From a virus, in IMG/VR virus record IMGVR_UViG_3300036944_000508, positions 1-64,000 of that record: 64,000 nucleotides of DNA; one strand, 5' to 3'. Positions 1 to 64,000 of the stretch are shown in pieces. Under the pieces are notes generated by a model. The model was not told the origin of the DNA and searched no databases. It saw nothing but the letters and a program-made list of their open reading frames with translations. Each line of letters begins with the position of its first letter. Positions within the stretch are counted from its first letter, which is position 1. The position numbers were made by a program, and so were the translations under genes.

Positions 1-138
1 TGTATCTAGCAGAGAGTCTGACTCTTTATAACAATCTGTGTCCTCATTGATCACAGTATCGAAATGACTTTCATCAAGATACTGACCAAGAAGATGCTCA
101 CAATCAAGTTTAGATTCTGCTACAATAATTTTAACCAT
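1..138 (-). CDS. Hypothetical protein, N-terminal 46 codons (partial)
   Basis: The first 46 codons read from ATG at 138 and run off the left window edge. AGGAG lies 5-9 bases before the ATG, and a perfect sigma70 promoter (202-230) sits upstream. The acidic, Cys-containing N-terminus begins MVKIIVAESKLDCEHLLGQY. I do not recognise the family, and the missing C-terminal part prevents assignment. Confidence 0.7.
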   Translation of the reverse strand, partial: MVKIIVAESKLDCEHLLGQYLDESHFDTVINEDTDCYKESDSLLDT

Positions 139-201
139 ATATTCTCCTATTAAAACCTACCTAGTATATAGACAGGTTTAAACACTACATAATAAAGAAC
201 C

Positions 202-230
202 ATTATACTATAAACCACGTGGTTTGTCAA
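202..230 (-). promoter_or_regulatory. sigma70-type early promoter TTGACA-17-TATAAT
   Basis: On the minus strand TTGACA (225-230) and TATAAT (202-207) are separated by exactly 17 bp, a full consensus match. It lies over the 3' end of the phosphoesterase gene and points at the partial gene at the window edge. The spacer contains the palindrome AAACCACGTGGTTT. Confidence 0.8.
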
Positions 231-748
231 TGCATTTTCAACACATCGTCGAAAGAAATCGGTGTGTAGTTAATCTGCTCCACGCATACACACAGGTAGC
301 GAGGGTCGATCTCTCCATTGATCATGATCCGATTGCCATGCAGGTGACCGTGAACGTTAAGTTTGAATCGCTCGCTCACGCAGTCTGGGTGAAGAGGTAT
401 ATGAGACAGGATGAACTGATCCACAAACACGCGAACGCCATGAATCTGCTCGAATCCTGCCCCATAATAGTCCTTATCCTTGTAGATGTCATGGTTTCCA
501 CGGATAAGGATTTTCCGCCCATTCAGACGCTTCACTGTTTCCAGATGGCGTCGGGCGATTACTACATCCCCAAGATGATACACTGTATCTTGCGGACGAA
601 CTGTCTTGTTCCAGTTGTCTACCATCGCTTCGTCCATCTCCTCGGTAGAGGTGAACGGTCGAAGAGGTCTACCATCCTCTAGGGTAAACTTTTCCCATGT
701 GCTGGCATGACCAAAATGGGTATCACTGATTAGAAATCTAGCTGGCAT
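227..748 (-). CDS. Calcineurin-like metallophosphoesterase
   Basis: 173 residues with the ordered metal-binding motifs of the calcineurin-like phosphoesterase superfamily: SDTHFGH near residue 8 (D-x-H), LGDVV near 60, RGNHD near 84 and a C-terminal HGHLHGN near 133. The short length and SDTHFGH start match the single-domain phosphodiesterases common in phages and bacteria. The substrate cannot be told from sequence. It is the last gene of the metallopeptidase/membrane-protein run; its start overlaps the end of the upstream membrane-protein gene by 11 bases, suggesting translational coupling. The SD signal is weak. Confidence 0.88.
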   Translation of the reverse strand: MPARFLISDTHFGHASTWEKFTLEDGRPLRPFTSTEEMDEAMVDNWNKTVRPQDTVYHLGDVVIARRHLETVKRLNGRKILIRGNHDIYKDKDYYGAGFEQIHGVRVFVDQFILSHIPLHPDCVSERFKLNVHGHLHGNRIMINGEIDPRYLCVCVEQINYTPISFDDVLKMH

Positions 749-944
749 TTGAGTTTACTTTACGTTGATTAATAATTGATAAGAGCATTGCATAACTGGC
801 AATCATAGTAGCAAACGCTGTCTTATCACCATCGTATGCGAGATTACTAATGATGCTAAACACCACGATGTAGAACAACCACTCAAGTAAACTCTTGAAA
901 TGTTTGTTAATCTCATTCACAAAAATATTCCAAGAAATACGCAT
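738..944 (-). CDS. Small two-helix membrane protein
   Basis: 68 residues starting MRISWNIF. The ATG at 944 shares a base with the TAA of the upstream metallopeptidase gene (TAATG), and AGGAGG lies 9 bases upstream, which rejects the longer open frame. Two hydrophobic stretches (about residues 20-36 and 43-58) with a short DGDK turn predict two inner-membrane helices. No family recognised. The 3' end overlaps the phosphoesterase gene. Confidence 0.75.
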   Translation of the reverse strand: MRISWNIFVNEINKHFKSLLEWLFYIVVFSIISNLAYDGDKTAFATMIASYAMLLSIINQRKVNSNAS

Positions 945-1417
945 TACTTTGAAACCTCCTGCGCTGCACACCACTTGTGATAAAGACCGACTTCGCGACC
1001 ATATGCTTCGATCTCCCAAGGAGCATCGAAATAGGCATCTTCCTTGCCCTTGGGTTTCCAGATTTGACCCATCCACTTGCTGTAGATTTTGAGACCACCA
1101 CGAGCAGCGACCGCATGACCAGTCGCGAGTTCGTTCTTCGCGTGTTGCTTAACGTGAACCATTTCGTGACCAAGAACCTTGATCATCTCATTTACATCTT
1201 GGTTCTTAAGACCGATCGTGAACCAGCGAGGGTTCTTCGTACCATCCTCATCGACGCACTCACCTTCGAGGTCAAAGTTTTTCCAGACTTCGATATCCAA
1301 CGTGAGGTTGCGAACCATACGAGGGTCCATCAACTGGGTGGCGAAAAACTCCGCTGCCTCGATCAACTTCTTCTTATCAGCGCGACGACCAACCAAACCT
1401 GTAACTGTGATATCCAT
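944..1417 (-). CDS. SprT-like zinc metallopeptidase
   Basis: 157 residues. The zinc site is GHEMVHVKQ with H84, E85 and H88, followed by a downstream WEIEAYG segment that can supply the third ligand; this arrangement is typical of SprT-like/WLM metallopeptidases. I chose the ATG at 1417 because GAAAGG lies seven bases before it; the longer frame would need a TTG start upstream of that SD. It is the first gene behind promoter 1444-1472 and is followed by the two-helix membrane protein. The peptidase target is unknown. Confidence 0.8.
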   Translation of the reverse strand: MDITVTGLVGRRADKKKLIEAAEFFATQLMDPRMVRNLTLDIEVWKNFDLEGECVDEDGTKNPRWFTIGLKNQDVNEMIKVLGHEMVHVKQHAKNELATGHAVAARGGLKIYSKWMGQIWKPKGKEDAYFDAPWEIEAYGREVGLYHKWCAAQEVSK

Positions 1418-1443
1418 AACAAAACCTTTCAAACTATAATACC

Positions 1444-1472
1444 ACTATACCCTAAAAAGGAATAAATGTCAA
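1444..1472 (-). promoter_or_regulatory. Early promoter, GCTTGACA family
   Basis: TTGACA (1467-1472), 17 bp, TATAGT (1444-1449), followed by the conserved leader GGTATTATAGTTTG and SD GAAAGG. The TGA stop of the upstream HNH gene is embedded in the -35 box. Confidence 0.85.
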
Positions 1473-1900
1473 GCCGCTAATTTCATCTCTTCACGTTGTT
1501 TCCTCTTATGGTCTTGATAATATTTCTGGTTCGCAGATGAGGTTACCCAACGCAGATTTTCGATACCCCAATCATACTTGTCAAGATTGATATGGTCAAC
1601 CTGCAATTCAATGTTATATCGTTTCTCTGCTGCCAATATGTAATTCTTCCACTCCACTGGCAGATGTTCAAACCCTTCTGGGCGATTTTCTGGAATCGGA
1701 AACGGGATAAAAGTATGTGCCATTAGCGTATGACAGGTGACACCTCTCCCCACAGCAACACGAGGGTATGGGTTAGTATCATTTTCCTTGGGATAATAGA
1801 TTGACAATTCGGTACCACGTTTACCAAAGAAACGACCGCATCGTGTAACATGATAACCCTGAAGAACTTCGCCTTTATAAACCACAGGATACATTTTCAT
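1469..1900 (-). CDS. HNH endonuclease
   Basis: 143 residues. The C-terminal half contains the HNH signature VDHINLDKYDWGIENLRW followed by SSANQ, the beta-beta-alpha-Me core used by free-standing homing endonucleases of T4-like phages. The start at 1900 is set by GAAAGG seven bases upstream; an in-frame ATG at 1915 lies on top of this SD. It is transcribed alone from promoter 1930-1958. Likely a mobile selfish nuclease; its target site is not visible. Confidence 0.85.
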   Translation of the reverse strand: MKMYPVVYKGEVLQGYHVTRCGRFFGKRGTELSIYYPKENDTNPYPRVAVGRGVTCHTLMAHTFIPFPIPENRPEGFEHLPVEWKNYILAAEKRYNIELQVDHINLDKYDWGIENLRWVTSSANQKYYQDHKRKQREEMKLAA

Positions 1901-1929
1901 AAAATCACCTTTCATAATGTAAGAACACC

Positions 1930-1958
1930 ACTATACCGTAAAATGGTGGAAAAGTCAA
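1930..1958 (-). promoter_or_regulatory. Early promoter, GCTTGACT family
   Basis: TTGACT (1953-1958), 17 bp, TATAGT (1930-1935) preceded by the family box GGGGC. It drives the HNH gene and sits just after the lipoprotein gene. Confidence 0.82.
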
Positions 1959-1972
1959 GCCCCTAATTTACA

Positions 1973-3307
1973 TCATCCGAATAAAACATGCACACTGACA
2001 TTCAGCGTGTTCGGTATAATCTGTTGCTCTTGTTTGGTGTAGAGAAAGTCCAGACGTCCATCGTTGTTGACATCCCACATCTCAACACCTGACCATGTAG
2101 AATCCCATGGTGCTCGGAAGGTCTCATCTACTTTAAAGGTCTTACCATCATTGATCAATATCTTCGTGTCAGGCATGTATCCAGTTGACACTATGTCCAG
2201 CAATCCATCGCGATTCACATCGGTCACGTGGAGTTTGCTGTTCCACCGCTGCTCGCTGATGACAAACGTCTCAGTCTTACCATAAACTCCATTAGTCTGC
2301 CCAAAGACATAAACGGTAGTTCCACGGTAGAAAGGTTGCTCGGCAGTAGTTGACATCACGATTTCCCGTTTCGCATCACCGTTAAGGTCGGCGATCGAGA
2401 TATCCGTAACAACACGTCCAGGAATACTCAGAGTTTGCGTAGCACTATACTGCCCACCGTTATACCGAAGGATAATGCTGTCGACCTTATCACCACCGAG
2501 AACTAATTCGGATACTCCGTCAGCGTCTAAGTCGGCGAACTCTGCGGCAGAATACTTAGATGCATCCAACCCATTCGCGAAAAGGTCATCAAGTCTCGTG
2601 AAGATACCGCGACCATCGTTTACCAGAAAATACGGTTTCGTCATCGTAGGTTTCCATGCGAGGTTACCGACATAAATGTCAACATCACCATCGTTGTCTA
2701 TATCAGCAATCGCCGTAGAGTGCGTAAACCCCTTCGTGGTTGGAATATTGGTACTCTTATCAATGAACCCACCACTACCGTTGCCGAACAATAACTTGTT
2801 CTGCCCACCACCAAAGTTTCCTGCATCATATCCTGCATCGCCAATGAATACATCCTTATACCCATCGCGATTAAAGTCTGCAATCTCAATAGTATCTGCT
2901 GGCATGGAAGTCGAAACTACGCTGCTTTTCTTAGTGGCAAATATAGTTGAACTGTTGTTCGTCAGACTGTATGCAAACTCTTCACCATACACATCAGGTG
3001 CTGCTACATTACTAGGAAAGTATGACTTCAATACTGATAGATGATTACCTACCACATAGAATGACTCTATAGAATGTTCAAAGGTATACTTACCATTGAC
3101 ATTAGTGTATGGTATAGTGATGTTAATACCATCAATCTTTTGTGGTGCTGAGAATAATGCGGGACCTGCAACTGGTGGAGTTACCACTGGAGGTGTAGAA
3201 GGTGCTGGAGTAAATGGTGGCACCGTTATGATAGGAGTACTATCACTGCTGCTACCACCACATGCAGTGAGTAGCAGTAGCACTAAAATGGGTGAAAGTT
3301 TTTTCAC
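1973..3307 (-). CDS. Lipoprotein with FG-GAP/VCBS beta-propeller repeats
   Basis: 444 residues. It starts with MKKLSPILVLLLLTACGGSS, a signal peptide ending in a lipobox (LTAC) for diacylglyceryl attachment. A Pro/Thr-rich linker follows, then at least six calcium-binding blade motifs of the DxNxDGxxD type (DFNRDGYKD, DIDNDGDVD, DLDADGVSE, DLNGDAKRE, DVNRDGLLD, DVNNDGRLD). This is the layout of FG-GAP/VCBS beta-propellers, which bind surface ligands. Translation starts at GTG, overlapping the stop of the small membrane gene (GTGA), with GAGGAA upstream. Last gene of an early operon; a surface-exposed lipoprotein made early would suit superinfection exclusion, but that is inference. Confidence 0.85.
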   Translation of the reverse strand: MKKLSPILVLLLLTACGGSSSDSTPIITVPPFTPAPSTPPVVTPPVAGPALFSAPQKIDGINITIPYTNVNGKYTFEHSIESFYVVGNHLSVLKSYFPSNVAAPDVYGEEFAYSLTNNSSTIFATKKSSVVSTSMPADTIEIADFNRDGYKDVFIGDAGYDAGNFGGGQNKLLFGNGSGGFIDKSTNIPTTKGFTHSTAIADIDNDGDVDIYVGNLAWKPTMTKPYFLVNDGRGIFTRLDDLFANGLDASKYSAAEFADLDADGVSELVLGGDKVDSIILRYNGGQYSATQTLSIPGRVVTDISIADLNGDAKREIVMSTTAEQPFYRGTTVYVFGQTNGVYGKTETFVISEQRWNSKLHVTDVNRDGLLDIVSTGYMPDTKILINDGKTFKVDETFRAPWDSTWSGVEMWDVNNDGRLDFLYTKQEQQIIPNTLNVSVHVLFG

Positions 3308-3420
3308 GGAAACATTTCCTCATCCCTGAGCATCTCATCGCGCTCCTCAGGTGTGGTTCGATTAGTCATGATACCATATATCGTAAGACCTATGAGCAGT
3401 GATACTATAATTAACAACAT
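3304..3420 (-). CDS. Small single-helix membrane protein (38 aa)
   Basis: A 38-codon frame, ATG at 3420 and TGA at 3304-3306, between DUF3703-like and lipoprotein genes and overlapping both. Residues 1-20 (MLLIIVSLLIGLTIYGIMTN) form one hydrophobic helix and the rest is charged (TPEERDEMLRDEEMF). AAGGA precedes the start by 12 bases. The charge asymmetry and tight packing support a real gene. Function unknown; possibly a partner of the lipoprotein. Confidence 0.6.
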   Translation of the reverse strand: MLLIIVSLLIGLTIYGIMTNRTTPEERDEMLRDEEMFP

Positions 3421-3797
3421 AATTTAATGAATTCCTTTAGGTCATTAGGTATAGTCTCTCTTAGAAAAGGACTCACATCTGAGGTTCCCCTATTTCCGAA
3501 AGGAATACGACCAGTCAAATTTCCTAATGGTGCTAGTATCAACCTAATCACTTGGCCAAACACTTCTTTTACAGAACGAATCTGTGTAGCATAGCGTAGC
3601 ATAATAAAATGTGACCACACATGGTCGTAAATATTGTACTGCGAGACTATATGTATTCTTTGTAAGTGATTCCAACTTTGACCTACATCACCTCGCTGGG
3701 ATGCAAGTTGAAAACCTTCGTATTCATTCCTTATTAAAGTCGTTATACCGATAGTACGTCCTTGTTCTTTAAGATTTTTAATCTTGTTGAATATCAT
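3411..3797 (-). CDS. DUF3703-like protein
   Basis: 128 residues. The core resembles the DUF3703 family of bacterial proteins: HLQRIHIVSQ, then DHVWSHFIMLRYATQ, VFGQVIRLILAPLGNLTGRI and GNRGTSDVSPF. His-rich helices suggest metal or cofactor binding, but the biochemical role is unknown. It overlaps the small membrane gene by ten bases and follows the 77-residue protein gene by three bases. Family call is from memory of the motif pattern. Confidence 0.6.
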   Translation of the reverse strand: MIFNKIKNLKEQGRTIGITTLIRNEYEGFQLASQRGDVGQSWNHLQRIHIVSQYNIYDHVWSHFIMLRYATQIRSVKEVFGQVIRLILAPLGNLTGRIPFGNRGTSDVSPFLRETIPNDLKEFIKLCC

Positions 3798-3799
3798 GA

Positions 3800-4033
3800 T
3801 TATGCTTCCTCCACCGTGGCAAACCCTTTGTCAACTTCACGATGCCTTGCTGCTTGCGCTTTCTTTACGTTCTTATCAGAGAGTCCCAGACCTCGTGACC
3901 ATTCATAGCGATTGAGCAGCACAGATATACCATAAGTTGTAATGTACTCATAGTATGTAGGCATGGTAGGTGCGGTTTCCTGTGCGAACTCCAGAGACTC
4001 TGTTTCGGCCGCAGCAATTTTTTTTCTTGGCAT
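3800..4033 (-). CDS. Hypothetical protein (77 aa)
   Basis: Starts MPRKKIAAAETESLEFAQET. AAAGGA lies eight bases before the ATG, and codons further upstream in the same frame lack a start with an SD. Basic N-terminus, then a segment with EYITTYGISVLLNRYEWSRG and a helical end rich in Lys and Ala. No family recognised. Member of the operon that ends in the lipoprotein. Confidence 0.65.
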   Translation of the reverse strand: MPRKKIAAAETESLEFAQETAPTMPTYYEYITTYGISVLLNRYEWSRGLGLSDKNVKKAQAARHREVDKGFATVEEA

Positions 4034-4186
4034 TTTGAATCCTTTTATATGTGGAAAGGTATGTGTGGTGAACTGTTGCTCGATGTTAAAACAAGTCGAC
4101 GCTAAACCCGAAATATGGAGAGGGGACCCGAGTTTCAAAACCATAGCTCAAAACTGACAGGGTCTCAACTACTCCTCAATCAACTG

Positions 4187-4417
4187 TCAAACCCCACGAG
4201 GGACACGCATCAATCGCGTCACATCCTTATCGAGGAAATCTCCAGTGGCACTCCACACCCGAAAGGCGACACATTCGGTCTTTCGAATCGCACACTCTTC
4301 CATACGTGCACATCCCTCACAGGGAACATCGCGCACATTCTCAGGGATAGGGAGGAGAATCTTCGAGTGAGTGCATGGATCACTCATGAATTCATTGTCA
4401 AAACCTATCATGTCCAT
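4187..4417 (-). CDS. Small Cys-cluster protein (putative zinc or Fe-S)
   Basis: 76 residues with CEGCARMEECAIRKTEC in the middle (C-x2-C-x5-C-x6-C) followed by a VAFRVW aromatic patch. Four closely spaced cysteines suggest a zinc or Fe-S knot, as in small phage regulators. The ATG at 4417 overlaps the TAA of the upstream gene (TAATG), with GGAG eight bases before. Function unknown. Confidence 0.72.
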   Translation of the reverse strand: MDMIGFDNEFMSDPCTHSKILLPIPENVRDVPCEGCARMEECAIRKTECVAFRVWSATGDFLDKDVTRLMRVPRGV

Positions 4418-4563
4418 TATATTTTCTCCATCATTCTTGCATCGTATAAGCGAGTTGCTTCTATACTGAGAGACAATACAGCAGTTGCATTGATATTACA
4501 AGCGATGTTCACCACAATCCATTTAGCAATGTATGCAGTGATACGATCTTTACGAGATAACAT
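4417..4563 (-). CDS. Small membrane protein (48 aa)
   Basis: ATG at 4563 follows the stop of the upstream gene by one base and has AAGGAG ten bases upstream. The protein has one predicted transmembrane helix (IAKWIVVNIACNINATAVLSL). No family recognised. Confidence 0.6.
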   Translation of the reverse strand: MLSRKDRITAYIAKWIVVNIACNINATAVLSLSIEATRLYDARMMEKI

Positions 4564-4564
4564 A

Positions 4565-4813
4565 TTATGCAAACTCCTTATCAACCCATTCTTGACGACG
4601 AGCATATGCACGCCGATTATACTCTAATACTTCGACTTGCTGGTTGGTGTAGTCAACGATTGCTACCAACTCATCAATACCCTTGGTAGCGATGTCAGCG
4701 AGGCATCCTGAGATATACCCAGCGATGTAGGCAGACTCTGCATTCTCAGGGGCAAGTGCACGAAGGTTGGTGTAGAGTTGCTCGACCAACTGAGCAGTAG
4801 TATATGTTTTCAT
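4565..4813 (-). CDS. Hypothetical protein (82 aa), operon leader gene
   Basis: First gene behind promoter 4844-4872. Starts MKTYTTAQLVEQLYTNLRAL, with AAAGGA seven bases before the ATG at 4813. Mostly helical: an Ala/Gly-rich central stretch (AYIAGYISGCLADIA) and a basic C-terminus (NRRAYARRQEW). Not recognised. It heads a seven-gene early operon ending in the beta-propeller lipoprotein. Confidence 0.7.
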   Translation of the reverse strand: MKTYTTAQLVEQLYTNLRALAPENAESAYIAGYISGCLADIATKGIDELVAIVDYTNQQVEVLEYNRRAYARRQEWVDKEFA

Positions 4814-4843
4814 GATATTTCCTTTTCTCATCATTATAACTCC

Positions 4844-4872
4844 ACTATACCCTACTTTTACAATAATGTCAA
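4844..4872 (-). promoter_or_regulatory. Early promoter, GCTTGACA family
   Basis: TTGACA (4867-4872), 17 bp, TATAGT (4844-4849), with GGGGC before the -35 box. It drives the operon 4813 to 1973. Confidence 0.84.
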
Positions 4873-4880
4873 GCCCCTAA

Positions 4881-5153
4881 TTACAGAACTTTCCCATCAA
4901 GAACGAACTTATTATCATCACCGAACACCAGAATGCCATCATTCATCATGACACGCAGAGGAGCAGCACCTGCTTCCATCTTGGCAAAGTAGTCAGCAGG
5001 TGTATAGTGCTTCACCAGTGCCTTCAGGAAGTTCGCCTTGGTGACTGGACCACGATGCTTGAAGCGAGCAACGAACTTTACCTCAACAGTGCCATTGACA
5101 TAGAACACCGAGTCACCACGAGTAACCAAATTTTGCTTCGTAAAAGTAGTCAT
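4881..5153 (-). CDS. Hypothetical protein (90 aa)
   Basis: Starts MTTFTKQNLV. The ATG at 5153 is chosen because AAAGGA lies seven bases upstream; the ATG two codons earlier is too close to the SD. Alternating beta strands then a Lys-rich helix (KANFLKALVKHYTPADYF) and a C-terminal hairpin. No family recognised. Monocistronic behind promoter 5182-5209. Confidence 0.7.
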   Translation of the reverse strand: MTTFTKQNLVTRGDSVFYVNGTVEVKFVARFKHRGPVTKANFLKALVKHYTPADYFAKMEAGAAPLRVMMNDGILVFGDDNKFVLDGKVL

Positions 5154-5181
5154 AATCATTTCCTTTTCAAACTATAATTCC

Positions 5182-5209
5182 ACTATACCTGAAACTGCAG
5201 TTTTGTCAA
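5182..5209 (-). promoter_or_regulatory. Early promoter, GCTTGACA family (16-bp spacer)
   Basis: TTGACA (5204-5209) and TATAGT (5182-5187) with a 16-bp spacer, the shortest of the set, followed by the shared leader GGAATTATAGTTTG and an SD. Confidence 0.78.
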
Positions 5210-5213
5210 GCCC

Positions 5214-5366
5214 CTAAATCACATATCGTGAAATTAAATTATCCCAGTTGATGCGGTACTCTAGGTTGAGTCTTTGAAACTCTCTGAGTTGCGCTACCTT
5301 ATCCTCTGCCTGTTGAAATATCTTATAAAGGTCTTGAAGGGTGTAAATGTAATTAGTATTAGTCAT
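5214..5366 (-). CDS. Hypothetical protein (50 aa)
   Basis: ATG at 5366 has AAGGA ten bases upstream and lies about 27 bases after the predicted transcription start; the longer open frame runs through the promoter and is rejected. Sequence MTNTNYIYTLQDLYKIFQQA then a charged amphipathic helix. Unknown function. Confidence 0.65.
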   Translation of the reverse strand: MTNTNYIYTLQDLYKIFQQAEDKVAQLREFQRLNLEYRINWDNLISRYVI

Positions 5367-5399
5367 AAGCTTTAGTTCCTTTTCATATACGACATAGTC

Positions 5400-5428
5400 A
5401 TTATACCTCGAAACAGGACAGTTGTCAA
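5400..5428 (-). promoter_or_regulatory. Early promoter, GCTTGACA family
   Basis: TTGACA (5423-5428), 17 bp, TATAAT (5400-5405). Drives the 50-residue protein gene. Confidence 0.82.
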
Positions 5429-5438
5429 GCCTAAAACG

Positions 5439-5471
5439 AAAAAAAAACACCCACCGATTTCTCGATGAGTG
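5439..5471 (-). terminator. Rho-independent terminator
   Basis: On the minus strand CACTCATCGA, a GAAA tetraloop and TCGGTGGGTG form a 10-bp stem (with G-U pairs) followed by nine U residues. It ends the transcript of the gene at 5501-5674, just upstream of the next promoter. Confidence 0.88.
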
Positions 5472-5500
5472 CTTCTTTGCCCTAGTGAAAAGGAATAACG

Positions 5501-5674
5501 CTAGGACATAATCATACGATGTGGTGCATGCCGATTGACATAGTTCGAGGCATACTTCTCCACATCAGACTTGGAACCACGGCGACTGTCCACCCATGAA
5601 CCCCTGTAGTAGAGATCCACCTCATACAGCGGCATTGGACCAGTGCGGATCTTCGTAATAGTAGCGTCTCTCAT
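5501..5674 (-). CDS. Hypothetical protein (57 aa)
   Basis: Starts MRDATITKIRTGPMPLYEVD; GGAGG lies five bases before the ATG. Predicted beta-hairpin followed by a helix (KSDVEKYASNYVNRHAPH) with a basic surface. The unit is complete: promoter 5699-5727, one gene, terminator 5439-5471. Function not recognised. Confidence 0.72.
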   Translation of the reverse strand: MRDATITKIRTGPMPLYEVDLYYRGSWVDSRRGSKSDVEKYASNYVNRHAPHRMIMS

Positions 5675-5698
5675 ACAAACCTCCATCGTTAAGTAACC

Positions 5699-5727
5699 AT
5701 TATACCGTATTTATGGGCAAATGTCAA
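5699..5727 (-). promoter_or_regulatory. sigma70-type early promoter
   Basis: TTGACA (5722-5727), 17 bp, TATAAT (5699-5704), a full consensus match. The stretch 5728-5901 upstream of it holds no gene that I can support. Confidence 0.82.
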
Positions 5728-5901
5728 TGGAAATGTGTGATTGATTTTTTAAATCAGTGTGGCGCGATGTGATGAAATTTCTTTGGGTGCGCATTAACAC
5801 AGGTCTCCACAGGGCACTACAGGCATCCACACACAGACCTAATTCAAGACCAGTTCAAGACGTGCAAAGCACTAAAAGTTAGCGAATTTCACTACTTTTC
5901 T

Positions 5902-6051
5902 TTACAGTACATGCAATAGAGTAATGAATACACCACCAACTGCTGCTGCATTCAGTAGTGTTACCTTACGTATAGTATCATTCTTCACGTCTTTCCATAC
6001 ATAATATGCATTCAATACCAATAATATTACACCAAATACATTCATTATCAT
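5902..6051 (-). CDS. Small membrane protein (49 aa)
   Basis: ATG at 6051 has GGAG eight bases upstream, inside the end of the preceding gene. Two hydrophobic helices (MIMNVFGVILLVLNAYYVW and LLNAAAVGGVFITLLHVL) are separated by a charged KDVKNDTIRK loop with positive character. No family recognised. Confidence 0.7.
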   Translation of the reverse strand: MIMNVFGVILLVLNAYYVWKDVKNDTIRKVTLLNAAAVGGVFITLLHVL

Positions 6052-6213
6052 TTACTTTACTCCAAACAGTTCATCTAGTGCTATTTGCTTCTCAGATGGA
6101 ATACGGTGGTTACCATACGCTTTCCACGCAGCCAGTTTAGCATCATCATTCAGTGTATCATACGTCCATGTGTGGATTTTCTCTATCAGTGCATCGCGGT
6201 AATCATCACCCAT
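6052..6213 (-). CDS. Small protein with LFGVK tail (53 aa)
   Basis: Starts MGDDYRDALIEKIHTWTYDT and ends ALDELFGVK. GGAGGTGATGA directly precedes the ATG, and the start overlaps the upstream gene by eight bases. The last residues match the end of another small protein (10069-10248, ALDKLFGVK), so the two share a C-terminal module. Function unknown. Confidence 0.72.
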   Translation of the reverse strand: MGDDYRDALIEKIHTWTYDTLNDDAKLAAWKAYGNHRIPSEKQIALDELFGVK

Positions 6214-6379
6214 TCATCACCTCCAGTATCACTGACTCCAATGATGCTCTCTCATGTTCCTTTATTACTAATGCATCATCCATGTATATTGCAACATGAG
6301 TAGCATTATCCTCAGTGACATACTTACCATTGGTGTAGTTCGTATATCCTAGTTCATTTTCTATGAGAAAATTATTCAT
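6206..6379 (-). CDS. Hypothetical protein (57 aa)
   Basis: MNNFLIENELGYTNYTNGKY then a beta-rich segment and helix ending ILEVMNG. The SD before the ATG at 6379 is weak, but the frame is clean and its end is coupled to the next gene (ATGGGTGA overlap). First of three co-transcribed small genes. Confidence 0.6.
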   Translation of the reverse strand: MNNFLIENELGYTNYTNGKYVTEDNATHVAIYMDDALVIKEHERASLESVILEVMNG

Positions 6380-6403
6380 TTTTTTATAGTTTACCCGCAG
6401 GAG

Positions 6404-7411
6404 TCAGAGTTTAAACATACCTGCTTCACCTTTGTGCGGTCCACTGACTCCTTTGAAGGTCATCGATCCTACATTTTTTTCTACACCAGTATCCTTGTGC
6501 GTTCCAGTAATATAAGATACTGTTCCATCACCTACCTTGGCACTTAGATTTTTAAACTTTGAGAGATGTTGTTCTACATGTTCTGGTGGATCATAGATTA
6601 CTGGAGTGGCATTACCAGTTTTGTTGTTCACCTTAGCATGGATTACAGTATGAGGAATGTGTGTTTTCGGTGCAGCATGATGTCGAATAAAGTCGCGTAG
6701 TTCTGCATCTGATTTCTTTGCCAGTGCATCTGCATGCATTTGGGCGAATTGTGTGCGCATGACATGCGCTGCTTCTTCGGCAGATTTGTGTTTTTCTGGA
6801 TTGTTTGTTTTATCTGCCTTCCAGTTTGTATGACGTGCTTTCAAACTACCATCATATCCCATGTTTTCCATGTTCGATTTGTGTTTGTCAAACAGTTGAA
6901 GCATGTTTCCATGTATACCACTGTGATGTTCCAAATCTTTCAGTCCAGGGTTCTTTAGATTGGGTTTTCCAGCACCATACTTAGCAGATATACCATGGAA
7001 TCCACCCTTGTGTGACATAATAAGATCTGCATTTGCATTTAGATCCTTGACTCCAGTGGTTTTCTCATGATCACCTGCCTTCTTAAGTGTATCAGCATTG
7101 GATGTCCAGTGCACATTGGTAATCTTGTGTGGAAATGACTTCTTAAATTCCTCCGCAGATTGCTTCGCATGACGTTCGATCTCAGCATATGCAGCAGGAG
7201 GCATACGCTCCTTCAGTTTGTCATGCACCTGTTCAGCAGTACCACTGTGCAATGGATTCTTGGAATAACTACGATGATGTTCAGGTAGTGTTCCCTTTGG
7301 ATGAAGATGCTTCGCTAGTAACAGTTCGAACATCTTACCCTTGTCATCATTCTTGACACTTTTGGTTTCTGCGACTTCAGTTATATACTGATTAAAACTC
7401 TTTATGGACAT
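6404..7411 (-). CDS. Putative packaged protein with SAK (PD-(D/E)XK-like) motif
   Basis: 335 residues, starting MSIKSFNQYITEVAE at the ATG with GGAG eight bases upstream. The leader resembles the capsid-targeting sequence of T4 internal proteins (MKTYQEFIAEA) and has an ITE site like those cut by the T4 prohead protease. The middle has NADLIMSHKGGFHGISAKYG, where D...SAK could be a PD-(D/E)XK nuclease core; the protein is unusually rich in His and Lys, as in DNA-binding internal head proteins. A similar SAK motif occurs in the next gene. Function is inferred. Confidence 0.5.
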   Translation of the reverse strand: MSIKSFNQYITEVAETKSVKNDDKGKMFELLLAKHLHPKGTLPEHHRSYSKNPLHSGTAEQVHDKLKERMPPAAYAEIERHAKQSAEEFKKSFPHKITNVHWTSNADTLKKAGDHEKTTGVKDLNANADLIMSHKGGFHGISAKYGAGKPNLKNPGLKDLEHHSGIHGNMLQLFDKHKSNMENMGYDGSLKARHTNWKADKTNNPEKHKSAEEAAHVMRTQFAQMHADALAKKSDAELRDFIRHHAAPKTHIPHTVIHAKVNNKTGNATPVIYDPPEHVEQHLSKFKNLSAKVGDGTVSYITGTHKDTGVEKNVGSMTFKGVSGPHKGEAGMFKL

Positions 7412-7452
7412 GTGATTTACTCCGGAACAATTTGTTACCATTTATTAATACC

Positions 7453-7481
7453 AATATACTATAAAATAGCGAAAAAGTCAA
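7453..7481 (-). promoter_or_regulatory. Early-type promoter TTGACT-17-TATATT
   Basis: TTGACT (7476-7481) and TATATT (7453-7458) with 17-bp spacing, upstream of the gene at 6404-7411. Confidence 0.68.
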
Positions 7482-8753
7482 TTATTTTTTGAGAATGAAT
7501 CCAATTTTATTTCCACCAGGATTGGCAGCATTAGAATGGTATTCAAAGATGAAATTGCTGTCCTTGAATCCCTTGAGATCATACTTCAGCGTAGTTGCTG
7601 ACAGATTGACATACAATTGTTCGATGTTATTAGCACGCACGATGTCAGTCAGAAAGTCAGTATTCTTTTTGGTTGCATTCACCTCAGTAACCAATGCATA
7701 TGCCATGGGAGATAGGATGGTGCCATTTCTCTTGCTGGTCGGAATTTTCCATATCTTTTCAAAAGATGTCAGTGGTACTGTTCGACCGATCTTGTCATAG
7801 AATTCCTTGGTCAGCAGCGTATGTGCCTCCTTTGGATCCTTGTATTGCTTCAACCATTTCTCGATGTCATCCGCAGTATACATCAGTGGTTTACCGATGA
7901 GTTTACCAACCATCGTATACAGTGGTGAGTTCATTGCCTTTGCTGCCTTGACAATGCCTTCAGTGCCAGAGTTGTTGACGACTGCACCGATGAAGTCATG
8001 CACCTTCTTGTCATTGACATCAGTGAATGTTCTGCTGCCTATCATGTTCCATACAGATGAGATTGATGGTGCAGCACCACCACCTGACTTTGCAGAAACA
8101 CCGATTTTCAGTTTATTGCTATACACACCATAGTAGTCAACCAGTGGTTCATTACTGCGTGCTGGGAACTCAATTGATGTCACATCACTGTCATAGTTGT
8201 TCAGGAACCACCATCCACCTGATACCTCACCGAAGTCCTTGGCAATGATAGCGAGATCTTTCGCCGATATATCCTTGGTGGCAGTATTGAGTACCGAGTT
8301 GGTGGTCTTACTCTTCTCAAGAAATACCTTGAGGAATTCTTTGATGTGTGGAGCGACCAATGTGCAAGCATCAATGGCAGCATTTGCTGTCTTGAGGTAG
8401 TCTCGCTTGGTAATAGTTTTACCCCCGAGACCTAGTCCATCAGGAGATAGCGACTTGTTGGCAATTGTTTTGACATTGGTAGGATCAGTTGTGCTTCTGA
8501 TTCCTGGTTTCTGCATCATGTCAAACTTGATGCGTGCCTTGTATTTCTTACCTGCTACCTCATAATCTATAACAGGTTTGGAATCATATGCATCAGCAGA
8601 TAGGTATGTAATCTTTTGACCTTTTGGTAGATTACCAGTTACCTTGGTTTGACTGATCAGATCATAGGTGTCCGCAGCATCCTTGACAAAGGTGTCAACA
8701 TCACCATTGCCCTTGAAATACTTTTCCCATGCTGCTTTACCTGTAGTACCCAT
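7482..8753 (-). CDS. Hypothetical protein with SAK motif (423 aa)
   Basis: Starts MGTTGKAAWEKYFKGNGDVD. Around residues 215-235 it has VDYYGVYSNKLKIGVSAKSG followed by GGAAPS, a D...(V)SAK arrangement like that in the adjacent 335-residue protein and compatible with a PD-(D/E)XK nuclease fold. The rest is mixed alpha/beta with no recognised domain. The promoter of the next gene abuts its stop codon. A degenerate late-promoter-like AATAAATA occurs about 20 bases upstream of the start. Nuclease activity is a hypothesis. Confidence 0.6.
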   Translation of the reverse strand: MGTTGKAAWEKYFKGNGDVDTFVKDAADTYDLISQTKVTGNLPKGQKITYLSADAYDSKPVIDYEVAGKKYKARIKFDMMQKPGIRSTTDPTNVKTIANKSLSPDGLGLGGKTITKRDYLKTANAAIDACTLVAPHIKEFLKVFLEKSKTTNSVLNTATKDISAKDLAIIAKDFGEVSGGWWFLNNYDSDVTSIEFPARSNEPLVDYYGVYSNKLKIGVSAKSGGGAAPSISSVWNMIGSRTFTDVNDKKVHDFIGAVVNNSGTEGIVKAAKAMNSPLYTMVGKLIGKPLMYTADDIEKWLKQYKDPKEAHTLLTKEFYDKIGRTVPLTSFEKIWKIPTSKRNGTILSPMAYALVTEVNATKKNTDFLTDIVRANNIEQLYVNLSATTLKYDLKGFKDSNFIFEYHSNAANPGGNKIGFILKK

Positions 8754-8788
8754 GCCAGTCCCTTTGTTTGGGACTATTTATTCAGACT

Positions 8789-9778
8789 TCAGTGCCTTCT
8801 CAACAATGCAGGATCGAACATGTTTTGCCACTGATCAATCACAACACCACGATGTTGTATGAGTGCTTGCATTAATCCATCCCAATCAACGAATTCTAGT
8901 CTATTCACAATGAGTTGTTGGACTTCCTCAGATGGCACAGCATAATCAGGTGCGAGTATGCACACCAGCATCTTCAGTCGCATCATCATGGTGTATGCAT
9001 CAGCAAAGTCAGATGTCAGATGACCAGCAGCAACCAACTCGTCTATTGCCAGTGTGAGTTGTGGGTTGATGCCAATCTGTGTTTCCAACTGCAATGTGTG
9101 AATGATGAATATCATGTCCATCAATCCACCAGACAACAATTTCACATCTAACACACCTTCTGCTGCGCTACGCTGGACAGCAACATCCTCGCGTCTTAAT
9201 GCTATACGATAGCGTAGATTCTCAGCATTACGTTGTGCGAGCAAAATGTCACGGATGACGGTATCAACATGTGTTCTTGCATCTGATGAACCAAATACTA
9301 CACGGGATCGACCATATTGCGCAGTAATCGCGACGCACGCAATTTCTCGATAATATTGATCAAAACCTTCCACCGATGTGCAGAATCTATCGTTTGCATC
9401 CCATGGTTGAAATCCAATTACAGTTTCATACACCGCATCCAGAGCAGCAATTACCTGTTTTCCCAACTGATTGAAGTATTGCGTTGCGACCAGACTTTGT
9501 GGTCCATCAGACTCTGCTAGAGGATTACCCATAAACAGTGGAACAATGTCCAAGTCTGACTCATGTGCCATCGCCTGACCGCCCAGACTACCCAGCGCAA
9601 CAATAACTAACTCACAACCTGCAATCTTACCATGTGTCTGTTCAAATTCAGTAACCGCAGCAGTTGTCAGTGTCACTAGTGTTTCCTCCGCCAAATGTGC
9701 GTAGGATTGTGCGATTTTTAGGACATCGATGTTGCCTTCGATCAACTGTTCCCTCAGGGAAATCTGTTGATCATTCAT
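8789..9778 (-). CDS. GlnE-like adenylyltransferase (single catalytic module)
   Basis: 329 residues. It matches one of the two halves of glutamine synthetase adenylyltransferase (GlnE, about 950 residues). The nucleotidyltransferase signature ALGSLGG...SDLDIV has G63-S64 and the metal-binding D75/D77; FCTSVEGFDQYYRE corresponds to the conserved LVxSLxAFxxYYRE block; and DVKLLSGGLMDMIFIIHTLQ (D211, GG217-218, D221) corresponds to the DxKxGxGGxxDIEF block. The third acidic site, usually in a DxRLRP motif, reads IGFQP here and may be lost. It could alter host glutamine synthetase activity, or modify another target. Overlaps the upstream small gene by eight bases. Confidence 0.75.
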   Translation of the reverse strand: MNDQQISLREQLIEGNIDVLKIAQSYAHLAEETLVTLTTAAVTEFEQTHGKIAGCELVIVALGSLGGQAMAHESDLDIVPLFMGNPLAESDGPQSLVATQYFNQLGKQVIAALDAVYETVIGFQPWDANDRFCTSVEGFDQYYREIACVAITAQYGRSRVVFGSSDARTHVDTVIRDILLAQRNAENLRYRIALRREDVAVQRSAAEGVLDVKLLSGGLMDMIFIIHTLQLETQIGINPQLTLAIDELVAAGHLTSDFADAYTMMMRLKMLVCILAPDYAVPSEEVQQLIVNRLEFVDWDGLMQALIQHRGVVIDQWQNMFDPALLRRH

Positions 9779-9929
9779 TCTTTAGTGCCTTCTCTGCTAT
9801 ATTTGCACAGGTGTATCCATGACCATGACCATGCGAGTGTCCGAACTTCTCGATCTTTCTCAGTGCATCCTCGTAGACCTGCAGTCTATTAAGACGTTCG
9901 GTCAGTTGCTTTGCCTGCGTCTCATTCAT
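9771..9929 (-). CDS. Small His-rich protein (52 aa)
   Basis: MNETQAKQLTERLNRLQVYE then a charged helix, HSHGHGHG and YTCANIAEKALKNE. The GGAG upstream is 17 bases from this ATG but eight bases from a TTG at 9938, so the true start may be TTG three codons earlier. The His/Gly run could bind metal. It overlaps the GlnE-like gene. Confidence 0.6.
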   Translation of the reverse strand: MNETQAKQLTERLNRLQVYEDALRKIEKFGHSHGHGHGYTCANIAEKALKNE

Positions 9930-9934
9930 GTCAA

Positions 9935-10069
9935 TCAAAAGTGATACTCCACCCAATAGTGTGCTGTTTTGCCACTAGACCATGTTACCTTGCTGCCTCG
10001 ATATCGCTTATACGGAATCAGAGGTGATTCAGTTGGTAGCGGGAGTTTCTTCCACTCTTTCTCAGACAT
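9935..10069 (-). CDS. Small basic protein (44 aa)
   Basis: MSEKEWKKLPLPTESPLIPY followed by KRYRGSKVTWSSGKTAHYWV. ATG at 10069 overlaps the upstream stop (TAATG), with GGAG before it. Predicted beta-rich, basic. No family recognised. Confidence 0.62.
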   Translation of the reverse strand: MSEKEWKKLPLPTESPLIPYKRYRGSKVTWSSGKTAHYWVEYHF

Positions 10070-10248
10070 TATTTTACTCCGAACAGTTTGTCAAGCGCAG
10101 ACTGCTTGTATTGATTTGCCATGTGGTAATTCAGTGCATCACCTAGATTTTCAGCGTAGTCATCTAGGACGACAACATCTGCAGATTTACCTCGGAGGTG
10201 GTGCGAATTCTGCTTCCAATCCACCCATGGATCATCATAGTGTCCCAT
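10069..10248 (-). CDS. Small protein with LFGVK tail (59 aa)
   Basis: Starts MGHYDDPWVDWKQNSHHLRG, ends SALDKLFGVK. The start overlaps the upstream stop (TGATG). The tail matches that of the 53-residue protein at 6052-6213, suggesting duplication or a shared interaction module. Function unknown. Confidence 0.66.
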   Translation of the reverse strand: MGHYDDPWVDWKQNSHHLRGKSADVVVLDDYAENLGDALNYHMANQYKQSALDKLFGVK

Positions 10249-10535
10249 CAGATGCTCTGACTATCACGGTTTTCGTTCATGCGCTTGATGTCAGCAGCAC
10301 GTTGCTTCTTGAGTTCTTCAGCAGTAGCAACTGCATTCTTCTGCGTGTCATACTCAACCAGTTCAGCACTGGTCATGTTGGACTGTAGATCTGCAATGAT
10401 AGACTGGAATCGCTGAATCTCATTGCTTAGAGGAAAATACCGAGTGGCAGATTCTAAGCGAGTTTCAGCGAGACGCAGACTATCAAACTTGGTAAAAGTT
10501 TCAGCGGTCTTGGAATTCTTCAAAATATCAATCAT
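10248..10535 (-). CDS. Helical protein, likely coiled coil (95 aa)
   Basis: MIDILKNSKTAETFTKFDSL then long charged helices with heptad-like spacing (ELVEYDTQKNAVATAEELKK). AAAGGA lies seven bases before the ATG. First gene behind promoter 10565-10593; four overlapping small genes follow and end with the GlnE-like gene. Function unknown. Confidence 0.68.
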   Translation of the reverse strand: MIDILKNSKTAETFTKFDSLRLAETRLESATRYFPLSNEIQRFQSIIADLQSNMTSAELVEYDTQKNAVATAEELKKQRAADIKRMNENRDSQSI

Positions 10536-10564
10536 AATCAGTTCCTTTTCAATCTTAGAGTTAC

Positions 10565-10593
10565 ATTATACCTGATATTCATTCAAATGTCAA
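10565..10593 (-). promoter_or_regulatory. Early promoter, GCTTGACA family
   Basis: TTGACA (10588-10593), 17 bp, TATAAT (10565-10570). The stop codon of the peroxiredoxin gene (TGA, 10590-10592) lies inside the -35 box. It drives the operon containing the GlnE-like gene. Confidence 0.82.
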
Positions 10594-11135
10594 GCTTTAT
10601 TCTTCAACCACTCTAGAATGTTCTGTGGTGATGTTTCACCATATGGATCATCCTCTGCATCATCAGTCATTCCTGGTTCGATAAACCACTGTTCAATGCG
10701 ACCATTGTCAACGATGACTGCATACCGCCATGAACGGTTGCCAAATCCAAGATTGTCTTTGCTTACCAGCATGCCCATCTTCTCAGTGAAGGCACCAGAA
10801 CCATCAGGAATGACCTTGACATTCTCCACATTCTGATCCTTCGCCCAGCAGTTCATTACGAATGCGTCGTTGACTGAGATACAGTAGATCTCATCAATAC
10901 CTTCATCATAAAACTCTAGATGCAGTTTCTCGAAGTCAGGCAGTTGGTAGGTTGAGCAGGTGGGTGTGAATGCACCTGGAAGTGAGAACAGGACTACTCG
11001 CTTATTTGCAAAGTAATCGAAACTAGTCCGTTCCTGCCAACGATAGGGATTTGGACCCTCAATGGAGTCATCGCGAACGCGAGTCTTAAATACGACATTG
11101 GGAACAATGTCAGGTTGCACTTTCCAATTTTCCAT
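10590..11135 (-). CDS. Peroxiredoxin (Prx5/AhpE-like)
   Basis: 181 residues, start at ATG 11135 with GAGGAG upstream. The thioredoxin fold carries LPGAFTPTCS, the peroxidatic cysteine motif (PxxxTxxC), and a distal NRSWRYAVIVDNG strand; a second candidate cysteine is in FVMNCWAKDQ. This corresponds to Prx5-type thiol peroxidases that reduce H2O2 and alkyl peroxides in the cytoplasm. A phage copy may protect against oxidative stress during infection, together with the Dps-like protein at 51219. Reductant unknown; a phage glutaredoxin is present at 35944. Confidence 0.86.
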   Translation of the reverse strand: MENWKVQPDIVPNVVFKTRVRDDSIEGPNPYRWQERTSFDYFANKRVVLFSLPGAFTPTCSTYQLPDFEKLHLEFYDEGIDEIYCISVNDAFVMNCWAKDQNVENVKVIPDGSGAFTEKMGMLVSKDNLGFGNRSWRYAVIVDNGRIEQWFIEPGMTDDAEDDPYGETSPQNILEWLKNKA

Positions 11136-11139
11136 GTTA

Positions 11140-11304
11140 TTACTCCTCAATTAGTGGGATTGTTGTTGCTTTCGTTTCCCAGATTTCTTCGCCATCTCTC
11201 ATACAAATGAAAGACTTTTCTTCAATCTTCATGATAATACCACCATCTTGACGATGATAGTAGCGTCGCTCTTCAACGCGAATCAAATTCAATTTCTCAG
11301 ACAT
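11140..11304 (-). CDS. Hypothetical protein (54 aa)
   Basis: MSEKLNLIRVEERRYYHRQD and a beta-hairpin segment (GGIIMKIEEKSFICMRDGEE). GAGGAA precedes the ATG at 11304; the longer frame overlaps the upstream gene and is rejected. Unknown function. Confidence 0.66.
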   Translation of the reverse strand: MSEKLNLIRVEERRYYHRQDGGIIMKIEEKSFICMRDGEEIWETKATTIPLIEE

Positions 11305-11305
11305 A

Positions 11306-11692
11306 TTACTTCCTCTTCCTTTGTTGTTCAATGAAATCTTTGTTGCCAACCCATGTGTATGCCTTGTAGCGCATGGAATTGTCTGCTTGGTCCATCTGCT
11401 TGGTGAACACGAAATGTCCATCTTCCATCATCTTTTGGGCCAATTTCATTGCCATATCTTTTTTGATCGCCAATTCCATATCATCGGGAGAAGATCCTGA
11501 CCCCATCAAAAAATCAAGATCATGCTTTATGGTATAATCCAGCAGTTCTCCAGGTAGATCATAATTATATTTGATTGTGCCAGCAGTGATGGTACTGTTA
11601 GGAATGCTATTGACTGGAATGGCAATGCTATCCCAGTTTGTCGGTTTGAACGTTGTTGTTCCTGTAGTTGGAGGTCCATTATAAATTGCCAT
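11306..11692 (-). CDS. Hypothetical protein (128 aa)
   Basis: MAIYNGPPTTGTTTFKPTNW, a beta/proline N-terminal part, then helices with many Met and charged residues (MELAIKKDMAMKLAQKMMED) and a basic tail QRKRK. The ATG overlaps the upstream TAA (TAATG). No family recognised. Confidence 0.66.
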   Translation of the reverse strand: MAIYNGPPTTGTTTFKPTNWDSIAIPVNSIPNSTITAGTIKYNYDLPGELLDYTIKHDLDFLMGSGSSPDDMELAIKKDMAMKLAQKMMEDGHFVFTKQMDQADNSMRYKAYTWVGNKDFIEQQRKRK

Positions 11693-11865
11693 TACTCTTC
11701 AACCCATACAATCTGATGTGATGCCACCACTCGCTCAACGATATTACCTTCGTCATCCTCGAGTTTCACAGCAACACCTGTTGAGTCGGGGCGAGAGGCA
11801 AAGTAATGCACAAAGTATATCTTACCCGCATCTTCCCAATTATCACTGTCAATTCTGCATCGCAT
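11692..11865 (-). CDS. Hypothetical protein (57 aa)
   Basis: MRCRIDSDNWEDAGKIYFVH then VAVKLEDDEGNIVERVVASH, a compact beta protein. GGAGGAAGAAC directly precedes the ATG. Overlaps the upstream gene by 17 bases and the downstream gene by one. Unknown function. Confidence 0.66.
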   Translation of the reverse strand: MRCRIDSDNWEDAGKIYFVHYFASRPDSTGVAVKLEDDEGNIVERVVASHQIVWVEE

Positions 11866-12025
11866 GTTCTTCCTCCGTATCTACAATGTGTAATAGGTTT
11901 GGTTCTGATGATGCAAAGAACGCACGATTAAACTGCTGGTTAATTGCACTGTAATCATCAGACTTTTGTCTGACTACAAACGAAGATCGAGACTGATTAG
12001 TCCAACGGCGAAGTTCGTATCTCAT
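11849..12025 (-). CDS. Hypothetical protein (58 aa)
   Basis: MRYELRRWTNQSRSSFVVRQ then a helix and an acidic tail (DTEEEHAMQN). ATG at 12025 overlaps the upstream TGA (ATGA). The SD is weak, so coupling likely drives translation. Unknown function. Confidence 0.6.
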   Translation of the reverse strand: MRYELRRWTNQSRSSFVVRQKSDDYSAINQQFNRAFFASSEPNLLHIVDTEEEHAMQN

Positions 12026-12225
12026 ACACCGAGATCTTCTTCAAGGCGATTCAGAATCCACTCATCTGGATCACCTGTCCGTGCCTTGGCAACACCATAT
12101 GGCATGTCAGGAGCATAGTATGCAAATAACTTGTCATAATAACCAACATTAAAAATGTCAGCATCACCACAAACCAGAGAAATTGCTACATTACGTGGAA
12201 CAATATCAAATACACTATGAATCAT
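12022..12225 (-). CDS. Hypothetical protein (67 aa)
   Basis: MIHSVFDIVPRNVAISLVCG then ADIFNVGYYDKLFAYYAPDM and an acidic end. AAGGAA lies before the ATG at 12225, two bases after the preceding stop. Unknown function. Confidence 0.66.
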   Translation of the reverse strand: MIHSVFDIVPRNVAISLVCGDADIFNVGYYDKLFAYYAPDMPYGVAKARTGDPDEWILNRLEEDLGV

Positions 12226-12227
12226 AA

Positions 12228-12776
12228 TCAGTTTCCTTCAGTTTTCGCGACTTGTTCATCTTGCCACAGGTAGATACTGTCAAAGATATTTTCTTGCATC
12301 ATGTCAAAATACTCATCACCATCTTCGTCAAGATCTGCCAGTTCAGTGATGCGTTGTTCAGTCAATCTGACAAGATCATCATAATCAATGCAATCACTTC
12401 GTTCACCGAGATTAGTGTAGATATGGTATCCAGTAAAATTGGCACCATCATCTTCATATGTCACTGTGATGGTGGCATCTTCATCAATCGCCAGAATCTG
12501 TTGCGATACCCAATCTGTGAATTTAATAGGGAAATCCCACGCAGATACTAAGACCAGCGTGTTGTCATAAACCTCTTCAACATAACACCACTTGGTGCCG
12601 ATGTTAACAGTAGTCCACTCGTATGTGATTTCATCAGGAATATTTTCCATCAAATTCCACACCATCTTGTGGTCTTCATCACTCATTGCATCAACAGTAG
12701 TTATCCACTTTTCAACGAGGACTTGTGCTGCTTCATTACACTGAATTTCAACACGAGATGTAACATGATTTGCCAT
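12228..12776 (-). CDS. YubB/api92-like protein (182 aa)
   Basis: Acidic 182-residue protein beginning MANHVTSRVEIQ. This start, the central FPIKFTDWVSQQILAIDEDA and TYEDDGANFTGYH resemble the plasmid/phage YubB (DUF1281, api92-like) family with a ferredoxin-like fold. AAAGGA precedes the ATG. Function of the family is not established. Family call is tentative. Confidence 0.55.
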   Translation of the reverse strand: MANHVTSRVEIQCNEAAQVLVEKWITTVDAMSDEDHKMVWNLMENIPDEITYEWTTVNIGTKWCYVEEVYDNTLVLVSAWDFPIKFTDWVSQQILAIDEDATITVTYEDDGANFTGYHIYTNLGERSDCIDYDDLVRLTEQRITELADLDEDGDEYFDMMQENIFDSIYLWQDEQVAKTEGN

Positions 12777-12791
12777 AACAGAATTCCTTTA

Positions 12792-12947
12792 TTAACGAGT
12801 AGAAGATGGTTCATTGATAAGAGCGGTGGCACCCAACGCAAAAATACCGAGACCGACAATCGCTTGAATTGTGGTATGGAGAAAACCTGAATATTCAGGA
12901 ATAAGAATGAGAACAAGCAAACCAACGAACGTCAAAAAATATGGCAT
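12792..12947 (-). CDS. Small two-helix membrane protein (51 aa)
   Basis: MPYFLTFVGLLVLILIPEYS and TTIQAIVGLGIFALGATALI form two hydrophobic helices. AAAGGA lies before the ATG at 12947, and promoter 12974-13002 with the conserved leader lies upstream. Unknown function. Confidence 0.72.
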   Translation of the reverse strand: MPYFLTFVGLLVLILIPEYSGFLHTTIQAIVGLGIFALGATALINEPSSTR

Positions 12948-12959
12948 TTCAATTCCTTT

Positions 12960-13006
12960 CAAACTATAATTCCACTATACCTCGAAATGTGATAAAAGTC
13001 AAGCCC
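12960..13006. repeat. 47-bp direct repeat, copy 1
   Basis: Identical over 47 bp to 13735-13781 (leader, -10, spacer, -35 and upstream box of an early promoter). The two copies flank the DNA methyltransferase gene. Confidence 0.9.
12974..13002 (-). promoter_or_regulatory. Early promoter, GCTTGACT family
   Basis: TTGACT (12997-13002), 17 bp, TATAGT (12974-12979), then GGAATTATAGTTTG and GAAAGG. Drives the 51-residue membrane protein gene and those after it. Confidence 0.84.
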
Positions 13007-13723
13007 CTAAATTCTATTTCTTGCTATATTGAAATATTCCAAGTCTTTTTCAATACCAATGAAATTTCTTTCAAGATTCTTGCATGCAAGCCCAGTCGTG
13101 CCGCTACCCATGCAATTGTCTAACACGGTGTCCCCGATAGAAGAATACGTGTTAATCATATACTCCATCAAAGCCAGCGGTTTTTGTGTTGGGTGTAAAT
13201 TTGATGTAAGAATGTCTCGTTGAAACTTTAATACTTGCGTGGGATATCTAAACCCTGTATCTTTGTATTCTGTTACTTTTTTTGCCCCAGTGTCAATCAA
13301 TGAACCAAGAGTCCCATTTTTTACTTTGTTTGATCGTTTTGGGCCGGTGTGAATTATCATCTGAGGATTATAAGTCGGTTGTTTTTTATAGAAAACAACT
13401 ACCTCCTCGACTGTTTTACCAGCTCTTTTTTTAACCTGAGATACATTCGTTAATCGCTCTTTTTCCCAATACCAGCAATATTTAAACATTGCAGGGTTAC
13501 TCATTATTAGAGCACTTGTAAAAGGTTGACATGCTGTCAGTACAATTGCTGCATTTTCTTTGCATATGCGATTATACTGTTCCCAAAGTTTTTCAAAAAG
13601 AATAACTTGATCCCACTTGCATGCTGTTGTGCCATAAGGCAAGTCGCACAAAACCATATCAATCGAATCATCGGGAATTGATAGCATCAAGTCTAAGCAA
13701 TCGCCATGTCTTAAATCTATCAT
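13007..13723 (-). CDS. DNA methyltransferase (N6-A or N4-C, beta-type order)
   Basis: 238 residues. Catalytic motif IV is DLPYG near residue 28, and the SAM-binding motif I (DNCMGSGTTG) lies near residue 207; this order (IV before I) defines beta-class amino-methyltransferases. GGAGGAATTGTT precedes the ATG at 13723. No cognate endonuclease is adjacent, so it is an orphan that likely protects phage DNA or marks it. The gene with its promoter is bounded by identical 47-bp repeats, suggesting it is a cassette gained by recombination. Confidence 0.9.
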   Translation of the reverse strand: MIDLRHGDCLDLMLSIPDDSIDMVLCDLPYGTTACKWDQVILFEKLWEQYNRICKENAAIVLTACQPFTSALIMSNPAMFKYCWYWEKERLTNVSQVKKRAGKTVEEVVVFYKKQPTYNPQMIIHTGPKRSNKVKNGTLGSLIDTGAKKVTEYKDTGFRYPTQVLKFQRDILTSNLHPTQKPLALMEYMINTYSSIGDTVLDNCMGSGTTGLACKNLERNFIGIEKDLEYFNIARNRI

Positions 13724-13734
13724 AACAATTCCTC

Positions 13735-13781
13735 CAAACTATAATTCCACTATACCTCGAAATGTGATAAAAGTCAAGCCC
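13735..13781. repeat. 47-bp direct repeat, copy 2
   Basis: Identical to 12960-13006; contains the promoter of the methyltransferase gene. Confidence 0.9.
13749..13777 (-). promoter_or_regulatory. Early promoter, GCTTGACT family
   Basis: TTGACT (13772-13777), 17 bp, TATAGT (13749-13754). The TGA stop of the upstream nucleotidyltransferase-like gene lies in the -35 box. It drives the methyltransferase. Confidence 0.84.
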
Positions 13782-14346
13782 TAATCGTCCAATCGCTCGT
13801 CCATCCACGATCTAAAAATTTATCTATTCTGCGCGATGATAACTCTTGTTTGTGTGCAGGATTCTTCACGAGTTTCTTCTGCTTAATGCAGTCATACTGC
13901 GCACGAGAGATAAACAACTGCTGCGTTGCCATGTCAAAGTATGGCATGCAATGGATGAAGTCGAACGTCTCGCGATGTGCCTTGCATGTGCGAGTGATAA
14001 CCTGCAGTTTATTCTTGAACGTTATTGCATTGGCAGTAACCAACTTGCCTTGCACCTTTACTTCTGCCATGTACCCAGGAGTCGCATCTTTGACTACATT
14101 CAGAGTCGGAGTATCACTCATTACAAATGATTCGAACCGATCAGCAGTATAAACATCCTTGAGATACACATCCCAGTCGTTTGTGATTGCACCATTGAAT
14201 AACGATGCAAAACACCCACCAGTCAGAATGGAATCCTTAAAATATGGATAGGTGTCGACAGGCAGATCGGATAAGAGTTCGCGAAACTTACTCTTTACCA
14301 TATCTCTGACCAACATAATGTTAGTACGTTCGTCATCATCAAACAT
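13774..14346 (-). CDS. Putative nucleotidyltransferase (pol-beta superfamily)
   Basis: 190 residues. LTGGCFASLFNGAITNDWDV resembles the GG/S helix and DxD strand of pol-beta-type nucleotidyltransferases (GGxxxS then NDWDVY), and a later TFDFIHCMPYFD can give a third acidic residue. The remainder is basic and ends with many Arg/Lys. The substrate could be tRNA, protein or small nucleotide. It follows a 67-residue gene closely, with a weak SD. Confidence 0.6.
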   Translation of the reverse strand: MFDDDERTNIMLVRDMVKSKFRELLSDLPVDTYPYFKDSILTGGCFASLFNGAITNDWDVYLKDVYTADRFESFVMSDTPTLNVVKDATPGYMAEVKVQGKLVTANAITFKNKLQVITRTCKAHRETFDFIHCMPYFDMATQQLFISRAQYDCIKQKKLVKNPAHKQELSSRRIDKFLDRGWTSDWTIRA

Positions 14347-14351
14347 TTAGT

Positions 14352-14555
14352 TTAACCCCAGTGAGATCCTACAGTTTGCAATGCAGTGCGTAATGCATCA
14401 TAATGTTCGGCAAGAATGCGACGGACTTCATCACGTTCCTTTGGTGACGCACCACGAGCATCAACATAGATGTTGCCAGTCAGTCCCATCTCACCTGCTT
14501 CTTCTTGCATGTCGTTGAGCATTTCATTGGTCAAAAGTTGTGTATTAATTATCAT
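14352..14555 (-). CDS. Hypothetical protein (67 aa)
   Basis: MIINTQLLTNEMLNDMQEEA then a basic helix (ASPKERDEVRRILAEHYDAL). AAGGAA precedes the ATG at 14555, which overlaps the upstream membrane gene by 11 bases. Unknown function. Confidence 0.68.
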   Translation of the reverse strand: MIINTQLLTNEMLNDMQEEAGEMGLTGNIYVDARGASPKERDEVRRILAEHYDALRTALQTVGSHWG

Positions 14556-14760
14556 TATTCAGTTCCTTCAGTTTTTTTACTATTTCAATTGCATCAATAA
14601 GTTTGACTGTTACCGACAACATGGTGCCGCCAGCGAACCACACAAGAAACACAATCTCGCCGATGTGCTCGCCTGTAATGAAAAACTTGGCAGCAGCATA
14701 CAGTATTGCGAATAGGAATCCTCGTATCGCATTCTCTACTAGAAATTTAGTAATCAGCAT
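14545..14760 (-). CDS. Small two-helix membrane protein (71 aa)
   Basis: Two hydrophobic stretches (GFLFAILYAAAKFFI and IVFLVWFAGGTMLSVTVKLI) then a charged C-terminus. Start ATG at 14760 with GAGG upstream, overlapping the oxygenase gene stop. Unknown function. Confidence 0.68.
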   Translation of the reverse strand: MLITKFLVENAIRGFLFAILYAAAKFFITGEHIGEIVFLVWFAGGTMLSVTVKLIDAIEIVKKLKELNNDN

Positions 14761-15368
14761 GTTGCATACCTCAATGATATTCCTAATTTCTCACCGTTCA
14801 TGGTAGATGTGCAATGTATTCGTTTATTGTTAAAAATTAGCATACTTCCTGGTTCAAAAAGATATGCAGTACCTGATAAATCTGACAATCCAGATTTTGG
14901 ATAATGCGATAGATATTGATTATAAAATTTATCATCTATTTGCTTGCCCGTTTTATTTGTTATAGGGTATTCGTGCGGGTAACCTTTAACACCTGTGTTT
15001 ATTTTAAAATACCTTACAGGATGCTGCATGCACCAAGTAACACTATCTTGTTCCCACTCTTGATCAAATATAATTAAACTCGCCTGTTCACCAGTATACA
15101 TTAATGGTATTACAACATTAATAGTATTGTCCTGATATTTTTTATAATCAGTGTGCGGTAAGTATGGAGTAGAGTGTTTATAGAAATTTCCACTCGCATA
15201 AACTAGCGATTTGCCTAATGCTTGCTCGATAATTGGAGTAAACAATTTAAGACTGCTGCCAGGATCAACTTTGTTCATGGTAACAGTATCATAAGAGTCT
15301 CTACTATTATAATCATTAATAGCAAGATCGATTAACTCTGGTGTGATGACATTCTCAAACATTAGCAT
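14754..15368 (-). CDS. 2OG-Fe(II) oxygenase family protein
   Basis: 204 residues with YLPHTDYKK (H-x-D) near residue 70 and a C-terminal IHCTSTMNGEKLGISLRYA giving the distal His and the Arg for 2-oxoglutarate. The LFEPGSMLIFNNKRIHCT stretch is typical of the double-stranded beta-helix oxygenases. Substrate unknown. I use ATG at 15368 because the junction base pattern (AACATGCT) repeats at the next gene start; ATG at 15362 is an alternative. Confidence 0.78.
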   Translation of the reverse strand: MLMFENVITPELIDLAINDYNSRDSYDTVTMNKVDPGSSLKLFTPIIEQALGKSLVYASGNFYKHSTPYLPHTDYKKYQDNTINVVIPLMYTGEQASLIIFDQEWEQDSVTWCMQHPVRYFKINTGVKGYPHEYPITNKTGKQIDDKFYNQYLSHYPKSGLSDLSGTAYLFEPGSMLIFNNKRIHCTSTMNGEKLGISLRYATC

Positions 15369-15631
15369 GTTGCGTACTTTGGTTCATAACTGTCACCTGT
15401 CAGTTGATTGTGGAATTTGTGGACATGCTTGCACTTACCATGAAATGAGAATCCAGGACAGTCACATTTCCACCCGCGATCGGTGAGTTCACTGTGATAA
15501 TCCTTACCATTACAGTTGGTGTATGTCCACACAAAACCTGTGTAAAATGATTTTTTGTAATTGTATCCTGGAATCTTCAGGACTTTGTCCCACTTGGAAC
15601 GGCGAACTTTTGGGTTTCTTCTATCAGTCAT
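15362..15631 (-). CDS. SWIM zinc-finger protein (89 aa)
   Basis: Contains CDCPGFSFHGKCKHVHKF, the C-x-C-xn-C-x-H pattern of SWIM zinc fingers, which bind DNA or protein partners. The N-terminal half is basic (RRNPKVRRSKWDK). No SD is seen; the predicted transcription start from promoter 15638-15666 falls on the ATG, so translation may be leaderless. Overlaps the oxygenase gene. Confidence 0.8.
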   Translation of the reverse strand: MTDRRNPKVRRSKWDKVLKIPGYNYKKSFYTGFVWTYTNCNGKDYHSELTDRGWKCDCPGFSFHGKCKHVHKFHNQLTGDSYEPKYATC

Positions 15632-15637
15632 GTTCCC

Positions 15638-15666
15638 ATAATACTATATTATGAGATAAATGTCAA
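15638..15666 (-). promoter_or_regulatory. Early promoter TTGACA-17-TATTAT
   Basis: TTGACA (15661-15666) and TATTAT (15638-15643) at 17-bp spacing. The upstream methyltransferase-like gene ends with its TGA inside the -35 box. Only about seven bases separate the -10 box from the next ATG. Confidence 0.74.
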
Positions 15667-16280
15667 GCCTTTTTCCAACAAGTCCATACTGCTTCTTGAA
15701 AATCTTCAGTTAAAACTGGTTCAAGATTGTTAGTTTCCACTGCCATGGCAATGTCTTTATACTGGATTTCACACCAGTTCCACACGTTCTCACGTATGTA
15801 TGCACGGTACATTGCCTCATCATAGGAATAATCATGTGCCATGATTATATCACCAGACTTCAACATCTTAGAGAAAACATCGAATTCCTTGATTTTGTTT
15901 CCCCCATCACATAGGACAAGAACCTGCCCTTTTCCAGAGATATAATCTTCTACGGTTTCATAATCATCGAATACGCTCTTGATGTTTACCGAAATATTAT
16001 TCTCTTCGAGGACCGCTTTGTGCTTAGTTTCTAATACATCATAGGTAATAATCTCGGCATCTGTTAAATCCCTCACTGCACGGATAAAACCACCAGTTGC
16101 GGTACCTATCTCTAACACACGAACAATATTCTCCTGTGCAAAGAGTTTCTCAAATGCTGGGTAAAAGTTCTTATTTTGTTGGGTAAAGATACCTTTGTAT
16201 AGACCACCACCCCATTTGTGGTTCCATAATGGAAACTCATTGACAGGGTCAAATGCTTCACTTGGTATTCTAAATGCCAT
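15663..16280 (-). CDS. Class I SAM methyltransferase-like protein
   Basis: 205 residues with the SAM-binding motif RVLEIGTATGGF near residue 54, an acidic loop (ITYDVLE) and LVLCDGGNK followed by SKMLKSGDIIMAHDYSYDE. This resembles the Methyltransf_24/cephalosporin hydroxylase group. Target unknown; candidates are sugars or small metabolites. It overlaps the upstream gene by one base (TAATG). Confidence 0.75.
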   Translation of the reverse strand: MAFRIPSEAFDPVNEFPLWNHKWGGGLYKGIFTQQNKNFYPAFEKLFAQENIVRVLEIGTATGGFIRAVRDLTDAEIITYDVLETKHKAVLEENNISVNIKSVFDDYETVEDYISGKGQVLVLCDGGNKIKEFDVFSKMLKSGDIIMAHDYSYDEAMYRAYIRENVWNWCEIQYKDIAMAVETNNLEPVLTEDFQEAVWTCWKKA

Positions 16281-16588
16281 TACATGAAATCTCTATATTG
16301 TTTGCGAATGCTTGCATAATCTGTTTCTTTTTCCACATCAGTTGCAAACGTTGTAATTGCATTTTTCCAATCATCTTTTGGCATGACTGTTGTAAGAATA
16401 TCCTTAGAAAGAATCTGCAATACAGAACCCAGTGCAATCATTTCTTCTTCGTCATCACAATATAGGATTGTTTCTTTAATGTAGTCACTGACATCTTCCA
16501 TCAGAGCCATGCGTTTCTGCTGCCTCTCTTGGAAGTTAAGTCTCAATTTGGGTTCTTTAACAGGTTCAATCATAAACTTATTTATCAT
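16280..16588 (-). CDS. Hypothetical helical protein (102 aa)
   Basis: MINKFMIEPVKEPKLRLNFQ then helices with many charged residues (ETILYCDDEEEMIALGSVLQ). ATG at 16588 overlaps the upstream stop (ATGA); an internal ATG at 16573 is an alternative start. No family recognised. Confidence 0.65.
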   Translation of the reverse strand: MINKFMIEPVKEPKLRLNFQERQQKRMALMEDVSDYIKETILYCDDEEEMIALGSVLQILSKDILTTVMPKDDWKNAITTFATDVEKETDYASIRKQYRDFM

Positions 16589-16764
16589 GATTGGATGCGA
16601 CCCAATCTGTGAATAAGGTTAGAAATAACTACCACATCTGGATGCGGGTCTCGTTCACTGACACCTTCTGTTCGCATGCACTCAATAAGATATGAGTGCA
16701 ATGCACGTTTAATAACAGGATAATCTGCTGGTGCAAATGTTCCGCCTTTTGATTCTTTAACCAT
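16585..16764 (-). CDS. Hypothetical protein (59 aa)
   Basis: MVKESKGGTFAPADYPVIKR then HSYLIECMRTEGVSERDPHP. The start at 16764 shares a base with the upstream TAA (TAATG); ATG at 16773 with AAGGA very close is possible. Unknown function. Confidence 0.6.
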   Translation of the reverse strand: MVKESKGGTFAPADYPVIKRALHSYLIECMRTEGVSERDPHPDVVVISNLIHRLGRIQS

Positions 16765-17327
16765 TAGTCCCATAGTCCTTGATAATATTTTCCAAACAAT
16801 AATATACCATTATCGATACGCTGCAGGTGTGCGCGATGTGCATCTCTGTTATACACAGAGTCTTTCATGAAGCGATCATTAAAAACACCACCACAGTTTT
16901 CATCAATGGTCTGTTCGAACGCCCAGATCATCTCGTCAATTACCCACTCCCACCGCTTATGGTGGTTGTCATCGACATCCCATTCATTCTCCTTTGCTGG
17001 TGCAGAGGTTGAGCGAAGTTCTTCGGGAACATCTTCATCTGCAACGAACGGAGAACCATGCTTGGTCTCTTTGAGTTGCTTTAGCATAGGCACAATGATC
17101 AGACCAAGAGTGTGGTCCATACTCCATGTGTCATATGGGTCGATTCGAATCTCGACCTTCCTCTCATTGAAAAACCAACGAGATACTCTGGTAATAGGTG
17201 TATGTTTATCCAACCATTCCCCTAGTGCAAAAACTGCATCATCGTCCTTGTCCTTCCAGAACAGAATCTTTTCTGCAATCTGGTATGGACCGAACCAACG
17301 TGGATATGGTCCAATATTAATCTTCAC
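16764..17327 (-). CDS. Conserved phage-type hypothetical protein (187 aa)
   Basis: Starts at GTG: MKINIGPYPRWFGPYQIAEK. Aromatic-rich N-terminus, DPYDTWSMDHTLGLIIVPML in the middle and WEWVIDEMIWAFEQTIDENC toward the end. I recall similar proteins in marine T4-like and related phages, annotated without function. No catalytic motif is visible. The SD is weak. Confidence 0.68.
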   Translation of the reverse strand: MKINIGPYPRWFGPYQIAEKILFWKDKDDDAVFALGEWLDKHTPITRVSRWFFNERKVEIRIDPYDTWSMDHTLGLIIVPMLKQLKETKHGSPFVADEDVPEELRSTSAPAKENEWDVDDNHHKRWEWVIDEMIWAFEQTIDENCGGVFNDRFMKDSVYNRDAHRAHLQRIDNGILLFGKYYQGLWD

Positions 17328-17505
17328 GAGAATTCTTCGAAAGTTCGGTCAGATATGCATCTTGTCCCCAGTCAAGTGGAATGTCCATATCATCGAGTGA
17401 TTGCACGATCTTGGTGATACCATATACTGCAAATGCTGCAATCCCGAACACTGCCGCATATGGAATTGCTTCAATCATCTTATGTTTAATGTCATCAGAC
17501 TTCAT
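17317..17505 (-). CDS. Small membrane protein (62 aa)
   Basis: MKSDDIKHKMIEAIPYAAVF then a single transmembrane helix (PYAAVFGIAAFAVYGITKIV) and an acidic C-terminus. AAAGG lies before the ATG at 17505. Overlaps the following gene. Unknown function. Confidence 0.66.
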   Translation of the reverse strand: MKSDDIKHKMIEAIPYAAVFGIAAFAVYGITKIVQSLDDMDIPLDWGQDAYLTELSKNSRED

Positions 17506-17734
17506 CGCCGTAAACCTTTTTAAGTTGCTCGGGTGTGGCAAACCAGTTGATCAATGTATTCAGAGACTCGATGTGTTTTTGAATCTCGATATCATCTGCT
17601 TCCTGATCACCATATACAAACACATGATTGTTTGCACCAAGATCGCCGAGAAATGCATCACGAGATCTGATAAGTTCTTCTACGACCATTGTATCGAATT
17701 GATCATTGGTAAGTGTTACTTCCACTTTATGCAT
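17495..17734 (-). CDS. Hypothetical protein (79 aa)
   Basis: MHKVEVTLTNDQFDTMVVEE, then a helical region LIRSRDAFLGDLGANNHVFV. AAGG lies nine bases before the ATG at 17734, better spaced than the ATG at 17740. Overlaps both neighbours. Unknown function. Confidence 0.66.
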   Translation of the reverse strand: MHKVEVTLTNDQFDTMVVEELIRSRDAFLGDLGANNHVFVYGDQEADDIEIQKHIESLNTLINWFATPEQLKKVYGDEV

Positions 17735-18128
17735 CTTCATTCACCTTCTTATATCGATTATAACTGCCATCCGCCTCGACTACCATAATTTCGTCAAGAT
17801 TTTGCGCCATCACACGTTGCTCGCCATCTGCTATGATGTGTCCATGATCGCGAAGTTTGCGCATCACAGCATTAGCGATCCCAAACTTGTTACGATTGGT
17901 ATCCACTGCTTCCTCTACTGCATCAGCGCATGCCTCATACAGTTCTTTGGGAAGTTCCCAAGAGTGATCAACGTAAGAACCTGGAGTCAAACTACCAGCA
18001 CGGCGAAGGTATGATTGCCCACCATCGACAGAGATAGCGCCGCATGTGCAAGTCACAAAGTCATGGCGATGCTTGGAGACAATGAAGTCGCCACAAGCAA
18101 GACATGTTACTGCATTCTGAATAATCAT
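17727..18128 (-). CDS. Zinc-ribbon protein (DUF7695-like, 133 aa)
   Basis: N-terminal zinc ribbon CLACGDFIVSKHRHDFVTCT, then CGAISVDGGQSYLRR; two C-x2-C/C-x-C pairs with a His pair between. The pattern fits a phage family I know as DUF7695. The C-terminal half is helical and acidic. GGAG lies before the ATG at 18128, overlapping the previous stop. Function unknown. Confidence 0.68.
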   Translation of the reverse strand: MIIQNAVTCLACGDFIVSKHRHDFVTCTCGAISVDGGQSYLRRAGSLTPGSYVDHSWELPKELYEACADAVEEAVDTNRNKFGIANAVMRKLRDHGHIIADGEQRVMAQNLDEIMVVEADGSYNRYKKVNEDA

Positions 18129-18406
18129 TCCGAATCTCCATATTCCAACACATTCACGAAATCCAGTTTCTGGTCTTCGTCCCAGTCTTTCAGATAAACA
18201 TTATCCTCGTCAAACATGCGAAGATACTCTGCCGTATCAATCTCACGAGTAGATGTAATCATCTCATCGACGTGAAGTTGCGAGAACTCTTTAAAATCAT
18301 CACCAACGCACATCGTTACTTCATCTCTGGCATGTGATTCATTCTTTGCCTCTACGACATACCGCATGCGGAATACACTGACAGTTTCAACAAGATATTT
18401 TGGCAT
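18125..18406 (-). CDS. Hypothetical protein (93 aa)
   Basis: MPKYLVETVSVFRMRYVVEA with SHARDEVTMCVGDDFKEFSQ, which looks like a small alpha/beta fold in which a beta-hairpin is followed by an AREEA-type helix. Acidic C-terminus. TAATG overlap with the preceding gene. Unknown function. Confidence 0.66.
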   Translation of the reverse strand: MPKYLVETVSVFRMRYVVEAKNESHARDEVTMCVGDDFKEFSQLHVDEMITSTREIDTAEYLRMFDEDNVYLKDWDEDQKLDFVNVLEYGDSE

Positions 18407-18576
18407 TAATTCAACTTTCCATCATAAGTTCGCAACCATGGTTGCCCAATAACATACTTTGCTTCGAGGTCATCAGCAACCTTGTGCCAATAATCCTTGA
18501 ACCATTTATTATTAGCATTATACGCTATTTGGCGGCATTTGTCAATAGATTTAAACATCATTGCATAATTAATCAT
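18406..18576 (-). CDS. Hypothetical protein (56 aa)
   Basis: MINYAMMFKSIDKCRQIAYN then a basic helical region (KWFKDYWHKVADDLEAKYVI). GGAG lies before the ATG at 18576, which overlaps the oxygenase stop (TAATG). Unknown function. Confidence 0.63.
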   Translation of the reverse strand: MINYAMMFKSIDKCRQIAYNANNKWFKDYWHKVADDLEAKYVIGQPWLRTYDGKLN

Positions 18577-19136
18577 TAAAATTCTCCATGAGACCAAGAA
18601 ACTAAACTATAGCGAACACCCGACTTGACTGGGTCAACTTTGTGATGAACATAAGAAGGGAAGAAAATAACATCACCTGCATTAAATAGAAAACTGTATC
18701 TGTTACCCGTATACCATAATGCAAGTTTACCACCAGTAAAATCATCATTGAGCAGTGTTATGCATGATAGTTTGCGAACAGGTTTTTTGTCTAAATCTTT
18801 TACATCTGCATTCCATATGGTGTCAGTATGTTTTTCAAATTTACCACCATTGTCATATTGAATAAAGTGATTTTCTTTGGCGTATTGAGAGATGTTAATC
18901 TTAAAATAGTTCTCATTAGCGAATTTAGATATTTCACGAACCTTTTCAACCACAGGATTGTTGTGATTGATGTTGACTTGTTTAGACTCACGAATATCTT
19001 TATCATACCTATCAATGTTCGCAGAACTTAACCCGCTGTCGCGTAGTGGTTTTTGTTTCTGTTCTTCAATGAATCCTGAGAGATCTTCAAACACATTGCG
19101 AAACACAATGGAGTTATGTAAAACCTCAAACTTCAT
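18576..19136 (-). CDS. 2OG-Fe(II) oxygenase (prolyl hydroxylase-like)
   Basis: 186 residues with the full signature: FEKHTDTIW (H-x-D) near residue 100, KLSCITLLNDDFTGGKLALW, GDVIFFPSYVHHKVDPV (distal His) and SGVRYSLVSW (Arg for 2-oxoglutarate). This is the PiuC/prolyl-4-hydroxylase type often seen in marine T4-like phages. Substrate unknown. ATG overlaps the stop of dCMP deaminase (ATGA). Confidence 0.88.
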   Translation of the reverse strand: MKFEVLHNSIVFRNVFEDLSGFIEEQKQKPLRDSGLSSANIDRYDKDIRESKQVNINHNNPVVEKVREISKFANENYFKINISQYAKENHFIQYDNGGKFEKHTDTIWNADVKDLDKKPVRKLSCITLLNDDFTGGKLALWYTGNRYSFLFNAGDVIFFPSYVHHKVDPVKSGVRYSLVSWSHGEF

Positions 19137-19552
19137 ACCAATTGTAATTCCACACCTGCTTCTTGGAACATGGTCTTTGTAATATCCCAGTTGAACCCCT
19201 CGCCACTTCGAGTAGGTCTATATGTAACAACCTTCTTGATACCACGTTGAATGATGCTCTTGGCACATTCATTACAAGGCAGTAGTGCTACATACATCGT
19301 GCAACCCTCGACTGAATGCGGGGAGTTGTCTAGTGCATTTCGTTCAGCATGTGCAACAAACAGATGTTTCGTGGGTCTATCTCGGTAACGGAATGGATCA
19401 TCATTAACACCACGTGGAAATCCATTGTATCCAACAGAGAGAATGCGATTGCGGTCGTCTACAATGACACAACCTACCTTGGTGTTTGGGTCATAAGACC
19501 ACGTTGAGATGTGGTCTGCGAGTTCCATGAATCGCTTGTCCCACTTATTCAT
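19133..19552 (-). CDS. cd: dCMP deaminase
   Basis: 139 residues with the zinc-dependent deaminase core HAERNA (His and catalytic Glu) and PCNECAKSI (two zinc Cys). Converts dCMP to dUMP, feeding thymidylate synthesis by ThyX (38603). WDKRFMELADHISTWSYDPN at the N-terminus fits phage dCMP deaminases. It overlaps the upstream cytidylyltransferase-like gene (ATGA). Confidence 0.94.
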   Translation of the reverse strand: MNKWDKRFMELADHISTWSYDPNTKVGCVIVDDRNRILSVGYNGFPRGVNDDPFRYRDRPTKHLFVAHAERNALDNSPHSVEGCTMYVALLPCNECAKSIIQRGIKKVVTYRPTRSGEGFNWDITKTMFQEAGVELQLV

Positions 19553-19965
19553 TTCTTTTTCTCTGCTTGAATAATGCGTTCGCGCAAACCAGAAGAACTG
19601 TAGTCATGCTTCCTAGAAAGAAACTTTACTTGAAGGTCTAAACCATATCCAGTATAATCTGTACGGTGAAAATAGTCATCACCGAGGAATCGAACATCCC
19701 AATCATATCCAGTCAACAGGTTCAGTAGATCTGCTTCTGTGTCATATGGAATTATCTGATCAACATACCTACATGCATTGACCTGAACATAACGCTCAAA
19801 TAAATTCTGCACAGGTTTGTTCTTCTCAGGGCGGTCAAGAGTAGGGTCAGACTGCAGTGCTACTACAAGTCGATCGCAATACTCTTTTGCTTCACATAGC
19901 GCCAAAACATGACCTGCATGAAACAGGTCAAAACTACTGGCAATAATACCAACACGTTCAGTCAT
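19549..19965 (-). CDS. Cytidylyltransferase-like nucleotidyltransferase
   Basis: 138 residues. SSFDLFHAGHVLALCEAKEY carries the HxGH ATP/CTP-binding motif of the TagD/RfaE-C family; SSSGLRERI near the C-terminus fits the second nucleotide-binding motif. It likely transfers a nucleotide to a phosphorylated small molecule such as glycerol-3-phosphate or heptose. Start at ATG 19965 by its SD (GAAGG). Exact substrate unknown. Confidence 0.85.
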   Translation of the reverse strand: MTERVGIIASSFDLFHAGHVLALCEAKEYCDRLVVALQSDPTLDRPEKNKPVQNLFERYVQVNACRYVDQIIPYDTEADLLNLLTGYDWDVRFLGDDYFHRTDYTGYGLDLQVKFLSRKHDYSSSGLRERIIQAEKKK

Positions 19966-20170
19966 AATCAACACCTTCATCTTGTTTGCGACCCATGTAG
20001 TGATCATCGCTTACGCAATGAAACTGTGCCTGAAGACTGCTGTTGACAATGGTGCGAGTCACCTCACCTGCAAACTGAAAACACTGCTCTTTGCTGGCGG
20101 TCTCATAGACATCCTTTGCTACGAACTCGCCTTCAGCGGTAAACAGATATACAATCAACCAAAAACTCAT
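19958..20170 (-). CDS. Small membrane or secreted protein (70 aa)
   Basis: MSFWLIVYLFTAEGEFVAKD has a short hydrophobic N-terminus that could be a signal or anchor; two Cys (EQCFQFAGE and HCVSDD) could form a disulfide. AGGAG precedes the ATG, which overlaps the upstream stop (ATGA). Unknown function. Confidence 0.62.
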   Translation of the reverse strand: MSFWLIVYLFTAEGEFVAKDVYETASKEQCFQFAGEVTRTIVNSSLQAQFHCVSDDHYMGRKQDEGVDYD

Positions 20171-20382
20171 ACTATAACTCCTACAATGAGAATACCAACT
20201 ACGAATGCATTTACTGCCATCAATGCTTTATCCTTCATGGCGATAGCAGCCCATCCCCACAGTCCAGCACCAGCGATAGAGATCAACAGATCTGCCGTGT
20301 GAAAATCAAACGCACGACAGGTCGCTGCGACGATGACACATGCAGTACCTGTCCATTTAATTGTTTCAAGAATATTAGTCAC
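20167..20382 (-). CDS. Small membrane protein (71 aa)
   Basis: GTG start at 20382 (first residues VTNILETIKWTGTACVIVAA) with GGAG ten bases upstream. Three hydrophobic segments (ACVIVAATC, LLISIAGAGLWGWAAIAM, AVNAFVVGILIVGVIV). Overlaps both neighbours. Unknown function. Confidence 0.65.
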   Translation of the reverse strand: MTNILETIKWTGTACVIVAATCRAFDFHTADLLISIAGAGLWGWAAIAMKDKALMAVNAFVVGILIVGVIV

Positions 20383-20707
20383 GCTGATAATTCTCCAACT
20401 GAGTGAAACCAAACGAAGCACAACGGAACAGTTTACCGTCAACGTCAAGAATGTCACCGACTGACATCGAGGAGCAGGAACCGAGTTTCTCGACCGTAGC
20501 ACCTTCCCAAAGATTCATGGCAGCAAACGCTTCTTCCATATCAGCGGTATCAACGTTAGCAACATGGGTGTAGTACTGGAAATTCTCTGCTTTGAAAGTT
20601 CCTTCAAACGAACGATCAAAGTATGCCTTGATGCGGGGAGACGTTTCGCCACTGTTGACAGCGGTAACTTCAACGTCAGTCAACTGGATTTGGTAAACTT
20701 TAATCAT
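20375..20707 (-). CDS. Hypothetical protein (110 aa)
   Basis: MIKVYQIQLTDVEVTAVNSG, start at ATG 20707 with AAAGGA upstream and promoter 20739-20767. Predicted beta-rich domain with a FDRSFEGTFKAENFQYYTHV strand pair and a C-terminal LDVDGKLFRCASFGFTQLEN. No family recognised. Confidence 0.7.
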   Translation of the reverse strand: MIKVYQIQLTDVEVTAVNSGETSPRIKAYFDRSFEGTFKAENFQYYTHVANVDTADMEEAFAAMNLWEGATVEKLGSCSSMSVGDILDVDGKLFRCASFGFTQLENYQRD

Positions 20708-20738
20708 TTTCACATTTCCTTTTCTCATCTTATATTTC

Positions 20739-20767
20739 ATTCTACCCTAAAAATGAGAAAATGTCAA
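20739..20767 (-). promoter_or_regulatory. Early promoter, GCTTGACA family
   Basis: TTGACA (20762-20767), 17 bp, TAGAAT (20739-20744), with GGGGC before the -35 box. The last of this family before the tRNA cluster. Confidence 0.75.
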
Positions 20768-20776
20768 GCCCCTAAA

Positions 20777-21094
20777 TCATCCAATTAGCGATCCACCTGC
20801 TTTTTTTCTGATTTTATCTACAGCATCGCGAGTCTTTACATCCTTGGTGGATTTAGAACCATATTCATTTGCAAGAGGAGAGTTGGGATTGGCATCAGCG
20901 ACGCGAGACATGACTTCCTTGAAGTGATCAGGAACCTTACCTCCGCCATCAGAACCAGGAGCATGTAAGAAGTTAATCTTCTTGTAGAGAATCTTGACAG
21001 TTCCATCATTCGTAAGTTCTTTCATGTCATCATATGACATGGTTTGTTCCCACTCATCACCTGTTGCTGTGTTTATAAAATCATATACTGGCAT
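20777..21094 (-). CDS. FmdB-like N-terminus protein (105 aa)
   Basis: MPVYDFINTATGDEWEQTMS resembles the FmdB-type start (MPxYDFxC) but lacks the zinc cysteines. Similar proteins occur in T4-like cyanophages with no known function. C-terminus rich in Lys, Asp and Gly. AAAGG lies before the ATG; tRNA-Glu follows just upstream. Confidence 0.65.
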   Translation of the reverse strand: MPVYDFINTATGDEWEQTMSYDDMKELTNDGTVKILYKKINFLHAPGSDGGGKVPDHFKEVMSRVADANPNSPLANEYGSKSTKDVKTRDAVDKIRKKAGGSLIG

Positions 21095-21132
21095 CGGTCA
21101 ACCTTTGTTGTTATCATAATAATACTTATAAC

Positions 21133-21207
21133 TGGTAGCCCCGAGCGGTTTCGATCCGCCTTCTCGTCAGTGAAAGTGACGTGTCCTAGCCAGTAGACGA
21201 CGGGGCC
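21133..21207 (-). tRNA. tRNA-Glu (UUC)
   Basis: 75 nt with 7-bp acceptor (GGCCCCG/CGGGGCT, one G-U), anticodon loop CTTTCAC, T-loop TTCGAAA-type with CGGATCGAAACCG, and encoded CCA. Confidence 0.93.
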
Positions 21208-21213
21208 ATAAAT

Positions 21214-21894
21214 TTATGGTAACTGCGTATGAATGTCCAACCCAGTTACTTCTTTCCATTGTTTTTCAAAGTACTGCAATATTGTATCGATGTTCTTTTC
21301 TACTCTATCTAAATTTTTTATCAAATTTAAACGACTCATCGAATGTTGCTCGTTTAGAGTAATTTGCGACTTATCAAAAAATTCTTCTGGTAAAGTTTCA
21401 AATGTTACCAATCGAGATGATTTAGGATAAAATCGCAAGAAAGATTCGAAAATAAACTCAACATTAGCGAATTCATTGTCATAAATTAGTATCTCCTTCG
21501 CTTCTTTCTCGACACCCTTCCAATGACCAAAATACTGAGCGAGCAGAATTGATAATATTATCTCTCTTGGATTTCTTATTAACGTGAAAATTTCATGAGA
21601 TGTTTTTGCTGCTTCAAACCATGCTCTTGCATCATGATATTGCACCAAATCGCGACCAAATATTTTCACAACAGCATCAGAGCGATTCATTTCCCCTAAT
21701 ACTGCATGCCAATTTCCGGATTCTCGAAAATCATTTAGAGTGCGAATCCTAGATAAAACATCCTTTTTATTTTCATCATAATTGCGAATATTATGAAACG
21801 CAAATGGTTCATTTACTTTTACTGGTCTTCTGCATGCTTGCATTGCCGCTGTGCTTCGAGTTCTTGGCATGCCATATATTATAACAGGTTTCAT
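21214..21894 (-). CDS. Sulfotransferase-like protein (226 aa)
   Basis: The N-terminal IIYGMPRTRSTAAMQAC has the PAPS 5'-phosphosulfate loop pattern of sulfotransferases (PRxxST), and FTLIRNPREIILS gives the 3'-phosphate site (RNPxE). Phages of marine bacteria often carry such genes, probably to modify cell-surface glycans or small molecules. Located inside the tRNA cluster, between tRNA-Glu and the GapR-like gene. No clear SD. A second sulfotransferase-like gene lies at 29625. Confidence 0.75.
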   Translation of the reverse strand: MKPVIIYGMPRTRSTAAMQACRRPVKVNEPFAFHNIRNYDENKKDVLSRIRTLNDFRESGNWHAVLGEMNRSDAVVKIFGRDLVQYHDARAWFEAAKTSHEIFTLIRNPREIILSILLAQYFGHWKGVEKEAKEILIYDNEFANVEFIFESFLRFYPKSSRLVTFETLPEEFFDKSQITLNEQHSMSRLNLIKNLDRVEKNIDTILQYFEKQWKEVTGLDIHTQLP

Positions 21895-21913
21895 GTAGTT
21901 ATTTATTTACTAT

Positions 21914-22150
21914 TCAGAGACCAATAGCAGTGCGATATGTCTCGAGAATCATATCTTCTTCCTGCCGAACATGCGCTTCCTTTTTGCGGAGACGAATAAT
22001 TTGGCGAGTTGCCTTGACATCGTAACCTTCGCTCTTAACATCAGCGTAAATTTGTTTACGGTCTAGTTTCTTGGCATCAATTTCTTGTTCAATGGTTTCG
22101 ATACGCTCAACCAACAAACGATACTTATCAATTGCAATAACATCAGTCAT
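21914..22150 (-). CDS. GapR-like DUF2312 protein
   Basis: 78 residues. IEQEIDAKKLDRKQIYADVK, then SEGYDVKATRQIIRLRKKEA and VRQEEDMILETYRTAIGL match the DUF2312/GapR pattern (a helical dimer that binds overtwisted AT-rich DNA ahead of replication forks and RNA polymerase in alphaproteobacteria). AAAGGA lies before the ATG. A phage copy might bind phage or host DNA as a nucleoid protein. It is the strongest host clue in the window. Confidence 0.85.
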   Translation of the reverse strand: MTDVIAIDKYRLLVERIETIEQEIDAKKLDRKQIYADVKSEGYDVKATRQIIRLRKKEAHVRQEEDMILETYRTAIGL

Positions 22151-22169
22151 AATATACTTCCTTTAAAAA

Positions 22170-22247
22170 TGGAGCGCCGAGTCGGATTCGAACCGACGAC
22201 TGTAAGGATTTGCAATCCTTTGCATTTGACCGCTCTGCCATCGGCGC
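22170..22247 (-). tRNA. tRNA-Cys (GCA)
   Basis: Acceptor GCGCCGA/TCGGCGC, anticodon loop TTGCAAA in a 5-bp stem, T-loop TTCGAAT, encoded CCA. Confidence 0.92.
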
Positions 22248-22250
22248 ATT

Positions 22251-22322
22251 TGGTACCAGCAGTAGGTAACGCTCCTACCAAACCAACCTTATGAGAGTCG
22301 GTCGTGCACTTACACTGCTGGC
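22251..22322 (-). tRNA. tRNA-Met-like (CAU), aberrant D and T loops
   Basis: 72 nt. Acceptor GCCAGCA/TGCTGGT pairs fully (one G-U) and CCA is encoded. Anticodon stem CGACT/GGTTG with loop CTCATAA gives CAU. The T-loop reads AGCGTTA in a perfect GTAGG/CCTAC stem, so TTC is absent, and the D arm is minimal (AAGT loop, no GG). It may be an odd or decayed tRNA. Confidence 0.6.
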
Positions 22323-22324
22323 AT

Positions 22325-22400
22325 TGGTGCGAATAACAGGAATTGAACCTGTGACCTTTCCCTTATCAGGGGAATGCTCTACCATCTGAGCTATATTCGC
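22325..22400 (-). tRNA. tRNA-Ile (GAU)
   Basis: Acceptor GCGAATA/TATTCGC, anticodon loop CTGATAA, T-loop TTCAATT, encoded CCA, 76 nt. Confidence 0.93.
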
Positions 22401-22404
22401 AAAT

Positions 22405-22480
22405 TGGTAGGAGCAGTGGGACTCGAACCCACACTGGAGGGATTTTAAGTCCCTTGTCTCTGCCATTGGACTATGCTCCC
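22405..22480 (-). tRNA. tRNA with UAA anticodon (Leu), class I shape
   Basis: Anticodon stem AGGGA/TCCCT with loop CTTAAAA (UAA). The variable loop is only about five nucleotides, whereas bacterial tRNA-Leu has a long variable arm. T-loop TTCGAGT and CCA are normal. Confidence 0.8.
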
Positions 22481-22481
22481 A

Positions 22482-22558
22482 TGGGGTGGAAGACGGGACT
22501 TGAACCCGCGACATTCGGTACCACAAACCGACGCTCTAACCAACTGAGCTACAACCAC
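22482..22558 (-). tRNA. tRNA-His (GUG), acceptor mismatches
   Basis: Anticodon loop TTGTGGT gives GUG; discriminator C then CCA. The acceptor GTGGTTG/CTTCCAC has two adjacent U-U mismatches (pairs 5-68 and 6-67). A G at position -1 (22559) can pair with C73. Confidence 0.85.
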
Positions 22559-22560
22559 CA

Positions 22561-22647
22561 TGGCGGAAGGTGTGGGAGTCGAACCCACTCAACCGTTTCT
22601 GGTTGACGCATTAGCAGTGCGTTGCATTACCGTCCTGCCCACCTTCC
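22561..22647 (-). tRNA. tRNA-Ser (GCU)
   Basis: Class II tRNA of 87 nt. Acceptor GGAAGGT/ACCTTCC, anticodon loop CTGCTAA, long variable arm GTCAACC...GGTTGA, T-loop TTCGACT, CCA. Its 5' part overlaps the small gene ending at 22611. Confidence 0.93.
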
Positions 22648-22784
22648 GCATATAATCTATTCCATCGATTTTTAGATCCAAAGAGTTTTGCTTTAGATAA
22701 TTCGATATCTCTTTCTAACATAACAATTTTGGCTGCCAATTTAGATTGCTCACCATCCATGTGTTTTGGTATCAAAAAGTTCAT
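22611..22784 (-). CDS. Small helical protein (57 aa) reading into tRNA-Ser
   Basis: MNFLIPKHMDGEQSKLAAKI then a Lys-rich helix (SKAKLFGSKNRWNRLYAEGG). AAAGGA seven bases before the ATG supports translation. The last 12 codons lie inside tRNA-Ser, so 5' processing of the tRNA would remove the stop codon from the mRNA. Unknown function. Confidence 0.6.
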   Translation of the reverse strand: MNFLIPKHMDGEQSKLAAKIVMLERDIELSKAKLFGSKNRWNRLYAEGGQDGNATHC

Positions 22785-22801
22785 AACAAATTCCTTTAAA
22801 A

Positions 22802-22877
22802 TGGTGGACACTCTGGGGTTCGAACCCAGGACCTACAGGTTAAAAGCCCGTTGCTCTACCTACTGAGCTAAGTGTCC
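22802..22877 (-). tRNA. tRNA-Lys (UUU)
   Basis: Acceptor GGACACT/AGTGTCC, anticodon loop CTTTTAA, T-loop TTCGAAC, CCA. Confidence 0.93.
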
Positions 22878-22883
22878 TAAACT

Positions 22884-22958
22884 TGGTAGACGAGGAGGGA
22901 CTCGAACCCCCAACCAAACCGTTATGAGCGGTCGGCTCTACCATTGAGCTACTCGTCT
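22884..22958 (-). tRNA. tRNA with CAU anticodon (Met elongator or Ile-lysidine)
   Basis: Acceptor AGACGAG/CTCGTCT fully paired, so not an initiator. Anticodon loop CTCATAA; T-loop TTCGAGT; CCA. Whether C34 is modified to lys2C (Ile AUA) cannot be told from sequence. Confidence 0.88.
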
Positions 22959-23139
22959 ATATGTAGACCCGAACGCGATCGGAATCTGCAGGAGCACCGA
23001 CTACTCGACGCTCTATGTAGTGACGATCGACGAACCGATCCGTCACGACTGCGGCACGTGCATCATCCTCAGATGCATACACGCCCAACAGTAACGAACC
23101 TTCGTAATCAAACTCAGCTAATAATGCAAAAACTTCCAT
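22957..23139 (-). CDS. Hypothetical protein (60 aa)
   Basis: MEVFALLAEFDYEGSLLLGV then YASEDDARAAVVTDRF, a small alpha/beta protein of the type with a beta-hairpin and ARxAA helix. AAAGGA lies before the ATG and promoter 23167-23195 upstream. Its TAG stop overlaps the first two bases of the next tRNA. Unknown function. Confidence 0.72.
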   Translation of the reverse strand: MEVFALLAEFDYEGSLLLGVYASEDDARAAVVTDRFVDRHYIERRVVGAPADSDRVRVYI

Positions 23140-23166
23140 AACAAATTCCTTTCAATCAATATTCTC

Positions 23167-23195
23167 ACTATACCGCGAAACGAAGAAATTGTCAA
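23167..23195 (-). promoter_or_regulatory. Early promoter, GCTTGACA family
   Basis: TTGACA (23190-23195), 17 bp, TATAGT (23167-23172). Restarts transcription inside the tRNA cluster just after the terminator 23205-23245. Confidence 0.84.
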
Positions 23196-23204
23196 GCCCT
23201 AAAA

Positions 23205-23245
23205 TAAAAAAAGTGCCAAGTTTTTTTCCTTGGCACTTTTTATTA
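23205..23245 (-). terminator. Strong stem-loop terminator inside tRNA cluster
   Basis: AAAAGTGCCAAG (23209-23220) and CTTGGCACTTTT (23229-23240) form a perfect 12-bp stem; U/A tracts on both sides make it usable in either direction. It splits the tRNA cluster into two transcription units. Confidence 0.9.
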
Positions 23246-23335
<90 letters not shown>

Positions 23336-23340
23336 TAATC

Positions 23341-23416
23341 TGGATGCCCTACCACGACTCGAACGTGGAACCTTCTGAATCAAAATCAGACGTGCTGCCA
23401 ATTGCACCATAGGGCA
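23341..23416 (-). tRNA. tRNA-Gln (UUG)
   Basis: Acceptor TGCCCTA/TAGGGCA, anticodon loop TTTTGAT, T-loop TTCGAGT, CCA. Confidence 0.92.
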
Positions 23417-23417
23417 C

Positions 23418-23492
23418 TGGTACAGGATGACGGGATTGAACCGCCGACCGCCTCGGTGTAAACGAGATGCTCTACCGCTGAGCTAATCCTGC
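23418..23492 (-). tRNA. tRNA-Val (UAC)
   Basis: Acceptor GCAGGAT/ATCCTGT, anticodon loop TTTACAC, T-loop TTCAATC, CCA. One base separates it from tRNA-Gln. Confidence 0.92.
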
Positions 23493-23495
23493 AAA

Positions 23496-23936
23496 TTAAT
23501 GTCTTACCACGTGATCAGCAGCATGTGTTGCTGCAAACGAGTTCGGTTTGATTACCGCATCAAGACCCGTAGTTCCCTTAACATACCCCAGTGCTTCTTT
23601 AACAGCAATGTTAGATTTATGCTTAGGATCTGGATTGATGTCAAGATGGATTTCTAGATGCCGTTTGCCAATTACATCAACAATTTCCGTTGCTGCTTCG
23701 ATGGCAAATCCTGCTTCGGTAATTAGACGTTGCCGTAAGTTACCAAAATCGCGCATCTCTACGTTTCTAGAGAATATTTTACCACCATGCTTAGAATCCA
23801 TGTGAAGAATAATAACAGTGGAATACTTAGCATACCACTCACCACTACGTTTCTTGAACCGTATTGAATCGGCACCGATATAAACAGATGATGTTTCACT
23901 TGAATTTAAAATTGCTTCTCGTGCTTCATCATACAT
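23496..23936 (-). CDS. RNase H-like protein (YkuK/DUF458 type)
   Basis: 146 residues. SVYIGADSIRFKKRSGEWYA then STVIILHMDSKHGGKIF resembles the YkuK-type (DUF458) RNase H-like fold: an acidic residue in the first strand (GADS), then LEIHLDINPDPKHKSN and a final Asp (HAADHV). Such proteins may be nucleases, but no activity is established. It follows a methyltransferase-like gene and lies within the tRNA cluster, where RNA processing would be a fitting role. Confidence 0.68.
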   Translation of the reverse strand: MYDEAREAILNSSETSSVYIGADSIRFKKRSGEWYAKYSTVIILHMDSKHGGKIFSRNVEMRDFGNLRQRLITEAGFAIEAATEIVDVIGKRHLEIHLDINPDPKHKSNIAVKEALGYVKGTTGLDAVIKPNSFAATHAADHVVRH

Positions 23937-23947
23937 ATGTCACTTTG

Positions 23948-24622
23948 TCAACTCCATGTTTTATCATAGTTAAACATATTTCTTTCGGAAATATGTTTCT
24001 TTATTTCTTTGAAATTTTCTATATCAGAATAATTTATCTGAGTTGGGAAATTATTAATATTTATTAATTTTGACCAGTCAGAAAAACTTTCCGAGTCAAA
24101 TTCCCTGTTATTTTCCACAACATATTTAATATACAATTTACTGGCAGGCCAGAACCATGTAAGAGTCGAATTGCATCTCTTGGCAATTTCTCTGGATCTC
24201 TCGATTATTTCTGCTGCTGATTCTTTCTCATAATGATCCATGAACAAACAATCACAAGTTATATTTTCTAGAGAATCTGCATCTTTACAGATAATTTGTA
24301 TCTTATCCAATGCAATCGGCGAGGTTTTCATGAGTATTTTGAATAGATCAATCATATCTTGATTCTTTTCATAAACTATAACTTCTGTCACTTCTGACTT
24401 CATCGCCAACAAAGTCTGGACGATACCCATTCCTAAACCAGTCGTAACACAAACTCCACTGGCATGTTCTATTTCGAAAAATTGTTCTCTCGCTTGTATC
24501 TCAGTTCTTGGATCAAGTGACATCCATTCTTTGCCATCATATTTTAAAGAAAACCCTCTAAGAGTATATGATAATTCTGCTTTACCAACTTCAACAGGAA
24601 AATATTTTATAGGAAGAAACAT
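23948..24622 (-). CDS. SAM methyltransferase-like (spermidine-synthase type fold)
   Basis: 224 residues. GVCVTTGLGMGIVQTLLAMK resembles the SAM-binding glycine loop and EVIVYEKNQDMIDLF the acidic strand binding the ribose; CDCLFMDHYE may be motif IV. Looks like phage methyltransferase/spermidine-synthase-fold proteins. Substrate unknown. Weak SD. Confidence 0.62.
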   Translation of the reverse strand: MFLPIKYFPVEVGKAELSYTLRGFSLKYDGKEWMSLDPRTEIQAREQFFEIEHASGVCVTTGLGMGIVQTLLAMKSEVTEVIVYEKNQDMIDLFKILMKTSPIALDKIQIICKDADSLENITCDCLFMDHYEKESAAEIIERSREIAKRCNSTLTWFWPASKLYIKYVVENNREFDSESFSDWSKLININNFPTQINYSDIENFKEIKKHISERNMFNYDKTWS

Positions 24623-24643
24623 TATTATTTACCTGTTTAAAAA

Positions 24644-24717
24644 TGGCGAAGGTGGGGAGAGTCGAACTCCCGCTTGCGGTTTTGGAGACCGCCGTGCTAC
24701 CGTAACACTTCACCGAC
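24644..24717 (-). tRNA. tRNA-Trp (CCA), acceptor mismatches
   Basis: Anticodon loop CTCCAAA in GCGGT/ACCGC stem; T-loop TTCGACT; encoded CCA. The acceptor GTCGGTG/CACCTTC has mismatches at pairs 2-71 and 3-70. Confidence 0.85.
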
Positions 24718-24741
24718 AAAATACTAGTACCATATTTCCCT

Positions 24742-25278
24742 TTAACTTAATGTGTACTCTATGATATCCCAACATTCATTCACAGTCTTTGGTTCACTAA
24801 ATGCGCACACCGATGGTTTTGTTTCGTCGGCAATAAACCTCGGTGTTTCTTGCGCGAAGGGTAGTTCTTTATAGATGTGAGTAATTACCTTTGTTGTTAG
24901 GCATTCTATTTTATGCAACGTTGTATAATGCATGCGATATTCTTGGTTCGGTTCCGTAATGAATGTGCAGCGTTCAATTAAGTTGATGTTTGATAATAAT
25001 ATCTCTTGCTGCGAGTCAGGAGCGCACTCCTTGCGTTCCACACGTAATGTAGATGTCGGGTCGGTGCCGTCTATTTCGTAAATGTAATTTTTTAACTTTC
25101 CCTTTAGAACTCTCGAGGTAAAACTAAATCTGTGTTCGTGTATATCTTCCACTAAAATTTTTGCTCTATCGGAATAAAAATGATATGATTGATTCTTACA
25201 AAATGGATACTTAACTACTCCGAGTCCCATATAATGCGGTATTCCGTTTAGTGCTCGTAATTGATCTATAGTAATCAT
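24742..25278 (-). CDS. Cupin-like hypothetical protein (178 aa)
   Basis: Starts MITIDQLRALNGIPHYMGLG. DIHEHRFSFTSRVLKGKLKN is reminiscent of a cupin H-x-H...G block, seen in some phage proteins; QEYRMHYTTLHKIE could be the second metal strand. No function known. Perfect late box TATAAATA lies 50 bases upstream. ATG at 25278 preferred over GTG at 25284; no SD. Confidence 0.55.
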   Translation of the reverse strand: MITIDQLRALNGIPHYMGLGVVKYPFCKNQSYHFYSDRAKILVEDIHEHRFSFTSRVLKGKLKNYIYEIDGTDPTSTLRVERKECAPDSQQEILLSNINLIERCTFITEPNQEYRMHYTTLHKIECLTTKVITHIYKELPFAQETPRFIADETKPSVCAFSEPKTVNECWDIIEYTLS

Positions 25279-25292
25279 ATCCACGTGTTTAT

Positions 25293-25348
25293 AGTCCTGG
25301 AATTTATAGTAGGTCTTATCGCATGCATATTTATAAACTTCCAGGACT
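25293..25348. repeat. Inverted repeat 3' of tRNA-Pro
   Basis: Left arm 25293-25308 and right arm 25332-25348 form a 16-bp stem with one bulge (AGTCCTGGAA pairs with TTCCAGGACT). It begins two bases after the tRNA-Pro CCA and encloses the TATAAATA box. Likely a processing or termination hairpin. Confidence 0.75.
25328..25335 (-). promoter_or_regulatory. T4-type late promoter TATAAATA
   Basis: Perfect TATAAATA (the T4 late consensus) 50 bases upstream of the ATG at 25278, inside the hairpin 25293-25348. Confidence 0.6.
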
Positions 25349-25350
25349 TT

Positions 25351-25427
<77 letters not shown>

Positions 25428-25436
25428 ACTATTTAA

Positions 25437-25631
25437 TTACTTCGAATCTGCTTCTGGAGCAGGTGCTTCAATCGCAGCAGCATCTAGAGGTGCTTCTGCC
25501 GCTTCTGCTGCAGCAAGTGCTTCATCTGCTGCTGGACCAGCGGCTTCTGATACTGATGGTGTATCTTCACTAGGAGCACACGCTGCGGTAAGTGCAATAA
25601 CTGCTGCTGCCATAAAAGTCTTGATATTCAT
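25437..25631 (-). CDS. Small Ala/Glu-rich lipoprotein (64 aa)
   Basis: MNIKTFMAAAVIALTAACAP is a signal peptide with lipobox LTAAC; the mature part is Ala/Glu/Pro-rich (AADEALAAAEAAEAPLDAAA). AAGGAA lies before the ATG at 25631. Unexpected within a tRNA cluster; could be a cell-envelope or exclusion protein. Function unknown. Confidence 0.75.
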   Translation of the reverse strand: MNIKTFMAAAVIALTAACAPSEDTPSVSEAAGPAADEALAAAEAAEAPLDAAAIEAPAPEADSK

Positions 25632-25655
25632 AATTAATTCCTTGGTTGTTAAAAA

Positions 25656-25737
25656 TGGAGCCCCAGACAGGATTCGAACCTGTATTTTCTTTCCAGTTAC
25701 CTTTATCTTCGTTCGTAGCGAAGGGGGATACTGAGGC
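25656..25737 (-). tRNA. tRNA-like element, ACG anticodon-type arm, no D arm
   Basis: 82 nt with fully paired acceptor (GCCTCAG/CTGGGGC), normal T arm ACAGG-TTCGAAT-CCTGT and encoded CCA. The only other stem is CTTCG-CTACGAA-CGAAG, whose loop would give ACG (Arg). There is no D arm (only TATCCCC before the stem) and an unpaired segment of about 23 nt follows. May be a D-armless tRNA or a tRNA mimic. Confidence 0.5.
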
Positions 25738-25739
25738 AT

Positions 25740-25813
25740 TGGAGCGGATAGTGAGACTCAAACTCACCTCTTTAGCTTGGAAGGCTAAGGCACAATCTCT
25801 ATACCATACCCGC
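25740..25813 (-). tRNA. tRNA-Gly (UCC)
   Basis: Acceptor GCGGGTA/TATCCGC, anticodon loop CTTCCAA, T-loop TTTGAGT, CCA. D-loop AGAGATT lacks the usual GG. Confidence 0.88.
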
Positions 25814-25832
25814 ATTAAACTTATTTATTTGT

Positions 25833-25923
25833 TACGGAACAGTCCCCGCTGCTCTGTATTACTGTTTGCTCAATGGGGTTTCACAGGGTCGACCCTATCT
25901 CTGTTCTATGCAAACAAACCGTA
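25833..25923 (-). ncRNA. Structured RNA 1 between tRNA-Gly and tRNA-Asp
   Basis: About 91 nt with no open frame on the minus strand. Closing helix TACGG (25833-25837) with CCGTA (25919-25923); next GAACAG (25837-25842) with CTGTTC (25901-25906); CCCC with GGGG (25844-25847 and 25875-25878); and palindrome AGGGTCGACCCT (25885-25896). TGTTTGC (25863-25869) can also pair with GCAAACA (25910-25916), giving a pseudoknot or switch. T4 has two stable non-tRNA RNAs (C and D) in its tRNA cluster, a precedent for such RNAs. Confidence 0.6.
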
Positions 25924-25928
25924 TTAAA

Positions 25929-26003
25929 TGGCGACCTTGAGGGATTATGATACCCCGACCTTCGCAGTGACAGTGCGACGCTCTTCCTCTGAGCTACAAG
26001 GCC
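25929..26003 (-). tRNA. tRNA-Asp (GUC), unusual T arm
   Basis: Acceptor GGCCTTG/CAAGGTC, anticodon loop CTGTCAC, CCA. The T arm is GGGGT/TCCCT with loop ATCATAA; the closing pair is T-T and T54 is missing. Confidence 0.85.
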
Positions 26004-26009
26004 TTAAAC

Positions 26010-26094
26010 TGGTGGGAAGGTGAGGTATCGATCCTCCCCCGAAAACGGATGAGATTTACAGTCTCACTGCCAGAGCCACTGACTTTACCTTCCC
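26010..26094 (-). tRNA. tRNA-Tyr (GUA)
   Basis: Class II tRNA of 85 nt with anticodon loop CTGTAAA, long variable arm and CCA. T-loop ATCGATA lacks T54. Confidence 0.9.
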
Positions 26095-26098
26095 GAAA

Positions 26099-26174
26099 TG
26101 GTGCTCCCGAACGGATTCGAACCGCTGACACGTGGTTCTTCAAACCACTGCTCTACCAACTGAGCTACAGGAGC
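26099..26174 (-). tRNA. tRNA-Phe (GAA)
   Basis: Acceptor GCTCCTG/CGGGAGC, anticodon loop TTGAAGA, T-loop TTCGAAT, CCA. Confidence 0.93.
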
Positions 26175-26181
26175 GTAATAG

Positions 26182-26258
26182 TGGTACCCGTGGAGAGACT
26201 CGAACTCCCAACATTCTGGACCTAAACCAGACGCCTCTGCCAATTGGACTACACGGGC
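26182..26258 (-). tRNA. tRNA with UAG anticodon (Leu), class I shape
   Basis: Anticodon stem TCTGG/CCAGA with loop TTTAGGT (UAG). The variable loop is short, unlike normal tRNA-Leu. The D arm (GTCCAATTGGCAGAGGC) resembles the UAA tRNA at 22405. Confidence 0.82.
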
Positions 26259-26270
26259 ATAAAAATGAGC

Positions 26271-26396
26271 GACCACCTGCAGTGTGCCTTGATCAATTAC
26301 GCTGCAGCGCCTGATCTTCCCAGATAGTCTTTACTGTTGCAACAGCAAGTGCTACCCTTTTCTCTTACCTTTCGGTGGGGTTCAGCAGAGGTGGTC
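26271..26396 (-). ncRNA. Structured RNA 2 between tRNA-Leu and tRNA-Ala
   Basis: About 126 nt, no open frame. The ends form GACCACCT (26271-26278) with AGGTGGTC (26389-26396), extended by CTGC with GCAG. Internal palindromes CGCTGCAGCG, TTGATCAA and CTGTTGCAACAG suggest further hairpins. The end-to-end closure suggests a discrete stable RNA like T4 RNA C/D. Confidence 0.6.
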
Positions 26397-26401
26397 TATA
26401 T

Positions 26402-26477
26402 TGGTGGAGAATAACGGGATCGAACCGTTCACCTTCTGCGTGCAAGGCAGACGCTCTACCGAATGAGCTAATTCCCC
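26402..26477 (-). tRNA. tRNA-Ala (UGC)
   Basis: Acceptor GGGGAAT/ATTCTCC, anticodon loop CTTGCAC, T-loop TTCGATC, CCA. Confidence 0.93.
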
Positions 26478-26485
26478 GAATCTAT

Positions 26486-26779
26486 AAAGCGAAGTGGGAG
26501 GATTCAGTTGTACCTCCATGACCCAGTCAATTACTATCTGTAATCTCGGTCAACGACTCGTTACTGGTTAAGAGGAGTACCACTCCCCGAGTCTACATTA
26601 TCCCCACTGACGAGGGGATTATTCAGTCACACTTCTTACGCCGACCGTCGCCAGCGATATATCGATGAATGTAATGGCTACTGAGGTGTCGACACGCTAC
26701 TGTCGGTAATTTCGCTCTTTACGTTCCTATCATTGCCCCAACCGCTTGGTCGCCACAGGAACTTCCATCACACTCAAAC
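26486..26779 (-). ncRNA. Structured RNA 3 (one or more) between tRNA-Ala and tRNA-Asn
   Basis: About 294 nt with no gene. Hairpins visible: GGAGG/CCTCC (26497-26517), ATTAC/GTAAT (26530-26544), GACTCG/CGAGTC (26555-26593) enclosing GGAGT/ACTCC, ATCCCC/GGGGAT (26600-26619), then CGATATATCG and GTGTCGACAC palindromes near 26660-26695. The density of GC stems in an AT-rich genome is unlike random spacer. It may hold two RNAs. Confidence 0.6.
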
Positions 26780-26854
26780 TGGCTCCCCAAGATGGGATCG
26801 AACCACCGACAAGGTGATTAACAGTCACCTGCTCTACCTCTGAGCTATTGGGGA
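26780..26854 (-). tRNA. tRNA-Asn (GUU)
   Basis: Acceptor TCCCCAA/TTGGGGA, anticodon loop CTGTTAA, T-loop TTCGATC, CCA. Confidence 0.93.
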
Positions 26855-26930
26855 ATAAACTTGCCGTTTTGTTTTCACTGCATAATCCGAGGGTATATAC
26901 AGCGGTTCAGCAGACGGTACTGCTTAGAAA

Positions 26931-27041
<111 letters not shown>

Positions 27042-27072
27042 TTACGAGTTACTCCTAAATAATGTGTTCATC

Positions 27073-27098
27073 TAATAAGTCTCCGAAAAGACTTATTA
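27073..27098. repeat. 10-bp hairpin overlapping the 21-bp stem
   Basis: TAATAAGTCT (27073-27082) and AGACTTATTA (27089-27098) with a six-base loop. It shares eight bases with the long stem, so the two cannot form together. On the plus strand it is followed by a T run, so it could stop rightward transcription. Confidence 0.8.
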
Positions 27099-27131
27099 AT
27101 TTTTTATAACAATGAGAAAGAACCGAAACTT

Positions 27132-27139
27132 TATTTATA
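27132..27139 (-). promoter_or_regulatory. T4-type late promoter TATAAATA
   Basis: Perfect TATAAATA directly downstream of the early promoter at 27141-27169, so the tRNA operon may be served by both early and late transcription. Confidence 0.6.
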
Positions 27140-27140
27140 C

Positions 27141-27169
27141 ACTATACTATACTTTTTAGAGAAAGTCAA
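27141..27169 (-). promoter_or_regulatory. Early promoter of the tRNA operon
   Basis: TTGACT (27164-27169), 17 bp, TATAGT (27141-27146). Upstream of leader hairpins and tRNA-Thr. Confidence 0.82.
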
Positions 27170-27183
27170 GTGTTTTTTAACAT

Positions 27184-27579
27184 TTATTTTTCTAACCACT
27201 TTTTGATTGAACCAAACTTGAGATCGAGACGATACTCAAGAGATTCCCAACCATAGAAGCGCATTTCTTCATCATCAATGCCTTCTGCTTCACAGATAAT
27301 GGCGACTGCTGCCGCATTATCAAAGCAATTCTTGACCAAACCCATGATACCGTCTACACGACAAACAAACTCAGCGAAGTTACGATCCTGACGAATCTTT
27401 TCTTCGTCGATCTGCACAGAGAGTTTCCCGACGAGACGCTCGTATTCAGCATCAAACTCTTCAATTGAAGAGAAGGTAACATCACGAGGGCGGAAACCGT
27501 ACACATCTTTGTGTAGGTCTGAAAAGATGTTACCATCCTTAGAGTTGGTAGCGGTATTAATATCACGAAGAGTCAACAT
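27184..27579 (-). CDS. Conserved phage-type protein (131 aa)
   Basis: MLTLRDINTATNSKDGNIFS then DVYGFRPRDVTFSSIEEFDA, a motif (YGFRPR) shared by hypothetical proteins in many large phages. Mostly helical. AAAGG lies before the ATG at 27579; promoter 27607-27635 with full conserved leader. Function unknown. Confidence 0.7.
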   Translation of the reverse strand: MLTLRDINTATNSKDGNIFSDLHKDVYGFRPRDVTFSSIEEFDAEYERLVGKLSVQIDEEKIRQDRNFAEFVCRVDGIMGLVKNCFDNAAAVAIICEAEGIDDEEMRFYGWESLEYRLDLKFGSIKKWLEK

Positions 27580-27606
27580 AATCAAAACCTTTCAAACTAT
27601 AATACC

Positions 27607-27635
27607 ACTATACCTCGAAAATGCGAAAATGTCAA
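27607..27635 (-). promoter_or_regulatory. Early promoter, GCTTGACA family
   Basis: TTGACA (27630-27635), 17 bp, TATAGT (27607-27612), with GGTATTATAGTTTG leader and AAAGG. Confidence 0.85.
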
Positions 27636-27659
27636 GCCCCTAAATTTATTTTTTTGAAA

Positions 27660-28163
27660 TTAATCTCGCGGACGATATGGGTCATATTTCATACCCCACA
27701 ACCAACCTCCTGGCAATATGAAAGTCAGAGGGTCAACAAGGTGGCATTTACCGTTCGGTTCAACACACCATTTTCGACGTCTCATACTCGCTTTGATTGC
27801 CATGAGTCGACGAGTTTCCCAAGTATGCCTTCTAGCATACATCGGATTACCATCCCTGCGCCTAGTTCCTCGCATGGTTCGACTTATCGATGCTTTATGC
27901 TCTGGTGTTAAACCACCCCAGCAGGGATTCTTTTCACCAGTTAATGCTTCTGAAATCTTTTTGCGAGTCTCGGGGCTATGCCCCGAAGATTTTTTTCTGG
28001 TAACTTTATCAACAATTGTGAAACCTTTTCCGAGGACTTCTGCTTTGTCTCGGAGGATTTCTATCTTACTGTTTTGTAGCAAGAGTTCTCTTGGTTTTGG
28101 AACCTTGTTCGGATCGTTGACAATCCACAGTTCTGTTTTTGTTTTGAATAGAAAGAACTTCAT
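27660..28163 (-). CDS. NUMOD3-type homing-endonuclease-like protein
   Basis: 167 residues, very basic. HSPETRKKISEALTGEKNP and a second NGNPMYARRHTWETRR-like block are NUMOD3 DNA-binding repeats of phage homing endonucleases, followed by WCVEPNGKCHLVDPLTFILP. No GIY-YIG or HNH nuclease core is obvious, so it may be a degenerate or accessory homing protein. Overlaps the SDR gene (ATGA). Confidence 0.78.
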   Translation of the reverse strand: MKFFLFKTKTELWIVNDPNKVPKPRELLLQNSKIEILRDKAEVLGKGFTIVDKVTRKKSSGHSPETRKKISEALTGEKNPCWGGLTPEHKASISRTMRGTRRRDGNPMYARRHTWETRRLMAIKASMRRRKWCVEPNGKCHLVDPLTFILPGGWLWGMKYDPYRPRD

Positions 28164-28693
28164 TTGTGTAATGTTATGTTGCGGATTCTAAAGTTTTGCA
28201 AATTATCTATAATGAATTTAATAACACCTGCAACATGCTCTGGCGCCATCTTATCGACAGTGCTGTTTTGCATTACTCTAGTATCAGTTGCTCCAGGTCT
28301 GAAATTCAACACAGATGGTTTATTAGACATACTAGTTTCCTCGTAGAATTTATCTAGAGATAGTTTGGCATCTGCATATGGTTGGTTGTTAATTTGTTGA
28401 AAATCATTCACACGACTACTTATATTGATAATATACTTCTGTTCGTCAGTCCACACATCAAACATTCTTCGAGCGAGAACAACTTGAGCATCTGTGTAGT
28501 TTGAATAATCGAATGCATTATTTACAAACACGTCACAATCATAAACAGCATCAATGATTTTAGATCTACCAAGTTCTGTTGTTATGTCATAACCGTTTGA
28601 CCGTGAAAGTCCAATAACATCATAATCGATACCCAACGCATCAAATGTTGCCTTACCAATACCAGAAGTATGGCCTGTAACTGCAATCTTCAA
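28160..28693 (-). CDS. Short-chain dehydrogenase/reductase
   Basis: 177 residues. TGHTSGIG is the nucleotide-binding glycine motif, DVFVNNAF the NNA segment, NISS then YADAK the catalytic S...YxxxK. Shorter than usual (about 250), like small atypical SDRs in marine phages. TTG start at 28693 with AAAGG upstream overlapping the stop of speD. Substrate unknown. Confidence 0.82.
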   Translation of the reverse strand: MKIAVTGHTSGIGKATFDALGIDYDVIGLSRSNGYDITTELGRSKIIDAVYDCDVFVNNAFDYSNYTDAQVVLARRMFDVWTDEQKYIINISSRVNDFQQINNQPYADAKLSLDKFYEETSMSNKPSVLNFRPGATDTRVMQNSTVDKMAPEHVAGVIKFIIDNLQNFRIRNITLHK

Positions 28694-29076
28694 ACAACAC
28701 CTTTATCCAGCAGCGTTAGATTATGTTCGCGGTCAATATATGTAAATTCTACATGATGCGGGTCGAAATCTTCTAGAGCAACGAATACATCACCCGTGTT
28801 AAGAGTGCTGCAGGTATACACATCGAGTTGCATCAGAGCAGGTGACACCTCGTCCCATACATGCATAGCAATATGTGATGTTTCGATTATGGTAACTGCA
28901 GTCAATCCACGATTGCCTTCCATGTCACTGTAAACAGCATATGGACCCATGAGTATCTTCATGTCAATTTTGTCTACCAGAGTCTTCATCCAATCCTGAA
29001 TTGCTTCGACGCATTTCGGTGGATTATTGAGTTCTGCTCGCACAATGAGATGCTTGTGCTCTAGAATTTGCCCCAT
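28690..29076 (-). CDS. speD: S-adenosylmethionine decarboxylase proenzyme
   Basis: 128 residues, prokaryotic SpeD size. GLTAVTIIETSHIAMHVW contains the self-cleaving E-S-H (Ser67 becomes pyruvoyl), and LDVYTCS (Cys89) the catalytic cysteine. It produces decarboxylated SAM for spermidine synthesis; the methyltransferase-fold protein at 23948 has spermidine-synthase-like features but is unproven. SpeD is common in T4-like cyanophages. Late-type box 29108-29115 upstream; overlaps the SDR gene. Confidence 0.9.
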   Translation of the reverse strand: MGQILEHKHLIVRAELNNPPKCVEAIQDWMKTLVDKIDMKILMGPYAVYSDMEGNRGLTAVTIIETSHIAMHVWDEVSPALMQLDVYTCSTLNTGDVFVALEDFDPHHVEFTYIDREHNLTLLDKGVV

Positions 29077-29107
29077 TTCTGTTCCTTGACTTCTGCTGGA
29101 AAGAATT

Positions 29108-29115
29108 TATTTATA
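29108..29115 (-). promoter_or_regulatory. T4-type late promoter TATAAATA
   Basis: Perfect TATAAATA 32 bases upstream of the speD ATG. Confidence 0.6.
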
Positions 29116-29617
29116 AGGTTGCCAAGGATTTTTTTGGCGACTTCTTTTTCTTAACCTCTGGCGCTTTCCAACCTGTCAGGAAACTCTCAAGAACTTCCGC
29201 GAGACGAGGATATGCTTCGAGTAAAGTTTGATCCTTAATGTGATCAAGCAATTTCGCTTCCTTAATTTGCAACCCCTGACATGTCTGCATCCAAATTTCC
29301 TCGCGACGGAACTGCGGTACTTTACTGGCACTGCCTTCTGGTAAGAGAGTCAAAATTCGACGGAACTCTTGAGTGATGGTTGTATCTGCCATGTTAGCAG
29401 GTAGTCCCTCATCCTTATATGGAGTTGGACCATCGGGAAGATTAATTGGACCTTGCTCATATCCAACACCCCATGCAACAAATCGCATAAGAACAGAATT
29501 GCCGAGTGAGATTGCTCTTACACGTTCGCGTAATTCGTCAGTTGTTTCTGCTGCACATGCCCAATCAAGTGCCTCATCTATCTGCTTAAATTTCTTTGGT
29601 GGTAGTCTTTGTGCCAT
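29111..29617 (-). CDS. DUF6433-like phage protein (168 aa)
   Basis: MAQRLPPKKFKQIDEALDWA then LPDGPTPYKDEGLPA and RRILTLLPEGSASKVPQFRR. The LPxGxxPYK centre and helical outline fit a T4-like phage family I know as DUF6433. The C-terminus is Lys-rich (KKKKSPKKS). GGA spaced before the ATG. Function unknown. Confidence 0.65.
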   Translation of the reverse strand: MAQRLPPKKFKQIDEALDWACAAETTDELRERVRAISLGNSVLMRFVAWGVGYEQGPINLPDGPTPYKDEGLPANMADTTITQEFRRILTLLPEGSASKVPQFRREEIWMQTCQGLQIKEAKLLDHIKDQTLLEAYPRLAEVLESFLTGWKAPEVKKKKSPKKSLATL

Positions 29618-29624
29618 AATTAAT

Positions 29625-30335
29625 TCATCCTACTTTATAATATTGTGGACTATTTATTAGTCTTTCGTAGCACTCTTTTTCGGGTTGCAGATAAGTGTTA
29701 AATATTGGAACTCTGTGTGTTAACAACTGCAATCCCTGAATAAATGCATCAAATACTTTTTTGGTATCATATTCATATTCTTCTGGAACTATGTTAGTAT
29801 AAGGATTACTGTGCGAATCAGGTATGTTATTTGATACTAAAAAATTGCTGAGATCTTTGATGTTTAGTATGATGCTATCTGTAAACAGTTCTGAGAACGT
29901 TTCTGCATCATGCAACCAGTTACCTATGTGATACTGCCACCTGTGACTATCAAATTCTTTATGTGGTGACCAAACTTTGGCAGAAAATCGCAAACACGCT
30001 TCGTTATAATTAGCCCAGAAAGATATATCATTGAGAAAAGATATGTCTCCATTTTGTGCTATAATTTTTCTAATATATGGTCCACCTAAAATTTTACCTA
30101 TAAGTTCAAACATACCACTATGGAAACGGGACACAGGTTCACGAATCAAAATTACGAATTTTTTATCTGTAGTCTCTTTTTTTGAGATCATGAGATCGAG
30201 AACTTCTTTACGCAAAGAAAGTTTAATATCCTGCATGGGTGTAATATCTGTGATACCGTCAGTATACAACAGTGTGCGTGTTCCTGTTTTACCTGCTGTG
30301 TAAAATATAAATTTGTCGTTCTCATATCCCTGCAT
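29625..30335 (-). CDS. Sulfotransferase-like protein (236 aa)
   Basis: FYTAGKTGTRTLLY gives a KTGT phosphosulfate-binding loop and FVILIREPVSRFHSGM the REPxxR 3'-phosphate site of sulfotransferases. GGAGAAATA precedes the ATG, and the stop of the upstream oxygenase gene is five bases away. Likely sulfates a surface or secreted compound; substrate unknown. Confidence 0.78.
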   Translation of the reverse strand: MQGYENDKFIFYTAGKTGTRTLLYTDGITDITPMQDIKLSLRKEVLDLMISKKETTDKKFVILIREPVSRFHSGMFELIGKILGGPYIRKIIAQNGDISFLNDISFWANYNEACLRFSAKVWSPHKEFDSHRWQYHIGNWLHDAETFSELFTDSIILNIKDLSNFLVSNNIPDSHSNPYTNIVPEEYEYDTKKVFDAFIQGLQLLTHRVPIFNTYLQPEKECYERLINSPQYYKVG

Positions 30336-30340
30336 TTTTT

Positions 30341-30847
30341 TTATTTCTCCGTAAACATTCTAACGTTCAGAATCCAGCGATCAGATTCTTTTATCGTTGT
30401 TACTCCATGTAAGTCTTCATATCCATAATAAACACCATCACCAACATCAAGATCTACAAATTCCCTCTCGATCGTAAGATATCCACCTTTATACGATCTA
30501 GGATCATTCAATTGAATAATTAATCCCGAATTAGATTCACCATCTAATACGCCCCACGTATCACGATGGTCTCTGATGCAAGAACCTGGAGGATAATGCA
30601 TTATTCTAAATGCAGTTGCACTAACATTAGGAATATTAGTGTAAATCATATCACAATATTTTTGTGACTCTGCCTCAGATAATTGATTTAAATAGAATGC
30701 GACCTCAGAACGTCTAGTTGACTCCAATTTTCGTAGAGTTTCTACGCCTGCAAATGATGTAAAGTTCTCTGATAATGCAGGAACCATGTCAATGAGTTCC
30801 GCACATGTATCAGATGTAAAGATATTTCTGTATATCTTAAAACTCAT
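30341..30847 (-). CDS. 2OG-Fe(II) oxygenase (168 aa)
   Basis: SCIRDHRDTWG (H-x-D), then SGLIIQLNDPRSYKGGYL, GDGVYYGYEDLHGVTTIKE (distal His) and RWILNVRMF (Arg). A compact double-stranded beta-helix oxygenase. Overlaps the RNase H gene by 11 bases. Substrate unknown. Confidence 0.84.
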   Translation of the reverse strand: MSFKIYRNIFTSDTCAELIDMVPALSENFTSFAGVETLRKLESTRRSEVAFYLNQLSEAESQKYCDMIYTNIPNVSATAFRIMHYPPGSCIRDHRDTWGVLDGESNSGLIIQLNDPRSYKGGYLTIEREFVDLDVGDGVYYGYEDLHGVTTIKESDRWILNVRMFTEK

Positions 30848-31718
30848 CTACGAGTTCAATCATCTGCTTCATACGATTGGCGATAAAATAGTTCAACAGA
30901 CCTGAGCGATCTCCGCCAAGTTGTTTCTCATAACTATCTATAATCGCTACTTTGATGTCCTCAGGAATACGCGACAGGTCAACTAGTTCACGGTTGCGCT
31001 GAAAGTTGCGCCACATTTCATCATTGGTGATGAAGTCTTCAGGTTTCTGAGTTTTCCATTCAGCAAGTTTTTCCTTGCGAATAGGACGCTGACGTTGACC
31101 ATTGATAAATGTATCATCATCAGACATGATGTTAGGCACACCATCACCCTTATCGCCCATGATAATATGTTCCATGAGCACTGCTTCAGGTGATTCCTTC
31201 AACTTACAGAACTTCTTCTGAACAGGAGCATACTGTTTTACATTGCTCCACTTCTGCAGTTGCTGGAAGTCATGGTCACCAGATAGAACAAGGAATGGTT
31301 CAGCACTAGGCATGAGACCATCAGTGTTCATGGTCTGACTATACTCGGCGAGTACTGCGATAACATCATCTGCTTCTGCACCATCAACGTCGATTACAGG
31401 ATACGGGAAGTGTTCCTGTAGTTCGCTGCGAATTTGATGCAGTGCTTCGAAGATAGCAGACCAATCAAACCCAGACTCCTGCCGTGCTTTCTTACGATTC
31501 GCCTTATAGTTAGGAAAATACTGACGACGCCAGTAGTGACGATTGTCACAAGCAATCACAATGCTGCCGAACTCAGCACCAAACTTCCGCTTATATGAAC
31601 GAATGGCATTGATGATCATGTGCCGAATCAGCGGAAGATTTACCTCCACATCACGACGACCACCTAGTTCTGCCATCATACTGCTGATAGCAGTCTGGTT
31701 AAAATCAACAACAATCAT
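30837..31718 (-). CDS. rnh: T4-type RNase H (5'-3' exonuclease)
   Basis: 293 residues, T4 RNase H size. IVVDFNQTAISSMM (first Asp), IACDNRHYWRRQYFPNYKAN, DVDGAEADDVIAVLAEY (acidic cluster) and VLSGDHDFQQLQ (Asp pair) match the FEN/T4 RNase H family that removes RNA primers from lagging-strand fragments; MGDKGDGVPNI fits the helix-hairpin region. Overlaps neighbours on both sides. Confidence 0.92.
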   Translation of the reverse strand: MIVVDFNQTAISSMMAELGGRRDVEVNLPLIRHMIINAIRSYKRKFGAEFGSIVIACDNRHYWRRQYFPNYKANRKKARQESGFDWSAIFEALHQIRSELQEHFPYPVIDVDGAEADDVIAVLAEYSQTMNTDGLMPSAEPFLVLSGDHDFQQLQKWSNVKQYAPVQKKFCKLKESPEAVLMEHIIMGDKGDGVPNIMSDDDTFINGQRQRPIRKEKLAEWKTQKPEDFITNDEMWRNFQRNRELVDLSRIPEDIKVAIIDSYEKQLGGDRSGLLNYFIANRMKQMIELVDEF

Positions 31719-32047
31719 TCTATATCTTCTTTCGTAACAGTTAGTGCTTCACGAACATCATCAAGCATGTTAATCTCAGGGCATTCAACTCCTGCCTGAC
31801 GCATGTATAAACCAGTGATCATAACGGCGATAACAGCAGCGTCGGAATGAAAATTCTCGTTGGTTAGACCAATTTTTTTTTCTGTTGCCATAAGAATACC
31901 ACGCAGACAAGCTTGCGCGAATGCCTCGGCATCCTGGTATGCTGAATATTCCGTAGCACCTTGAAGGAAATAACTCAGAGAGTCTTTATCAATCTCCTTA
32001 ACTGTATTCGTCTTCAGGTAAGTAATATTGTCACTTTTATCGGTCAT
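31715..32047 (-). CDS. Hypothetical protein (110 aa)
   Basis: MTDKSDNITYLKTNTVKEID then SYFLQGATEYSAYQDAEAFA. ATG at 32047 shares bases with the upstream TGA (TGATG) and has GAAAG before it. Helical. Unknown; neighbours the RNase H gene, so perhaps a DNA metabolism accessory. Confidence 0.65.
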   Translation of the reverse strand: MTDKSDNITYLKTNTVKEIDKDSLSYFLQGATEYSAYQDAEAFAQACLRGILMATEKKIGLTNENFHSDAAVIAVMITGLYMRQAGVECPEINMLDDVREALTVTKEDIE

Positions 32048-33171
32048 CAAAACACTTTCAAAATTAATGTAGTCGGAGTCAGTCGCGCACGAACAGGTGC
32101 ACTCTTACTCTTAACGGCTGAATACCATTTTGTCAAGTCTTTTTTCGCCAATTCAGCAAATTCTTTTACTTGAGTCTGTGGTTTACGAAGCAGTCGTGAG
32201 TTAGAGAAATTCTCATCAAATCCCACCAGACTTGCACCCTTGACAGTAATGCTTCCACTGACTGGACTAAAGTATTTAGAGATCTTTCGTGTCTTGGTAT
32301 CAAATGTCCACACTTCACTACAGTTTAGTAGATTGATAGGTTCGACGCTGGTGGCACCAAGTGCAGTATCTTCCTTGAGGAACTTTAGATTTTGAACCAA
32401 CTTGGACTTATCCTTTGGTTTCTTCTTACGAACCTTAGCAACCTGCTTGCTGACATATGATTTCTTAAGATCGCTGATATATGTTTCGAGCAGTTTAACA
32501 ATATCTTTAACAGACTTCATGCTCGTTAGATGCGCATAACTCTCTAGCAATTGTTCTTGAGCATCAGTCAATTGACTCTTAGGAAGTCGACGAACTTCTA
32601 CAAGTTCAGCAAACTCAGCAAGTATAGGTTCAATCTTTTGCACACAGTCAAGATAGTTCTTATCTGTCAGACGGTATGGGATTAGAATCTGCGAGACGGT
32701 GCGAGTATCTTCACCATTGATGAGTTTTTCAATCTCATCATCAACATCAGATACAATAAAGGTTGCCGCGACCAGTGGTTTCTTGACCACCTTGACAACA
32801 GGTTCTGGTGCAGCGGTATCATCTTCAATCAGAACAGTTTTCTTGCTGACACGTTCTTCAACCTTTTCCCAGATGCGTGCCTTATGCTCATCAGTGAGAG
32901 GGAATCCACGCATAGCGATACGCGCACTGTTAGCATAAGTTCTTGGGAGCAGTCTGTCAGAGATCTGACTCAATGCTTTGAGTTTAGTAGCATCACCCTT
33001 GAACCAGTCAACGAGAAACTCACGACAATCTTTCTGGTCAGCAATCAAGTTATACCAACTCAATGCTTTACCATATTCTGACTGGTAATCTGTGGGCGTA
33101 TAATCGTCAACCCAGATTGGTTCTACGCCCATGACTTTAGAATCGGCCACAGAAACTTTAAACTTATACAT
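32047..33171 (-). CDS. Hypothetical protein (374 aa), Lys-rich
   Basis: MYKFKVSVADSKVMGVEPIW. Mostly helical, with a basic centre (KVRKKKPKDKSKLVQNLKFL) and C-terminal beta region. AAAGGTGAATCT precedes the ATG at 33171; promoter 33199-33227 drives it. Similar long unnamed proteins are known in large phages. No catalytic motif seen. Confidence 0.68.
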   Translation of the reverse strand: MYKFKVSVADSKVMGVEPIWVDDYTPTDYQSEYGKALSWYNLIADQKDCREFLVDWFKGDATKLKALSQISDRLLPRTYANSARIAMRGFPLTDEHKARIWEKVEERVSKKTVLIEDDTAAPEPVVKVVKKPLVAATFIVSDVDDEIEKLINGEDTRTVSQILIPYRLTDKNYLDCVQKIEPILAEFAELVEVRRLPKSQLTDAQEQLLESYAHLTSMKSVKDIVKLLETYISDLKKSYVSKQVAKVRKKKPKDKSKLVQNLKFLKEDTALGATSVEPINLLNCSEVWTFDTKTRKISKYFSPVSGSITVKGASLVGFDENFSNSRLLRKPQTQVKEFAELAKKDLTKWYSAVKSKSAPVRARLTPTTLILKVF

Positions 33172-33198
33172 AGATTCACCTTTCTTCATAATATATCC

Positions 33199-33227
33199 AA
33201 TATACTATAATTTGCTGGAAAAGTCAA
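33199..33227 (-). promoter_or_regulatory. Early promoter TTGACT-17-TATATT
   Basis: TTGACT (33222-33227), TATATT (33199-33204), preceded by GGGC. Drives 33171 to the RNase H gene. Confidence 0.78.
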
Positions 33228-33230
33228 GCC

Positions 33231-33488
33231 CTAAAATTTAACAGAGGTGATACGATCATAACGAAATGCTCGCCACTCGCTCTTATCCAGATCCCAAACA
33301 GCAAGAGTTTCGCCGCTAGGTGGTTTTGTCTTTGTTCCCTTTTCGCTGTATGGAGGAATGACACCTTCTTGTAGAGTGCAGCGCATCACACGTTCTTGCC
33401 CATTCAGTTTAGTAAAACTTACAGTCGCTTCACCCTGAGCAAGAGTCGCTTTCAATCCATCGCGCCATTCTTGATTCATAATATCCAT
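33231..33488 (-). CDS. DUF2693-like protein (85 aa)
   Basis: EATVSFTKLNGQERVMRCTL and VWDLDKSEWRAFRYDRITSV match the small beta-barrel DUF2693 pattern (VxFTKxxGxxRVMxCTL ... VWD..WRxFR) found in T4-like phages; function unknown. AAGGA lies seven bases before the ATG at 33488, which overlaps the upstream stop. Confidence 0.75.
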   Translation of the reverse strand: MDIMNQEWRDGLKATLAQGEATVSFTKLNGQERVMRCTLQEGVIPPYSEKGTKTKPPSGETLAVWDLDKSEWRAFRYDRITSVKF

Positions 33489-34456
33489 CACATTTTCCTT
33501 ATATTGTTCTCATCAATAATAATCTTACCATCCCTCCAGGATCTTCTCGGAGGATCTGGCGCTGGTATGTCATGCGTTGAAAGAGATTTATTCTCATGTT
33601 TCTCGAACGCAAAGAAGTCTGGTGTTTCAACAACAGGTTTCTTTTTTGGTTTCTTAACAGTCTGAACAGTCTTTTTTGGTTTAACCTCATCAACAACGAC
33701 ATAATCAACTATACCTGATTCTTCCTTCTTTGTCAAGCTTAAAAGTGTCATGTTGGCAGCAATGATTAATAAAATCGCCAGTGGGTCGAACACGAAAATA
33801 AGCATGATGATCATCAGACGCACTGCTTTATCCACAGTAGCGGTATCACCACTACCATAGAACAGTTCTGCGATATATTTTATCGGACCTACTTCTGCTT
33901 CGAGTTTAAGGTTTTCTGTTTTGAGCGGTATGAGATCAGTCTCAATAGTCTCAATGTCTGCAGTCGCACTCTTAATTTCATTATCGAGGGACGCACGTTC
34001 CCGTTTCTGCCTGTTTCTAATGAAATTAGCATCGAGCACATCCTCTGCAGTAGTGAGTCTGTCCAAAGTATCCAAAGATGTTTGCGCATTTTTGAGTCTC
34101 CTTTCGGCAGATGCCTTCTTGCTTTCGAGTTGTTCTATTTTAAATACTGCTGAACCGCCAACAGTAGTGTGTTCAATGTGTGATCGACTGAGATAACCAA
34201 ACACACCCATACTAGTAATGAATGATAGGACACAAACTGCAATCGTGAAGTATGTCTTCAACAGTTTGTTTGCACGTTTCCAGTTGCGATACACCCAACT
34301 GGCAGTAATGAGTTTGGCGACTTCAAGTACACCGCCCATCACTGCAACAGCGATCGGGGATGCTGGGAAAATTGCCATCAAACCAAGTATTGAAAAATAC
34401 CCAGCGACACCAGTAATCGCAAGTGCAGTTAGCATTAAGAGTGCTGCGAAAAACAT
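33488..34456 (-). CDS. Membrane protein with periplasmic or cytoplasmic coiled coil (322 aa)
   Basis: Four hydrophobic helices: two near the N-terminus (FFAALLMLTALAITGVAGYF, SPIAVAVMGGVLEVAKLITA), one near 75-95 and one near 215-240 (IIMLIFVFDPLAILLIIAAN). Between helices 3 and 4 is a long coiled coil (KIEQLESKKASAERRLKNAQ). The C-terminal tail is Pro/Lys-rich. Homologues in marine T4-like phages are unannotated. GGAG six bases before ATG 34456. Confidence 0.74.
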   Translation of the reverse strand: MFFAALLMLTALAITGVAGYFSILGLMAIFPASPIAVAVMGGVLEVAKLITASWVYRNWKRANKLLKTYFTIAVCVLSFITSMGVFGYLSRSHIEHTTVGGSAVFKIEQLESKKASAERRLKNAQTSLDTLDRLTTAEDVLDANFIRNRQKRERASLDNEIKSATADIETIETDLIPLKTENLKLEAEVGPIKYIAELFYGSGDTATVDKAVRLMIIMLIFVFDPLAILLIIAANMTLLSLTKKEESGIVDYVVVDEVKPKKTVQTVKKPKKKPVVETPDFFAFEKHENKSLSTHDIPAPDPPRRSWRDGKIIIDENNIRKM

Positions 34457-34791
34457 CCAGGTCTCCAATCAGGTAATTTTAATTCTTTCAGGTGATCGAG
34501 TCTCAGACGCACATTCCACATTTGATTAATGCAATTATCGTTGAGTCTATGCTCCCACTGCAGGATATGCTCGACTGCTTTGGCATGCGATTTGCTGTCA
34601 TATTCAGCGACAACTTCTTTGCGCATTTCACCAGTATAATTGGTCACATAAGAGGAACTACCGAAATATGATTCGAAAAGTTTCTCTGTCTTACATGAAT
34701 ACCCAATATAAAATTTACCGTCGTCGAAGTAAGTGCAATATACTCTGTGCACTTTCTTCGGCAACGGCTTACGTTTTTTCTTAACTATCAT
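34435..34791 (-). CDS. GIY-YIG-like nuclease (118 aa)
   Basis: Core HRVYCTYFDDGKFYIGYSCK has the paired VY and YIG strands of the GIY-YIG fold; ESYFGSS and the later acidic ...VEHILQWEH region could give the Arg/Glu catalytic part. Free-standing GIY-YIG proteins are common mobile nucleases in T4-like phages. GGAG precedes the ATG. The catalytic Arg is not clear, so activity is uncertain. Confidence 0.7.
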   Translation of the reverse strand: MIVKKKRKPLPKKVHRVYCTYFDDGKFYIGYSCKTEKLFESYFGSSSYVTNYTGEMRKEVVAEYDSKSHAKAVEHILQWEHRLNDNCINQMWNVRLRLDHLKELKLPDWRPGCFSQHS

Positions 34792-34814
34792 AATCTACTC
34801 CGTAAGTAGATTAT

Positions 34815-34973
34815 TTATTCGTCCTCGACCCAATCATCCCAGGACAAGTCTTCTTCGTCTTCAGTTACCTTTGTTCCGCAGAAGGGACAATATTTTACTT
34901 TGTAATAGTCATCGTCCAAGTCATGATCGACCGTGAAGACTGCATCGCAAGAAAAACATTCTAACTCTTCCAT
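34815..34973 (-). CDS. Small zinc-ribbon protein (52 aa)
   Basis: MEELECFSCDAVFTVDHDLD then YCPFCGTKVTEDEEDLSWDD. Two CxxC pairs form a rubredoxin-like zinc ribbon; the tail is acidic. GAGG before the ATG, which overlaps the nrdB stop (TAATG). Likely a regulator or accessory. Confidence 0.8.
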   Translation of the reverse strand: MEELECFSCDAVFTVDHDLDDDYYKVKYCPFCGTKVTEDEEDLSWDDWVEDE

Positions 34974-35947
34974 TACGCAGCCTCACCCCAGACATCATCC
35001 CACTTTCCTGATAGTGCACCCTTAGCATAGTCGGTAGCACGATTCTCAAAGAAATTTGTATGCGTCGGAGCATTAATCATTTCTTCGACCCATGGTAGTG
35101 GATTTTTCTTAACTTTGAAGATACCCTTCATACCGAGACTAATCAGTCGACGGTCGCAGATATAGCGAATATACTTCTTAACATCATGTTCTGTCAAGTT
35201 TTCCATTTCTCCCATCGAGAACGAGAGTTCGATAAACTTGTCTTCAAGTTCAACCATCTTTTCTGCGATAGTATAGATCTGCGACTTTAGATCGTCATTC
35301 CACAATTCACGGTTTTCTTCAACATACGAACGGAACAGTTTAATCATACCTTCAGCATGTTGAGTTTCATCAACAATCGACCAAGTAACGATCTGCCCCA
35401 TTCCCTTCATCTTTCCGTGACGAGGGAAGTTGAGGAGCATGATGAAGGATGAGAACAGTTGCATACCCTCAGTGAATGCACTAAATGCAGCGATATTGGT
35501 CGCGACTGATTCAGGTGTTCCATTTGCATTCGACAAATCTGTAAAGTAATCGTGCTTTGCTCGCATTGAGTCGTATTCGAGGAATTCCTGATATGTCGTT
35601 TCTGGCATACCCAGTGTTTCAATAAGGTGAGAATATGCTGCGACATGTAGTGCCTCCCTCGCCGCAAATCCCATCAACATCATACGAACTTCAGGTTGTG
35701 GGAAGTATGGAAGATAGTTCTTCACATAACCACCAGCAACATCGATGTCACCCTGTGTGAAGAAACGGAAAATGTTGGTTAGGAAATGTTTTTCACCATC
35801 ATTCAGTCGCTTCTTCCAGTCATTAACATCTTCCGACATCGGGACTTCAGTGTGCAACCAGTGCGACTGCTCATGTTTCAACCATGCGTCATATGCCCAT
35901 GGGTAGTTGAATGGTTTAAAATATGCTCGTTCTGTCATTAAAGTCAT
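34973..35947 (-). CDS. nrdB: Ribonucleotide reductase small subunit
   Basis: 324 residues. The helical core has FLTNIFRFFTQGDIDVAGGY, AAREALHVAAYSHL (ExxH plus radical-region Tyr) and SIVDETQHAEGM (second ExxH), so the diiron ligands and a candidate Tyr radical site are present. The start at 35947 overlaps the glutaredoxin stop (ATGA). Works with NrdA (36184) and glutaredoxin (35944) to make dNTP precursors. Confidence 0.93.
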   Translation of the reverse strand: MTLMTERAYFKPFNYPWAYDAWLKHEQSHWLHTEVPMSEDVNDWKKRLNDGEKHFLTNIFRFFTQGDIDVAGGYVKNYLPYFPQPEVRMMLMGFAAREALHVAAYSHLIETLGMPETTYQEFLEYDSMRAKHDYFTDLSNANGTPESVATNIAAFSAFTEGMQLFSSFIMLLNFPRHGKMKGMGQIVTWSIVDETQHAEGMIKLFRSYVEENRELWNDDLKSQIYTIAEKMVELEDKFIELSFSMGEMENLTEHDVKKYIRYICDRRLISLGMKGIFKVKKNPLPWVEEMINAPTHTNFFENRATDYAKGALSGKWDDVWGEAA

Positions 35948-36180
35948 ACGGTTTCTGCCCATTTTACTAGATCGTCGTATCCGCCAACATGATCACCATT
36001 GATCCAAATTTGCGGAACTGTCTTTACTTCTGGGAGTTGTGCGGTAATGTCTTCCCAGAGACAATCTTTACCAACTACCATTTCTGTATACTGAATATCC
36101 ATTCCTACCATAAACTCTTTAGCAAGAGTACAGTATGGACAATCAGGTTTTGATACTATTTGTGCAAAAAAACTTGTCAT
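35944..36180 (-). CDS. nrdC: Glutaredoxin
   Basis: 78 residues with CPYC active site near residue 14, TVPQIWING (cis-Pro) and GGYDDL (glutathione contact). Sits between nrdA and nrdB and probably re-reduces the reductase. Symbol by analogy with T4 nrdC. Confidence 0.9.
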   Translation of the reverse strand: MTSFFAQIVSKPDCPYCTLAKEFMVGMDIQYTEMVVGKDCLWEDITAQLPEVKTVPQIWINGDHVGGYDDLVKWAETV

Positions 36181-36183
36181 TTA

Positions 36184-37983
36184 TTACCCTTCGCATGCAA
36201 CACAGTTATCACCGTCGATCATTGCCTTGAAGTCAATTTCTTTAATTGCTTCACGCTCAATGCGCTTAGAAACTTTGTCTGCTTTTCCTATTTTTTCTGA
36301 ACGACAATAATATAAAGTCTTCAACCCCTGCTTCCATGCAAGGAAGTGGACAGCATGAAGATATTTAATATTTGCATCAGGACGGAAGAATAAATTGAGG
36401 GACTGTGCCTGATCAATAAACTTCTGCCTGTCTGCCGCATGCTCAATAACCCAACGTTGATCAATTTCCATTGAAGTCTTGAACACTTCCTTGGTAATTG
36501 CATCCATCCATGTAAGGTGCTGCACCGAACCATCATTGGCGATAATCGAAGACCAAGTCTCATCATACCAACCATCCTTGTGATTCGCTGCTTCTATTTT
36601 GACAATAAAGTCGAGGTATTTATTCTTATTGAGAAATGAACCCGATAGTGTATCTTGACGATATGCATTTGCTCGCCATGGTTCAATCGACGGACTGGTG
36701 TTGCCCATGATGATTGACGAAGATGCATTCGGTGCGATTGCCTGTGTATGAGAGAATCGACGACCAGTACCAACAGCATCAGGTGCTTCACCACGTTCAG
36801 CACCAAGTTCTAGATTTGCTGCATCAAGACGTTGCTTGATTAGTTTGAACATACGCATGTTCGTTCCTTTGGCAACCGCTGACTCCCACGCAATACTCTT
36901 GCGTTGTAGATAGGCATGGAAACCTAGTGCACCAATACCAATTGACCGTTCGCGCATCGCTGCATACTTAGCACGTTTTACTGTGTTCGGAGCATTGTCA
37001 ATGAAGTATTGCAGAACATTATCAAGCATTTCTGCCATGTCTTTAAGGAACATAGGATCCTTTGACCATGCATCATAATATTCTAGATTGACTGAAGACA
37101 AGCAACAAACAGCAGTGCGCTTCTTATCAGTTGGTAGAATGATTTCTGAACAGAGATTTGATTGGTGAATCTTTAAACCAAGATCTTTTTGAAACTGCGG
37201 CATCATACGATTTGATGTATCAATGAAGTGCAGATATGGTTCACCAGTCATCATGCGCAGTTCTAGAATCTTCTGCCACAGTTCTTTCGCGGAAACTGTA
37301 TCCCGAACTACTCCAGAATGTGGATCTTTCAGATCCCAACTGTCGTCTGCATCTTGGTCTGCCATGCATCGTTGGACGATTTCCATGAAGTCATCTGTAA
37401 TGTTGATTCCGTGGTGTAGATTGAGGCATCGTATGTTGGGGTCACCAGTAGGTTTACGCATCTCAAGAAATTGACCCACGTCAGGATGACTAATGTCAAG
37501 ATAAGCGGCATAACTGCCACGACGAGTGCGACCCTGACGATACGCCATGGAACTAGAGTCATAAGTTTTAAGATGTGGCATAACGCCAGTAGACTTATCG
37601 TCAGCAGCACGGATTCCAAAACCAATTCCAACTCCACCTCCAAGCATCGACAACCAACTGGTTTCGCTGAGATTCTCAACTAGACCTTCTGCTGTGTCAT
37701 CAATGAAATTTAAAAAACAACTGATTGGCATCCCACGCTTGGAACGACCAAAGGAAAGAATTGGTGTCGCGTATGACAACCAATGCTTCGACGAATAATC
37801 ATATAGACGTTGCGCATGCTCTAGATTTGATGCGAAAGTAGTAGAAACATATGCGAATCTGTGCTGCGGAGAAGTTTCGTCCTCTCGCATGTATGATTCT
37901 TCTAGTCGCTGGATACCAAGTTTATCAAATAGAGAGTCGCGTGAATAATCTATTTCTATACCCAGATATGTTTCTTTTTTCAT
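36184..37983 (-). CDS. nrdA: Ribonucleotide reductase large subunit, no ATP cone
   Basis: 599 residues, about 150 shorter than E. coli or T4 NrdA. Active-site residues are present: the PISCF cysteine near residue 89, SNLCSEI (Asn/Cys/Glu), CCLSSVNL, TLYYCRSEK (two Tyr of the radical path) and a C-terminal CVAC pair. The usual N-terminal ATP cone is missing, so dATP feedback at that site would be absent. Overlaps the MazG-like gene by four bases. Confidence 0.94.
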   Translation of the reverse strand: MKKETYLGIEIDYSRDSLFDKLGIQRLEESYMREDETSPQHRFAYVSTTFASNLEHAQRLYDYSSKHWLSYATPILSFGRSKRGMPISCFLNFIDDTAEGLVENLSETSWLSMLGGGVGIGFGIRAADDKSTGVMPHLKTYDSSSMAYRQGRTRRGSYAAYLDISHPDVGQFLEMRKPTGDPNIRCLNLHHGINITDDFMEIVQRCMADQDADDSWDLKDPHSGVVRDTVSAKELWQKILELRMMTGEPYLHFIDTSNRMMPQFQKDLGLKIHQSNLCSEIILPTDKKRTAVCCLSSVNLEYYDAWSKDPMFLKDMAEMLDNVLQYFIDNAPNTVKRAKYAAMRERSIGIGALGFHAYLQRKSIAWESAVAKGTNMRMFKLIKQRLDAANLELGAERGEAPDAVGTGRRFSHTQAIAPNASSSIIMGNTSPSIEPWRANAYRQDTLSGSFLNKNKYLDFIVKIEAANHKDGWYDETWSSIIANDGSVQHLTWMDAITKEVFKTSMEIDQRWVIEHAADRQKFIDQAQSLNLFFRPDANIKYLHAVHFLAWKQGLKTLYYCRSEKIGKADKVSKRIEREAIKEIDFKAMIDGDNCVACEG

Positions 37984-38606
37984 TTAAGTCCCTGTTCCTT
38001 CAATACTCGTTCGATATCTGGTTTAAAGTATGATTCTGGTTTCAGAATCTTACCATCCTCACGCTTTTTAATCTTGCCATTATCAGAAACCTTGCTCATG
38101 TTCGAAGCACGAACTTCTTCCCAAACCTTATTGAAGTCGATACCAAGAGTTGTAAACAATCCTTGGACAACCCACACTAGGTCGGCGCCACCGTCAGCAA
38201 TATCTCCGATATGGCGACGAAGAAATCCGTCGCATAGTTCACGAAATTCTTCGTCAATCAGGTCAATATATAGGCGTGCTTGCTGCTCATTTTTCTCATT
38301 CAAGTGTGGAGTTTCACCAATATACTGATCAGCAGCTGCCATAAATTCGGTAACGTCTTTTTGGTTATTCATAATATCTTCTTTCTTTGTTAATGCCCAA
38401 GAACCATCGTTTTTTTCGGACCATACCAGCTCTGTGTCTTCATCCCAATGAAGAGTCTTTAGTAAATCGTGCGGGAGTTCTATATATAATTCACCGTCAT
38501 CATTTTCTTTAACAATTACAGTTTCGTGCGGGGTTTTAGAGTCTAAATTCGGCCGCGAAAAAATCTCGCCCTGAGAATTTTGAAACTTTTTTCCAGATTG
38601 GGTCAA
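37980..38606 (-). CDS. AbrB-like domain fused to MazG-like pyrophosphohydrolase
   Basis: 208 residues. N-terminal part has a swapped-hairpin AbrB/MazE-like strand set (GELYIELPHDLLKTLHWDED). C-terminal part, from about residue 80, has IDEEFRELCDG and IADGGADLVWVVQGL, the EExxE...DxxD metal pattern of all-alpha NTP pyrophosphohydrolases. TTG start at 38606 overlaps the thyX stop; an internal ATG at 38372 with an AAGAAG-type SD could make the MazG part alone. May clean up NTPs or lower (p)ppGpp. Confidence 0.78.
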   Translation of the reverse strand: MTQSGKKFQNSQGEIFSRPNLDSKTPHETVIVKENDDGELYIELPHDLLKTLHWDEDTELVWSEKNDGSWALTKKEDIMNNQKDVTEFMAAADQYIGETPHLNEKNEQQARLYIDLIDEEFRELCDGFLRRHIGDIADGGADLVWVVQGLFTTLGIDFNKVWEEVRASNMSKVSDNGKIKKREDGKILKPESYFKPDIERVLKEQGLK

Positions 38607-39301
38607 GGTAGTTTTCTTTCGAACTCTGCCTGTGCTGCCATGTCATCTAGTGCCTTGATAACATCGGGGAAGTGTTGACCGATAATCTCCCAGCACTGTT
38701 CAGCAACAATACGGTGTTCCTTTTGAGTCGCCTTATCCATACGCAACTGGCAATAGTGAACCCATGAACGAAGCGAACCAGACATGATCATGACCGACTC
38801 TGTATTCCCTTCAGGCAGAACAGCACGTGCTTGTTCCTTTGCGATGCCATTATCGATTGCCCACTGATACGCCGCAACAGCAGCATTCGTGGATATGGTT
38901 TGCGCCATATCCCATTCTTCTTGTAGGCGAGAGTCTTCAACGTCTACTGAGTTCTGTCTATTCTTGGCATCCTGCAGTCTTGCTTCCCGTACAACAAATC
39001 CCAGATCCTGGGTTGGATCGGCGTAACGCTGACTGTACTCTTGGAATCTGAAAGAACTATGCCGCAGAATCTGGCGGGCAATATCTCGTGTTGTTTTAAT
39101 TTCCATTGCGACATGGACCATCTCCAGTGGTGACCAGTGTTTGTTCTTTATTAAATATTGAACCAACTTAGGCGCTGTTGCTGTGTTGTTTTGGTTTGAC
39201 GGATTAGATACTCTTGCTGCCCATGCAACCAATTCATTGGCAGAGTTACACTCTGTGTAAGCAGACGGTTTAGAAAGACTTACTAGGTTTACTTCACTCA
39301 T
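38603..39301 (-). CDS. thyX: Flavin-dependent thymidylate synthase
   Basis: 232 residues with the ThyX motif RHSSFRFQEYSQRY (family RHRxxSxNExSxRY), near residue 79, and SGSLRSWVHY plus HRIVAEQCW blocks. Converts dUMP to dTMP using FAD and methylene-THF; it replaces the T4 Td enzyme and takes dUMP from dCMP deaminase. GAGGAA upstream; promoter 39339-39367. Confidence 0.95.
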   Translation of the reverse strand: MSEVNLVSLSKPSAYTECNSANELVAWAARVSNPSNQNNTATAPKLVQYLIKNKHWSPLEMVHVAMEIKTTRDIARQILRHSSFRFQEYSQRYADPTQDLGFVVREARLQDAKNRQNSVDVEDSRLQEEWDMAQTISTNAAVAAYQWAIDNGIAKEQARAVLPEGNTESVMIMSGSLRSWVHYCQLRMDKATQKEHRIVAEQCWEIIGQHFPDVIKALDDMAAQAEFERKLP

Positions 39302-39338
39302 TCTATATGTTCCTCATATAATTATCACCATCAATTCT

Positions 39339-39367
39339 CTTATACGCTACTTTTGCGCAGATGTCAA
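39339..39367 (-). promoter_or_regulatory. Early promoter TTGACA-17-TATAAG
   Basis: TTGACA (39362-39367), 17 bp, TATAAG (39339-39344). Drives thyX through the nrd genes. Confidence 0.7.
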
Positions 39368-39811
39368 TCCTTTTTTCAAATATTTAACTGCCCATATGTT
39401 GGGTCCATAGTCAAAATCCTCGAAGGGATCGCCAATTGATTCAAATCCTGCTGCTAAATAACTGGGCAATGCATCTAAACGAGGATAACTCCACACGAGT
39501 TCCGCATTGTTTTGCTCAGCAATTTCTATTGTTTTATCAAAGAGAAACTTAGATATACCCTTGCCTCTGTGTTCAGGCAGAATATATATTCCTCTTGATC
39601 TTAGATGTTCTTTTGAAGACATGAAACAAGAATTGCATCCGACAAGTTCTTGATCAATGTAATACCCAATAAACCAAACAGCAGAGCAGGGAACTTCTGA
39701 GTTATATCCACCCAGAAATTCCCACTCATTATGCGGTTTGATCAGGTCAGTATCAGGCCATAATTTTTTCCAAAGTGGAAGAATTTCCTCGAATGATATA
39801 AGTCGGATCAT
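39347..39811 (-). CDS. GNAT acetyltransferase
   Basis: 154 residues. RSRGIYILPEHRGKGISKFL has the acetyl-CoA motif (R/QxxGxG/A with EHRGKGI), followed by YLAAGFESIG near the C-terminus. N- or O-acetylates an unknown amine. Follows the subtilase and PP-loop genes; no clear SD. Confidence 0.86.
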   Translation of the reverse strand: MIRLISFEEILPLWKKLWPDTDLIKPHNEWEFLGGYNSEVPCSAVWFIGYYIDQELVGCNSCFMSSKEHLRSRGIYILPEHRGKGISKFLFDKTIEIAEQNNAELVWSYPRLDALPSYLAAGFESIGDPFEDFDYGPNIWAVKYLKKGLTSAQK

Positions 39812-39814
39812 AAA

Positions 39815-41494
39815 TTAACGTTTTCGCGTACTACCCAGCAATAATCCTGAAGACATAGTACTAACATCAACATGTTCATTGAATCGCAACTCATCTGCTA
39901 CTGATGCTGGAACCTCTTCTCCGCCAGTAATAAAGAAAAATGCATCGCATGTTTGTGTCGAGTAATCCGTAATCTTGGAAACAGTAATGTTGACTTTTTC
40001 AAACTCAACACCTTCCGACAATAAAGATGTCGGAATATTTATTGTTGTCTCGCCTGTTTCTGTATTAAATGTAACGTATTCAGCATATTTTTGCTGTTGC
40101 GCGGAATCATTCCACACTAAAGTATATGAAAGATTAGTTTCTGCGTTTGGGGAAATAAGAGATAGGTTAGAAACATAACTGAAACCATAAACTGCAGATC
40201 GCACCAAAAGACTATCTTGGGAACCACTTAATGCTCCTAGATAGTATTGTTTGTTCTCAGTAACATCACCATTAATAATTTGAACAATCTTATTTTGGTT
40301 GCTGCTGAAGTTTTCTCTGTTAAACAAGACAGAACCCTTCACTGAAGTCGCAGATATAAGATTTAACACTTGTGCATTTGATGGTGGAGATGTAGAAATT
40401 GATTGAATCAATGCTGCTGCTGCAGTAACATATGGTGCAGCAAAAGAAGTACCGCTTACTCTCTTATAATTACCAGAAATTGCAGCAACATCTACATCAA
40501 CTCCAGGAGCGAAGATGTCAAGGGATTGACCATATGGTGAGGTTGCCGATGCATCTCCTGTTGATGTTGCAGTAAATCCTGCAATAATGTCATTATCATC
40601 GATAGCACCAACCGTAATAACTTCCGGCATACCTGCTGGAGTATAGTTAGAAACATCATCTGCTCCATTACCCGCAGCGCAAACAACAACACATCCCGCC
40701 GAAATAACATCAAGAAACTTGTTTATCAAATAAGGACTGCGCGGAGTTGTCCAACTGATATTGATAGTCACATTTAATGATGGATTATTTTGTTTAAATT
40801 GTTTAATCTCGTCTAGAACATTGCCCAGTTCAAGCAAAGTAGGTTTCGTATTATCATCGATTACTTTATAGTTGTAGAGGGAAACATTTTGTGTAATTCC
40901 GACATTCCTACCCGCGATACAAGAAGCAATCGCAGTTCCATGTCCCAGATTATCTGTATAAGAACTATAGGATAACTTACCAAAGTTTACAATTTCAACA
41001 CCTTGGAGTTCTGCATGAGAGTTGATTCCAGAGTCAACAATGAACACTACTGGTTTATTTGTTGTATTGATATCAAACGTTTTGAAATCTTTATATGGCA
41101 TAAAACGATTAGAGAGTCTGCATCTCGCCCAGTCATTTGGAGTTGAAATTGTTGATCCTGAAAGTTGTGATAGAAGTTTTATTTCAGCATCTGCGCAATC
41201 GATATTACCAGAACAAGCAGTGTAAACCCCAATCGGGTCTGTGGTCTCAATTACTGAATATGACCCCTCAGTTGAGACAACATTATGCTGAGGACAACTA
41301 GACAATTCTGCGGTTTCAACAATAAGTTTTATCGGAGAACCATCATGCGTAACTTCTGCATCCGGATACCGCATTGCATAGGTAAATAGATTTTCACCAA
41401 TAGCAATACTGGTCGAGTCTTGCGTTGCGAGACCGACGGTACTAGCAAAACTGTTTCGTGCGTCCACAGTTTCAAATAGAACATTAAAATTCAT
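39815..41494 (-). CDS. Subtilisin-family (S8) serine protease
   Basis: 559 residues. Catalytic triad in order: D154 (VVFIVDSGIN), H185 (NLGHGTAIAS), S350 (VSGTSFAAP), and oxyanion-hole N276 (CAAGNG). N-terminal 145 residues look like a prodomain; the C-terminal 190 residues are beta-rich (WNDSAQQQKYAEYVTFNT). No signal peptide. AAGGAA upstream. Could be a virion or intracellular processing protease; the adjacent PP-loop ATPase and GNAT suggest a modification module. Confidence 0.92.
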   Translation of the reverse strand: MNFNVLFETVDARNSFASTVGLATQDSTSIAIGENLFTYAMRYPDAEVTHDGSPIKLIVETAELSSCPQHNVVSTEGSYSVIETTDPIGVYTACSGNIDCADAEIKLLSQLSGSTISTPNDWARCRLSNRFMPYKDFKTFDINTTNKPVVFIVDSGINSHAELQGVEIVNFGKLSYSSYTDNLGHGTAIASCIAGRNVGITQNVSLYNYKVIDDNTKPTLLELGNVLDEIKQFKQNNPSLNVTINISWTTPRSPYLINKFLDVISAGCVVVCAAGNGADDVSNYTPAGMPEVITVGAIDDNDIIAGFTATSTGDASATSPYGQSLDIFAPGVDVDVAAISGNYKRVSGTSFAAPYVTAAAALIQSISTSPPSNAQVLNLISATSVKGSVLFNRENFSSNQNKIVQIINGDVTENKQYYLGALSGSQDSLLVRSAVYGFSYVSNLSLISPNAETNLSYTLVWNDSAQQQKYAEYVTFNTETGETTINIPTSLLSEGVEFEKVNITVSKITDYSTQTCDAFFFITGGEEVPASVADELRFNEHVDVSTMSSGLLLGSTRKR

Positions 41495-42415
41495 TTAGAT
41501 TTCCTTATAGATCTGTTGTTTCATATTATTTATTCGTTCTGAAATCTTGGGATCAATTATAATACGATTGTTGTTATAGATTCCCGCATATTTCTTTATT
41601 GGATCTCGAAATCGATGTTCGAATGTCCATCCATCACCCGTCATTTCTTCGTAATATTTTTTAATAGTTTCAAACCCATTGTATTTTTGCTCTTGAGGTA
41701 TTACATCATACCCCATAGTTTTATACCCTTTAATCTTATTTTGATACATATACTCTTTATCGATACTAATGATAAATGGTGTGAATATTGTTGCCATCAA
41801 AGAAAGTCTCCAATCCTGCAACCAGAAACTGCCTATAATTGGAAAGTTTATTTCTTGAGAATATTTACACCAGTCAGTTTCCTCTTTAGTAGGAGTATAC
41901 CATCCTCCTCTTGCATATTGCATTAAATTATTGCCACCAAAAATTGCAGAAGTATATCCTAAATCTTTTAACACACCAGCAAGTTGTAAGTGCACTGCAA
42001 ATTGTGGACTTGAAATTTTATACTTAGTAGCAAAATCATATAACTGGTTGTTTAAAAACCGTATAACATCGAAGTCGATCAATCGTGGAGTTATATTTCT
42101 ACTCTCACAAAATTTTATAGCATGACTGACATCATGTATATTATGGTCATCAAGAAAATTAAATATTACAACTTCAGGTGTAACTCCTGCATACAGAAAA
42201 GTATCAACCACAGTTTGACTATCTATTCCGCCACTAAGACACACAGCAGGTCGATTACCAATTGAAGAAGGTAAGTTTGTAACTGCGAGTTTACAATTCT
42301 CTTCTAATGTTGCTGAGTTAGCAATGTCCAGCATTTCTTCTGTGATTTTTACATTCCAGAACATATCGGTATCTGTAAATGAAACAGAGATCCAATCATC
42401 TAGAGTACCATGCAT
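41495..42415 (-). CDS. PP-loop ATPase, asparagine-synthase-like
   Basis: 306 residues. VCLSGGIDSQTVVDTF near residue 58 is the PP-loop SGGxDS used by asparagine synthetases, lasso cyclases and QueC/TilS-type enzymes to adenylate substrates. IFGGNNLMQYARGGW is a further conserved-looking block. No glutaminase domain, so the nitrogen would come from another source or no amidation is involved. Ends directly before the protease gene. Confidence 0.82.
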   Translation of the reverse strand: MHGTLDDWISVSFTDTDMFWNVKITEEMLDIANSATLEENCKLAVTNLPSSIGNRPAVCLSGGIDSQTVVDTFLYAGVTPEVVIFNFLDDHNIHDVSHAIKFCESRNITPRLIDFDVIRFLNNQLYDFATKYKISSPQFAVHLQLAGVLKDLGYTSAIFGGNNLMQYARGGWYTPTKEETDWCKYSQEINFPIIGSFWLQDWRLSLMATIFTPFIISIDKEYMYQNKIKGYKTMGYDVIPQEQKYNGFETIKKYYEEMTGDGWTFEHRFRDPIKKYAGIYNNNRIIIDPKISERINNMKQQIYKEI

Positions 42416-42960
42416 TATTCAACTCGCCATGATTTTGTATTCAGTTTAATATTAGTTGGCCAATCACCCTCGGTAAATGACTTGTCGTGGAACCGTAGTT
42501 CATTTGTTGGCATGATACACAGTCTGCCGTTGTCTAGTTCTATAAACATAAACTCTTTAGATTGCGATGGATGCATACTGTAACCATCGTTCATAGGAAT
42601 AGCAGTAAACAGATAGCGACCAAACTCTCCAGTGCTGCGTATCTCTGCTCGCTGAGTGTTTAGATAATCATAACTGACAACTGAGAATTGATCACCATAA
42701 CAATCCCATACCTGTGTATCATCAAGTCTCCAAAATGGTTCTGGTTCTGCAGAAAATGCCAGAGCATGCGGAGGAACGCCACGGTAGACTGCACCACATT
42801 CCAACATCACATGGCACCCCCATGAATGTCCAGGTTTTGAATGTAACGCAAACCAGATACATGGTTCAAAGGTATATGGTTCTACATCTTTACGAATGAA
42901 CGATGAGTCCACCCAGCAGTAGATGTGATTCGGAATGTTTCCTGATCCAGTATAAAGCAT
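42415..42960 (-). CDS. Conserved phage hypothetical protein (181 aa)
   Basis: MLYTGSGNIPNHIYCWVDSS then WGCHVMLECGAVYRGVPPHA and later HPSQSKEFMFIELDNGRLCI. The WGxHVMLECGAxYRxVPPHALA block occurs in T4-like phage proteins of unknown role. Overlaps the upstream gene by one base (TAATG). Confidence 0.7.
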   Translation of the reverse strand: MLYTGSGNIPNHIYCWVDSSFIRKDVEPYTFEPCIWFALHSKPGHSWGCHVMLECGAVYRGVPPHALAFSAEPEPFWRLDDTQVWDCYGDQFSVVSYDYLNTQRAEIRSTGEFGRYLFTAIPMNDGYSMHPSQSKEFMFIELDNGRLCIMPTNELRFHDKSFTEGDWPTNIKLNTKSWRVE

Positions 42961-43226
42961 TACTCGACTTCGAAGACCTTGACTGTCTGGAACTGTGCCT
43001 TGCTCACAAAACCAATACCCAGCAGAGTATCTATGCGGTCAGTTGCATCGGAATAATTTGCATACCTACCATCATCGAACCACCACCAGCGGTCGAGACC
43101 CAGAAACCAACGAGGTTGGCGGCGATACTCTACCAACCACATGTCGTCTGTTCGATGGATGCGTAACTTTGTAATCTTAATATGGTCAAACTCTATACCA
43201 TATTCATTAGCGACCAATTCGCTCAT
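42960..43226 (-). CDS. Hypothetical protein (88 aa)
   Basis: MSELVANEYGIEFDHIKITK then a Trp/Arg-rich strand region (RRQPRWFLGLDRWWWFDDGR). GGAG ten bases before the ATG at 43226, overlapping the primase stop. Unknown function. Confidence 0.68.
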   Translation of the reverse strand: MSELVANEYGIEFDHIKITKLRIHRTDDMWLVEYRRQPRWFLGLDRWWWFDDGRYANYSDATDRIDTLLGIGFVSKAQFQTVKVFEVE

Positions 43227-44257
43227 ATCTTTCTCCACATGGCATACTTTGCCTTTGCTGCTAGTCCTTGAAACTTATTATGATTTATAATATCTTGAAT
43301 TTCCTCGGAAGTCAATCCATTTTCAACCATTTCATTAATATCTTTTCCTGGAACATCTGGCCAGATTACGATTCTGTATCCCTGATCAATATACTTATTC
43401 ATCAACTTACCGACATCTCTGTTCTTAGGTTGGTTGTCGAAAATAATTGTTATTTTATCTTTTGCGATCGGGAGTTGATCAATCTTTCCGAATGAGGTTC
43501 CAGCACAAGCAATAGAATTATGCAGAAAAAGGGAGTCAAGAGGCCCTTCGACGACGAATACTTCTTGTGTAGGATCGACCTTATCCAATCCAAAAATCGA
43601 TGGCGCATCTTCATCTACCTTAATGTTAATATAACGAAGTGACTCGCCTCTGATTCCGCGAAGGCTAACAACAAGGAGTTTGCCATTGCCATCCAGAAAA
43701 GGTATCGCGAGTCTCGGTTCAGACGTAATGATCGAGTTTTTATATTTGTCATTAAGTTGTATGATATCTTTAACATTAGATATGAAATACAACCTATCAA
43801 AAGCATCGCGAGGGATCCTGCGGTCAGTAACATATTTAATCACCTCATGGTCATCTGGTAGTGTATCGAGACGATCCATAATCGAGTCGATAAGTTTTGG
43901 TTCAGGTTTCTTTGTAAACTTTGGTTCTTCAAACTTGAGAATCGTTTCAACATTCTTATGTGCATTAGCACGACCATGTCCACCATCAGCATATCGTTCG
44001 ACGACATACTGACTGTATTGGTTAGGGTCGAAGTTCTTCAGAAAGGTTCCGAAGTGATGACTTGCACCACACTTATGGCACTTATAATACAGATCCTGTT
44101 TACCACGATAGAAATAACCACGAGATCTTTTTTTGTTACGTTGTGAGTCACCACAGAGAGGACATCTGCAGTTGAATAGATCTTGAGATTTTTTCTTGAA
44201 GTTCTCGAGACGATGCGCGATCGTATTCAGATACTTGATGTCAATATATAAACTCAT
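43223..44257 (-). CDS. 61: DNA primase (T4 gp61-like)
   Basis: 344 residues, T4 gp61 length. N-terminal zinc site CRCPLCGDS with YKCHKCGAS, then a TOPRIM domain EVFVVEGPLDSLFL (Glu), IIFDNQPKNRD (DxD-like). Makes RNA primers for lagging-strand synthesis with the helicase (59345). Predicted transcription start lies on the ATG; no SD, possibly leaderless. Confidence 0.92.
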   Translation of the reverse strand: MSLYIDIKYLNTIAHRLENFKKKSQDLFNCRCPLCGDSQRNKKRSRGYFYRGKQDLYYKCHKCGASHHFGTFLKNFDPNQYSQYVVERYADGGHGRANAHKNVETILKFEEPKFTKKPEPKLIDSIMDRLDTLPDDHEVIKYVTDRRIPRDAFDRLYFISNVKDIIQLNDKYKNSIITSEPRLAIPFLDGNGKLLVVSLRGIRGESLRYINIKVDEDAPSIFGLDKVDPTQEVFVVEGPLDSLFLHNSIACAGTSFGKIDQLPIAKDKITIIFDNQPKNRDVGKLMNKYIDQGYRIVIWPDVPGKDINEMVENGLTSEEIQDIINHNKFQGLAAKAKYAMWRKI

Positions 44258-44263
44258 AATATA

Positions 44264-44292
44264 GTTATACCCGATTTCATCGGAGAAGTAAA
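44264..44292 (-). promoter_or_regulatory. Weak early promoter TTTACT-17-TATAAC
   Basis: TTTACT (44287-44292), 17 bp, TATAAC (44264-44269), seven bases before the primase ATG. Confidence 0.5.
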
Positions 44293-44297
44293 GGCTT

Positions 44298-44765
44298 TTA
44301 TTGAATAAATTTCATAAGCATTGGAAGTATCTTGGTAATGATAGCACCGATAACGATACCACCACCAATCATAATATACTTGGTTTTTTCCAATTTGTCA
44401 ATACGTTTTTTATGTTTTTCTTCTTCTTTATCAACTGAACCTTTAAGTTCTCTGATAGCAGCAAGCATCTTGTCTTCGGTAGACTGAATTTTTGCCTCAA
44501 GTTCACGTGTGGTTGTTGTGATACGCGAGTGTAACTCAGCGTTACTTTCCTTGGTTTCTTGTCTGTGCACTTCTAGACTCCGATAGATATCTTCGTTGAC
44601 AGTTTCTTGTGTCTCGAGTTTAGTGTCGTGAACAGCGAGCATCTTGTTGATGCAGTTGGAAACATCACCAATCTTTTCGATGGCGAGGTCGAGACGACTG
44701 AACACGACCTGAATTTGCTTCAGATCGTGTTCGATTACCGCGACTTTTGTTTCCAAAGATTCCAA
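44298..44765 (-). CDS. Coiled-coil protein with C-terminal membrane anchor (155 aa)
   Basis: Long coiled coil (IEHDLKQIQVVFSRLDLAIE, RELEAKIQSTEDKMLAAIRE) and one C-terminal transmembrane helix (YIMIGGGIVIGAIITKILPM). The TTG start at 44765 follows AAAGG. Similar proteins (DUF7201-like) lie near endolysin genes in marine T4-like phages, so a lysis or envelope role is plausible. Confidence 0.72.
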   Translation of the reverse strand: MESLETKVAVIEHDLKQIQVVFSRLDLAIEKIGDVSNCINKMLAVHDTKLETQETVNEDIYRSLEVHRQETKESNAELHSRITTTTRELEAKIQSTEDKMLAAIRELKGSVDKEEEKHKKRIDKLEKTKYIMIGGGIVIGAIITKILPMLMKFIQ

Positions 44766-44936
44766 TTACTTCGCCTTTGGTTTACGTACTTTTTTGACAA
44801 CTGCCTTGACTTCTTCAAACTTGTCTTCTGCCTTGTCAACTGCTGCAGTGATCTCAGCAAGATCGACCTTGCCATCCTTGTTAGTGTCAACAAAACCGAA
44901 AAGTTTCTTTAGTGCGTCTTTGATTTGATTAAGCAT
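44766..44936 (-). CDS. Small EF-hand protein (56 aa)
   Basis: MLNQIKDALKKLFGFVDTNK, where DTNKDGKVDLAEI is one canonical EF-hand loop (D-x-N-x-D-G-x-V-D-x-x-E), then an amphipathic charged helix and basic tail KVRKPKAK. GGGATA precedes the ATG. Calcium binding is likely; role unknown. Directly follows the endolysin gene. Confidence 0.82.
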   Translation of the reverse strand: MLNQIKDALKKLFGFVDTNKDGKVDLAEITAAVDKAEDKFEEVKAVVKKVRKPKAK

Positions 44937-44940
44937 ATTT

Positions 44941-46116
44941 TTATCCCCATGCTGCGAATTGTTTAGTTTTCTTAATGCGATCATCTAGACCATGCGTTCC
45001 ACCATTTACACGACGAGTAATCTGACCAATAACTGCATCAGATACACCCTTAGCAGCGATTGCGAACAGACCGTTCTTGTTAAAGAACCATAGTGCTGAC
45101 TCGAATGCGAGTTCGGTTGCAACGATGTCAGGATTTGTTAGAACATCAGGACGACCGATGTCTTGAGCGAATTGAGTGTAGTTGCTCTTGCCAGTTAACT
45201 GGATTGGTCCACGACCACGGAACTTATACCCATCACCCGATGACTCTGGTCCATTGCCCATACGATTAGCATAGACCTTGTTAGCAATCTTCTCTGGTTT
45301 ACGAGCATACCCTGCAGTCGATGCGATTGTTGGGAAATACTTCTTGAAGATACCATTCAGACCCTTGTCTGAGTAGTTCAGATTCTCAGAGAACACCTTG
45401 AAACCACCCGACTCGTGAGCGCACTGTCCGAAGAAGTGTGCTGCTTGTGCAGTCGATAGTTTGAAGTAATCTCTCGCTGCCTTGAATGTTCCTGGACCCC
45501 ACTTACCGTCAGCAGAGACACCACATTTTGCTTGCAGTGATTGCATTGGTCCGAGACCAGCAACAGTTGGTGCTTGGACTGCTGCCTTAGCAACCTGCGC
45601 GACTGCTTCTACAACAGGTGCACCTGCTTCTTTGGTTGTGCTTGGATCGAAGTCTTTGACTTGTGTATACTTTGTTCCACCTGCCTTAGACTTGGTAGCG
45701 ACCATACGCATCTTACGATTGCCGCCTTCCTTCTTAATTGAAGCATGAACCCAACCCGAGTTCTTGTCGCCTGAAGAATAGAATTCTAGAATGACTTGGT
45801 CAAATTCTAGATTGTCAGCAACCCAGTCAGCAACCTTCTTATTGTCTACACCCTTTACTTCAAAGTCAATCGCTTGACCATTAACGTGCTGTGATGTTTT
45901 CGAACCACCAACTGCCTTATTGACAAGTGGTGCACGATACGAGGAGTTGATTGTTACTGGACCAAACTTAGCGCGAACAGGTTCAAGAATCTTTTCACAG
46001 CAGTACCGCATGTTCTCAATGTGAGCAGCAGTTGGTGTGTTAGGAATACCAAGACGCTTTGCGGTTGGCGATACAATCATTTCTCCGAGAGTAAAATGTT
46101 CAGTTAGTTGTGTCAT
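44941..46116 (-). CDS. Two-domain endolysin: M15 peptidase plus GH19 chitinase-like
   Basis: 391 residues. N-terminal domain has SSYRAPLVNKAVGG and SQHVNGQAIDFEV, the HxxGxAxD zinc motif of VanY/M15 peptidases. The C-terminal half has FFGQCAHESGGFKVFSENLN and FRGRGPIQLTGKSNYTQFAQ, the GH19 chitinase/lysozyme motifs. A linker of about 30 residues with a peptidoglycan-binding-like segment lies between. Cuts peptidoglycan at peptide and glycan bonds. AAGGAG upstream; the holin candidate follows. Confidence 0.92.
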   Translation of the reverse strand: MTQLTEHFTLGEMIVSPTAKRLGIPNTPTAAHIENMRYCCEKILEPVRAKFGPVTINSSYRAPLVNKAVGGSKTSQHVNGQAIDFEVKGVDNKKVADWVADNLEFDQVILEFYSSGDKNSGWVHASIKKEGGNRKMRMVATKSKAGGTKYTQVKDFDPSTTKEAGAPVVEAVAQVAKAAVQAPTVAGLGPMQSLQAKCGVSADGKWGPGTFKAARDYFKLSTAQAAHFFGQCAHESGGFKVFSENLNYSDKGLNGIFKKYFPTIASTAGYARKPEKIANKVYANRMGNGPESSGDGYKFRGRGPIQLTGKSNYTQFAQDIGRPDVLTNPDIVATELAFESALWFFNKNGLFAIAAKGVSDAVIGQITRRVNGGTHGLDDRIKKTKQFAAWG

Positions 46117-46126
46117 TATCTACTCC

Positions 46127-46582
46127 TTAGAATGGACCGAAGTCGTCGTCGCTGTCTTTATACTTATCGACTGCTGCCATCAGTTTGATTTCAGTGTCTG
46201 CTTCGATAGACTCTGCTTTAGCATGCTCGGTATGTGATTCTGCGATATGCTTATAGTCAGTCTTGCCCATTTCTTGGACCTTGACATTCGGATCGAACTC
46301 AGAAACTTTCATGTTCATCATGGTAGCAAATGCACCAACGAACGCACCAACAATCATTGAGAATGCTGGACCAATAATCTTGAAGATTTCATTGTTATCG
46401 ATCATTGCATTTGGCATAAACAATCCGATCAACATCATGATCACAACTGAAAGCATGATAGATCCCAGCGTAATTGCTGCCATCTTCATGATCATGATCT
46501 GGACTTTGCCCTTTTCGATCTCTAGTTTTTCTAGAGAGTCGATACTGTTCGATACCTTTACGAAATCCAATATACCCTTCAT
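46127..46582 (-). CDS. Holin candidate: two-helix membrane protein (151 aa)
   Basis: Two transmembrane helices (MAAITLGSIMLSVVIMMLIG and IIGPAFSMIVGAFVGAFATM) with an acidic, charged tail (KYKDSDDDFGPF). Position next to the endolysin is the main reason for the holin call. GAAGGA before the ATG. Confidence 0.6.
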   Translation of the reverse strand: MKGILDFVKVSNSIDSLEKLEIEKGKVQIMIMKMAAITLGSIMLSVVIMMLIGLFMPNAMIDNNEIFKIIGPAFSMIVGAFVGAFATMMNMKVSEFDPNVKVQEMGKTDYKHIAESHTEHAKAESIEADTEIKLMAAVDKYKDSDDDFGPF

Positions 46583-46583
46583 G

Positions 46584-47267
46584 TTACTTCCTTCTAATCA
46601 ATATAGGAGAACTTGTTGTGTTCTTCTTTTTATATTTTTTCTGTTGACTCTTGGTAATTCCAGGTTCTGCTTGGTTTGCTTTTGTTGGATTCGGGATACC
46701 AATCCCAGCAACTCCACCACCAGCAACGCCCATTTCTTCGTTGGCAAGTTTAGCAGCGATTGCCATCTGGCGACGCTTCTCTTTGCTCTTACCCTTAAAC
46801 TGAGGAGCATCTGACTTTTTAAAGTCAGTGATGACATCGCCCATTGACGCAGACTTCATGTTAATCTTTTCTTCAAGAAATCCCTTGAACGAAAGCATCT
46901 TACCTGATTCTAATTCTTCTGCCAATTCCTTGACATCTTGACGTTCTTGTGTCATGTAAAAAACTTCCTCCAATATTTCATCATCATATTCGATACCTTC
47001 TCGTACCAGAGCAACTGCTGTGGCGAACGAGAGGAAGTTCTTATTGTCCATAGGAACCTTCTCGATGATTCGTTTTAATCTAAATACCATTCTATGAAGC
47101 AGACTATATGCCTCTTGTTCTTCAGTAGTATTTAGTTCATTCTCTTTCTTCAATCGATTACCATGCTTATCGATCAATCCTAGACGAAATGCATCCTGTT
47201 GATCGAAAGGTGTAGTCAACAACCTTAGAATACGATATGTTATCAGTGCATCTACAAATCTAGACAT
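46584..47267 (-). CDS. Conserved virion-region protein (227 aa)
   Basis: MSRFVDALITYRILRLLTTP, found in T4-like cyanophages next to structural genes; helical (RMVFRLKRIIEKVP). Around residues 137-146 is MLSFKGFLEE, resembling the capsid-targeting leader pattern but internal. Basic C-terminus (KKYKKKNTTS). Function unknown. Confidence 0.72.
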   Translation of the reverse strand: MSRFVDALITYRILRLLTTPFDQQDAFRLGLIDKHGNRLKKENELNTTEEQEAYSLLHRMVFRLKRIIEKVPMDNKNFLSFATAVALVREGIEYDDEILEEVFYMTQERQDVKELAEELESGKMLSFKGFLEEKINMKSASMGDVITDFKKSDAPQFKGKSKEKRRQMAIAAKLANEEMGVAGGGVAGIGIPNPTKANQAEPGITKSQQKKYKKKNTTSSPILIRRK

Positions 47268-47622
47268 TAAGTTCTCTTAACCTTGTTACTATATTCTGGT
47301 CTAAATTGACTTCAACCATAGAACTGCTCGTCATTCTGTTAAGAAACACGAGGAATGTTTTCAAGTAGTGCCAATATCTCTCTTCTATTTTATAGAACAG
47401 CATGTTAGTTGTCGCATTACCAAACACATTATATAAAACAATTATATGATTCAGTATTAATCGTTCATTTAAAACATCAGTATTTTCATACCGTTTAAAC
47501 AACCGCTTTATGTATTTAAATCTTTTTAAATCTTCTTCCAAATCAGGCATCCCATTACAACTGGGATTGTCATAATTTTTAATGGCATAAATCAAGAAGG
47601 TATCATTATTTAGTTCAACCAT
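47260..47622 (-). CDS. DUF7207-like phage protein (120 aa)
   Basis: MVELNNDTFLIYAIKNYDNP then LILNHIIVLYNVFGNATTNM, a block characteristic of an unannotated T4-like phage family. Helical with Leu-rich segments. It overlaps the 227-residue gene, also conserved in synteny. Weak SD. Confidence 0.68.
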   Translation of the reverse strand: MVELNNDTFLIYAIKNYDNPSCNGMPDLEEDLKRFKYIKRLFKRYENTDVLNERLILNHIIVLYNVFGNATTNMLFYKIEERYWHYLKTFLVFLNRMTSSSMVEVNLDQNIVTRLRELNV

Positions 47623-47623
47623 G

Positions 47624-48076
47624 TTATGTAACTGTCGCCGTTCCCCCGAGGAAATACCAATTTCCTGATAAGAAAATTAAATTGGCAGTATCACCTATCG
47701 AATTAAAAACAATAGAAGTATGACCAATATTAGAATTGATTGTCAATGCATGATTAGCATTATTGCTTACCATTATGATAACTTTAATCTGTCCATCCAC
47801 ACCATCAGCAATAGTTAAAGTTCCTGCACCATCAGGCGAAGTAATCTTCGTTACCAGTGAAGCGATACTGATGGCGCCAGCAGAAGTTAATGTCTGCACA
47901 GCGCCACCAAGAATCAAATCATCTTGCAAAACTACTGGGACTGCAATGCCACCAAATAAATTGGCAACAGTAACCTTATGATCATATGGACTTGTCGCTG
48001 GTTTCACGAGATACAGGACATCGGTTCCTAAAACCGATGTCGCTGCAGTCATGGCGGTTACTTTACTGTCTGCCAT
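47624..48076 (-). CDS. Beta-rich virion protein (150 aa)
   Basis: MADSKVTAMTAATSVLGTDV, then LTIADGVDGQIKVIIMVSNN, with beta and Gly/Ala/Thr-rich composition typical of phage tail or head decoration proteins. AAGG before the ATG. Precedes the larger fibre-like gene product in transcript order. No enzymatic motif. Confidence 0.66.
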   Translation of the reverse strand: MADSKVTAMTAATSVLGTDVLYLVKPATSPYDHKVTVANLFGGIAVPVVLQDDLILGGAVQTLTSAGAISIASLVTKITSPDGAGTLTIADGVDGQIKVIIMVSNNANHALTINSNIGHTSIVFNSIGDTANLIFLSGNWYFLGGTATVT

Positions 48077-48087
48077 TGTTTAATGCC

Positions 48088-49623
48088 TTATGCGTCTGGG
48101 AATTCAATATCATCAGCAGCATCGCTAGATGCAATCGCATTCTTAGAGAGTGCTACAAGAACTTCATACTTCACACGACCAGCATGAGCACCAGTTCCAA
48201 CTGTGCGCTGCACCCAACCAGAGTGAGGAGCAGAAGTACCAGTTTCACCAGTACCCTTAGCAGCAACCGCAGTTGCAGTTGTCGCTGTCATAAGATCGAA
48301 ATACTGAGCATTGTTTCCAGTGCCAGTTAGATTAAGTCGACCAGTCGATATGAATGTCTGCGAGTTGTTACCTGTGCCAGTAATATCGATAGCAGCGCCA
48401 CCCGAAGTCAATGCTAGTTGGAAAGTATCGGTAGTCTTATTGACAACAAAGTAATCATTGCCCGAAGTCAAACCAGTAATACTCGTACCACCTTGGTTGT
48501 TGTAGTTAAGTTCTGCACCATTAACTAGTCCATGGGCAGTTGAAGTAATAAAATTAGTAGTTGTGTTAACATCAGCAGTAGCAATAGTCATATTAGCAAC
48601 AGCAGTGGCACCACGAGCGGCAGTGTTATACAGGATGAAAGCACTTGAATTTACTTGTCCTGGATAGTAAGATGTTCCGTTTGTCAAACCAGCAAGTTCA
48701 GTACCACCATTATGATAATACTTGATTTCTTCGCCAGCAGTTAATCCGTGGTTTGCATAAGTGATTGCTTCTGTTGTAGTATTAACGCCAGATGTAGGAA
48801 TAGTTCTACGTGGAACCGAAAGGTTCACAGTAGGAACAGTCTCATATGACGAACCAGTATTTGTTACAGCGATTGCAGTAACTACGCCACCTGAAATAGT
48901 TGCAGTTGCCGCAGCAGAAGAACCTCCACCACCAGAGAATCCTACGGCAGGAACTTCGAGGTAACGTGTGCCACCTTGAATTAGTGCAACCGAGGCAACA
49001 TTGTCACCACCAGCAGCGATTTCAGTATTGTCAACACCAAAGACTTGAGTTGATTGGAAATCTGTTGTCGAAACCGAAGCGATTGATGTTGGTTTTTCAC
49101 TGATTGTATATTCTTGAGCAGAGAATACAGTAAGAACTGTTCCTGGATTCGCATTAATTACTGTTGCAACTGTGTCGCTGGCAACAGCAATAGCAATCAT
49201 TTCCTGATTACCAACACGAACAACATCACCAACTGCAAGAGCAGGATCGAAGTTAGTTCCGTCACCTGTTAGAGTAGCACGACCGTAATCTAGACTTAGT
49301 GTGAAGGTATGTGAAGCACCAACACCATCAGTCGAAGCGACAATGGTTGGAACATTGTGAAGTGCATTTGCTTCTGTTGTTGCAACACTGAAAGTATTTG
49401 CTGTTACGTTAGTTACAAAGTAAGTGGTACCAGATGTTAGACCAACAACAGAGGTTCCTCCGCCGTTTGCATATGCAACAGGATCACCAAGTTGGAATGG
49501 ATGTGCAGCAGAAGTATACACGCCAGCGGCATGACCTGTAGCAGCGTTGAATGTGATAGCAGGTGCAGTAAGAGTTACCGTTCCTGCCGATGTTTTATCG
49601 TCTTTATTACCCCATGCGGACAT
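48088..49623 (-). CDS. Repeat-containing virion structural protein (511 aa)
   Basis: Begins MSAWGNKDDKTSAGTVTLTA, a start shared by T4-like cyanophage structural proteins. Contains at least three repeats of the form HGLxxGxxxxYxNxGGTxxxGLTxGxxYFVxxxTxxTFxLA, near residues 40-80, 290-330 and 365-405. Thr/Gly/Asn-rich, beta-stranded: a fibre or decoration protein. GGGAG before the ATG; overlaps the previous stop (TAATG). Confidence 0.8.
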   Translation of the reverse strand: MSAWGNKDDKTSAGTVTLTAPAITFNAATGHAAGVYTSAAHPFQLGDPVAYANGGGTSVVGLTSGTTYFVTNVTANTFSVATTEANALHNVPTIVASTDGVGASHTFTLSLDYGRATLTGDGTNFDPALAVGDVVRVGNQEMIAIAVASDTVATVINANPGTVLTVFSAQEYTISEKPTSIASVSTTDFQSTQVFGVDNTEIAAGGDNVASVALIQGGTRYLEVPAVGFSGGGGSSAAATATISGGVVTAIAVTNTGSSYETVPTVNLSVPRRTIPTSGVNTTTEAITYANHGLTAGEEIKYYHNGGTELAGLTNGTSYYPGQVNSSAFILYNTAARGATAVANMTIATADVNTTTNFITSTAHGLVNGAELNYNNQGGTSITGLTSGNDYFVVNKTTDTFQLALTSGGAAIDITGTGNNSQTFISTGRLNLTGTGNNAQYFDLMTATTATAVAAKGTGETGTSAPHSGWVQRTVGTGAHAGRVKYEVLVALSKNAIASSDAADDIEFPDA

Positions 49624-51185
49624 TAATTGTCTCCCTTTTTAAATTCTAGGTCTACGTGATTGAAAAATTCTTTTCTTTTCGATTCATCAAGTTCCGAGGG
49701 AGACTTGATACCATATTCATTTAGAGCAGTTTCAAATGCAGTCTTATATGACTCGTTCATTTTCTTTACTGCATCAATATCTTCTTTAGTCAGTTTATTA
49801 ACTGCCATTGAAATACCCTTGTGGCGCTTCGTGAGTTTTTTCTCTAGCGGATTATTTGATTTATATGGAGTCGATGAAGAAATCGCTGTTCCATCTTTTA
49901 TACCGCTTCTATATGATGTCATGTCAATGGAGTCTTTTGCTTTATTTATGTAGCGACCTGCCATTGCTTTTGAGATCTCATCGACCTGTTCAGCATCTTC
50001 TTTGGTTAGTTTATTGACTGCAGTTTTGATTCCTGTCTCACGATTCTTACGGAGACGCTCTGCTTTATCATAAGTTGCTTGGTTGAATCTCTTACCGAAG
50101 TGTCCTGTTTCACTGTCGCCTTGGTACGCAGCGATCTTTGTCAAAGGAACATTCTTTGGACTCATTACATTCTTTGGTTGTTCAGCACCCGATGCCTTCT
50201 TGACATAAGAACCCATTGTTGCTTTTGATAGTTCATCGACCTGCTCAACATCTTCCTTGGCAAGTTTCGTTTGAACCTGCTTAGATGCTGCCATGTAACC
50301 CTTTGCTCTTTTATTATACATACGGTTATCGTCATTGTCATCAGCATCAATAATATCTTTACGTGCTTTTGATCTGTATTGGTCCAACTTATCTACTGAA
50401 AGTTCATCAACCTGTTCGATTTCTTCGTTCTTCTGCTTGTTCATTGCCTTCTTAGCAAGAAACTTAGGAACATTCTTTACCGTGTTACCATACTTGTCTT
50501 TGCGCTCGCCAACTTTTCTATATGGACCTTCGAATGGCATGTCCATTTCTTCAGTCATCTCGCCTTGCATGTAGTTGCTTGCAGTTGTAATGTAATCTTC
50601 TGCCAAAGTAATCTTCGACTGCACCCATTCAGGTAGATTAGTATCTTCGCTCATCGAATCATGCATACGTTGCGAGTTAGCAATGATTGACTTTAGTTGG
50701 GACATAGCCATGTCACCTTCGTAGTCATACTCTGTCTTTTCTTTTGCTTCATCGAGCATTGACTTACCAAGTTTCTTACGAACTGCTTTTGAAAGTTTTG
50801 ATGGATCAACACCGAAGTCCTTGGCAGCAGACATAACATGACTCTTACGAATGTTATCACCATAACGTTTGGTCAGGTGAGCAACGATAGGAGCATTTTC
50901 GTCGAGTTCAGTTTCTTCAGTAGCATAACCCTTAGCACCAGCACGTGCCTTATTGAATACAGTGTCATCACCGAGAACAATGAACATCATCGAACTGATG
51001 AACATGTTCATTACATCACGCTCGGCACCCTGAAGTGACATACCAGCATGCATTCTAGAAATGGCACGCTTTAGAAGTGGCAACGAACTTGTTGGCATTA
51101 GACCAGCGCGAACTAACTGGTCAAGTCTACCGTCCATGTCCATCGCTTCAGTCATAGTTGACCTGATAGTTTGCTCTAATCTCAT
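49623..51185 (-). CDS. Virion structural protein with QVDELSK repeats (520 aa)
   Basis: Helical N-terminus (MRLEQTIRSTMTEAMDMDGR), DMAMSQLKSIIANSQRMHDS and LPEWVQSKITLAEDYITTAS, a block I know from T4-like marine phage structural proteins. The C-terminal half has three copies of EQVDELSK-type units (residues about 250, 305, 395) each followed by a basic helix. Late box TATAAATA at 51211-51218 and GAGGAA before the ATG. Head or core protein likely. Confidence 0.75.
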   Translation of the reverse strand: MRLEQTIRSTMTEAMDMDGRLDQLVRAGLMPTSSLPLLKRAISRMHAGMSLQGAERDVMNMFISSMMFIVLGDDTVFNKARAGAKGYATEETELDENAPIVAHLTKRYGDNIRKSHVMSAAKDFGVDPSKLSKAVRKKLGKSMLDEAKEKTEYDYEGDMAMSQLKSIIANSQRMHDSMSEDTNLPEWVQSKITLAEDYITTASNYMQGEMTEEMDMPFEGPYRKVGERKDKYGNTVKNVPKFLAKKAMNKQKNEEIEQVDELSVDKLDQYRSKARKDIIDADDNDDNRMYNKRAKGYMAASKQVQTKLAKEDVEQVDELSKATMGSYVKKASGAEQPKNVMSPKNVPLTKIAAYQGDSETGHFGKRFNQATYDKAERLRKNRETGIKTAVNKLTKEDAEQVDEISKAMAGRYINKAKDSIDMTSYRSGIKDGTAISSSTPYKSNNPLEKKLTKRHKGISMAVNKLTKEDIDAVKKMNESYKTAFETALNEYGIKSPSELDESKRKEFFNHVDLEFKKGDN

Positions 51186-51210
51186 TAAATGATTCCTCTA
51201 ATCTTTTATC

Positions 51211-51218
51211 TATTTATA
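51211..51218 (-). promoter_or_regulatory. T4-type late promoter TATAAATA
   Basis: Perfect TATAAATA 26 bases upstream of the ATG at 51185; drives the structural operon leftward. Confidence 0.72.
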
Positions 51219-51656
51219 TTACTTTGAGGTTGCGCGAAGCATCCACATGTGCTTTGCATGAACGTCAAGTCTTTCCTCGATAAGATTAACTAGACCTCTG
51301 TTGCCTGCTGCATCTGCCAATTTATGTGCAGCATTCAATGCTTCTACTACTGATACGTTTGCTTCAATTAAGTCTTGAAGCATCGACGGTACACTGTTAC
51401 CATAGATTGATGAATCTTTAATTGTTGCAATACTAGATAGGGTGTCGAAACCATATGGAGCATATACATCTAATGCACGAATTTCTTCAGCAATCTGATC
51501 AGCAGCAGCAAATAATTCTTGATAGAGATTAGAAAAGAAGTCATGCAACTGAGAGAAGTCTTTACCCTCAACGTTCCAGTGGTGACCATGCGCTTTGAAA
51601 TACATCGCAAAAGTATTTGCGAGTACTATCTTCATTGTTGTGCTTAGTTCTTCCAT
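51219..51656 (-). CDS. Dps/ferritin-like protein
   Basis: 145 residues. FKAHGHHWNVEGKDFSQLHD with NLYQELFAAADQIAEEIRAL matches the Dps ferroxidase motif (HxxHWNxxG..F..LH...D..AE). Dps stores iron and protects DNA from oxidative damage. Placement among virion genes suggests the protein may be packaged, but no leader motif is seen. GGA before the ATG. Confidence 0.9.
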   Translation of the reverse strand: MEELSTTMKIVLANTFAMYFKAHGHHWNVEGKDFSQLHDFFSNLYQELFAAADQIAEEIRALDVYAPYGFDTLSSIATIKDSSIYGNSVPSMLQDLIEANVSVVEALNAAHKLADAAGNRGLVNLIEERLDVHAKHMWMLRATSK

Positions 51657-51657
51657 G

Positions 51658-51945
51658 TTAACAATTCCATTTTCTTAGTGCTAGTGCCTTGCGAGTCGGA
51701 CGACCCTTTTCATCTTTCATTGGACCTTCGACGCCAGACATTCTAGCACAGAAAGACTTGCGTCGACCCGCTGCTTTACTGCCTGCCTTCAACTTAGAAG
51801 GTTTGGTTGTTACTGGTGCCTGTAGATTGCCACCATACTTATTGTTGTAATAGTCGCGACCCTTCTGGGTTAGACCACCAGTAGAACTCTTATGACCTTT
51901 ACCATCGACTGCTGCTTCAGCAATGAATTGTTTAAAAGATAGCAT
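51658..51945 (-). CDS. Basic head-type protein, capsid-targeting leader (DUF6321-like)
   Basis: 95 residues, start ATG 51945 with GAGAAAG upstream. MLSFKQFIAEAAVDGKG is near-identical in pattern to the T4 IPIII capsid-targeting leader (MKTYQEFIAEA), including IAE before the putative cut. The rest is basic: KAGSKAAGRRKSFCARMSG and KGRPTRKALALRKWNC, the DUF6321 pattern. I infer a head-packaged DNA-binding protein. Confidence 0.75.
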   Translation of the reverse strand: MLSFKQFIAEAAVDGKGHKSSTGGLTQKGRDYYNNKYGGNLQAPVTTKPSKLKAGSKAAGRRKSFCARMSGVEGPMKDEKGRPTRKALALRKWNC

Positions 51946-51946
51946 C

Positions 51947-53944
51947 TTACTTTCTCTTCTTCGTTCTGCTGTTCTTGATTCTTGATTGCTCAAGTTTACG
52001 AACTGCTGGCATGACTCTGACAGATAGGCGAGCAACCATTGGTGCCATACGCTTTATCTGTGCTTCGAGACGTGTCTTTTCAGATGAAGATACTGTAGAA
52101 ATATCTCTGTTACGCAACAGTCTCTTGTATACCATGCGTCGAGCAGCACGAATCGATCTCGATTTAAGTTTTTCTGGTGAAGACACACGTTTGATTGCAA
52201 TATTTCTTGCCATCATTCGGCGACTCTTAGAACGCATCGCATTGAATTTTTTCTTGAGACGACCAGCAGGAGTAATACCTTCCTCTAGTTCTTCGCCTTC
52301 TTCATCAGGCGACTCATCATATTCAATTTCATCTTCGTCATAGAGATCTACCATGTCATCCCACGAAAGAGCAAGAACATCTGCTTCTAGTTCTTTTTCG
52401 AATGCTGTCTCATCAAAATCTTGGAAGCGAATGTCTTCATCATCATGTGAAATTACTGAAGAGATCTGATCACCTGAACCTTTATGTGCTTCATAAGAAT
52501 CAACATGGTGTGTACCCATTTCTGCAGTGTCACACATCTGGCAGCAGTCAGGAGTTCCGCAATCTTCGTGAACACCTTCAGCAATTGTTCTCATAAACTC
52601 AGCGTGAGATTTGTGAGCACGTTTTTGTAGTGCTTCTTTTTCGATAGAAGACTTGGCAGAGTTATACTTCGACATGAATATGTCAGCATGGTTGCTAGAG
52701 ATAGCGTGATGTTGACCATCTTGGAAGTGAACCTTTGACCCAATGCTAACTGCTTTACGTAGTTGCATTACAAGGTGGGGTGCTTCCTTTGCCTTCTCTG
52801 CTTCTTTTTTCTTAGCAAGAGTTTTCTTTGCTCTGTTAATATTAGCAGGATCTGCCAGTGTTTGTCTGACCTTTGCTTGGAACTTAGCACGTGCTTCAGC
52901 ACCTCTTGCTGAGATCTCTGCCAAGTAACCTTCGCGGAAAGGATGTAGACCAAGATGCTGAGTTGTTACATCATCGTAACGTGGATCGAATGATGGGATC
53001 TTATCTGCTGCCATTGATTCTTGACCAGGAGTCATAGCAGCATACTTCTTACGGAGTGCATCAGTTCCCCATTCGTTGCTCTTACCGAGTTCTTCCTTGA
53101 CAGCATTCTGACGAAGACTCTTGTAACGACGGATAGCAGTTTTGCGCTCGGAAGAACCACCAGGAGTTTTTATAAGATCAGCATACGCTTTCTTGATTTC
53201 TGGATTAGTCACACCTTCTTCAATTTCAGTTTCTTCGTGCATCGCAGGATTATATTTCTTTTTGAATTCAGAGAATCTGCTAGTGATGTTTTTATCTGTT
53301 GGACTGTCAGCAATATGACGACCATGCGCAGAGTCAAGGAAGTGTTTTACCATTACGTTTGGTTTCTTTGCATCTTGAAGGTGTCCAGCGTCGCCCACTA
53401 GTTTCTTAGCATAACGATGCATGGCAGAATATCTCTTATCTTTCTCAGCATCGTCGCGTGCTTCTACAGTACCATGGTATCCATATCCCTTGTTACCAGA
53501 GGTAACACGAGTCAATGCTTCAGTAATCTTTGCATTCAATGGTTTGCGACCCTCTTTCTCGGTTGCTTTCTTGTATGCTTTATCCATGTCTTCGTCTTTG
53601 TCGCTCTCCTGTGGTTTCAACCCAGGATTTGGATGATAACCATAGTCACCTTCTTCTGGAAATCCCTCTCTAGGATACTTCTTAGAATCTGCTTCGTCAA
53701 GACCCTTCTTGCGTCTTTGTGCAGCAGTGAAGTGATCAGGTGTTCCAGTATCTGGATCCATTTTTAGTTTCGCACCTGCCTTTTTTGCAACTGCTGCTTT
53801 TGCTTTGGCAATAATATCGGTTGCTTCAGGCACACAGTTAGGAACCTGACGTCCACCCTTTTTCTTCATGCCTACCATCTCATATCCCTTCCAGCAAGGA
53901 TCGTCTTGTTTTCCTGGTTTACCGATATACTTTTTTTCTGCCAT
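51947..53944 (-). CDS. Large basic virion/core protein (665 aa)
   Basis: Begins MAEKKYIGKPGKQDDPCWKG with YEMVGMKKKGGRQVPNCVPE, a start common to T4-like marine phage structural proteins. Lys-rich with acidic linkers; C-terminal helices very basic (RLKKKFNAMRSKSRRMMARN; RMAPMVARLSVRVMPAVRKL). Many [IL]-x-E sites suited to the prohead protease (ITE, LAE, IAE, IEE, LEE) often followed by G, so it may be a processed scaffold/core polyprotein. Cys-rich patch CGTPDCCQMC near 480. Confidence 0.68.
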   Translation of the reverse strand: MAEKKYIGKPGKQDDPCWKGYEMVGMKKKGGRQVPNCVPEATDIIAKAKAAVAKKAGAKLKMDPDTGTPDHFTAAQRRKKGLDEADSKKYPREGFPEEGDYGYHPNPGLKPQESDKDEDMDKAYKKATEKEGRKPLNAKITEALTRVTSGNKGYGYHGTVEARDDAEKDKRYSAMHRYAKKLVGDAGHLQDAKKPNVMVKHFLDSAHGRHIADSPTDKNITSRFSEFKKKYNPAMHEETEIEEGVTNPEIKKAYADLIKTPGGSSERKTAIRRYKSLRQNAVKEELGKSNEWGTDALRKKYAAMTPGQESMAADKIPSFDPRYDDVTTQHLGLHPFREGYLAEISARGAEARAKFQAKVRQTLADPANINRAKKTLAKKKEAEKAKEAPHLVMQLRKAVSIGSKVHFQDGQHHAISSNHADIFMSKYNSAKSSIEKEALQKRAHKSHAEFMRTIAEGVHEDCGTPDCCQMCDTAEMGTHHVDSYEAHKGSGDQISSVISHDDEDIRFQDFDETAFEKELEADVLALSWDDMVDLYDEDEIEYDESPDEEGEELEEGITPAGRLKKKFNAMRSKSRRMMARNIAIKRVSSPEKLKSRSIRAARRMVYKRLLRNRDISTVSSSEKTRLEAQIKRMAPMVARLSVRVMPAVRKLEQSRIKNSRTKKRK

Positions 53945-54456
53945 TACTTTTTCGCTTTCTTATTTAATTCGTCGACCGCTGCCTTGTTTTCGGTTATCCA
54001 GCGTTGGAGTTCCGTTAGTTGGACCGAGTTGGATTGGCAGATGGCGTAGTTGCGGATGATTCCGATGAGGGCATCAGTGTCTTTAATTCCTGAGGGGGAC
54101 GCATCAGAACTTCTGGTGGCGTCGGCATCACTGGCACTGGCACTAATGTCGTGCGTGAACACCCAGCCGTTAGACATAACAGACTGACTAGGAACAGTGT
54201 TTTTAGCGGCATCAACATAAACATATTCTTTCTCTCTAATTGTGTTTGTTCTATCAACATATTCAGTAACTACATTATTGCTAATCTCTGAATTTTTTTT
54301 CTCCAGTTCAGCAACTTGTGCGCTTGCTTTAGCAGAGAATCTAGCAAGTTCTGCATCAGCATAAGCAGACCCCTTCATGTATCCATATACAAACACACCA
54401 AGTATTAAAGCAGCACCTGCTAGTAACTTATATGGTAATGGGATCATACCGAACAT
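53944..54456 (-). CDS. Inner-membrane spanin (Rz-like)
   Basis: 170 residues with one N-terminal transmembrane helix (LLAGAALILGVFVYGYMKGS) and a periplasmic coiled-coil-like region (DAELARFSAKASAQVAELEK). The o-spanin lipoprotein gene is nested in another frame within it, the classic Rz/Rz1 layout. Disrupts the outer membrane at lysis. Late box 54480-54487 upstream. Confidence 0.82.
   Translation of the reverse strand: MFGMIPLPYKLLAGAALILGVFVYGYMKGSAYADAELARFSAKASAQVAELEKKNSEISNNVVTEYVDRTNTIREKEYVYVDAAKNTVPSQSVMSNGWVFTHDISASASDADATRSSDASPSGIKDTDALIGIIRNYAICQSNSVQLTELQRWITENKAAVDELNKKAKK
54015..54224 (-). CDS. Outer-membrane spanin lipoprotein (Rz1-like), nested
   Basis: 69 residues in a different frame wholly inside the Rz-like gene. 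MFMLMPLKTLFLVSLLCLTA ends in lipobox LTAGC; the mature part is Pro-rich (VPVPVMPTPPEVLMRPP). This pair spans the periplasm with the i-spanin. Start could be any of three Met codons (54224, 54218 or 54212). Confidence 0.82.
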   Translation of the reverse strand: MFMLMPLKTLFLVSLLCLTAGCSRTTLVPVPVMPTPPEVLMRPPQELKTLMPSSESSATTPSANPTRSN

Positions 54457-54479
54457 ATCAATTTCCTCTTAGTTGCCTA

Positions 54480-54487
54480 TATTTATA
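54480..54487 (-). promoter_or_regulatory. T4-type late promoter TATAAATA
   Basis: Perfect TATAAATA 24 bases upstream of the i-spanin ATG. Confidence 0.7.
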
Positions 54488-54488
54488 C

Positions 54489-55100
54489 TTATGCTAATTC
54501 TTTAATTGTAAAAGCAAACCACACATCTAATTTGGTGCTGTTGTCTACTCTTCTCATACATAAAGTAAGCATGTTTGGAGATCCGCCGCCATGTAATTCT
54601 GCTGGACCTTCATCAGCACTTGCATTTTTACCAATTATGATACCACTATGTCGCATTACAGCACCATTTGGAGTAAACGTATTTCCAGGATTAGTTGAAT
54701 TTTTGTCTTGATACACACGATATTGGCTATGAACACCAAATGTAGTCCAAGAAGGTACTGTTGTTCCTGAGATAGTTATATCACCCTCATACCATTCATA
54801 TATGATAGTACTTGCGTTTGCGTTGTTATTACCAATTTCATAATCAATAATTTTGATCAAATCTGCAATATTAGCACTGCCATTTTTAAAACTGACAACA
54901 GGTCGCATAGTATCGTCCATAGTCCAACCACGATTTGTGTTTGTTGCATGGTTGTTAAACGAATAAAGGTCGCCAACTTCTTCTGATGTAATAATACTAC
55001 CAGTAACTGGTAACGGATTTGCAGTAGTTACAAGATTACCATCGGATGTAACAAGACCATGGGTCTCATGAAACTCATTATTTGCTCTAATCTGCGACAT
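54489..55100 (-). CDS. Virion or fibre-type protein (203 aa)
   Basis: MSQIRANNEFHETHGLVTSD with beta-strand-rich content (TTFGVHSQYRVYQDKN) and Asn/Thr/Gly-rich turns. Resembles small tail-fibre or neck proteins of marine T4-like phages. The stop of the upstream NMNAT-like gene is one base away. No catalytic motif. Confidence 0.66.
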   Translation of the reverse strand: MSQIRANNEFHETHGLVTSDGNLVTTANPLPVTGSIITSEEVGDLYSFNNHATNTNRGWTMDDTMRPVVSFKNGSANIADLIKIIDYEIGNNNANASTIIYEWYEGDITISGTTVPSWTTFGVHSQYRVYQDKNSTNPGNTFTPNGAVMRHSGIIIGKNASADEGPAELHGGGSPNMLTLCMRRVDNSTKLDVWFAFTIKELA

Positions 55101-55101
55101 C

Positions 55102-55716
55102 TTAGATTGTTCCTAGAAACTGTTTGAATGAAACTGACTCTTGGATTCCAAGACCCCGACGAACGTCTTTATACATCTCATGTTTGTGTGGTTTTGACAT
55201 GGAAGTTGGTGCCATGGCATGGAATGTTTTCTCATCACCCGAAGACGCTGCATTACGCATCTTAGTTGCGGATGCACCAGCAACACCTTCGTCGGCATCA
55301 GTTCTGACTGCACCTACTGTCTTCACTTTTATCGAATCGAAATTGTAATGCCCATGGCGACCTTCAACATTATTATACTTGTTTATTAGGGAATGATAAT
55401 CATGTGCTCTATCGGATCCAGCATGAACAACGATATTTTTCACACCTTGACTATGTAATTTAGACAAGTGATGGAGTAGAGTTGGTGCACCCTTGCTCAT
55501 TGCTTCGATATTCGCAGAAGGAAATGCTCTCTTGAGATGCTTTACTTTAAGATCTGGAGTCAGCGGATTCTTTTTACCATCATGTGTTGCAGTTGTAAGA
55601 ATAGTATGTTGTGCATTATCAGATCTTGCTGCATTTAAAACATGATTGATCATCAGCGCATGTCCAGCATGCACAGGTGCGAATCTACCAATAGTCACGT
55701 GGTGTGTTTCGCTCAT
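55102..55716 (-). CDS. Cytidylyltransferase-like (NMNAT-type) protein, SFKQFL tail
   Basis: 204 residues. GRFAPVHAGHALMINHVLNA has the HxGH motif and GASATKMRNAA the ISTxxR-type motif, fitting NMN/pantetheine adenylyltransferase-like enzymes; such genes are frequent in T4-like phages. It ends with SVSFKQFLGTI, which matches the capsid-targeting pattern but at the C-terminus. Overlaps the ligase-like gene (ATGA). Confidence 0.82.
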   Translation of the reverse strand: MSETHHVTIGRFAPVHAGHALMINHVLNAARSDNAQHTILTTATHDGKKNPLTPDLKVKHLKRAFPSANIEAMSKGAPTLLHHLSKLHSQGVKNIVVHAGSDRAHDYHSLINKYNNVEGRHGHYNFDSIKVKTVGAVRTDADEGVAGASATKMRNAASSGDEKTFHAMAPTSMSKPHKHEMYKDVRRGLGIQESVSFKQFLGTI

Positions 55717-56831
55717 TGCCCCTTACTCGCCTTAAACATTTCACTACGAGCACGATTTGCTGCCGAGAATCCTTGGCGGTCAACAACCTTCAGACCATTG
55801 TAAACATGACCTTCACCACCTGCCGCAGCACCTGCGATAGATGTATTGAAACCACCTGCACCAGAAGAATCTAATCCTCTCGAAAGGTGATTAGTTGCCT
55901 GTTGCAAGTGGTGATGAATTTCTAAGGTGTCGTTGAATTGCTTTTGGTGTTTAGAAACGTGATCAATCGCATCATCCAACACCTTCTTTTTAGCGACCTT
56001 TGTCTTGTCAGTTTTAACTGCATCAATCTTTTTCTGATGCCACTTCGTAAGATAACCCTTATACCCTTGAGTCGAAGGTGTATCATTGGTTGACAGTGTC
56101 GAGTTGATATACTGGCGAAGTGTTTGTTCGTGTCCAACATGATGGTCATAACTATGTGATGCCATCATTTGCTCTGCCTTTTTCAGATGTTCATCTGCTT
56201 TAGACTTATATTCTTTTGGAATAACTCCCTGTTCTTTTGACACAAGGTGTTGAACAAGATGCACATCAGGATGATGATTGAAACCATCAAGATTAGTCAG
56301 AGGTTTTGCCCCTGCTGGAGTAATCTTGGTGTGAATGACAGCACTTACTTTAGATTTAGCAAGTGCTTTGCCTTCAGGACTATCAGCATCTGTCTCATAT
56401 TTAATTGTGTTTGGTGTATGAGAAATCTTTCCATTCTCATGCTCTCTAGATTCACGATCTGACATGTATCCGCCCTGATACTCGCCTGGAGTATGCGGAA
56501 TAACTTTTGGAAGATGTTGTAGGAGAAGTTTTAGTGGATGTGCAAGATATTGTTTATGACTATGCTGGTCTTCAATATCTTGTTCGGAGAAATTATAGTT
56601 GCTTCCTGTGCCCTTATACTTAACACCGACTTTACCATCTGCTCTGCGAATAACATTGAACGACATTCTGTCATCAATCTTACGAGTCATGGATGGTGCT
56701 TTACTGGCAGAAACCTGCTTCAGCGTTTTGAGCGCATGCTTCGCTGGTTGCGGTCCATCAAAAAGTCTATCAGATGGATGCTCAATGTGAAGAATTGCTG
56801 CTTCAGAAAGGAATGATAAGAAACTCTGCAT
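55713..56831 (-). CDS. Ligase-like nucleotidyltransferase (DUF6267-like) with capsid-targeting leader
   Basis: 372 residues. Leader MQSFLSFLSEAAILHIEHPS fits the capsid-targeting pattern with an LSE cut site. Downstream K51-I-D53-D-R55 resembles ligase motif I (KxDGxR), followed by DGKVGVKYKGTGSNYNFSEQ; GEYQGGYMSD recalls motif III and GEGHVYNGLKVVDR recalls motifs IV (EG) and V (K). I recall a similar unannotated T4-like phage family (DUF6267). Nucleotidyltransferase activity is inference. Late box upstream. Confidence 0.6.
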   Translation of the reverse strand: MQSFLSFLSEAAILHIEHPSDRLFDGPQPAKHALKTLKQVSASKAPSMTRKIDDRMSFNVIRRADGKVGVKYKGTGSNYNFSEQDIEDQHSHKQYLAHPLKLLLQHLPKVIPHTPGEYQGGYMSDRESREHENGKISHTPNTIKYETDADSPEGKALAKSKVSAVIHTKITPAGAKPLTNLDGFNHHPDVHLVQHLVSKEQGVIPKEYKSKADEHLKKAEQMMASHSYDHHVGHEQTLRQYINSTLSTNDTPSTQGYKGYLTKWHQKKIDAVKTDKTKVAKKKVLDDAIDHVSKHQKQFNDTLEIHHHLQQATNHLSRGLDSSGAGGFNTSIAGAAAGGEGHVYNGLKVVDRQGFSAANRARSEMFKASKGQ

Positions 56832-56857
56832 AGGGATCCTAATATAATGTTACTCCC

Positions 56858-56865
56858 TATTTATA
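56858..56865 (-). promoter_or_regulatory. T4-type late promoter TATAAATA
   Basis: Perfect TATAAATA 27 bases upstream of the ligase-like gene ATG. Confidence 0.72.
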
Positions 56866-57568
56866 ATAATTGTACCCATTTGAAATTCAATCGTTTGTCG
56901 TGAAATTCTACTGCGTCCAAATTATATGGAGGGTGTGTTATTGAACATGTATCATTATCATATATTGGTTTAATTATATTGGCATCGATTGTCATTTTTC
57001 TTCCGGCTCTTCGACAATCAATTATAATATTTTCTAGTTTAATCCAATTGAATTTAGATTCCATCATCGCCAAAAATTGCCTATCACCATAATGATATGG
57101 TGTATACGATTCATCATATCCTCCACCTTGTTCATACATTGTTTTTGTGCACATAAAAGTGTTTGATGGACCACCACCCATGAGCACATTATGTCCATTG
57201 TGAATAGTGGTAAACCCATACCAAGAATCTTCAGAAAGTTTCATTTTATATATTTCATTCAACTGATCGGAATCCAGGAAATGATCAATGTCTAAAAAAA
57301 TCAACCAGTCAGATTTAGATACTGCTGCGCCAAGATTTCTACATCCATGACTATTAAATCCAATATCTTCTGTCACTTTGTATAGAGAAACGTTAACATT
57401 ATTTGAGATTGTAAATTGAGACAAAACCTCAGACGCAGGATACTGCGGAGATCCATCGTCTATCAAGATAATGGAAATAGGAATTTCATACGTATTCCAA
57501 GTTTTAATCGCTTGCTGTAAATAATTGGGATCGTCATAGTATGTTTGTATTATAGCAATAGAATTCAT
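56861..57568 (-). CDS. Glycosyltransferase family 2 (copy A)
   Basis: 235 residues. GT-A fold: IILIDDGS near residue 40, FLDIDH (DxD-type metal/nucleotide-sugar site) near 93 and YHYGDRQFLAMM. Shares the long block KVTEDIGFNSHGCRNLGA with the adjacent copy, so it arose by duplication. GGAG before ATG 57568. Probably modifies a surface glycan or virion protein. Confidence 0.88.
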   Translation of the reverse strand: MNSIAIIQTYYDDPNYLQQAIKTWNTYEIPISIILIDDGSPQYPASEVLSQFTISNNVNVSLYKVTEDIGFNSHGCRNLGAAVSKSDWLIFLDIDHFLDSDQLNEIYKMKLSEDSWYGFTTIHNGHNVLMGGGPSNTFMCTKTMYEQGGGYDESYTPYHYGDRQFLAMMESKFNWIKLENIIIDCRRAGRKMTIDANIIKPIYDNDTCSITHPPYNLDAVEFHDKRLNFKWVQLL

Positions 57569-58272
57569 ATAACTTTCTCCCATTTGAAATTCAATTTAGT
57601 ATCTTTACACACAATAGATTCTTTATCAAATGGCGGACTATACACTAACATGTTCTCGTCGTCGTATACTGGAATTGATCTAGTATCATCATCAATAATT
57701 TTTCGACCACCGCGACGACATGTTAAGACCAACCAGTCTAGATTATTTTTCTGATATTTTCGCTCAAGATGGGATAACAGTTCACGATCTCCACGATGAA
57801 ACGGCACAAACGATTCATCATATCCACCAGAATCTAAGAATAGTTTTCTCGGTATCATAAACTGATTCAATGCCATGTACGGATTTCCTCGACCTTGAAA
57901 CTTGGCATTAAGTTCATACCAAGAATTAAGATCGAGGGTTTCAGTTTGTAATCTTTTGAGATCGGATGGTTGTAGTGTGTAGTCTATATCTAGAAACAAC
58001 AACCAATTAGATTGTGCCAATGTTGCGCCAAGATTACGACAACCGTGACTGTTGAACCCAATATCTTCAGTGACTTTATACAATGAAAAATTAATATTAT
58101 TATTTAATGTATGCTCTTTCAGAACATTTTCTGCAGGTTCTATCTGAGAACCATCATCAATCAATATAATATTTACTGGAGTGTTGTAGTTGTTCCATCT
58201 CTCGATCTGAGTTTCGAGATAAAATTTTTCATTGTAATACGTTTGAATAATTGTTATATTATTCTGCGACAA
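57565..58272 (-). CDS. Glycosyltransferase family 2 (copy B)
   Basis: 235 residues with start TTG at 58272 (LSQNNITIIQTYYN), which gives the same length as copy A and a good SD (GAGGAG). IILIDDGS, FLDIDY and FVPFHRGDRELLSH mirror copy A; identity is concentrated in KVTEDIGFNSHGCRNLGA. The longer frame with M at 58302 is likely just overlap with the upstream gene. Confidence 0.85.
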   Translation of the reverse strand: MSQNNITIIQTYYNEKFYLETQIERWNNYNTPVNIILIDDGSQIEPAENVLKEHTLNNNINFSLYKVTEDIGFNSHGCRNLGATLAQSNWLLFLDIDYTLQPSDLKRLQTETLDLNSWYELNAKFQGRGNPYMALNQFMIPRKLFLDSGGYDESFVPFHRGDRELLSHLERKYQKNNLDWLVLTCRRGGRKIIDDDTRSIPVYDDENMLVYSPPFDKESIVCKDTKLNFKWEKVI

Positions 58273-58630
58273 TTCCCGCCATCTCCTCAGAGGCATCGAC
58301 AACAGTCAAGTCAGTCGCAGGGAAGTCCACTGATTGCGTCAAGTGATACTGCATGTATTCATTGTGTGTCATTGATTCGTCAACATACAGTTGCCACCCC
58401 GAAAGAGTTTCGTGGAGTTGTGGATAATGATTCTCAATCATGTGTCGCTTAGAATCCATTACCTTACCAATCTCTGGTAGTGTTGGTTCATAATCAAATC
58501 GAGCAATGATATATTCCTTACCACCCGATGCTCTCCACAGAGGCATGTCTTCGGTTCCCGCATTGGTCCATACAAGTGTGGTTGCGACCAACTTCAATTT
58601 CAATTCTTGTGTTTCAGTTTCTTCAGTCAT
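58259..58630 (-). CDS. Hypothetical protein (123 aa)
   Basis: MTEETETQELKLKLVATTLV, acidic. Contains SGGKEYIIARFDYEPTLPEI and QYHLTQSVDFPATDLTVVD. GAGGA before the ATG at 58630; lies between tRNA-Arg and the glycosyltransferase pair. No family recognised. Confidence 0.66.
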   Translation of the reverse strand: MTEETETQELKLKLVATTLVWTNAGTEDMPLWRASGGKEYIIARFDYEPTLPEIGKVMDSKRHMIENHYPQLHETLSGWQLYVDESMTHNEYMQYHLTQSVDFPATDLTVVDASEEMAGIVAE

Positions 58631-58650
58631 AATCTATCCTCTTATTAAAA

Positions 58651-58727
58651 TGGTGATGCCAGTAGGATTCGAACCTACGACCTAGAGCTTAGAAGGCTCT
58701 TGCTCTATCCAGCTGAGCTATGGCACC
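58651..58727 (-). tRNA. tRNA-Arg (UCU)
   Basis: Acceptor GGTGCCA/TGGCATC, anticodon loop CTTCTAA in AGAGC/GCTCT stem, T-loop TTCGAAT, CCA. Stands apart from the main cluster behind its own promoter, decoding AGA/AGG. Confidence 0.94.
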
Positions 58728-58739
58728 AATTACTATTCA

Positions 58740-58768
58740 ACTATACTATACTTATTAGAATTTGTCAA
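58740..58768 (-). promoter_or_regulatory. Promoter of tRNA-Arg unit
   Basis: TTGACA (58763-58768), 17 bp, TATAGT (58740-58745). The -10 is 13 bases before the tRNA 5' end. Confidence 0.8.
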
Positions 58769-59355
58769 CGGTTTTCTCGAAATCTATCTTTTTCAGGATA
58801 AACAAACCATCCCGTCGCAATATATTTTTTCCCGACTAGATCTGGATTTGCTCTATGAATGTGAGTATACGCAGCAGGCCATATAACCAACGTTCCAGCA
58901 GTAGGCGTAAATGCTAATTCCTGATGTTTGAATTCAGTTTGTCCACCCTCTTCAACATCATTCAAGTATAACATCCAAACTGCAAATCTTCCTGGAGATT
59001 GTCTACCCGAACCTTGTTCGTGGTGCCATTGATGGAATCCTCCACCTGTTTCAGAGCGCTGGAATTTCCATCCTGGTGCCAGGACTTCAAAAAATGATTT
59101 AGAGGATGCAGAATATGCAGAATTATACTTGCGCCAACCACGGGCCAAGGCTTCAACTATCTTATCCTCTGATTTTTTCAATGATCCGTAACTACTGGTA
59201 AATATATTCCAATCGGTTCTAGAAGAATCATCGGACAAAATGCAAGCACCACCAGGATCTGGGCGCGAAATAATATCATCGATCCTATCGCGTACCTCGG
59301 CGCATTCCTCGGCAGTCAATACGTTCGGATATAACTCTATAAAATTAGAAGTCAA
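58765..59355 (-). CDS. 2OG-Fe(II) oxygenase (196 aa)
   Basis: FHQWHHEQGSG (HxE-type ligand pair), FAVWMLYLNDVEEGGQTEFK, GTLVIWPAAYTHIHRA (distal His) and KKYIATGWFVYP are the double-stranded beta-helix oxygenase blocks. TTG start at 59355 with GGAG about ten bases upstream, overlapping the helicase end; the longer frame is helicase shadow. Substrate unknown. Confidence 0.8.
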   Translation of the reverse strand: MTSNFIELYPNVLTAEECAEVRDRIDDIISRPDPGGACILSDDSSRTDWNIFTSSYGSLKKSEDKIVEALARGWRKYNSAYSASSKSFFEVLAPGWKFQRSETGGGFHQWHHEQGSGRQSPGRFAVWMLYLNDVEEGGQTEFKHQELAFTPTAGTLVIWPAAYTHIHRANPDLVGKKYIATGWFVYPEKDRFRENR

Positions 59356-60733
59356 ATTTAGACAACTCCCTCGTTCGAGATCCAGTTGGAGTCCGCTCAA
59401 ACACAGGAACAGCATCTTGTCCTGAATCGGTAATACCTTGTTGAGCAGATAACTCTAGATCATACAGTTTCATTTTACCACGGTCAATACCAACCATGAA
59501 TCTTTTATTTATAGCAGGGTCATTATACCGATTCTTCAACTGCTTGACCATAAGTTGTCCCATGTTCTCGAGTTCTTCAGTAGAGATGAGAGCAAACATC
59601 AAGTCAGCAGTTGCAGGTAAACCAAATGATTCCGAAGTATCAGTCAGGTCGACATCACTGTTCGCATATCCACCACGAGTAGTTTGAGTGGCAGAAACAA
59701 CAGGTAAATCAAACTCAACTGCGAACCCACGAAGTTCTTCAGCAATCGCCTTCACATATGTATATGAATTGACACCAGCACCTGCTTTAAATCGACTGGA
59801 TGCACAGATGTTAAGATAATCGACGAAGATAATATCAGGATTAAAGTTGCGCTTCAGTTGTAGTTCGTTTAGCAATGCTTTAAAGTGACCGACATGCGCA
59901 CTAGCAGTAGGATACTCCTTGATGATCAGTTTACCCTCAGTCTTTTTCTTAATCTTATCAATCCGATTATCGAACATGGACTTTGACAGATCCTTTAGAT
60001 CCTGAATGTTTACGTTCATCAAGTTCGCATCGATGCGTTCAGCGATACGTTCTTCTGCCATTTCCATGGTGATATAGAGAACGTTCTTACCTTGACCCAA
60101 AGCACCTGCTGCCATGTGACACATGAACAAAGACTTACCAACACCAGTGCCAGCAAGCGCAATATTCAAAGTCTTATTTGGCAGACCACCATTAGTAATC
60201 TTGTTGAACATGTCAAGATCGAAAGGTAACTTGTTCTCAACACGGTGATAGAAGTCATATCGCGATTCCGAATTGTCAAGGTAATCATGCCCAACATTAT
60301 TATCGAAACACACACTCAATGCATCCTGTAGAATGGACGGAATACCATCCTGAGTATGTTGCTTATCATCACCATCGATAATCTGAATCGATTGCATGAT
60401 TGCATTGTAAACTGCCTTGTCCTTACAGAACTTCTCAGTCTCTTCAAGCAACCACTTCTCATTCACATCAAGAGAATCATCTAGATGTGTCAGTTTTTCA
60501 TTGATATTTTTAAATTCATTTTCGTTTATACCACGGTCATTCTGCACTGCGATTTCAATTGCTTCAACTGTTGGCAGTGAATTATACTTCTCGATAAACT
60601 CTCTAGCATAATTGAAAATCTTACGCTCGGAAGTATCGTGGAAATATTCTGGTGTTATGAATGGAATTACCTTGCGAGCATAGTCTTCGTCGGAAAACAA
60701 TTTACTCAGTATAATCGTCTCGATCTTCTGCAA
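59345..60733 (-). CDS. 41: Replicative DnaB-type helicase (T4 gp41-like)
   Basis: 462 residues. Walker A IALAGTGVGKSLFMCH near residue 195, Walker B-like DIIFVDYLNIC, and VVSATQTTRGGYANSD plus LKNRYNDPAINK (motif H4-type Arg finger) fit the RecA-like DnaB core. Pairs with primase (43223) at the fork. TTG start with GAGGATTTAAAAA upstream; overlaps the small zinc gene. Synteny with T4 (43, uvsX, 40, 41). Confidence 0.93.
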   Translation of the reverse strand: MQKIETIILSKLFSDEDYARKVIPFITPEYFHDTSERKIFNYAREFIEKYNSLPTVEAIEIAVQNDRGINENEFKNINEKLTHLDDSLDVNEKWLLEETEKFCKDKAVYNAIMQSIQIIDGDDKQHTQDGIPSILQDALSVCFDNNVGHDYLDNSESRYDFYHRVENKLPFDLDMFNKITNGGLPNKTLNIALAGTGVGKSLFMCHMAAGALGQGKNVLYITMEMAEERIAERIDANLMNVNIQDLKDLSKSMFDNRIDKIKKKTEGKLIIKEYPTASAHVGHFKALLNELQLKRNFNPDIIFVDYLNICASSRFKAGAGVNSYTYVKAIAEELRGFAVEFDLPVVSATQTTRGGYANSDVDLTDTSESFGLPATADLMFALISTEELENMGQLMVKQLKNRYNDPAINKRFMVGIDRGKMKLYDLELSAQQGITDSGQDAVPVFERTPTGSRTRELSKFDF

Positions 60734-60932
60734 TTTTTAAATCCTCTATCTCATCATATTCATTTGCGATTCTAATGCAACATGGTTCACACACAAACAT
60801 CTCATACTCGAGACCCTCTTCAATACCATGAAGACACATGGCAGGGTCATTCTTTTTCAGAACGACCCCACATTGATCACATATCTTGATTTTCGTATTC
60901 TTCTGAAATATCTTCATCAGAAATGTCCACAT
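60702..60932 (-). CDS. Small zinc-binding protein (76 aa), gene 40 position
   Basis: MWTFLMKIFQKNTKIKICDQ, CDQCGVVLKK, then CLHGIEEG and FVCEPCCIRIAN. Paired CxxC motifs suggest a zinc ribbon. Start at ATG 60932 with GGAGG six bases upstream; the frame overlaps uvsX by 56 bases. In T4 this slot is gene 40 but no similarity is seen. Function unknown. Confidence 0.7.
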   Translation of the reverse strand: MWTFLMKIFQKNTKIKICDQCGVVLKKNDPAMCLHGIEEGLEYEMFVCEPCCIRIANEYDEIEDLKIAEDRDDYTE

Positions 60933-61947
60933 TGTCACCCTCCATCATTTGTCCGTTGCCCATACGATAACGATTTTCAATCCACTCACCGAACGTTGGG
61001 TCGGTAAGAATTGGCAACCAGAACTCTTTGGTATATGTATCATTGAGACGATACTTCTTTTCTTCGCCGACACGCTGGTACCAACCATTGCTTGGTTTCA
61101 CAACGTGACCAGATGCCAATGAAATATCCAACAGACCTGACCACTTACTGATACCACCTTCGAAGGTGACTTCAATCGGGATCTTTGACTTCTCGCGAAC
61201 GTAACGGGACTTCTCAACATTAATGATAAAGTTATAACCAACTACCTCGGTGCCAGACTTCTCTTGCTGACGACCGATGATGAAGATATTATCTGCAGAG
61301 TAGTAGATACCAGTTCCACCCGACACGATTGCCTTGGGGAACATACCAATTTCCATGTAAGTGTGATTGACCACAACCATAGGAATATCCTTAATGGTAA
61401 GGTGTGGGGTGATCATACGGAACAGCGACTTCATCTGCTTAGCACGTGTCATGTCAGCAACCGACTTACCGTCAAGTGCATCGTCGACTTCCTTCTTAGA
61501 AGCAAGGTTACCAACAGAGTCAACAACAATCATGACATTGTCAGCACGTTCGAACTGATTAATTTGCTGCATGACATCATGCTTCAACTGTTCAATGTCA
61601 GTGATTGGTGTGTGAATAACCATGTCAGTATTAATACCAAAGTTCTCAAAGTATGACTGTGGTGCACCAAACTCCGAGTCATAGAACAAGATAACACCAT
61701 CAGGATACTTGTTCTGGAAACTCTGGATAAGCATCATAGCAAACGCTGTCTTGAAGTGCTTAGATGGACCAGCAAAGACAGTCAATCCTGGAGTCAGACC
61801 ACCATCAAGTTTACCTGACAGGGCAACGTTCAAAGCAGGAACTGATGTTTGAATCAAATCCTTGGTACTGAACAACTTACTCTTAGAGAGAACATTAGTC
61901 TCCTTAATGGTGCTGTTCTTTTTAATTTTATCTATTAGTGCATTCAT
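60877..61947 (-). CDS. uvsX: UvsX RecA-like recombinase
   Basis: 356 residues. Walker A GPSKHFKT (same atypical form as T4 UvsX) near residue 78, Walker B VMIVVDSVGNL, L2-type region IVSGGTGIYYSADN and C-terminal acidic tail. Catalyses strand exchange for recombination-dependent replication. The ATG at 61947 overlaps the polymerase TGA (ATGA) and GAGGA lies upstream. Confidence 0.94.
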   Translation of the reverse strand: MNALIDKIKKNSTIKETNVLSKSKLFSTKDLIQTSVPALNVALSGKLDGGLTPGLTVFAGPSKHFKTAFAMMLIQSFQNKYPDGVILFYDSEFGAPQSYFENFGINTDMVIHTPITDIEQLKHDVMQQINQFERADNVMIVVDSVGNLASKKEVDDALDGKSVADMTRAKQMKSLFRMITPHLTIKDIPMVVVNHTYMEIGMFPKAIVSGGTGIYYSADNIFIIGRQQEKSGTEVVGYNFIINVEKSRYVREKSKIPIEVTFEGGISKWSGLLDISLASGHVVKPSNGWYQRVGEEKKYRLNDTYTKEFWLPILTDPTFGEWIENRYRMGNGQMMEGDNVDISDEDISEEYENQDM

Positions 61948-64000
61948 GTAAACATATCCTCTAACGTGGCAACTGGTTCTGTATTCCAACCAATGCCTTC
62001 TACAATTTGTTTTAATGGTTCAAGAAAACTCTTATTGAACATTGTATCATAATCTACATATCTATGTATGTCAAGCTCTTTTGGTATTTTACCAATAAAA
62101 CCAATACAATTTTCGCGAATAGTATTTGGTTCCTTCAAGTATAGGAACTTAATCTTCTCGCCTTCTTGAATTGCTTCATACTTCATACTAAGATTGTGTT
62201 TCTCGAGCAGGTGATTATACATCAAAGCACCACGAACATGCATCGGCGTTCCTTTACCATATATGTCTGCTCTTGATGTATACTTAGCAAGTCCATTGAC
62301 ACTTCGCGGGAAAGCAATATCTTCAGGTTCCATTTTATTGAACAACCCACGAGTGTGCTGAATAAACTTCTGAAGAGTTGCTTCATCTGCAGTCAACGAT
62401 AGTCTTACTGCTTCTTTGAGACTCTCGCGAACAGGCGCTGGAGTCGAGGAACGAACAATTTCGAGACCCATGACTTTGAGTTTCGGATCTTTGTATCGGA
62501 CGCCTTCGTTATCGTAGACATTGAGTGCATACCTTTTCTTTGCAACCCAGAGACCACGTTCCGCGATTGCTTCACGTTTGAAGATAATCTTTTTTTGAAA
62601 TGCATTCGTGTAGTCCGCAAGTCCATCGCAACTCTTGTTGATTGCCTCTGTGATTTTCTCTTCGCAGATTTTATCGAGAACATCAATGAGTTTATCGCGA
62701 TCCAGATTGCCATAATACTTACGAACAAGAGGGTCCAAGGAAATGTAACAAGAATCAGTATCAGAGTAGAAAGAGTAGTTGTGTCCATTTGTACCTACGA
62801 CCTTGTTAAGATAAACGTCAAGTGCCTTACCTACTTCCTGAATAATATACTGACCAGTGGTAGTGATACCCTCGGCAATACGAGCATCATAGTAACGGAA
62901 ATATTCATTCGCCAACGCACCGAACAGTGAGTTCAACTGAATCTTTCTTGCCATCTGGAAGTTGTTATACTTTGAGATGTCATTCTTCAGTTTAGGATTC
63001 TTAGTTTGCTCATATTCTTTCTGAGCGATGATCATCAGTTTCTTGTAACGTTGTCGGTCATCAAAGAACTTCTGAACAATCTCAGGAAACATGCCCATCT
63101 TTTTGCGAGTATAGCAATAACCATTGGCAGTCATGCAAACATCATCTTGTTTGAGATCCTCGAGGTTATAACTATGTCCGAGCAATCCTTTCACCGTTGT
63201 GTCTTTTACTATACCCTGAACGAAAGTCTCTGGCGATTGGTTATACTGCATGATGATTGATGGATACAGCGAGGTAGCATCAAAGGAAACAACCCAGTCA
63301 TACCTTCCTGGTTTTGGTTCTTGCACATACGCACCTTCAATAGTCCTACCCCTGTTTTCTTTCTTCTGAGGGATCTGAATATTTTGATCATGTAAGTGAT
63401 TGTAAATGATACAATCCCACGTGCGAACCTGTGAGAACACATCCGTATAATTACACTTAGCATCGTATGCCATCGTGAGCACAAGTTCAATCAGTTTCAT
63501 TTTGCGCTCAAGTTCATCAACGATCTCAACGTCGATGATGTTATACTCTACGAACCGTGTCCAATCTTTTGTATAGAACTCGCGGAATGTCTCATACGGA
63601 TGCTCAAGTTTTTTCTTACCAAGTTCTTCCTTGGCGATATGATCCAACTTGTAACTCTCTTGTCGAGTATACGTAAACTTCTTATAGAGATCGAGATAGT
63701 CAATAACTGCGACGCCAGTAATATCATATGAGATATGTTCGCGACCCATGATTGTCAAATTCTTACGACGAACCAGACCCCATGGCGAGAACTTCTTGCG
63801 CATGGTTGTATCTTCTTCAGTGCAGAACAGACGATCTATCCGAGAGATTAGATACGCAACGTCGAACAGTTCGCAGTTCCAACCTGTAATAATATCTGGA
63901 TGATTGTCAGAATAAAAACGCAGAAAGGTTTCTAGCAAGTCACGTTCGTCATCACATTTTACATAGAGAAACTTGTTGCCAGCATCCCTCAGGGTCTGAA
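61944..64000 (-). CDS. 43: Family-B DNA polymerase (gene 43), 5' end beyond window
   Basis: About 685 codons visible; the frame is open to 64000 with no start, so the annotated MLETF is not a start. Exonuclease motif II HPDIITGWNCELFD, polymerase motif A FDATSLYPSIIMQ, motif B ARKIQLNSLFGALANE and motif C YSDTDSCYI are all intact; the C-terminus ends LEDMFT, a possible clamp-binding end. Replicates the phage genome together with UvsX, helicase and primase. Confidence 0.96.
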   Translation of the reverse strand, partial: QTLRDAGNKFLYVKCDDERDLLETFLRFYSDNHPDIITGWNCELFDVAYLISRIDRLFCTEEDTTMRKKFSPWGLVRRKNLTIMGREHISYDITGVAVIDYLDLYKKFTYTRQESYKLDHIAKEELGKKKLEHPYETFREFYTKDWTRFVEYNIIDVEIVDELERKMKLIELVLTMAYDAKCNYTDVFSQVRTWDCIIYNHLHDQNIQIPQKKENRGRTIEGAYVQEPKPGRYDWVVSFDATSLYPSIIMQYNQSPETFVQGIVKDTTVKGLLGHSYNLEDLKQDDVCMTANGYCYTRKKMGMFPEIVQKFFDDRQRYKKLMIIAQKEYEQTKNPKLKNDISKYNNFQMARKIQLNSLFGALANEYFRYYDARIAEGITTTGQYIIQEVGKALDVYLNKVVGTNGHNYSFYSDTDSCYISLDPLVRKYYGNLDRDKLIDVLDKICEEKITEAINKSCDGLADYTNAFQKKIIFKREAIAERGLWVAKKRYALNVYDNEGVRYKDPKLKVMGLEIVRSSTPAPVRESLKEAVRLSLTADEATLQKFIQHTRGLFNKMEPEDIAFPRSVNGLAKYTSRADIYGKGTPMHVRGALMYNHLLEKHNLSMKYEAIQEGEKIKFLYLKEPNTIRENCIGFIGKIPKELDIHRYVDYDTMFNKSFLEPLKQIVEGIGWNTEPVATLEDMFT

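Follow-up and report, generated by a model that had tools for sequence, protein, structure and literature searches.

The 64,000-nucleotide stretch of viral DNA analysed here (the window), taken from a virus record of 70.9 kb, belongs to a T4-like phage and encodes on its minus strand (8789..9778) a protein of 329 residues that is a member of the GlnE family by both sequence and fold. The gene was captured, as homology and tree show, from a Sphingorhabdus-like bacterium, and the catalytic site of its product is half dismantled: the DxD pair is retained and the third metal-binding Asp is gone. We tentatively favour, at somewhat less than an even chance, a repurposed and probably non-adenylylating GlnE domain that would bind glutamine synthetase, the target that we infer, and would block its inactivation during infection.

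A GlnE domain among phage genes

In cellular GlnE the C-terminal domain inactivates glutamine synthetase by adenylylation, the N-terminal domain reverses this by removing AMP, and PII determines which of the two activities prevails (PMC12409994). The phage gene starts with ATG and specifies a stand-alone C-terminal (adenylyltransferase) domain. Its product was matched by the Pfam GlnE model PF03710 over residues 11-171 (E-value 5.5e-15; 55.9 bits at a cutoff of 24) and, weakly, by the GlnD/GlnE helical-domain model over residues 209-314. The NCBIfam model PRK14108 was matched at 2e-33 along profile positions 656-909 of 986, with a score far under the whole-protein cutoff, as is expected because only one domain is present. 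At the level of PDB sequences the two E. coli GlnE domains were recovered and no others, the adenylylation domain (3k7d) with an E-value of 3.5e-13. An AlphaFold model based on an alignment of 51 sequences (mean pLDDT 87.9) led to the same family: in Foldseek 3k7d came out on top (3.2e-13), followed by the deadenylylation domain 1v4a (5e-13), and the next match was found at 7e-4. An unrelated nucleotidyltransferase, which the earlier note had named as the outcome that would speak against its assignment, can be ruled out since the matches after GlnE are far weaker. For instance, the protein-AMPylating nucleotidyltransferases SidM/DrrA and MntA share the fold (weak Foldseek matches 6yx5, 7e-4, and 7bxo, 0.025), but show no sequence match, and the E-value for GlnE is a billion times better. 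The N-terminal domain of GlnE is ruled out as the counterpart as well (about 24% identity versus 52%), and the protein corresponds to residues 567-895 of the 895 in the host enzyme, which bears out the earlier suggestion that only one half-module is present.

The C-terminal GlnE domains of Sphingorhabdus and relatives (L119-L134) and of E. coli (3K7D) are homologous to the phage protein over all 329 residues (48-56% identity for the nearest), have the same predicted fold and share with it the GxLG, DxD and DxK..GG..D motifs. In comparison with these enzymes the phage copy stands alone, i.e. without the N-terminal deadenylylase and regulatory domains, and it lacks the third Asp, the RLR, R104, R108, G127, G130 and a six-residue loop. 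The profile, the fold and the GxLGG...SD[LI]D motif with its two metal-binding Asp are thus all found, whereas the third catalytic Asp of VDxRLRP and the two-domain layout of about 900 residues around a regulatory domain are not. Judged by these features, the phage protein is not a complete GlnE enzyme.

The surrounding genes, namely those for a T4-type DNA polymerase (53% identity to the cyanophage S-H38 enzyme), a DnaB-like helicase, the recombinase UvsX, a ribonucleotide reductase and a chitinase-like lysin, identify the window as T4-like phage DNA. Phage genes surround the GlnE gene and two further phage contigs carry copies, which rules out an assembly artefact or host contamination. These contigs (L001 and L004, both from IMG/VR) are closely related to the window phage (NrdA 89-91% identical), and their GlnE proteins are 69-70% identical to that of the window. 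In all three contigs the start of the gene overlaps by 8 nt with the end of an upstream gene that is different each time (in the window an ORF of 61 aa; 9771..9956, minus strand), an arrangement that suggests expression from an operon.

In L001 and L004 the gene belongs to a cassette in which it has an ATP-pyrophosphatase-like gene on one side and a subtilase gene on the other; it adjoins a 2OG-Fe(II) oxygenase gene and a sulfotransferase-like gene (recognised by eye and without a Pfam match). The window has its homologues of the latter two at 29.6-30.8 kb, and the GlnE gene is found apart, at 8.8 kb, outside the cassette. The cassette (L001:2620-6432; L004:7058-10203; window:29625-30847 and 39815-42415), which also contains GNAT genes, is exchangeable and differs in arrangement among related phages; its ATP-pyrophosphatase-like gene (SGGIDS motif) had no match in Pfam or the PDB. 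A further fifty related contigs, the longest of 172 kb, yielded no GlnE match with the same single-protein query that recovered the gene in both L001 and L004, and as most of these contigs are fragments this indicates rarity rather than strict absence. A scan with a wide alignment likewise returned no viral copies beyond the three. The rare occurrence, taken together with the differing genome position, points to a patchily distributed, moving cargo gene.

Several other features of the window were recorded. Directly downstream of the GlnE gene there are two ORFs of 345 and 423 aa (6404-8753) that match no Pfam or PHROG family significantly and lack homologues in four related phage contigs. A peroxiredoxin of phage family phrog_2281 is encoded at 10590-11150, and in two sphingomonads, too, a peroxiredoxin gene comes after the host glnE; a carry-over of that host pair is disfavoured, given the phage-family match and the presence of the gene in related phages that have no GlnE match. 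A 190-aa phrog_4400 protein (13774-14346) contains a stretch, TGGCFAS...NDWDVYL, that looks, by eye, like another nucleotidyltransferase motif. Further, there is an FG-GAP repeat protein of 444 aa (1973-3307; no PHROG match, no homologue in the relatives compared), a NUMOD3-containing ORF that is probably a homing endonuclease (27660-28163), and a set of 21 tRNA genes, one each for many amino acids (21133-27006 and 58651-58727).

Conserved and altered parts of the catalytic site

The signature motifs that had been read from the window sequence are present: GSLGG (residues 63-67; 9578..9592, minus strand), SDLDIV (residues 74-79), FCTSVEGFDQYYRE (residues 132-145) and DVKLLSGGLMDM (residues 211-222). 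The first is the nucleotidyltransferase glycine motif, which reads GRLGG in cells, R64 being replaced by Ser in all three phages. SDLD (residues 74-77; 9548..9559, minus strand) provides the first two catalytic Asp, D75 and D77, and is kept in the three phage copies, and so is, in the window, the conserved motif DVKLLSGGLMD where the helical bundle begins (residues 211-221; 9116..9148, minus strand). With the adenylyltransferase domain of GlnE as the top structural match and the DxD metal ligands in alignment, the assignment made in the earlier note was upheld at the level of the domain.

The situation is different for residues 117-130 (YETVIGFQPWDAND; 9389..9430, minus strand), the strand and turn that in cells carry YEvDtRLRPsGxxG: the window copy has lost the third catalytic Asp as well as the two Arg and the two Gly. 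The absence of the DxRLRP Asp, which had been noticed before, extends to the two phage relatives, position 120 being occupied by V in the window, by G or N in the two relatives and by Asp in 91 of 91 cellular C-domains. Such freedom to vary is expected if the side chain is irrelevant while its surroundings matter. The neighbouring RLR has become GFQ, two helix arginines (R104 and R108) have become Gln, and a six-residue loop ahead of the strand is deleted. On the alignment of the catalytic Asp residues, by which the earlier note had wanted its assignment to be judged, the outcome is thus split: two of the three align and the third is missing from every phage copy. The adenylylation of glutamine synthetase that had been proposed is, as it was worded, not borne out, given that the third Asp and the neighbouring arginines are gone in all three.

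Among the 58 positions that are at least 95% conserved in the 91 cellular domains, 29 are kept in all three phages. The conserved residues that are retained throughout include G63, G66, S74, D75, D77, E118, D211, K213, G217, G218 and D221, and those lost throughout are D120, R122, L123, R124, R104, R108, G127 and G130, of which D120, R122, R124, R104 and R108 are (near-)invariant in the cellular domains. For positions conserved at 90%, 3 of 12 are kept within residues 115-135, as against 60 of 100 outside that stretch (Fisher p 0.03); for residues 98-163 the corresponding counts are 13 of 35 and 50 of 77 (p 0.008). The p values are only a rough guide because both regions were picked after inspection. 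At about ten positions, among them Q104, Q108, G122, F123, Q124, D130, R195, C273 and I274, the three phages have the same new residue. The AWxWEHxAL block of cellular GlnE (residues 147-155; 9314..9340, minus strand) is partly retained in L001 and L004 (AWPHEH) and lost in the window copy alone, which reads ACVAITAQY; a DNA alignment read by eye gave no clear shifted match that would indicate a compensated frameshift behind the ACVAIT stretch.

Origin from sphingomonads and selection in phages

The best plasmid matches of the phage protein are sphingomonad GlnE sequences. In a scan of 84,980 genomes with the wide alignment, the nearest sixteen belonged to Sphingorhabdus and relatives, with 47-55% identity along the phage protein (a first scan with a narrow, phage-only alignment gave no matches), and the closest cellular relatives of the window protein are Sphingorhabdus C-domains, at 55-56% identity. 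Within the donor family, 192 of 200 sampled genomes had a match, which nearly always was the only one in its genome and sat in an open frame about 900 codons long; as none of the matches listed exceeded 56% identity, this sample gave no sign of a phage-like copy. The three phage proteins group together in the tree (SH-aLRT 100), as a clade nested within the Sphingorhabdus clade (99), where the exact sister is unsure in view of the quick tree and the unusual composition of the phage rows. The stem of the phage clade measures 0.75 changes per site, as against roughly 0.02-0.04 for neighbouring host tips, and it is on this long branch, after the capture, that the catalytic-site changes fall. From the identity of the donor, the phage host is presumably Sphingorhabdus.

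The third-codon GC of the phage GlnE genes (0.37-0.39) resembles that of the phage polymerase and NrdA genes (0.36-0.41) and not that of two host genes (0.62-0.64), which implies that the gene has long resided in phages. Pairwise dN/dS among the three phage copies amounts to 0.19-0.32 over three methods, and the protein is therefore constrained and in use. With a host origin, a location among polymerase, helicase, recombinase and reductase genes in a phage genome, two more phage contigs that carry it, and retention under selection, the gene has the properties of a host-derived phage metabolic gene, albeit a truncated one with an altered catalytic site.

Possible roles in host nitrogen control

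The reading that we favour starts from what homology, tree and alignment show: a T4-like lineage took the C-terminal adenylyltransferase domain of glnE as a stand-alone gene and left behind the parts for deadenylylation and regulation. Once captured, the domain lost the third catalytic Asp together with the neighbouring RLR and the two helix arginines; it retained its fold, its helical bundle and the GxLG...SDLD half of the site, and came under purifying selection. Presumably expressed from a phage operon, it would have lost the ability to pass AMP efficiently to glutamine synthetase, would still bind this enzyme, perhaps together with ATP, and would compete with the host GlnE; without a regulatory domain it would not respond to PII. 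Glutamine synthetase would thereby stay unadenylylated and active, and glutamine would remain available for phage nucleotide and protein synthesis. This reading is in line with the retention of precisely the domain that adenylylates glutamine synthetase in cells (PMC12409994), i.e. host residues 567-895 of 895 only, with the nesting and long stem in the tree, with a loss of D120, R122, R124, R104 and R108 that is concentrated at the third-Asp strand, and with the low dN/dS and the well-predicted GlnE fold. Nevertheless, the binding itself is something we infer, the altered hairpin lies near the expected entry of the target tyrosine, so that target binding may differ too, and the AWxWEH block is also gone from the window copy. 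Moreover, if the domain were dead, the conserved DxD would need another reason, for instance ATP binding.

One lost acid is no proof of inactivity either: enzymes of this fold usually coordinate two metals through three acids, yet RelA/SpoT synthetases function with one fewer and Tam41 with a single one (PMC11646218). The possibility that the protein is a still-active adenylyltransferase, using D75, D77 and perhaps E118 to inactivate glutamine synthetase without PII control, benefits from this, as it does from the retention of G63, G66, S74 and these three acids in all three phages and from the purifying selection on the DxD. We nonetheless consider it unlikely, since the third Asp (present in all 91 cellular domains), the RLR and two more arginines are gone from all three phages and since a cut in the glutamine supply would offer no obvious gain to a replicating phage. 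Somewhat less doubtful is a domain that has ceased to target glutamine synthetase and has been remodelled to bind or modify a different protein or metabolite of the host: the long stem and the roughly ten positions fixed to shared new residues suggest new constraints, and the neighbours in L001 and L004 (ATP-pyrophosphatase-like, 2OG-Fe(II) oxygenase and GNAT genes) are not clearly nitrogen genes. Yet nothing points to any other target, and in the window the GlnE gene lies outside that cassette. That a functionless captured gene is decaying, as its patchy occurrence (no match in 50 related contigs) and the alteration of half of the strongly conserved host positions might indicate, seems very improbable in view of the open frame in three diverged contigs, the phage-like third-codon GC, the 8-nt overlap with three different upstream genes, the good predicted fold and, above all, dN/dS values that largely refute it.

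The earlier note knew of no described phage GlnE, which agrees with what we found: there was no match to the protein in PHROGs, none at 0.001 among the BFVD viral models, and no phage GlnE in the papers searched on phage and auxiliary-gene GlnE, one of which measures GlnE, there a gene of the host, in the course of infection. GlnE sequences do occur in other records filed as phage (MW462191, Acinetobacter MD-2021a, AGRM01000002 and Moraxella Mcat17), but in these four a full two-domain GlnE has bacterial genes around it or is found beyond the integrase end of a prophage, i.e. in host DNA. Further GlnE matches came from two short E. coli/Salmonella records and from the unannotated MT837598, whose frame has a cellular-type motif. 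The first of the four (L002; MW462191.1:10495-35157), filed as a bacteriophage, has its full-length glnE amid genes for cytochrome c maturation, HtrA and a sensor kinase, and looks bacterial.

Viral genes for PII (GlnB/GlnK) and amtB are known as auxiliary metabolic genes (PMC8115048), and like the phage GlnE gene they are host-derived and touch the same nitrogen-control cascade. However, these encode a sensor and a transporter, whereas the phage GlnE is a relative of the enzyme that modifies glutamine synthetase and thus concerns a different step. That the captured domain serves as a pseudo-adenylyltransferase, an inhibitor of its own parent pathway that holds the host glutamine synthetase active against nitrogen control, is a proposal that we put forward with slightly more reserve than the favoured reading set out above. 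If true, it would be, as far as the papers searched tell, the first phage protein at the adenylylation step of glutamine synthetase. This adenylylation is a classic case of metabolic control by covalent modification, and the synthesis of phage genomes relies on host nitrogen. The phage domain is small enough for direct testing, and a phage version of the glutamine synthetase-modifying domain with its third metal site apparently disabled would be another override of host nitrogen signalling.
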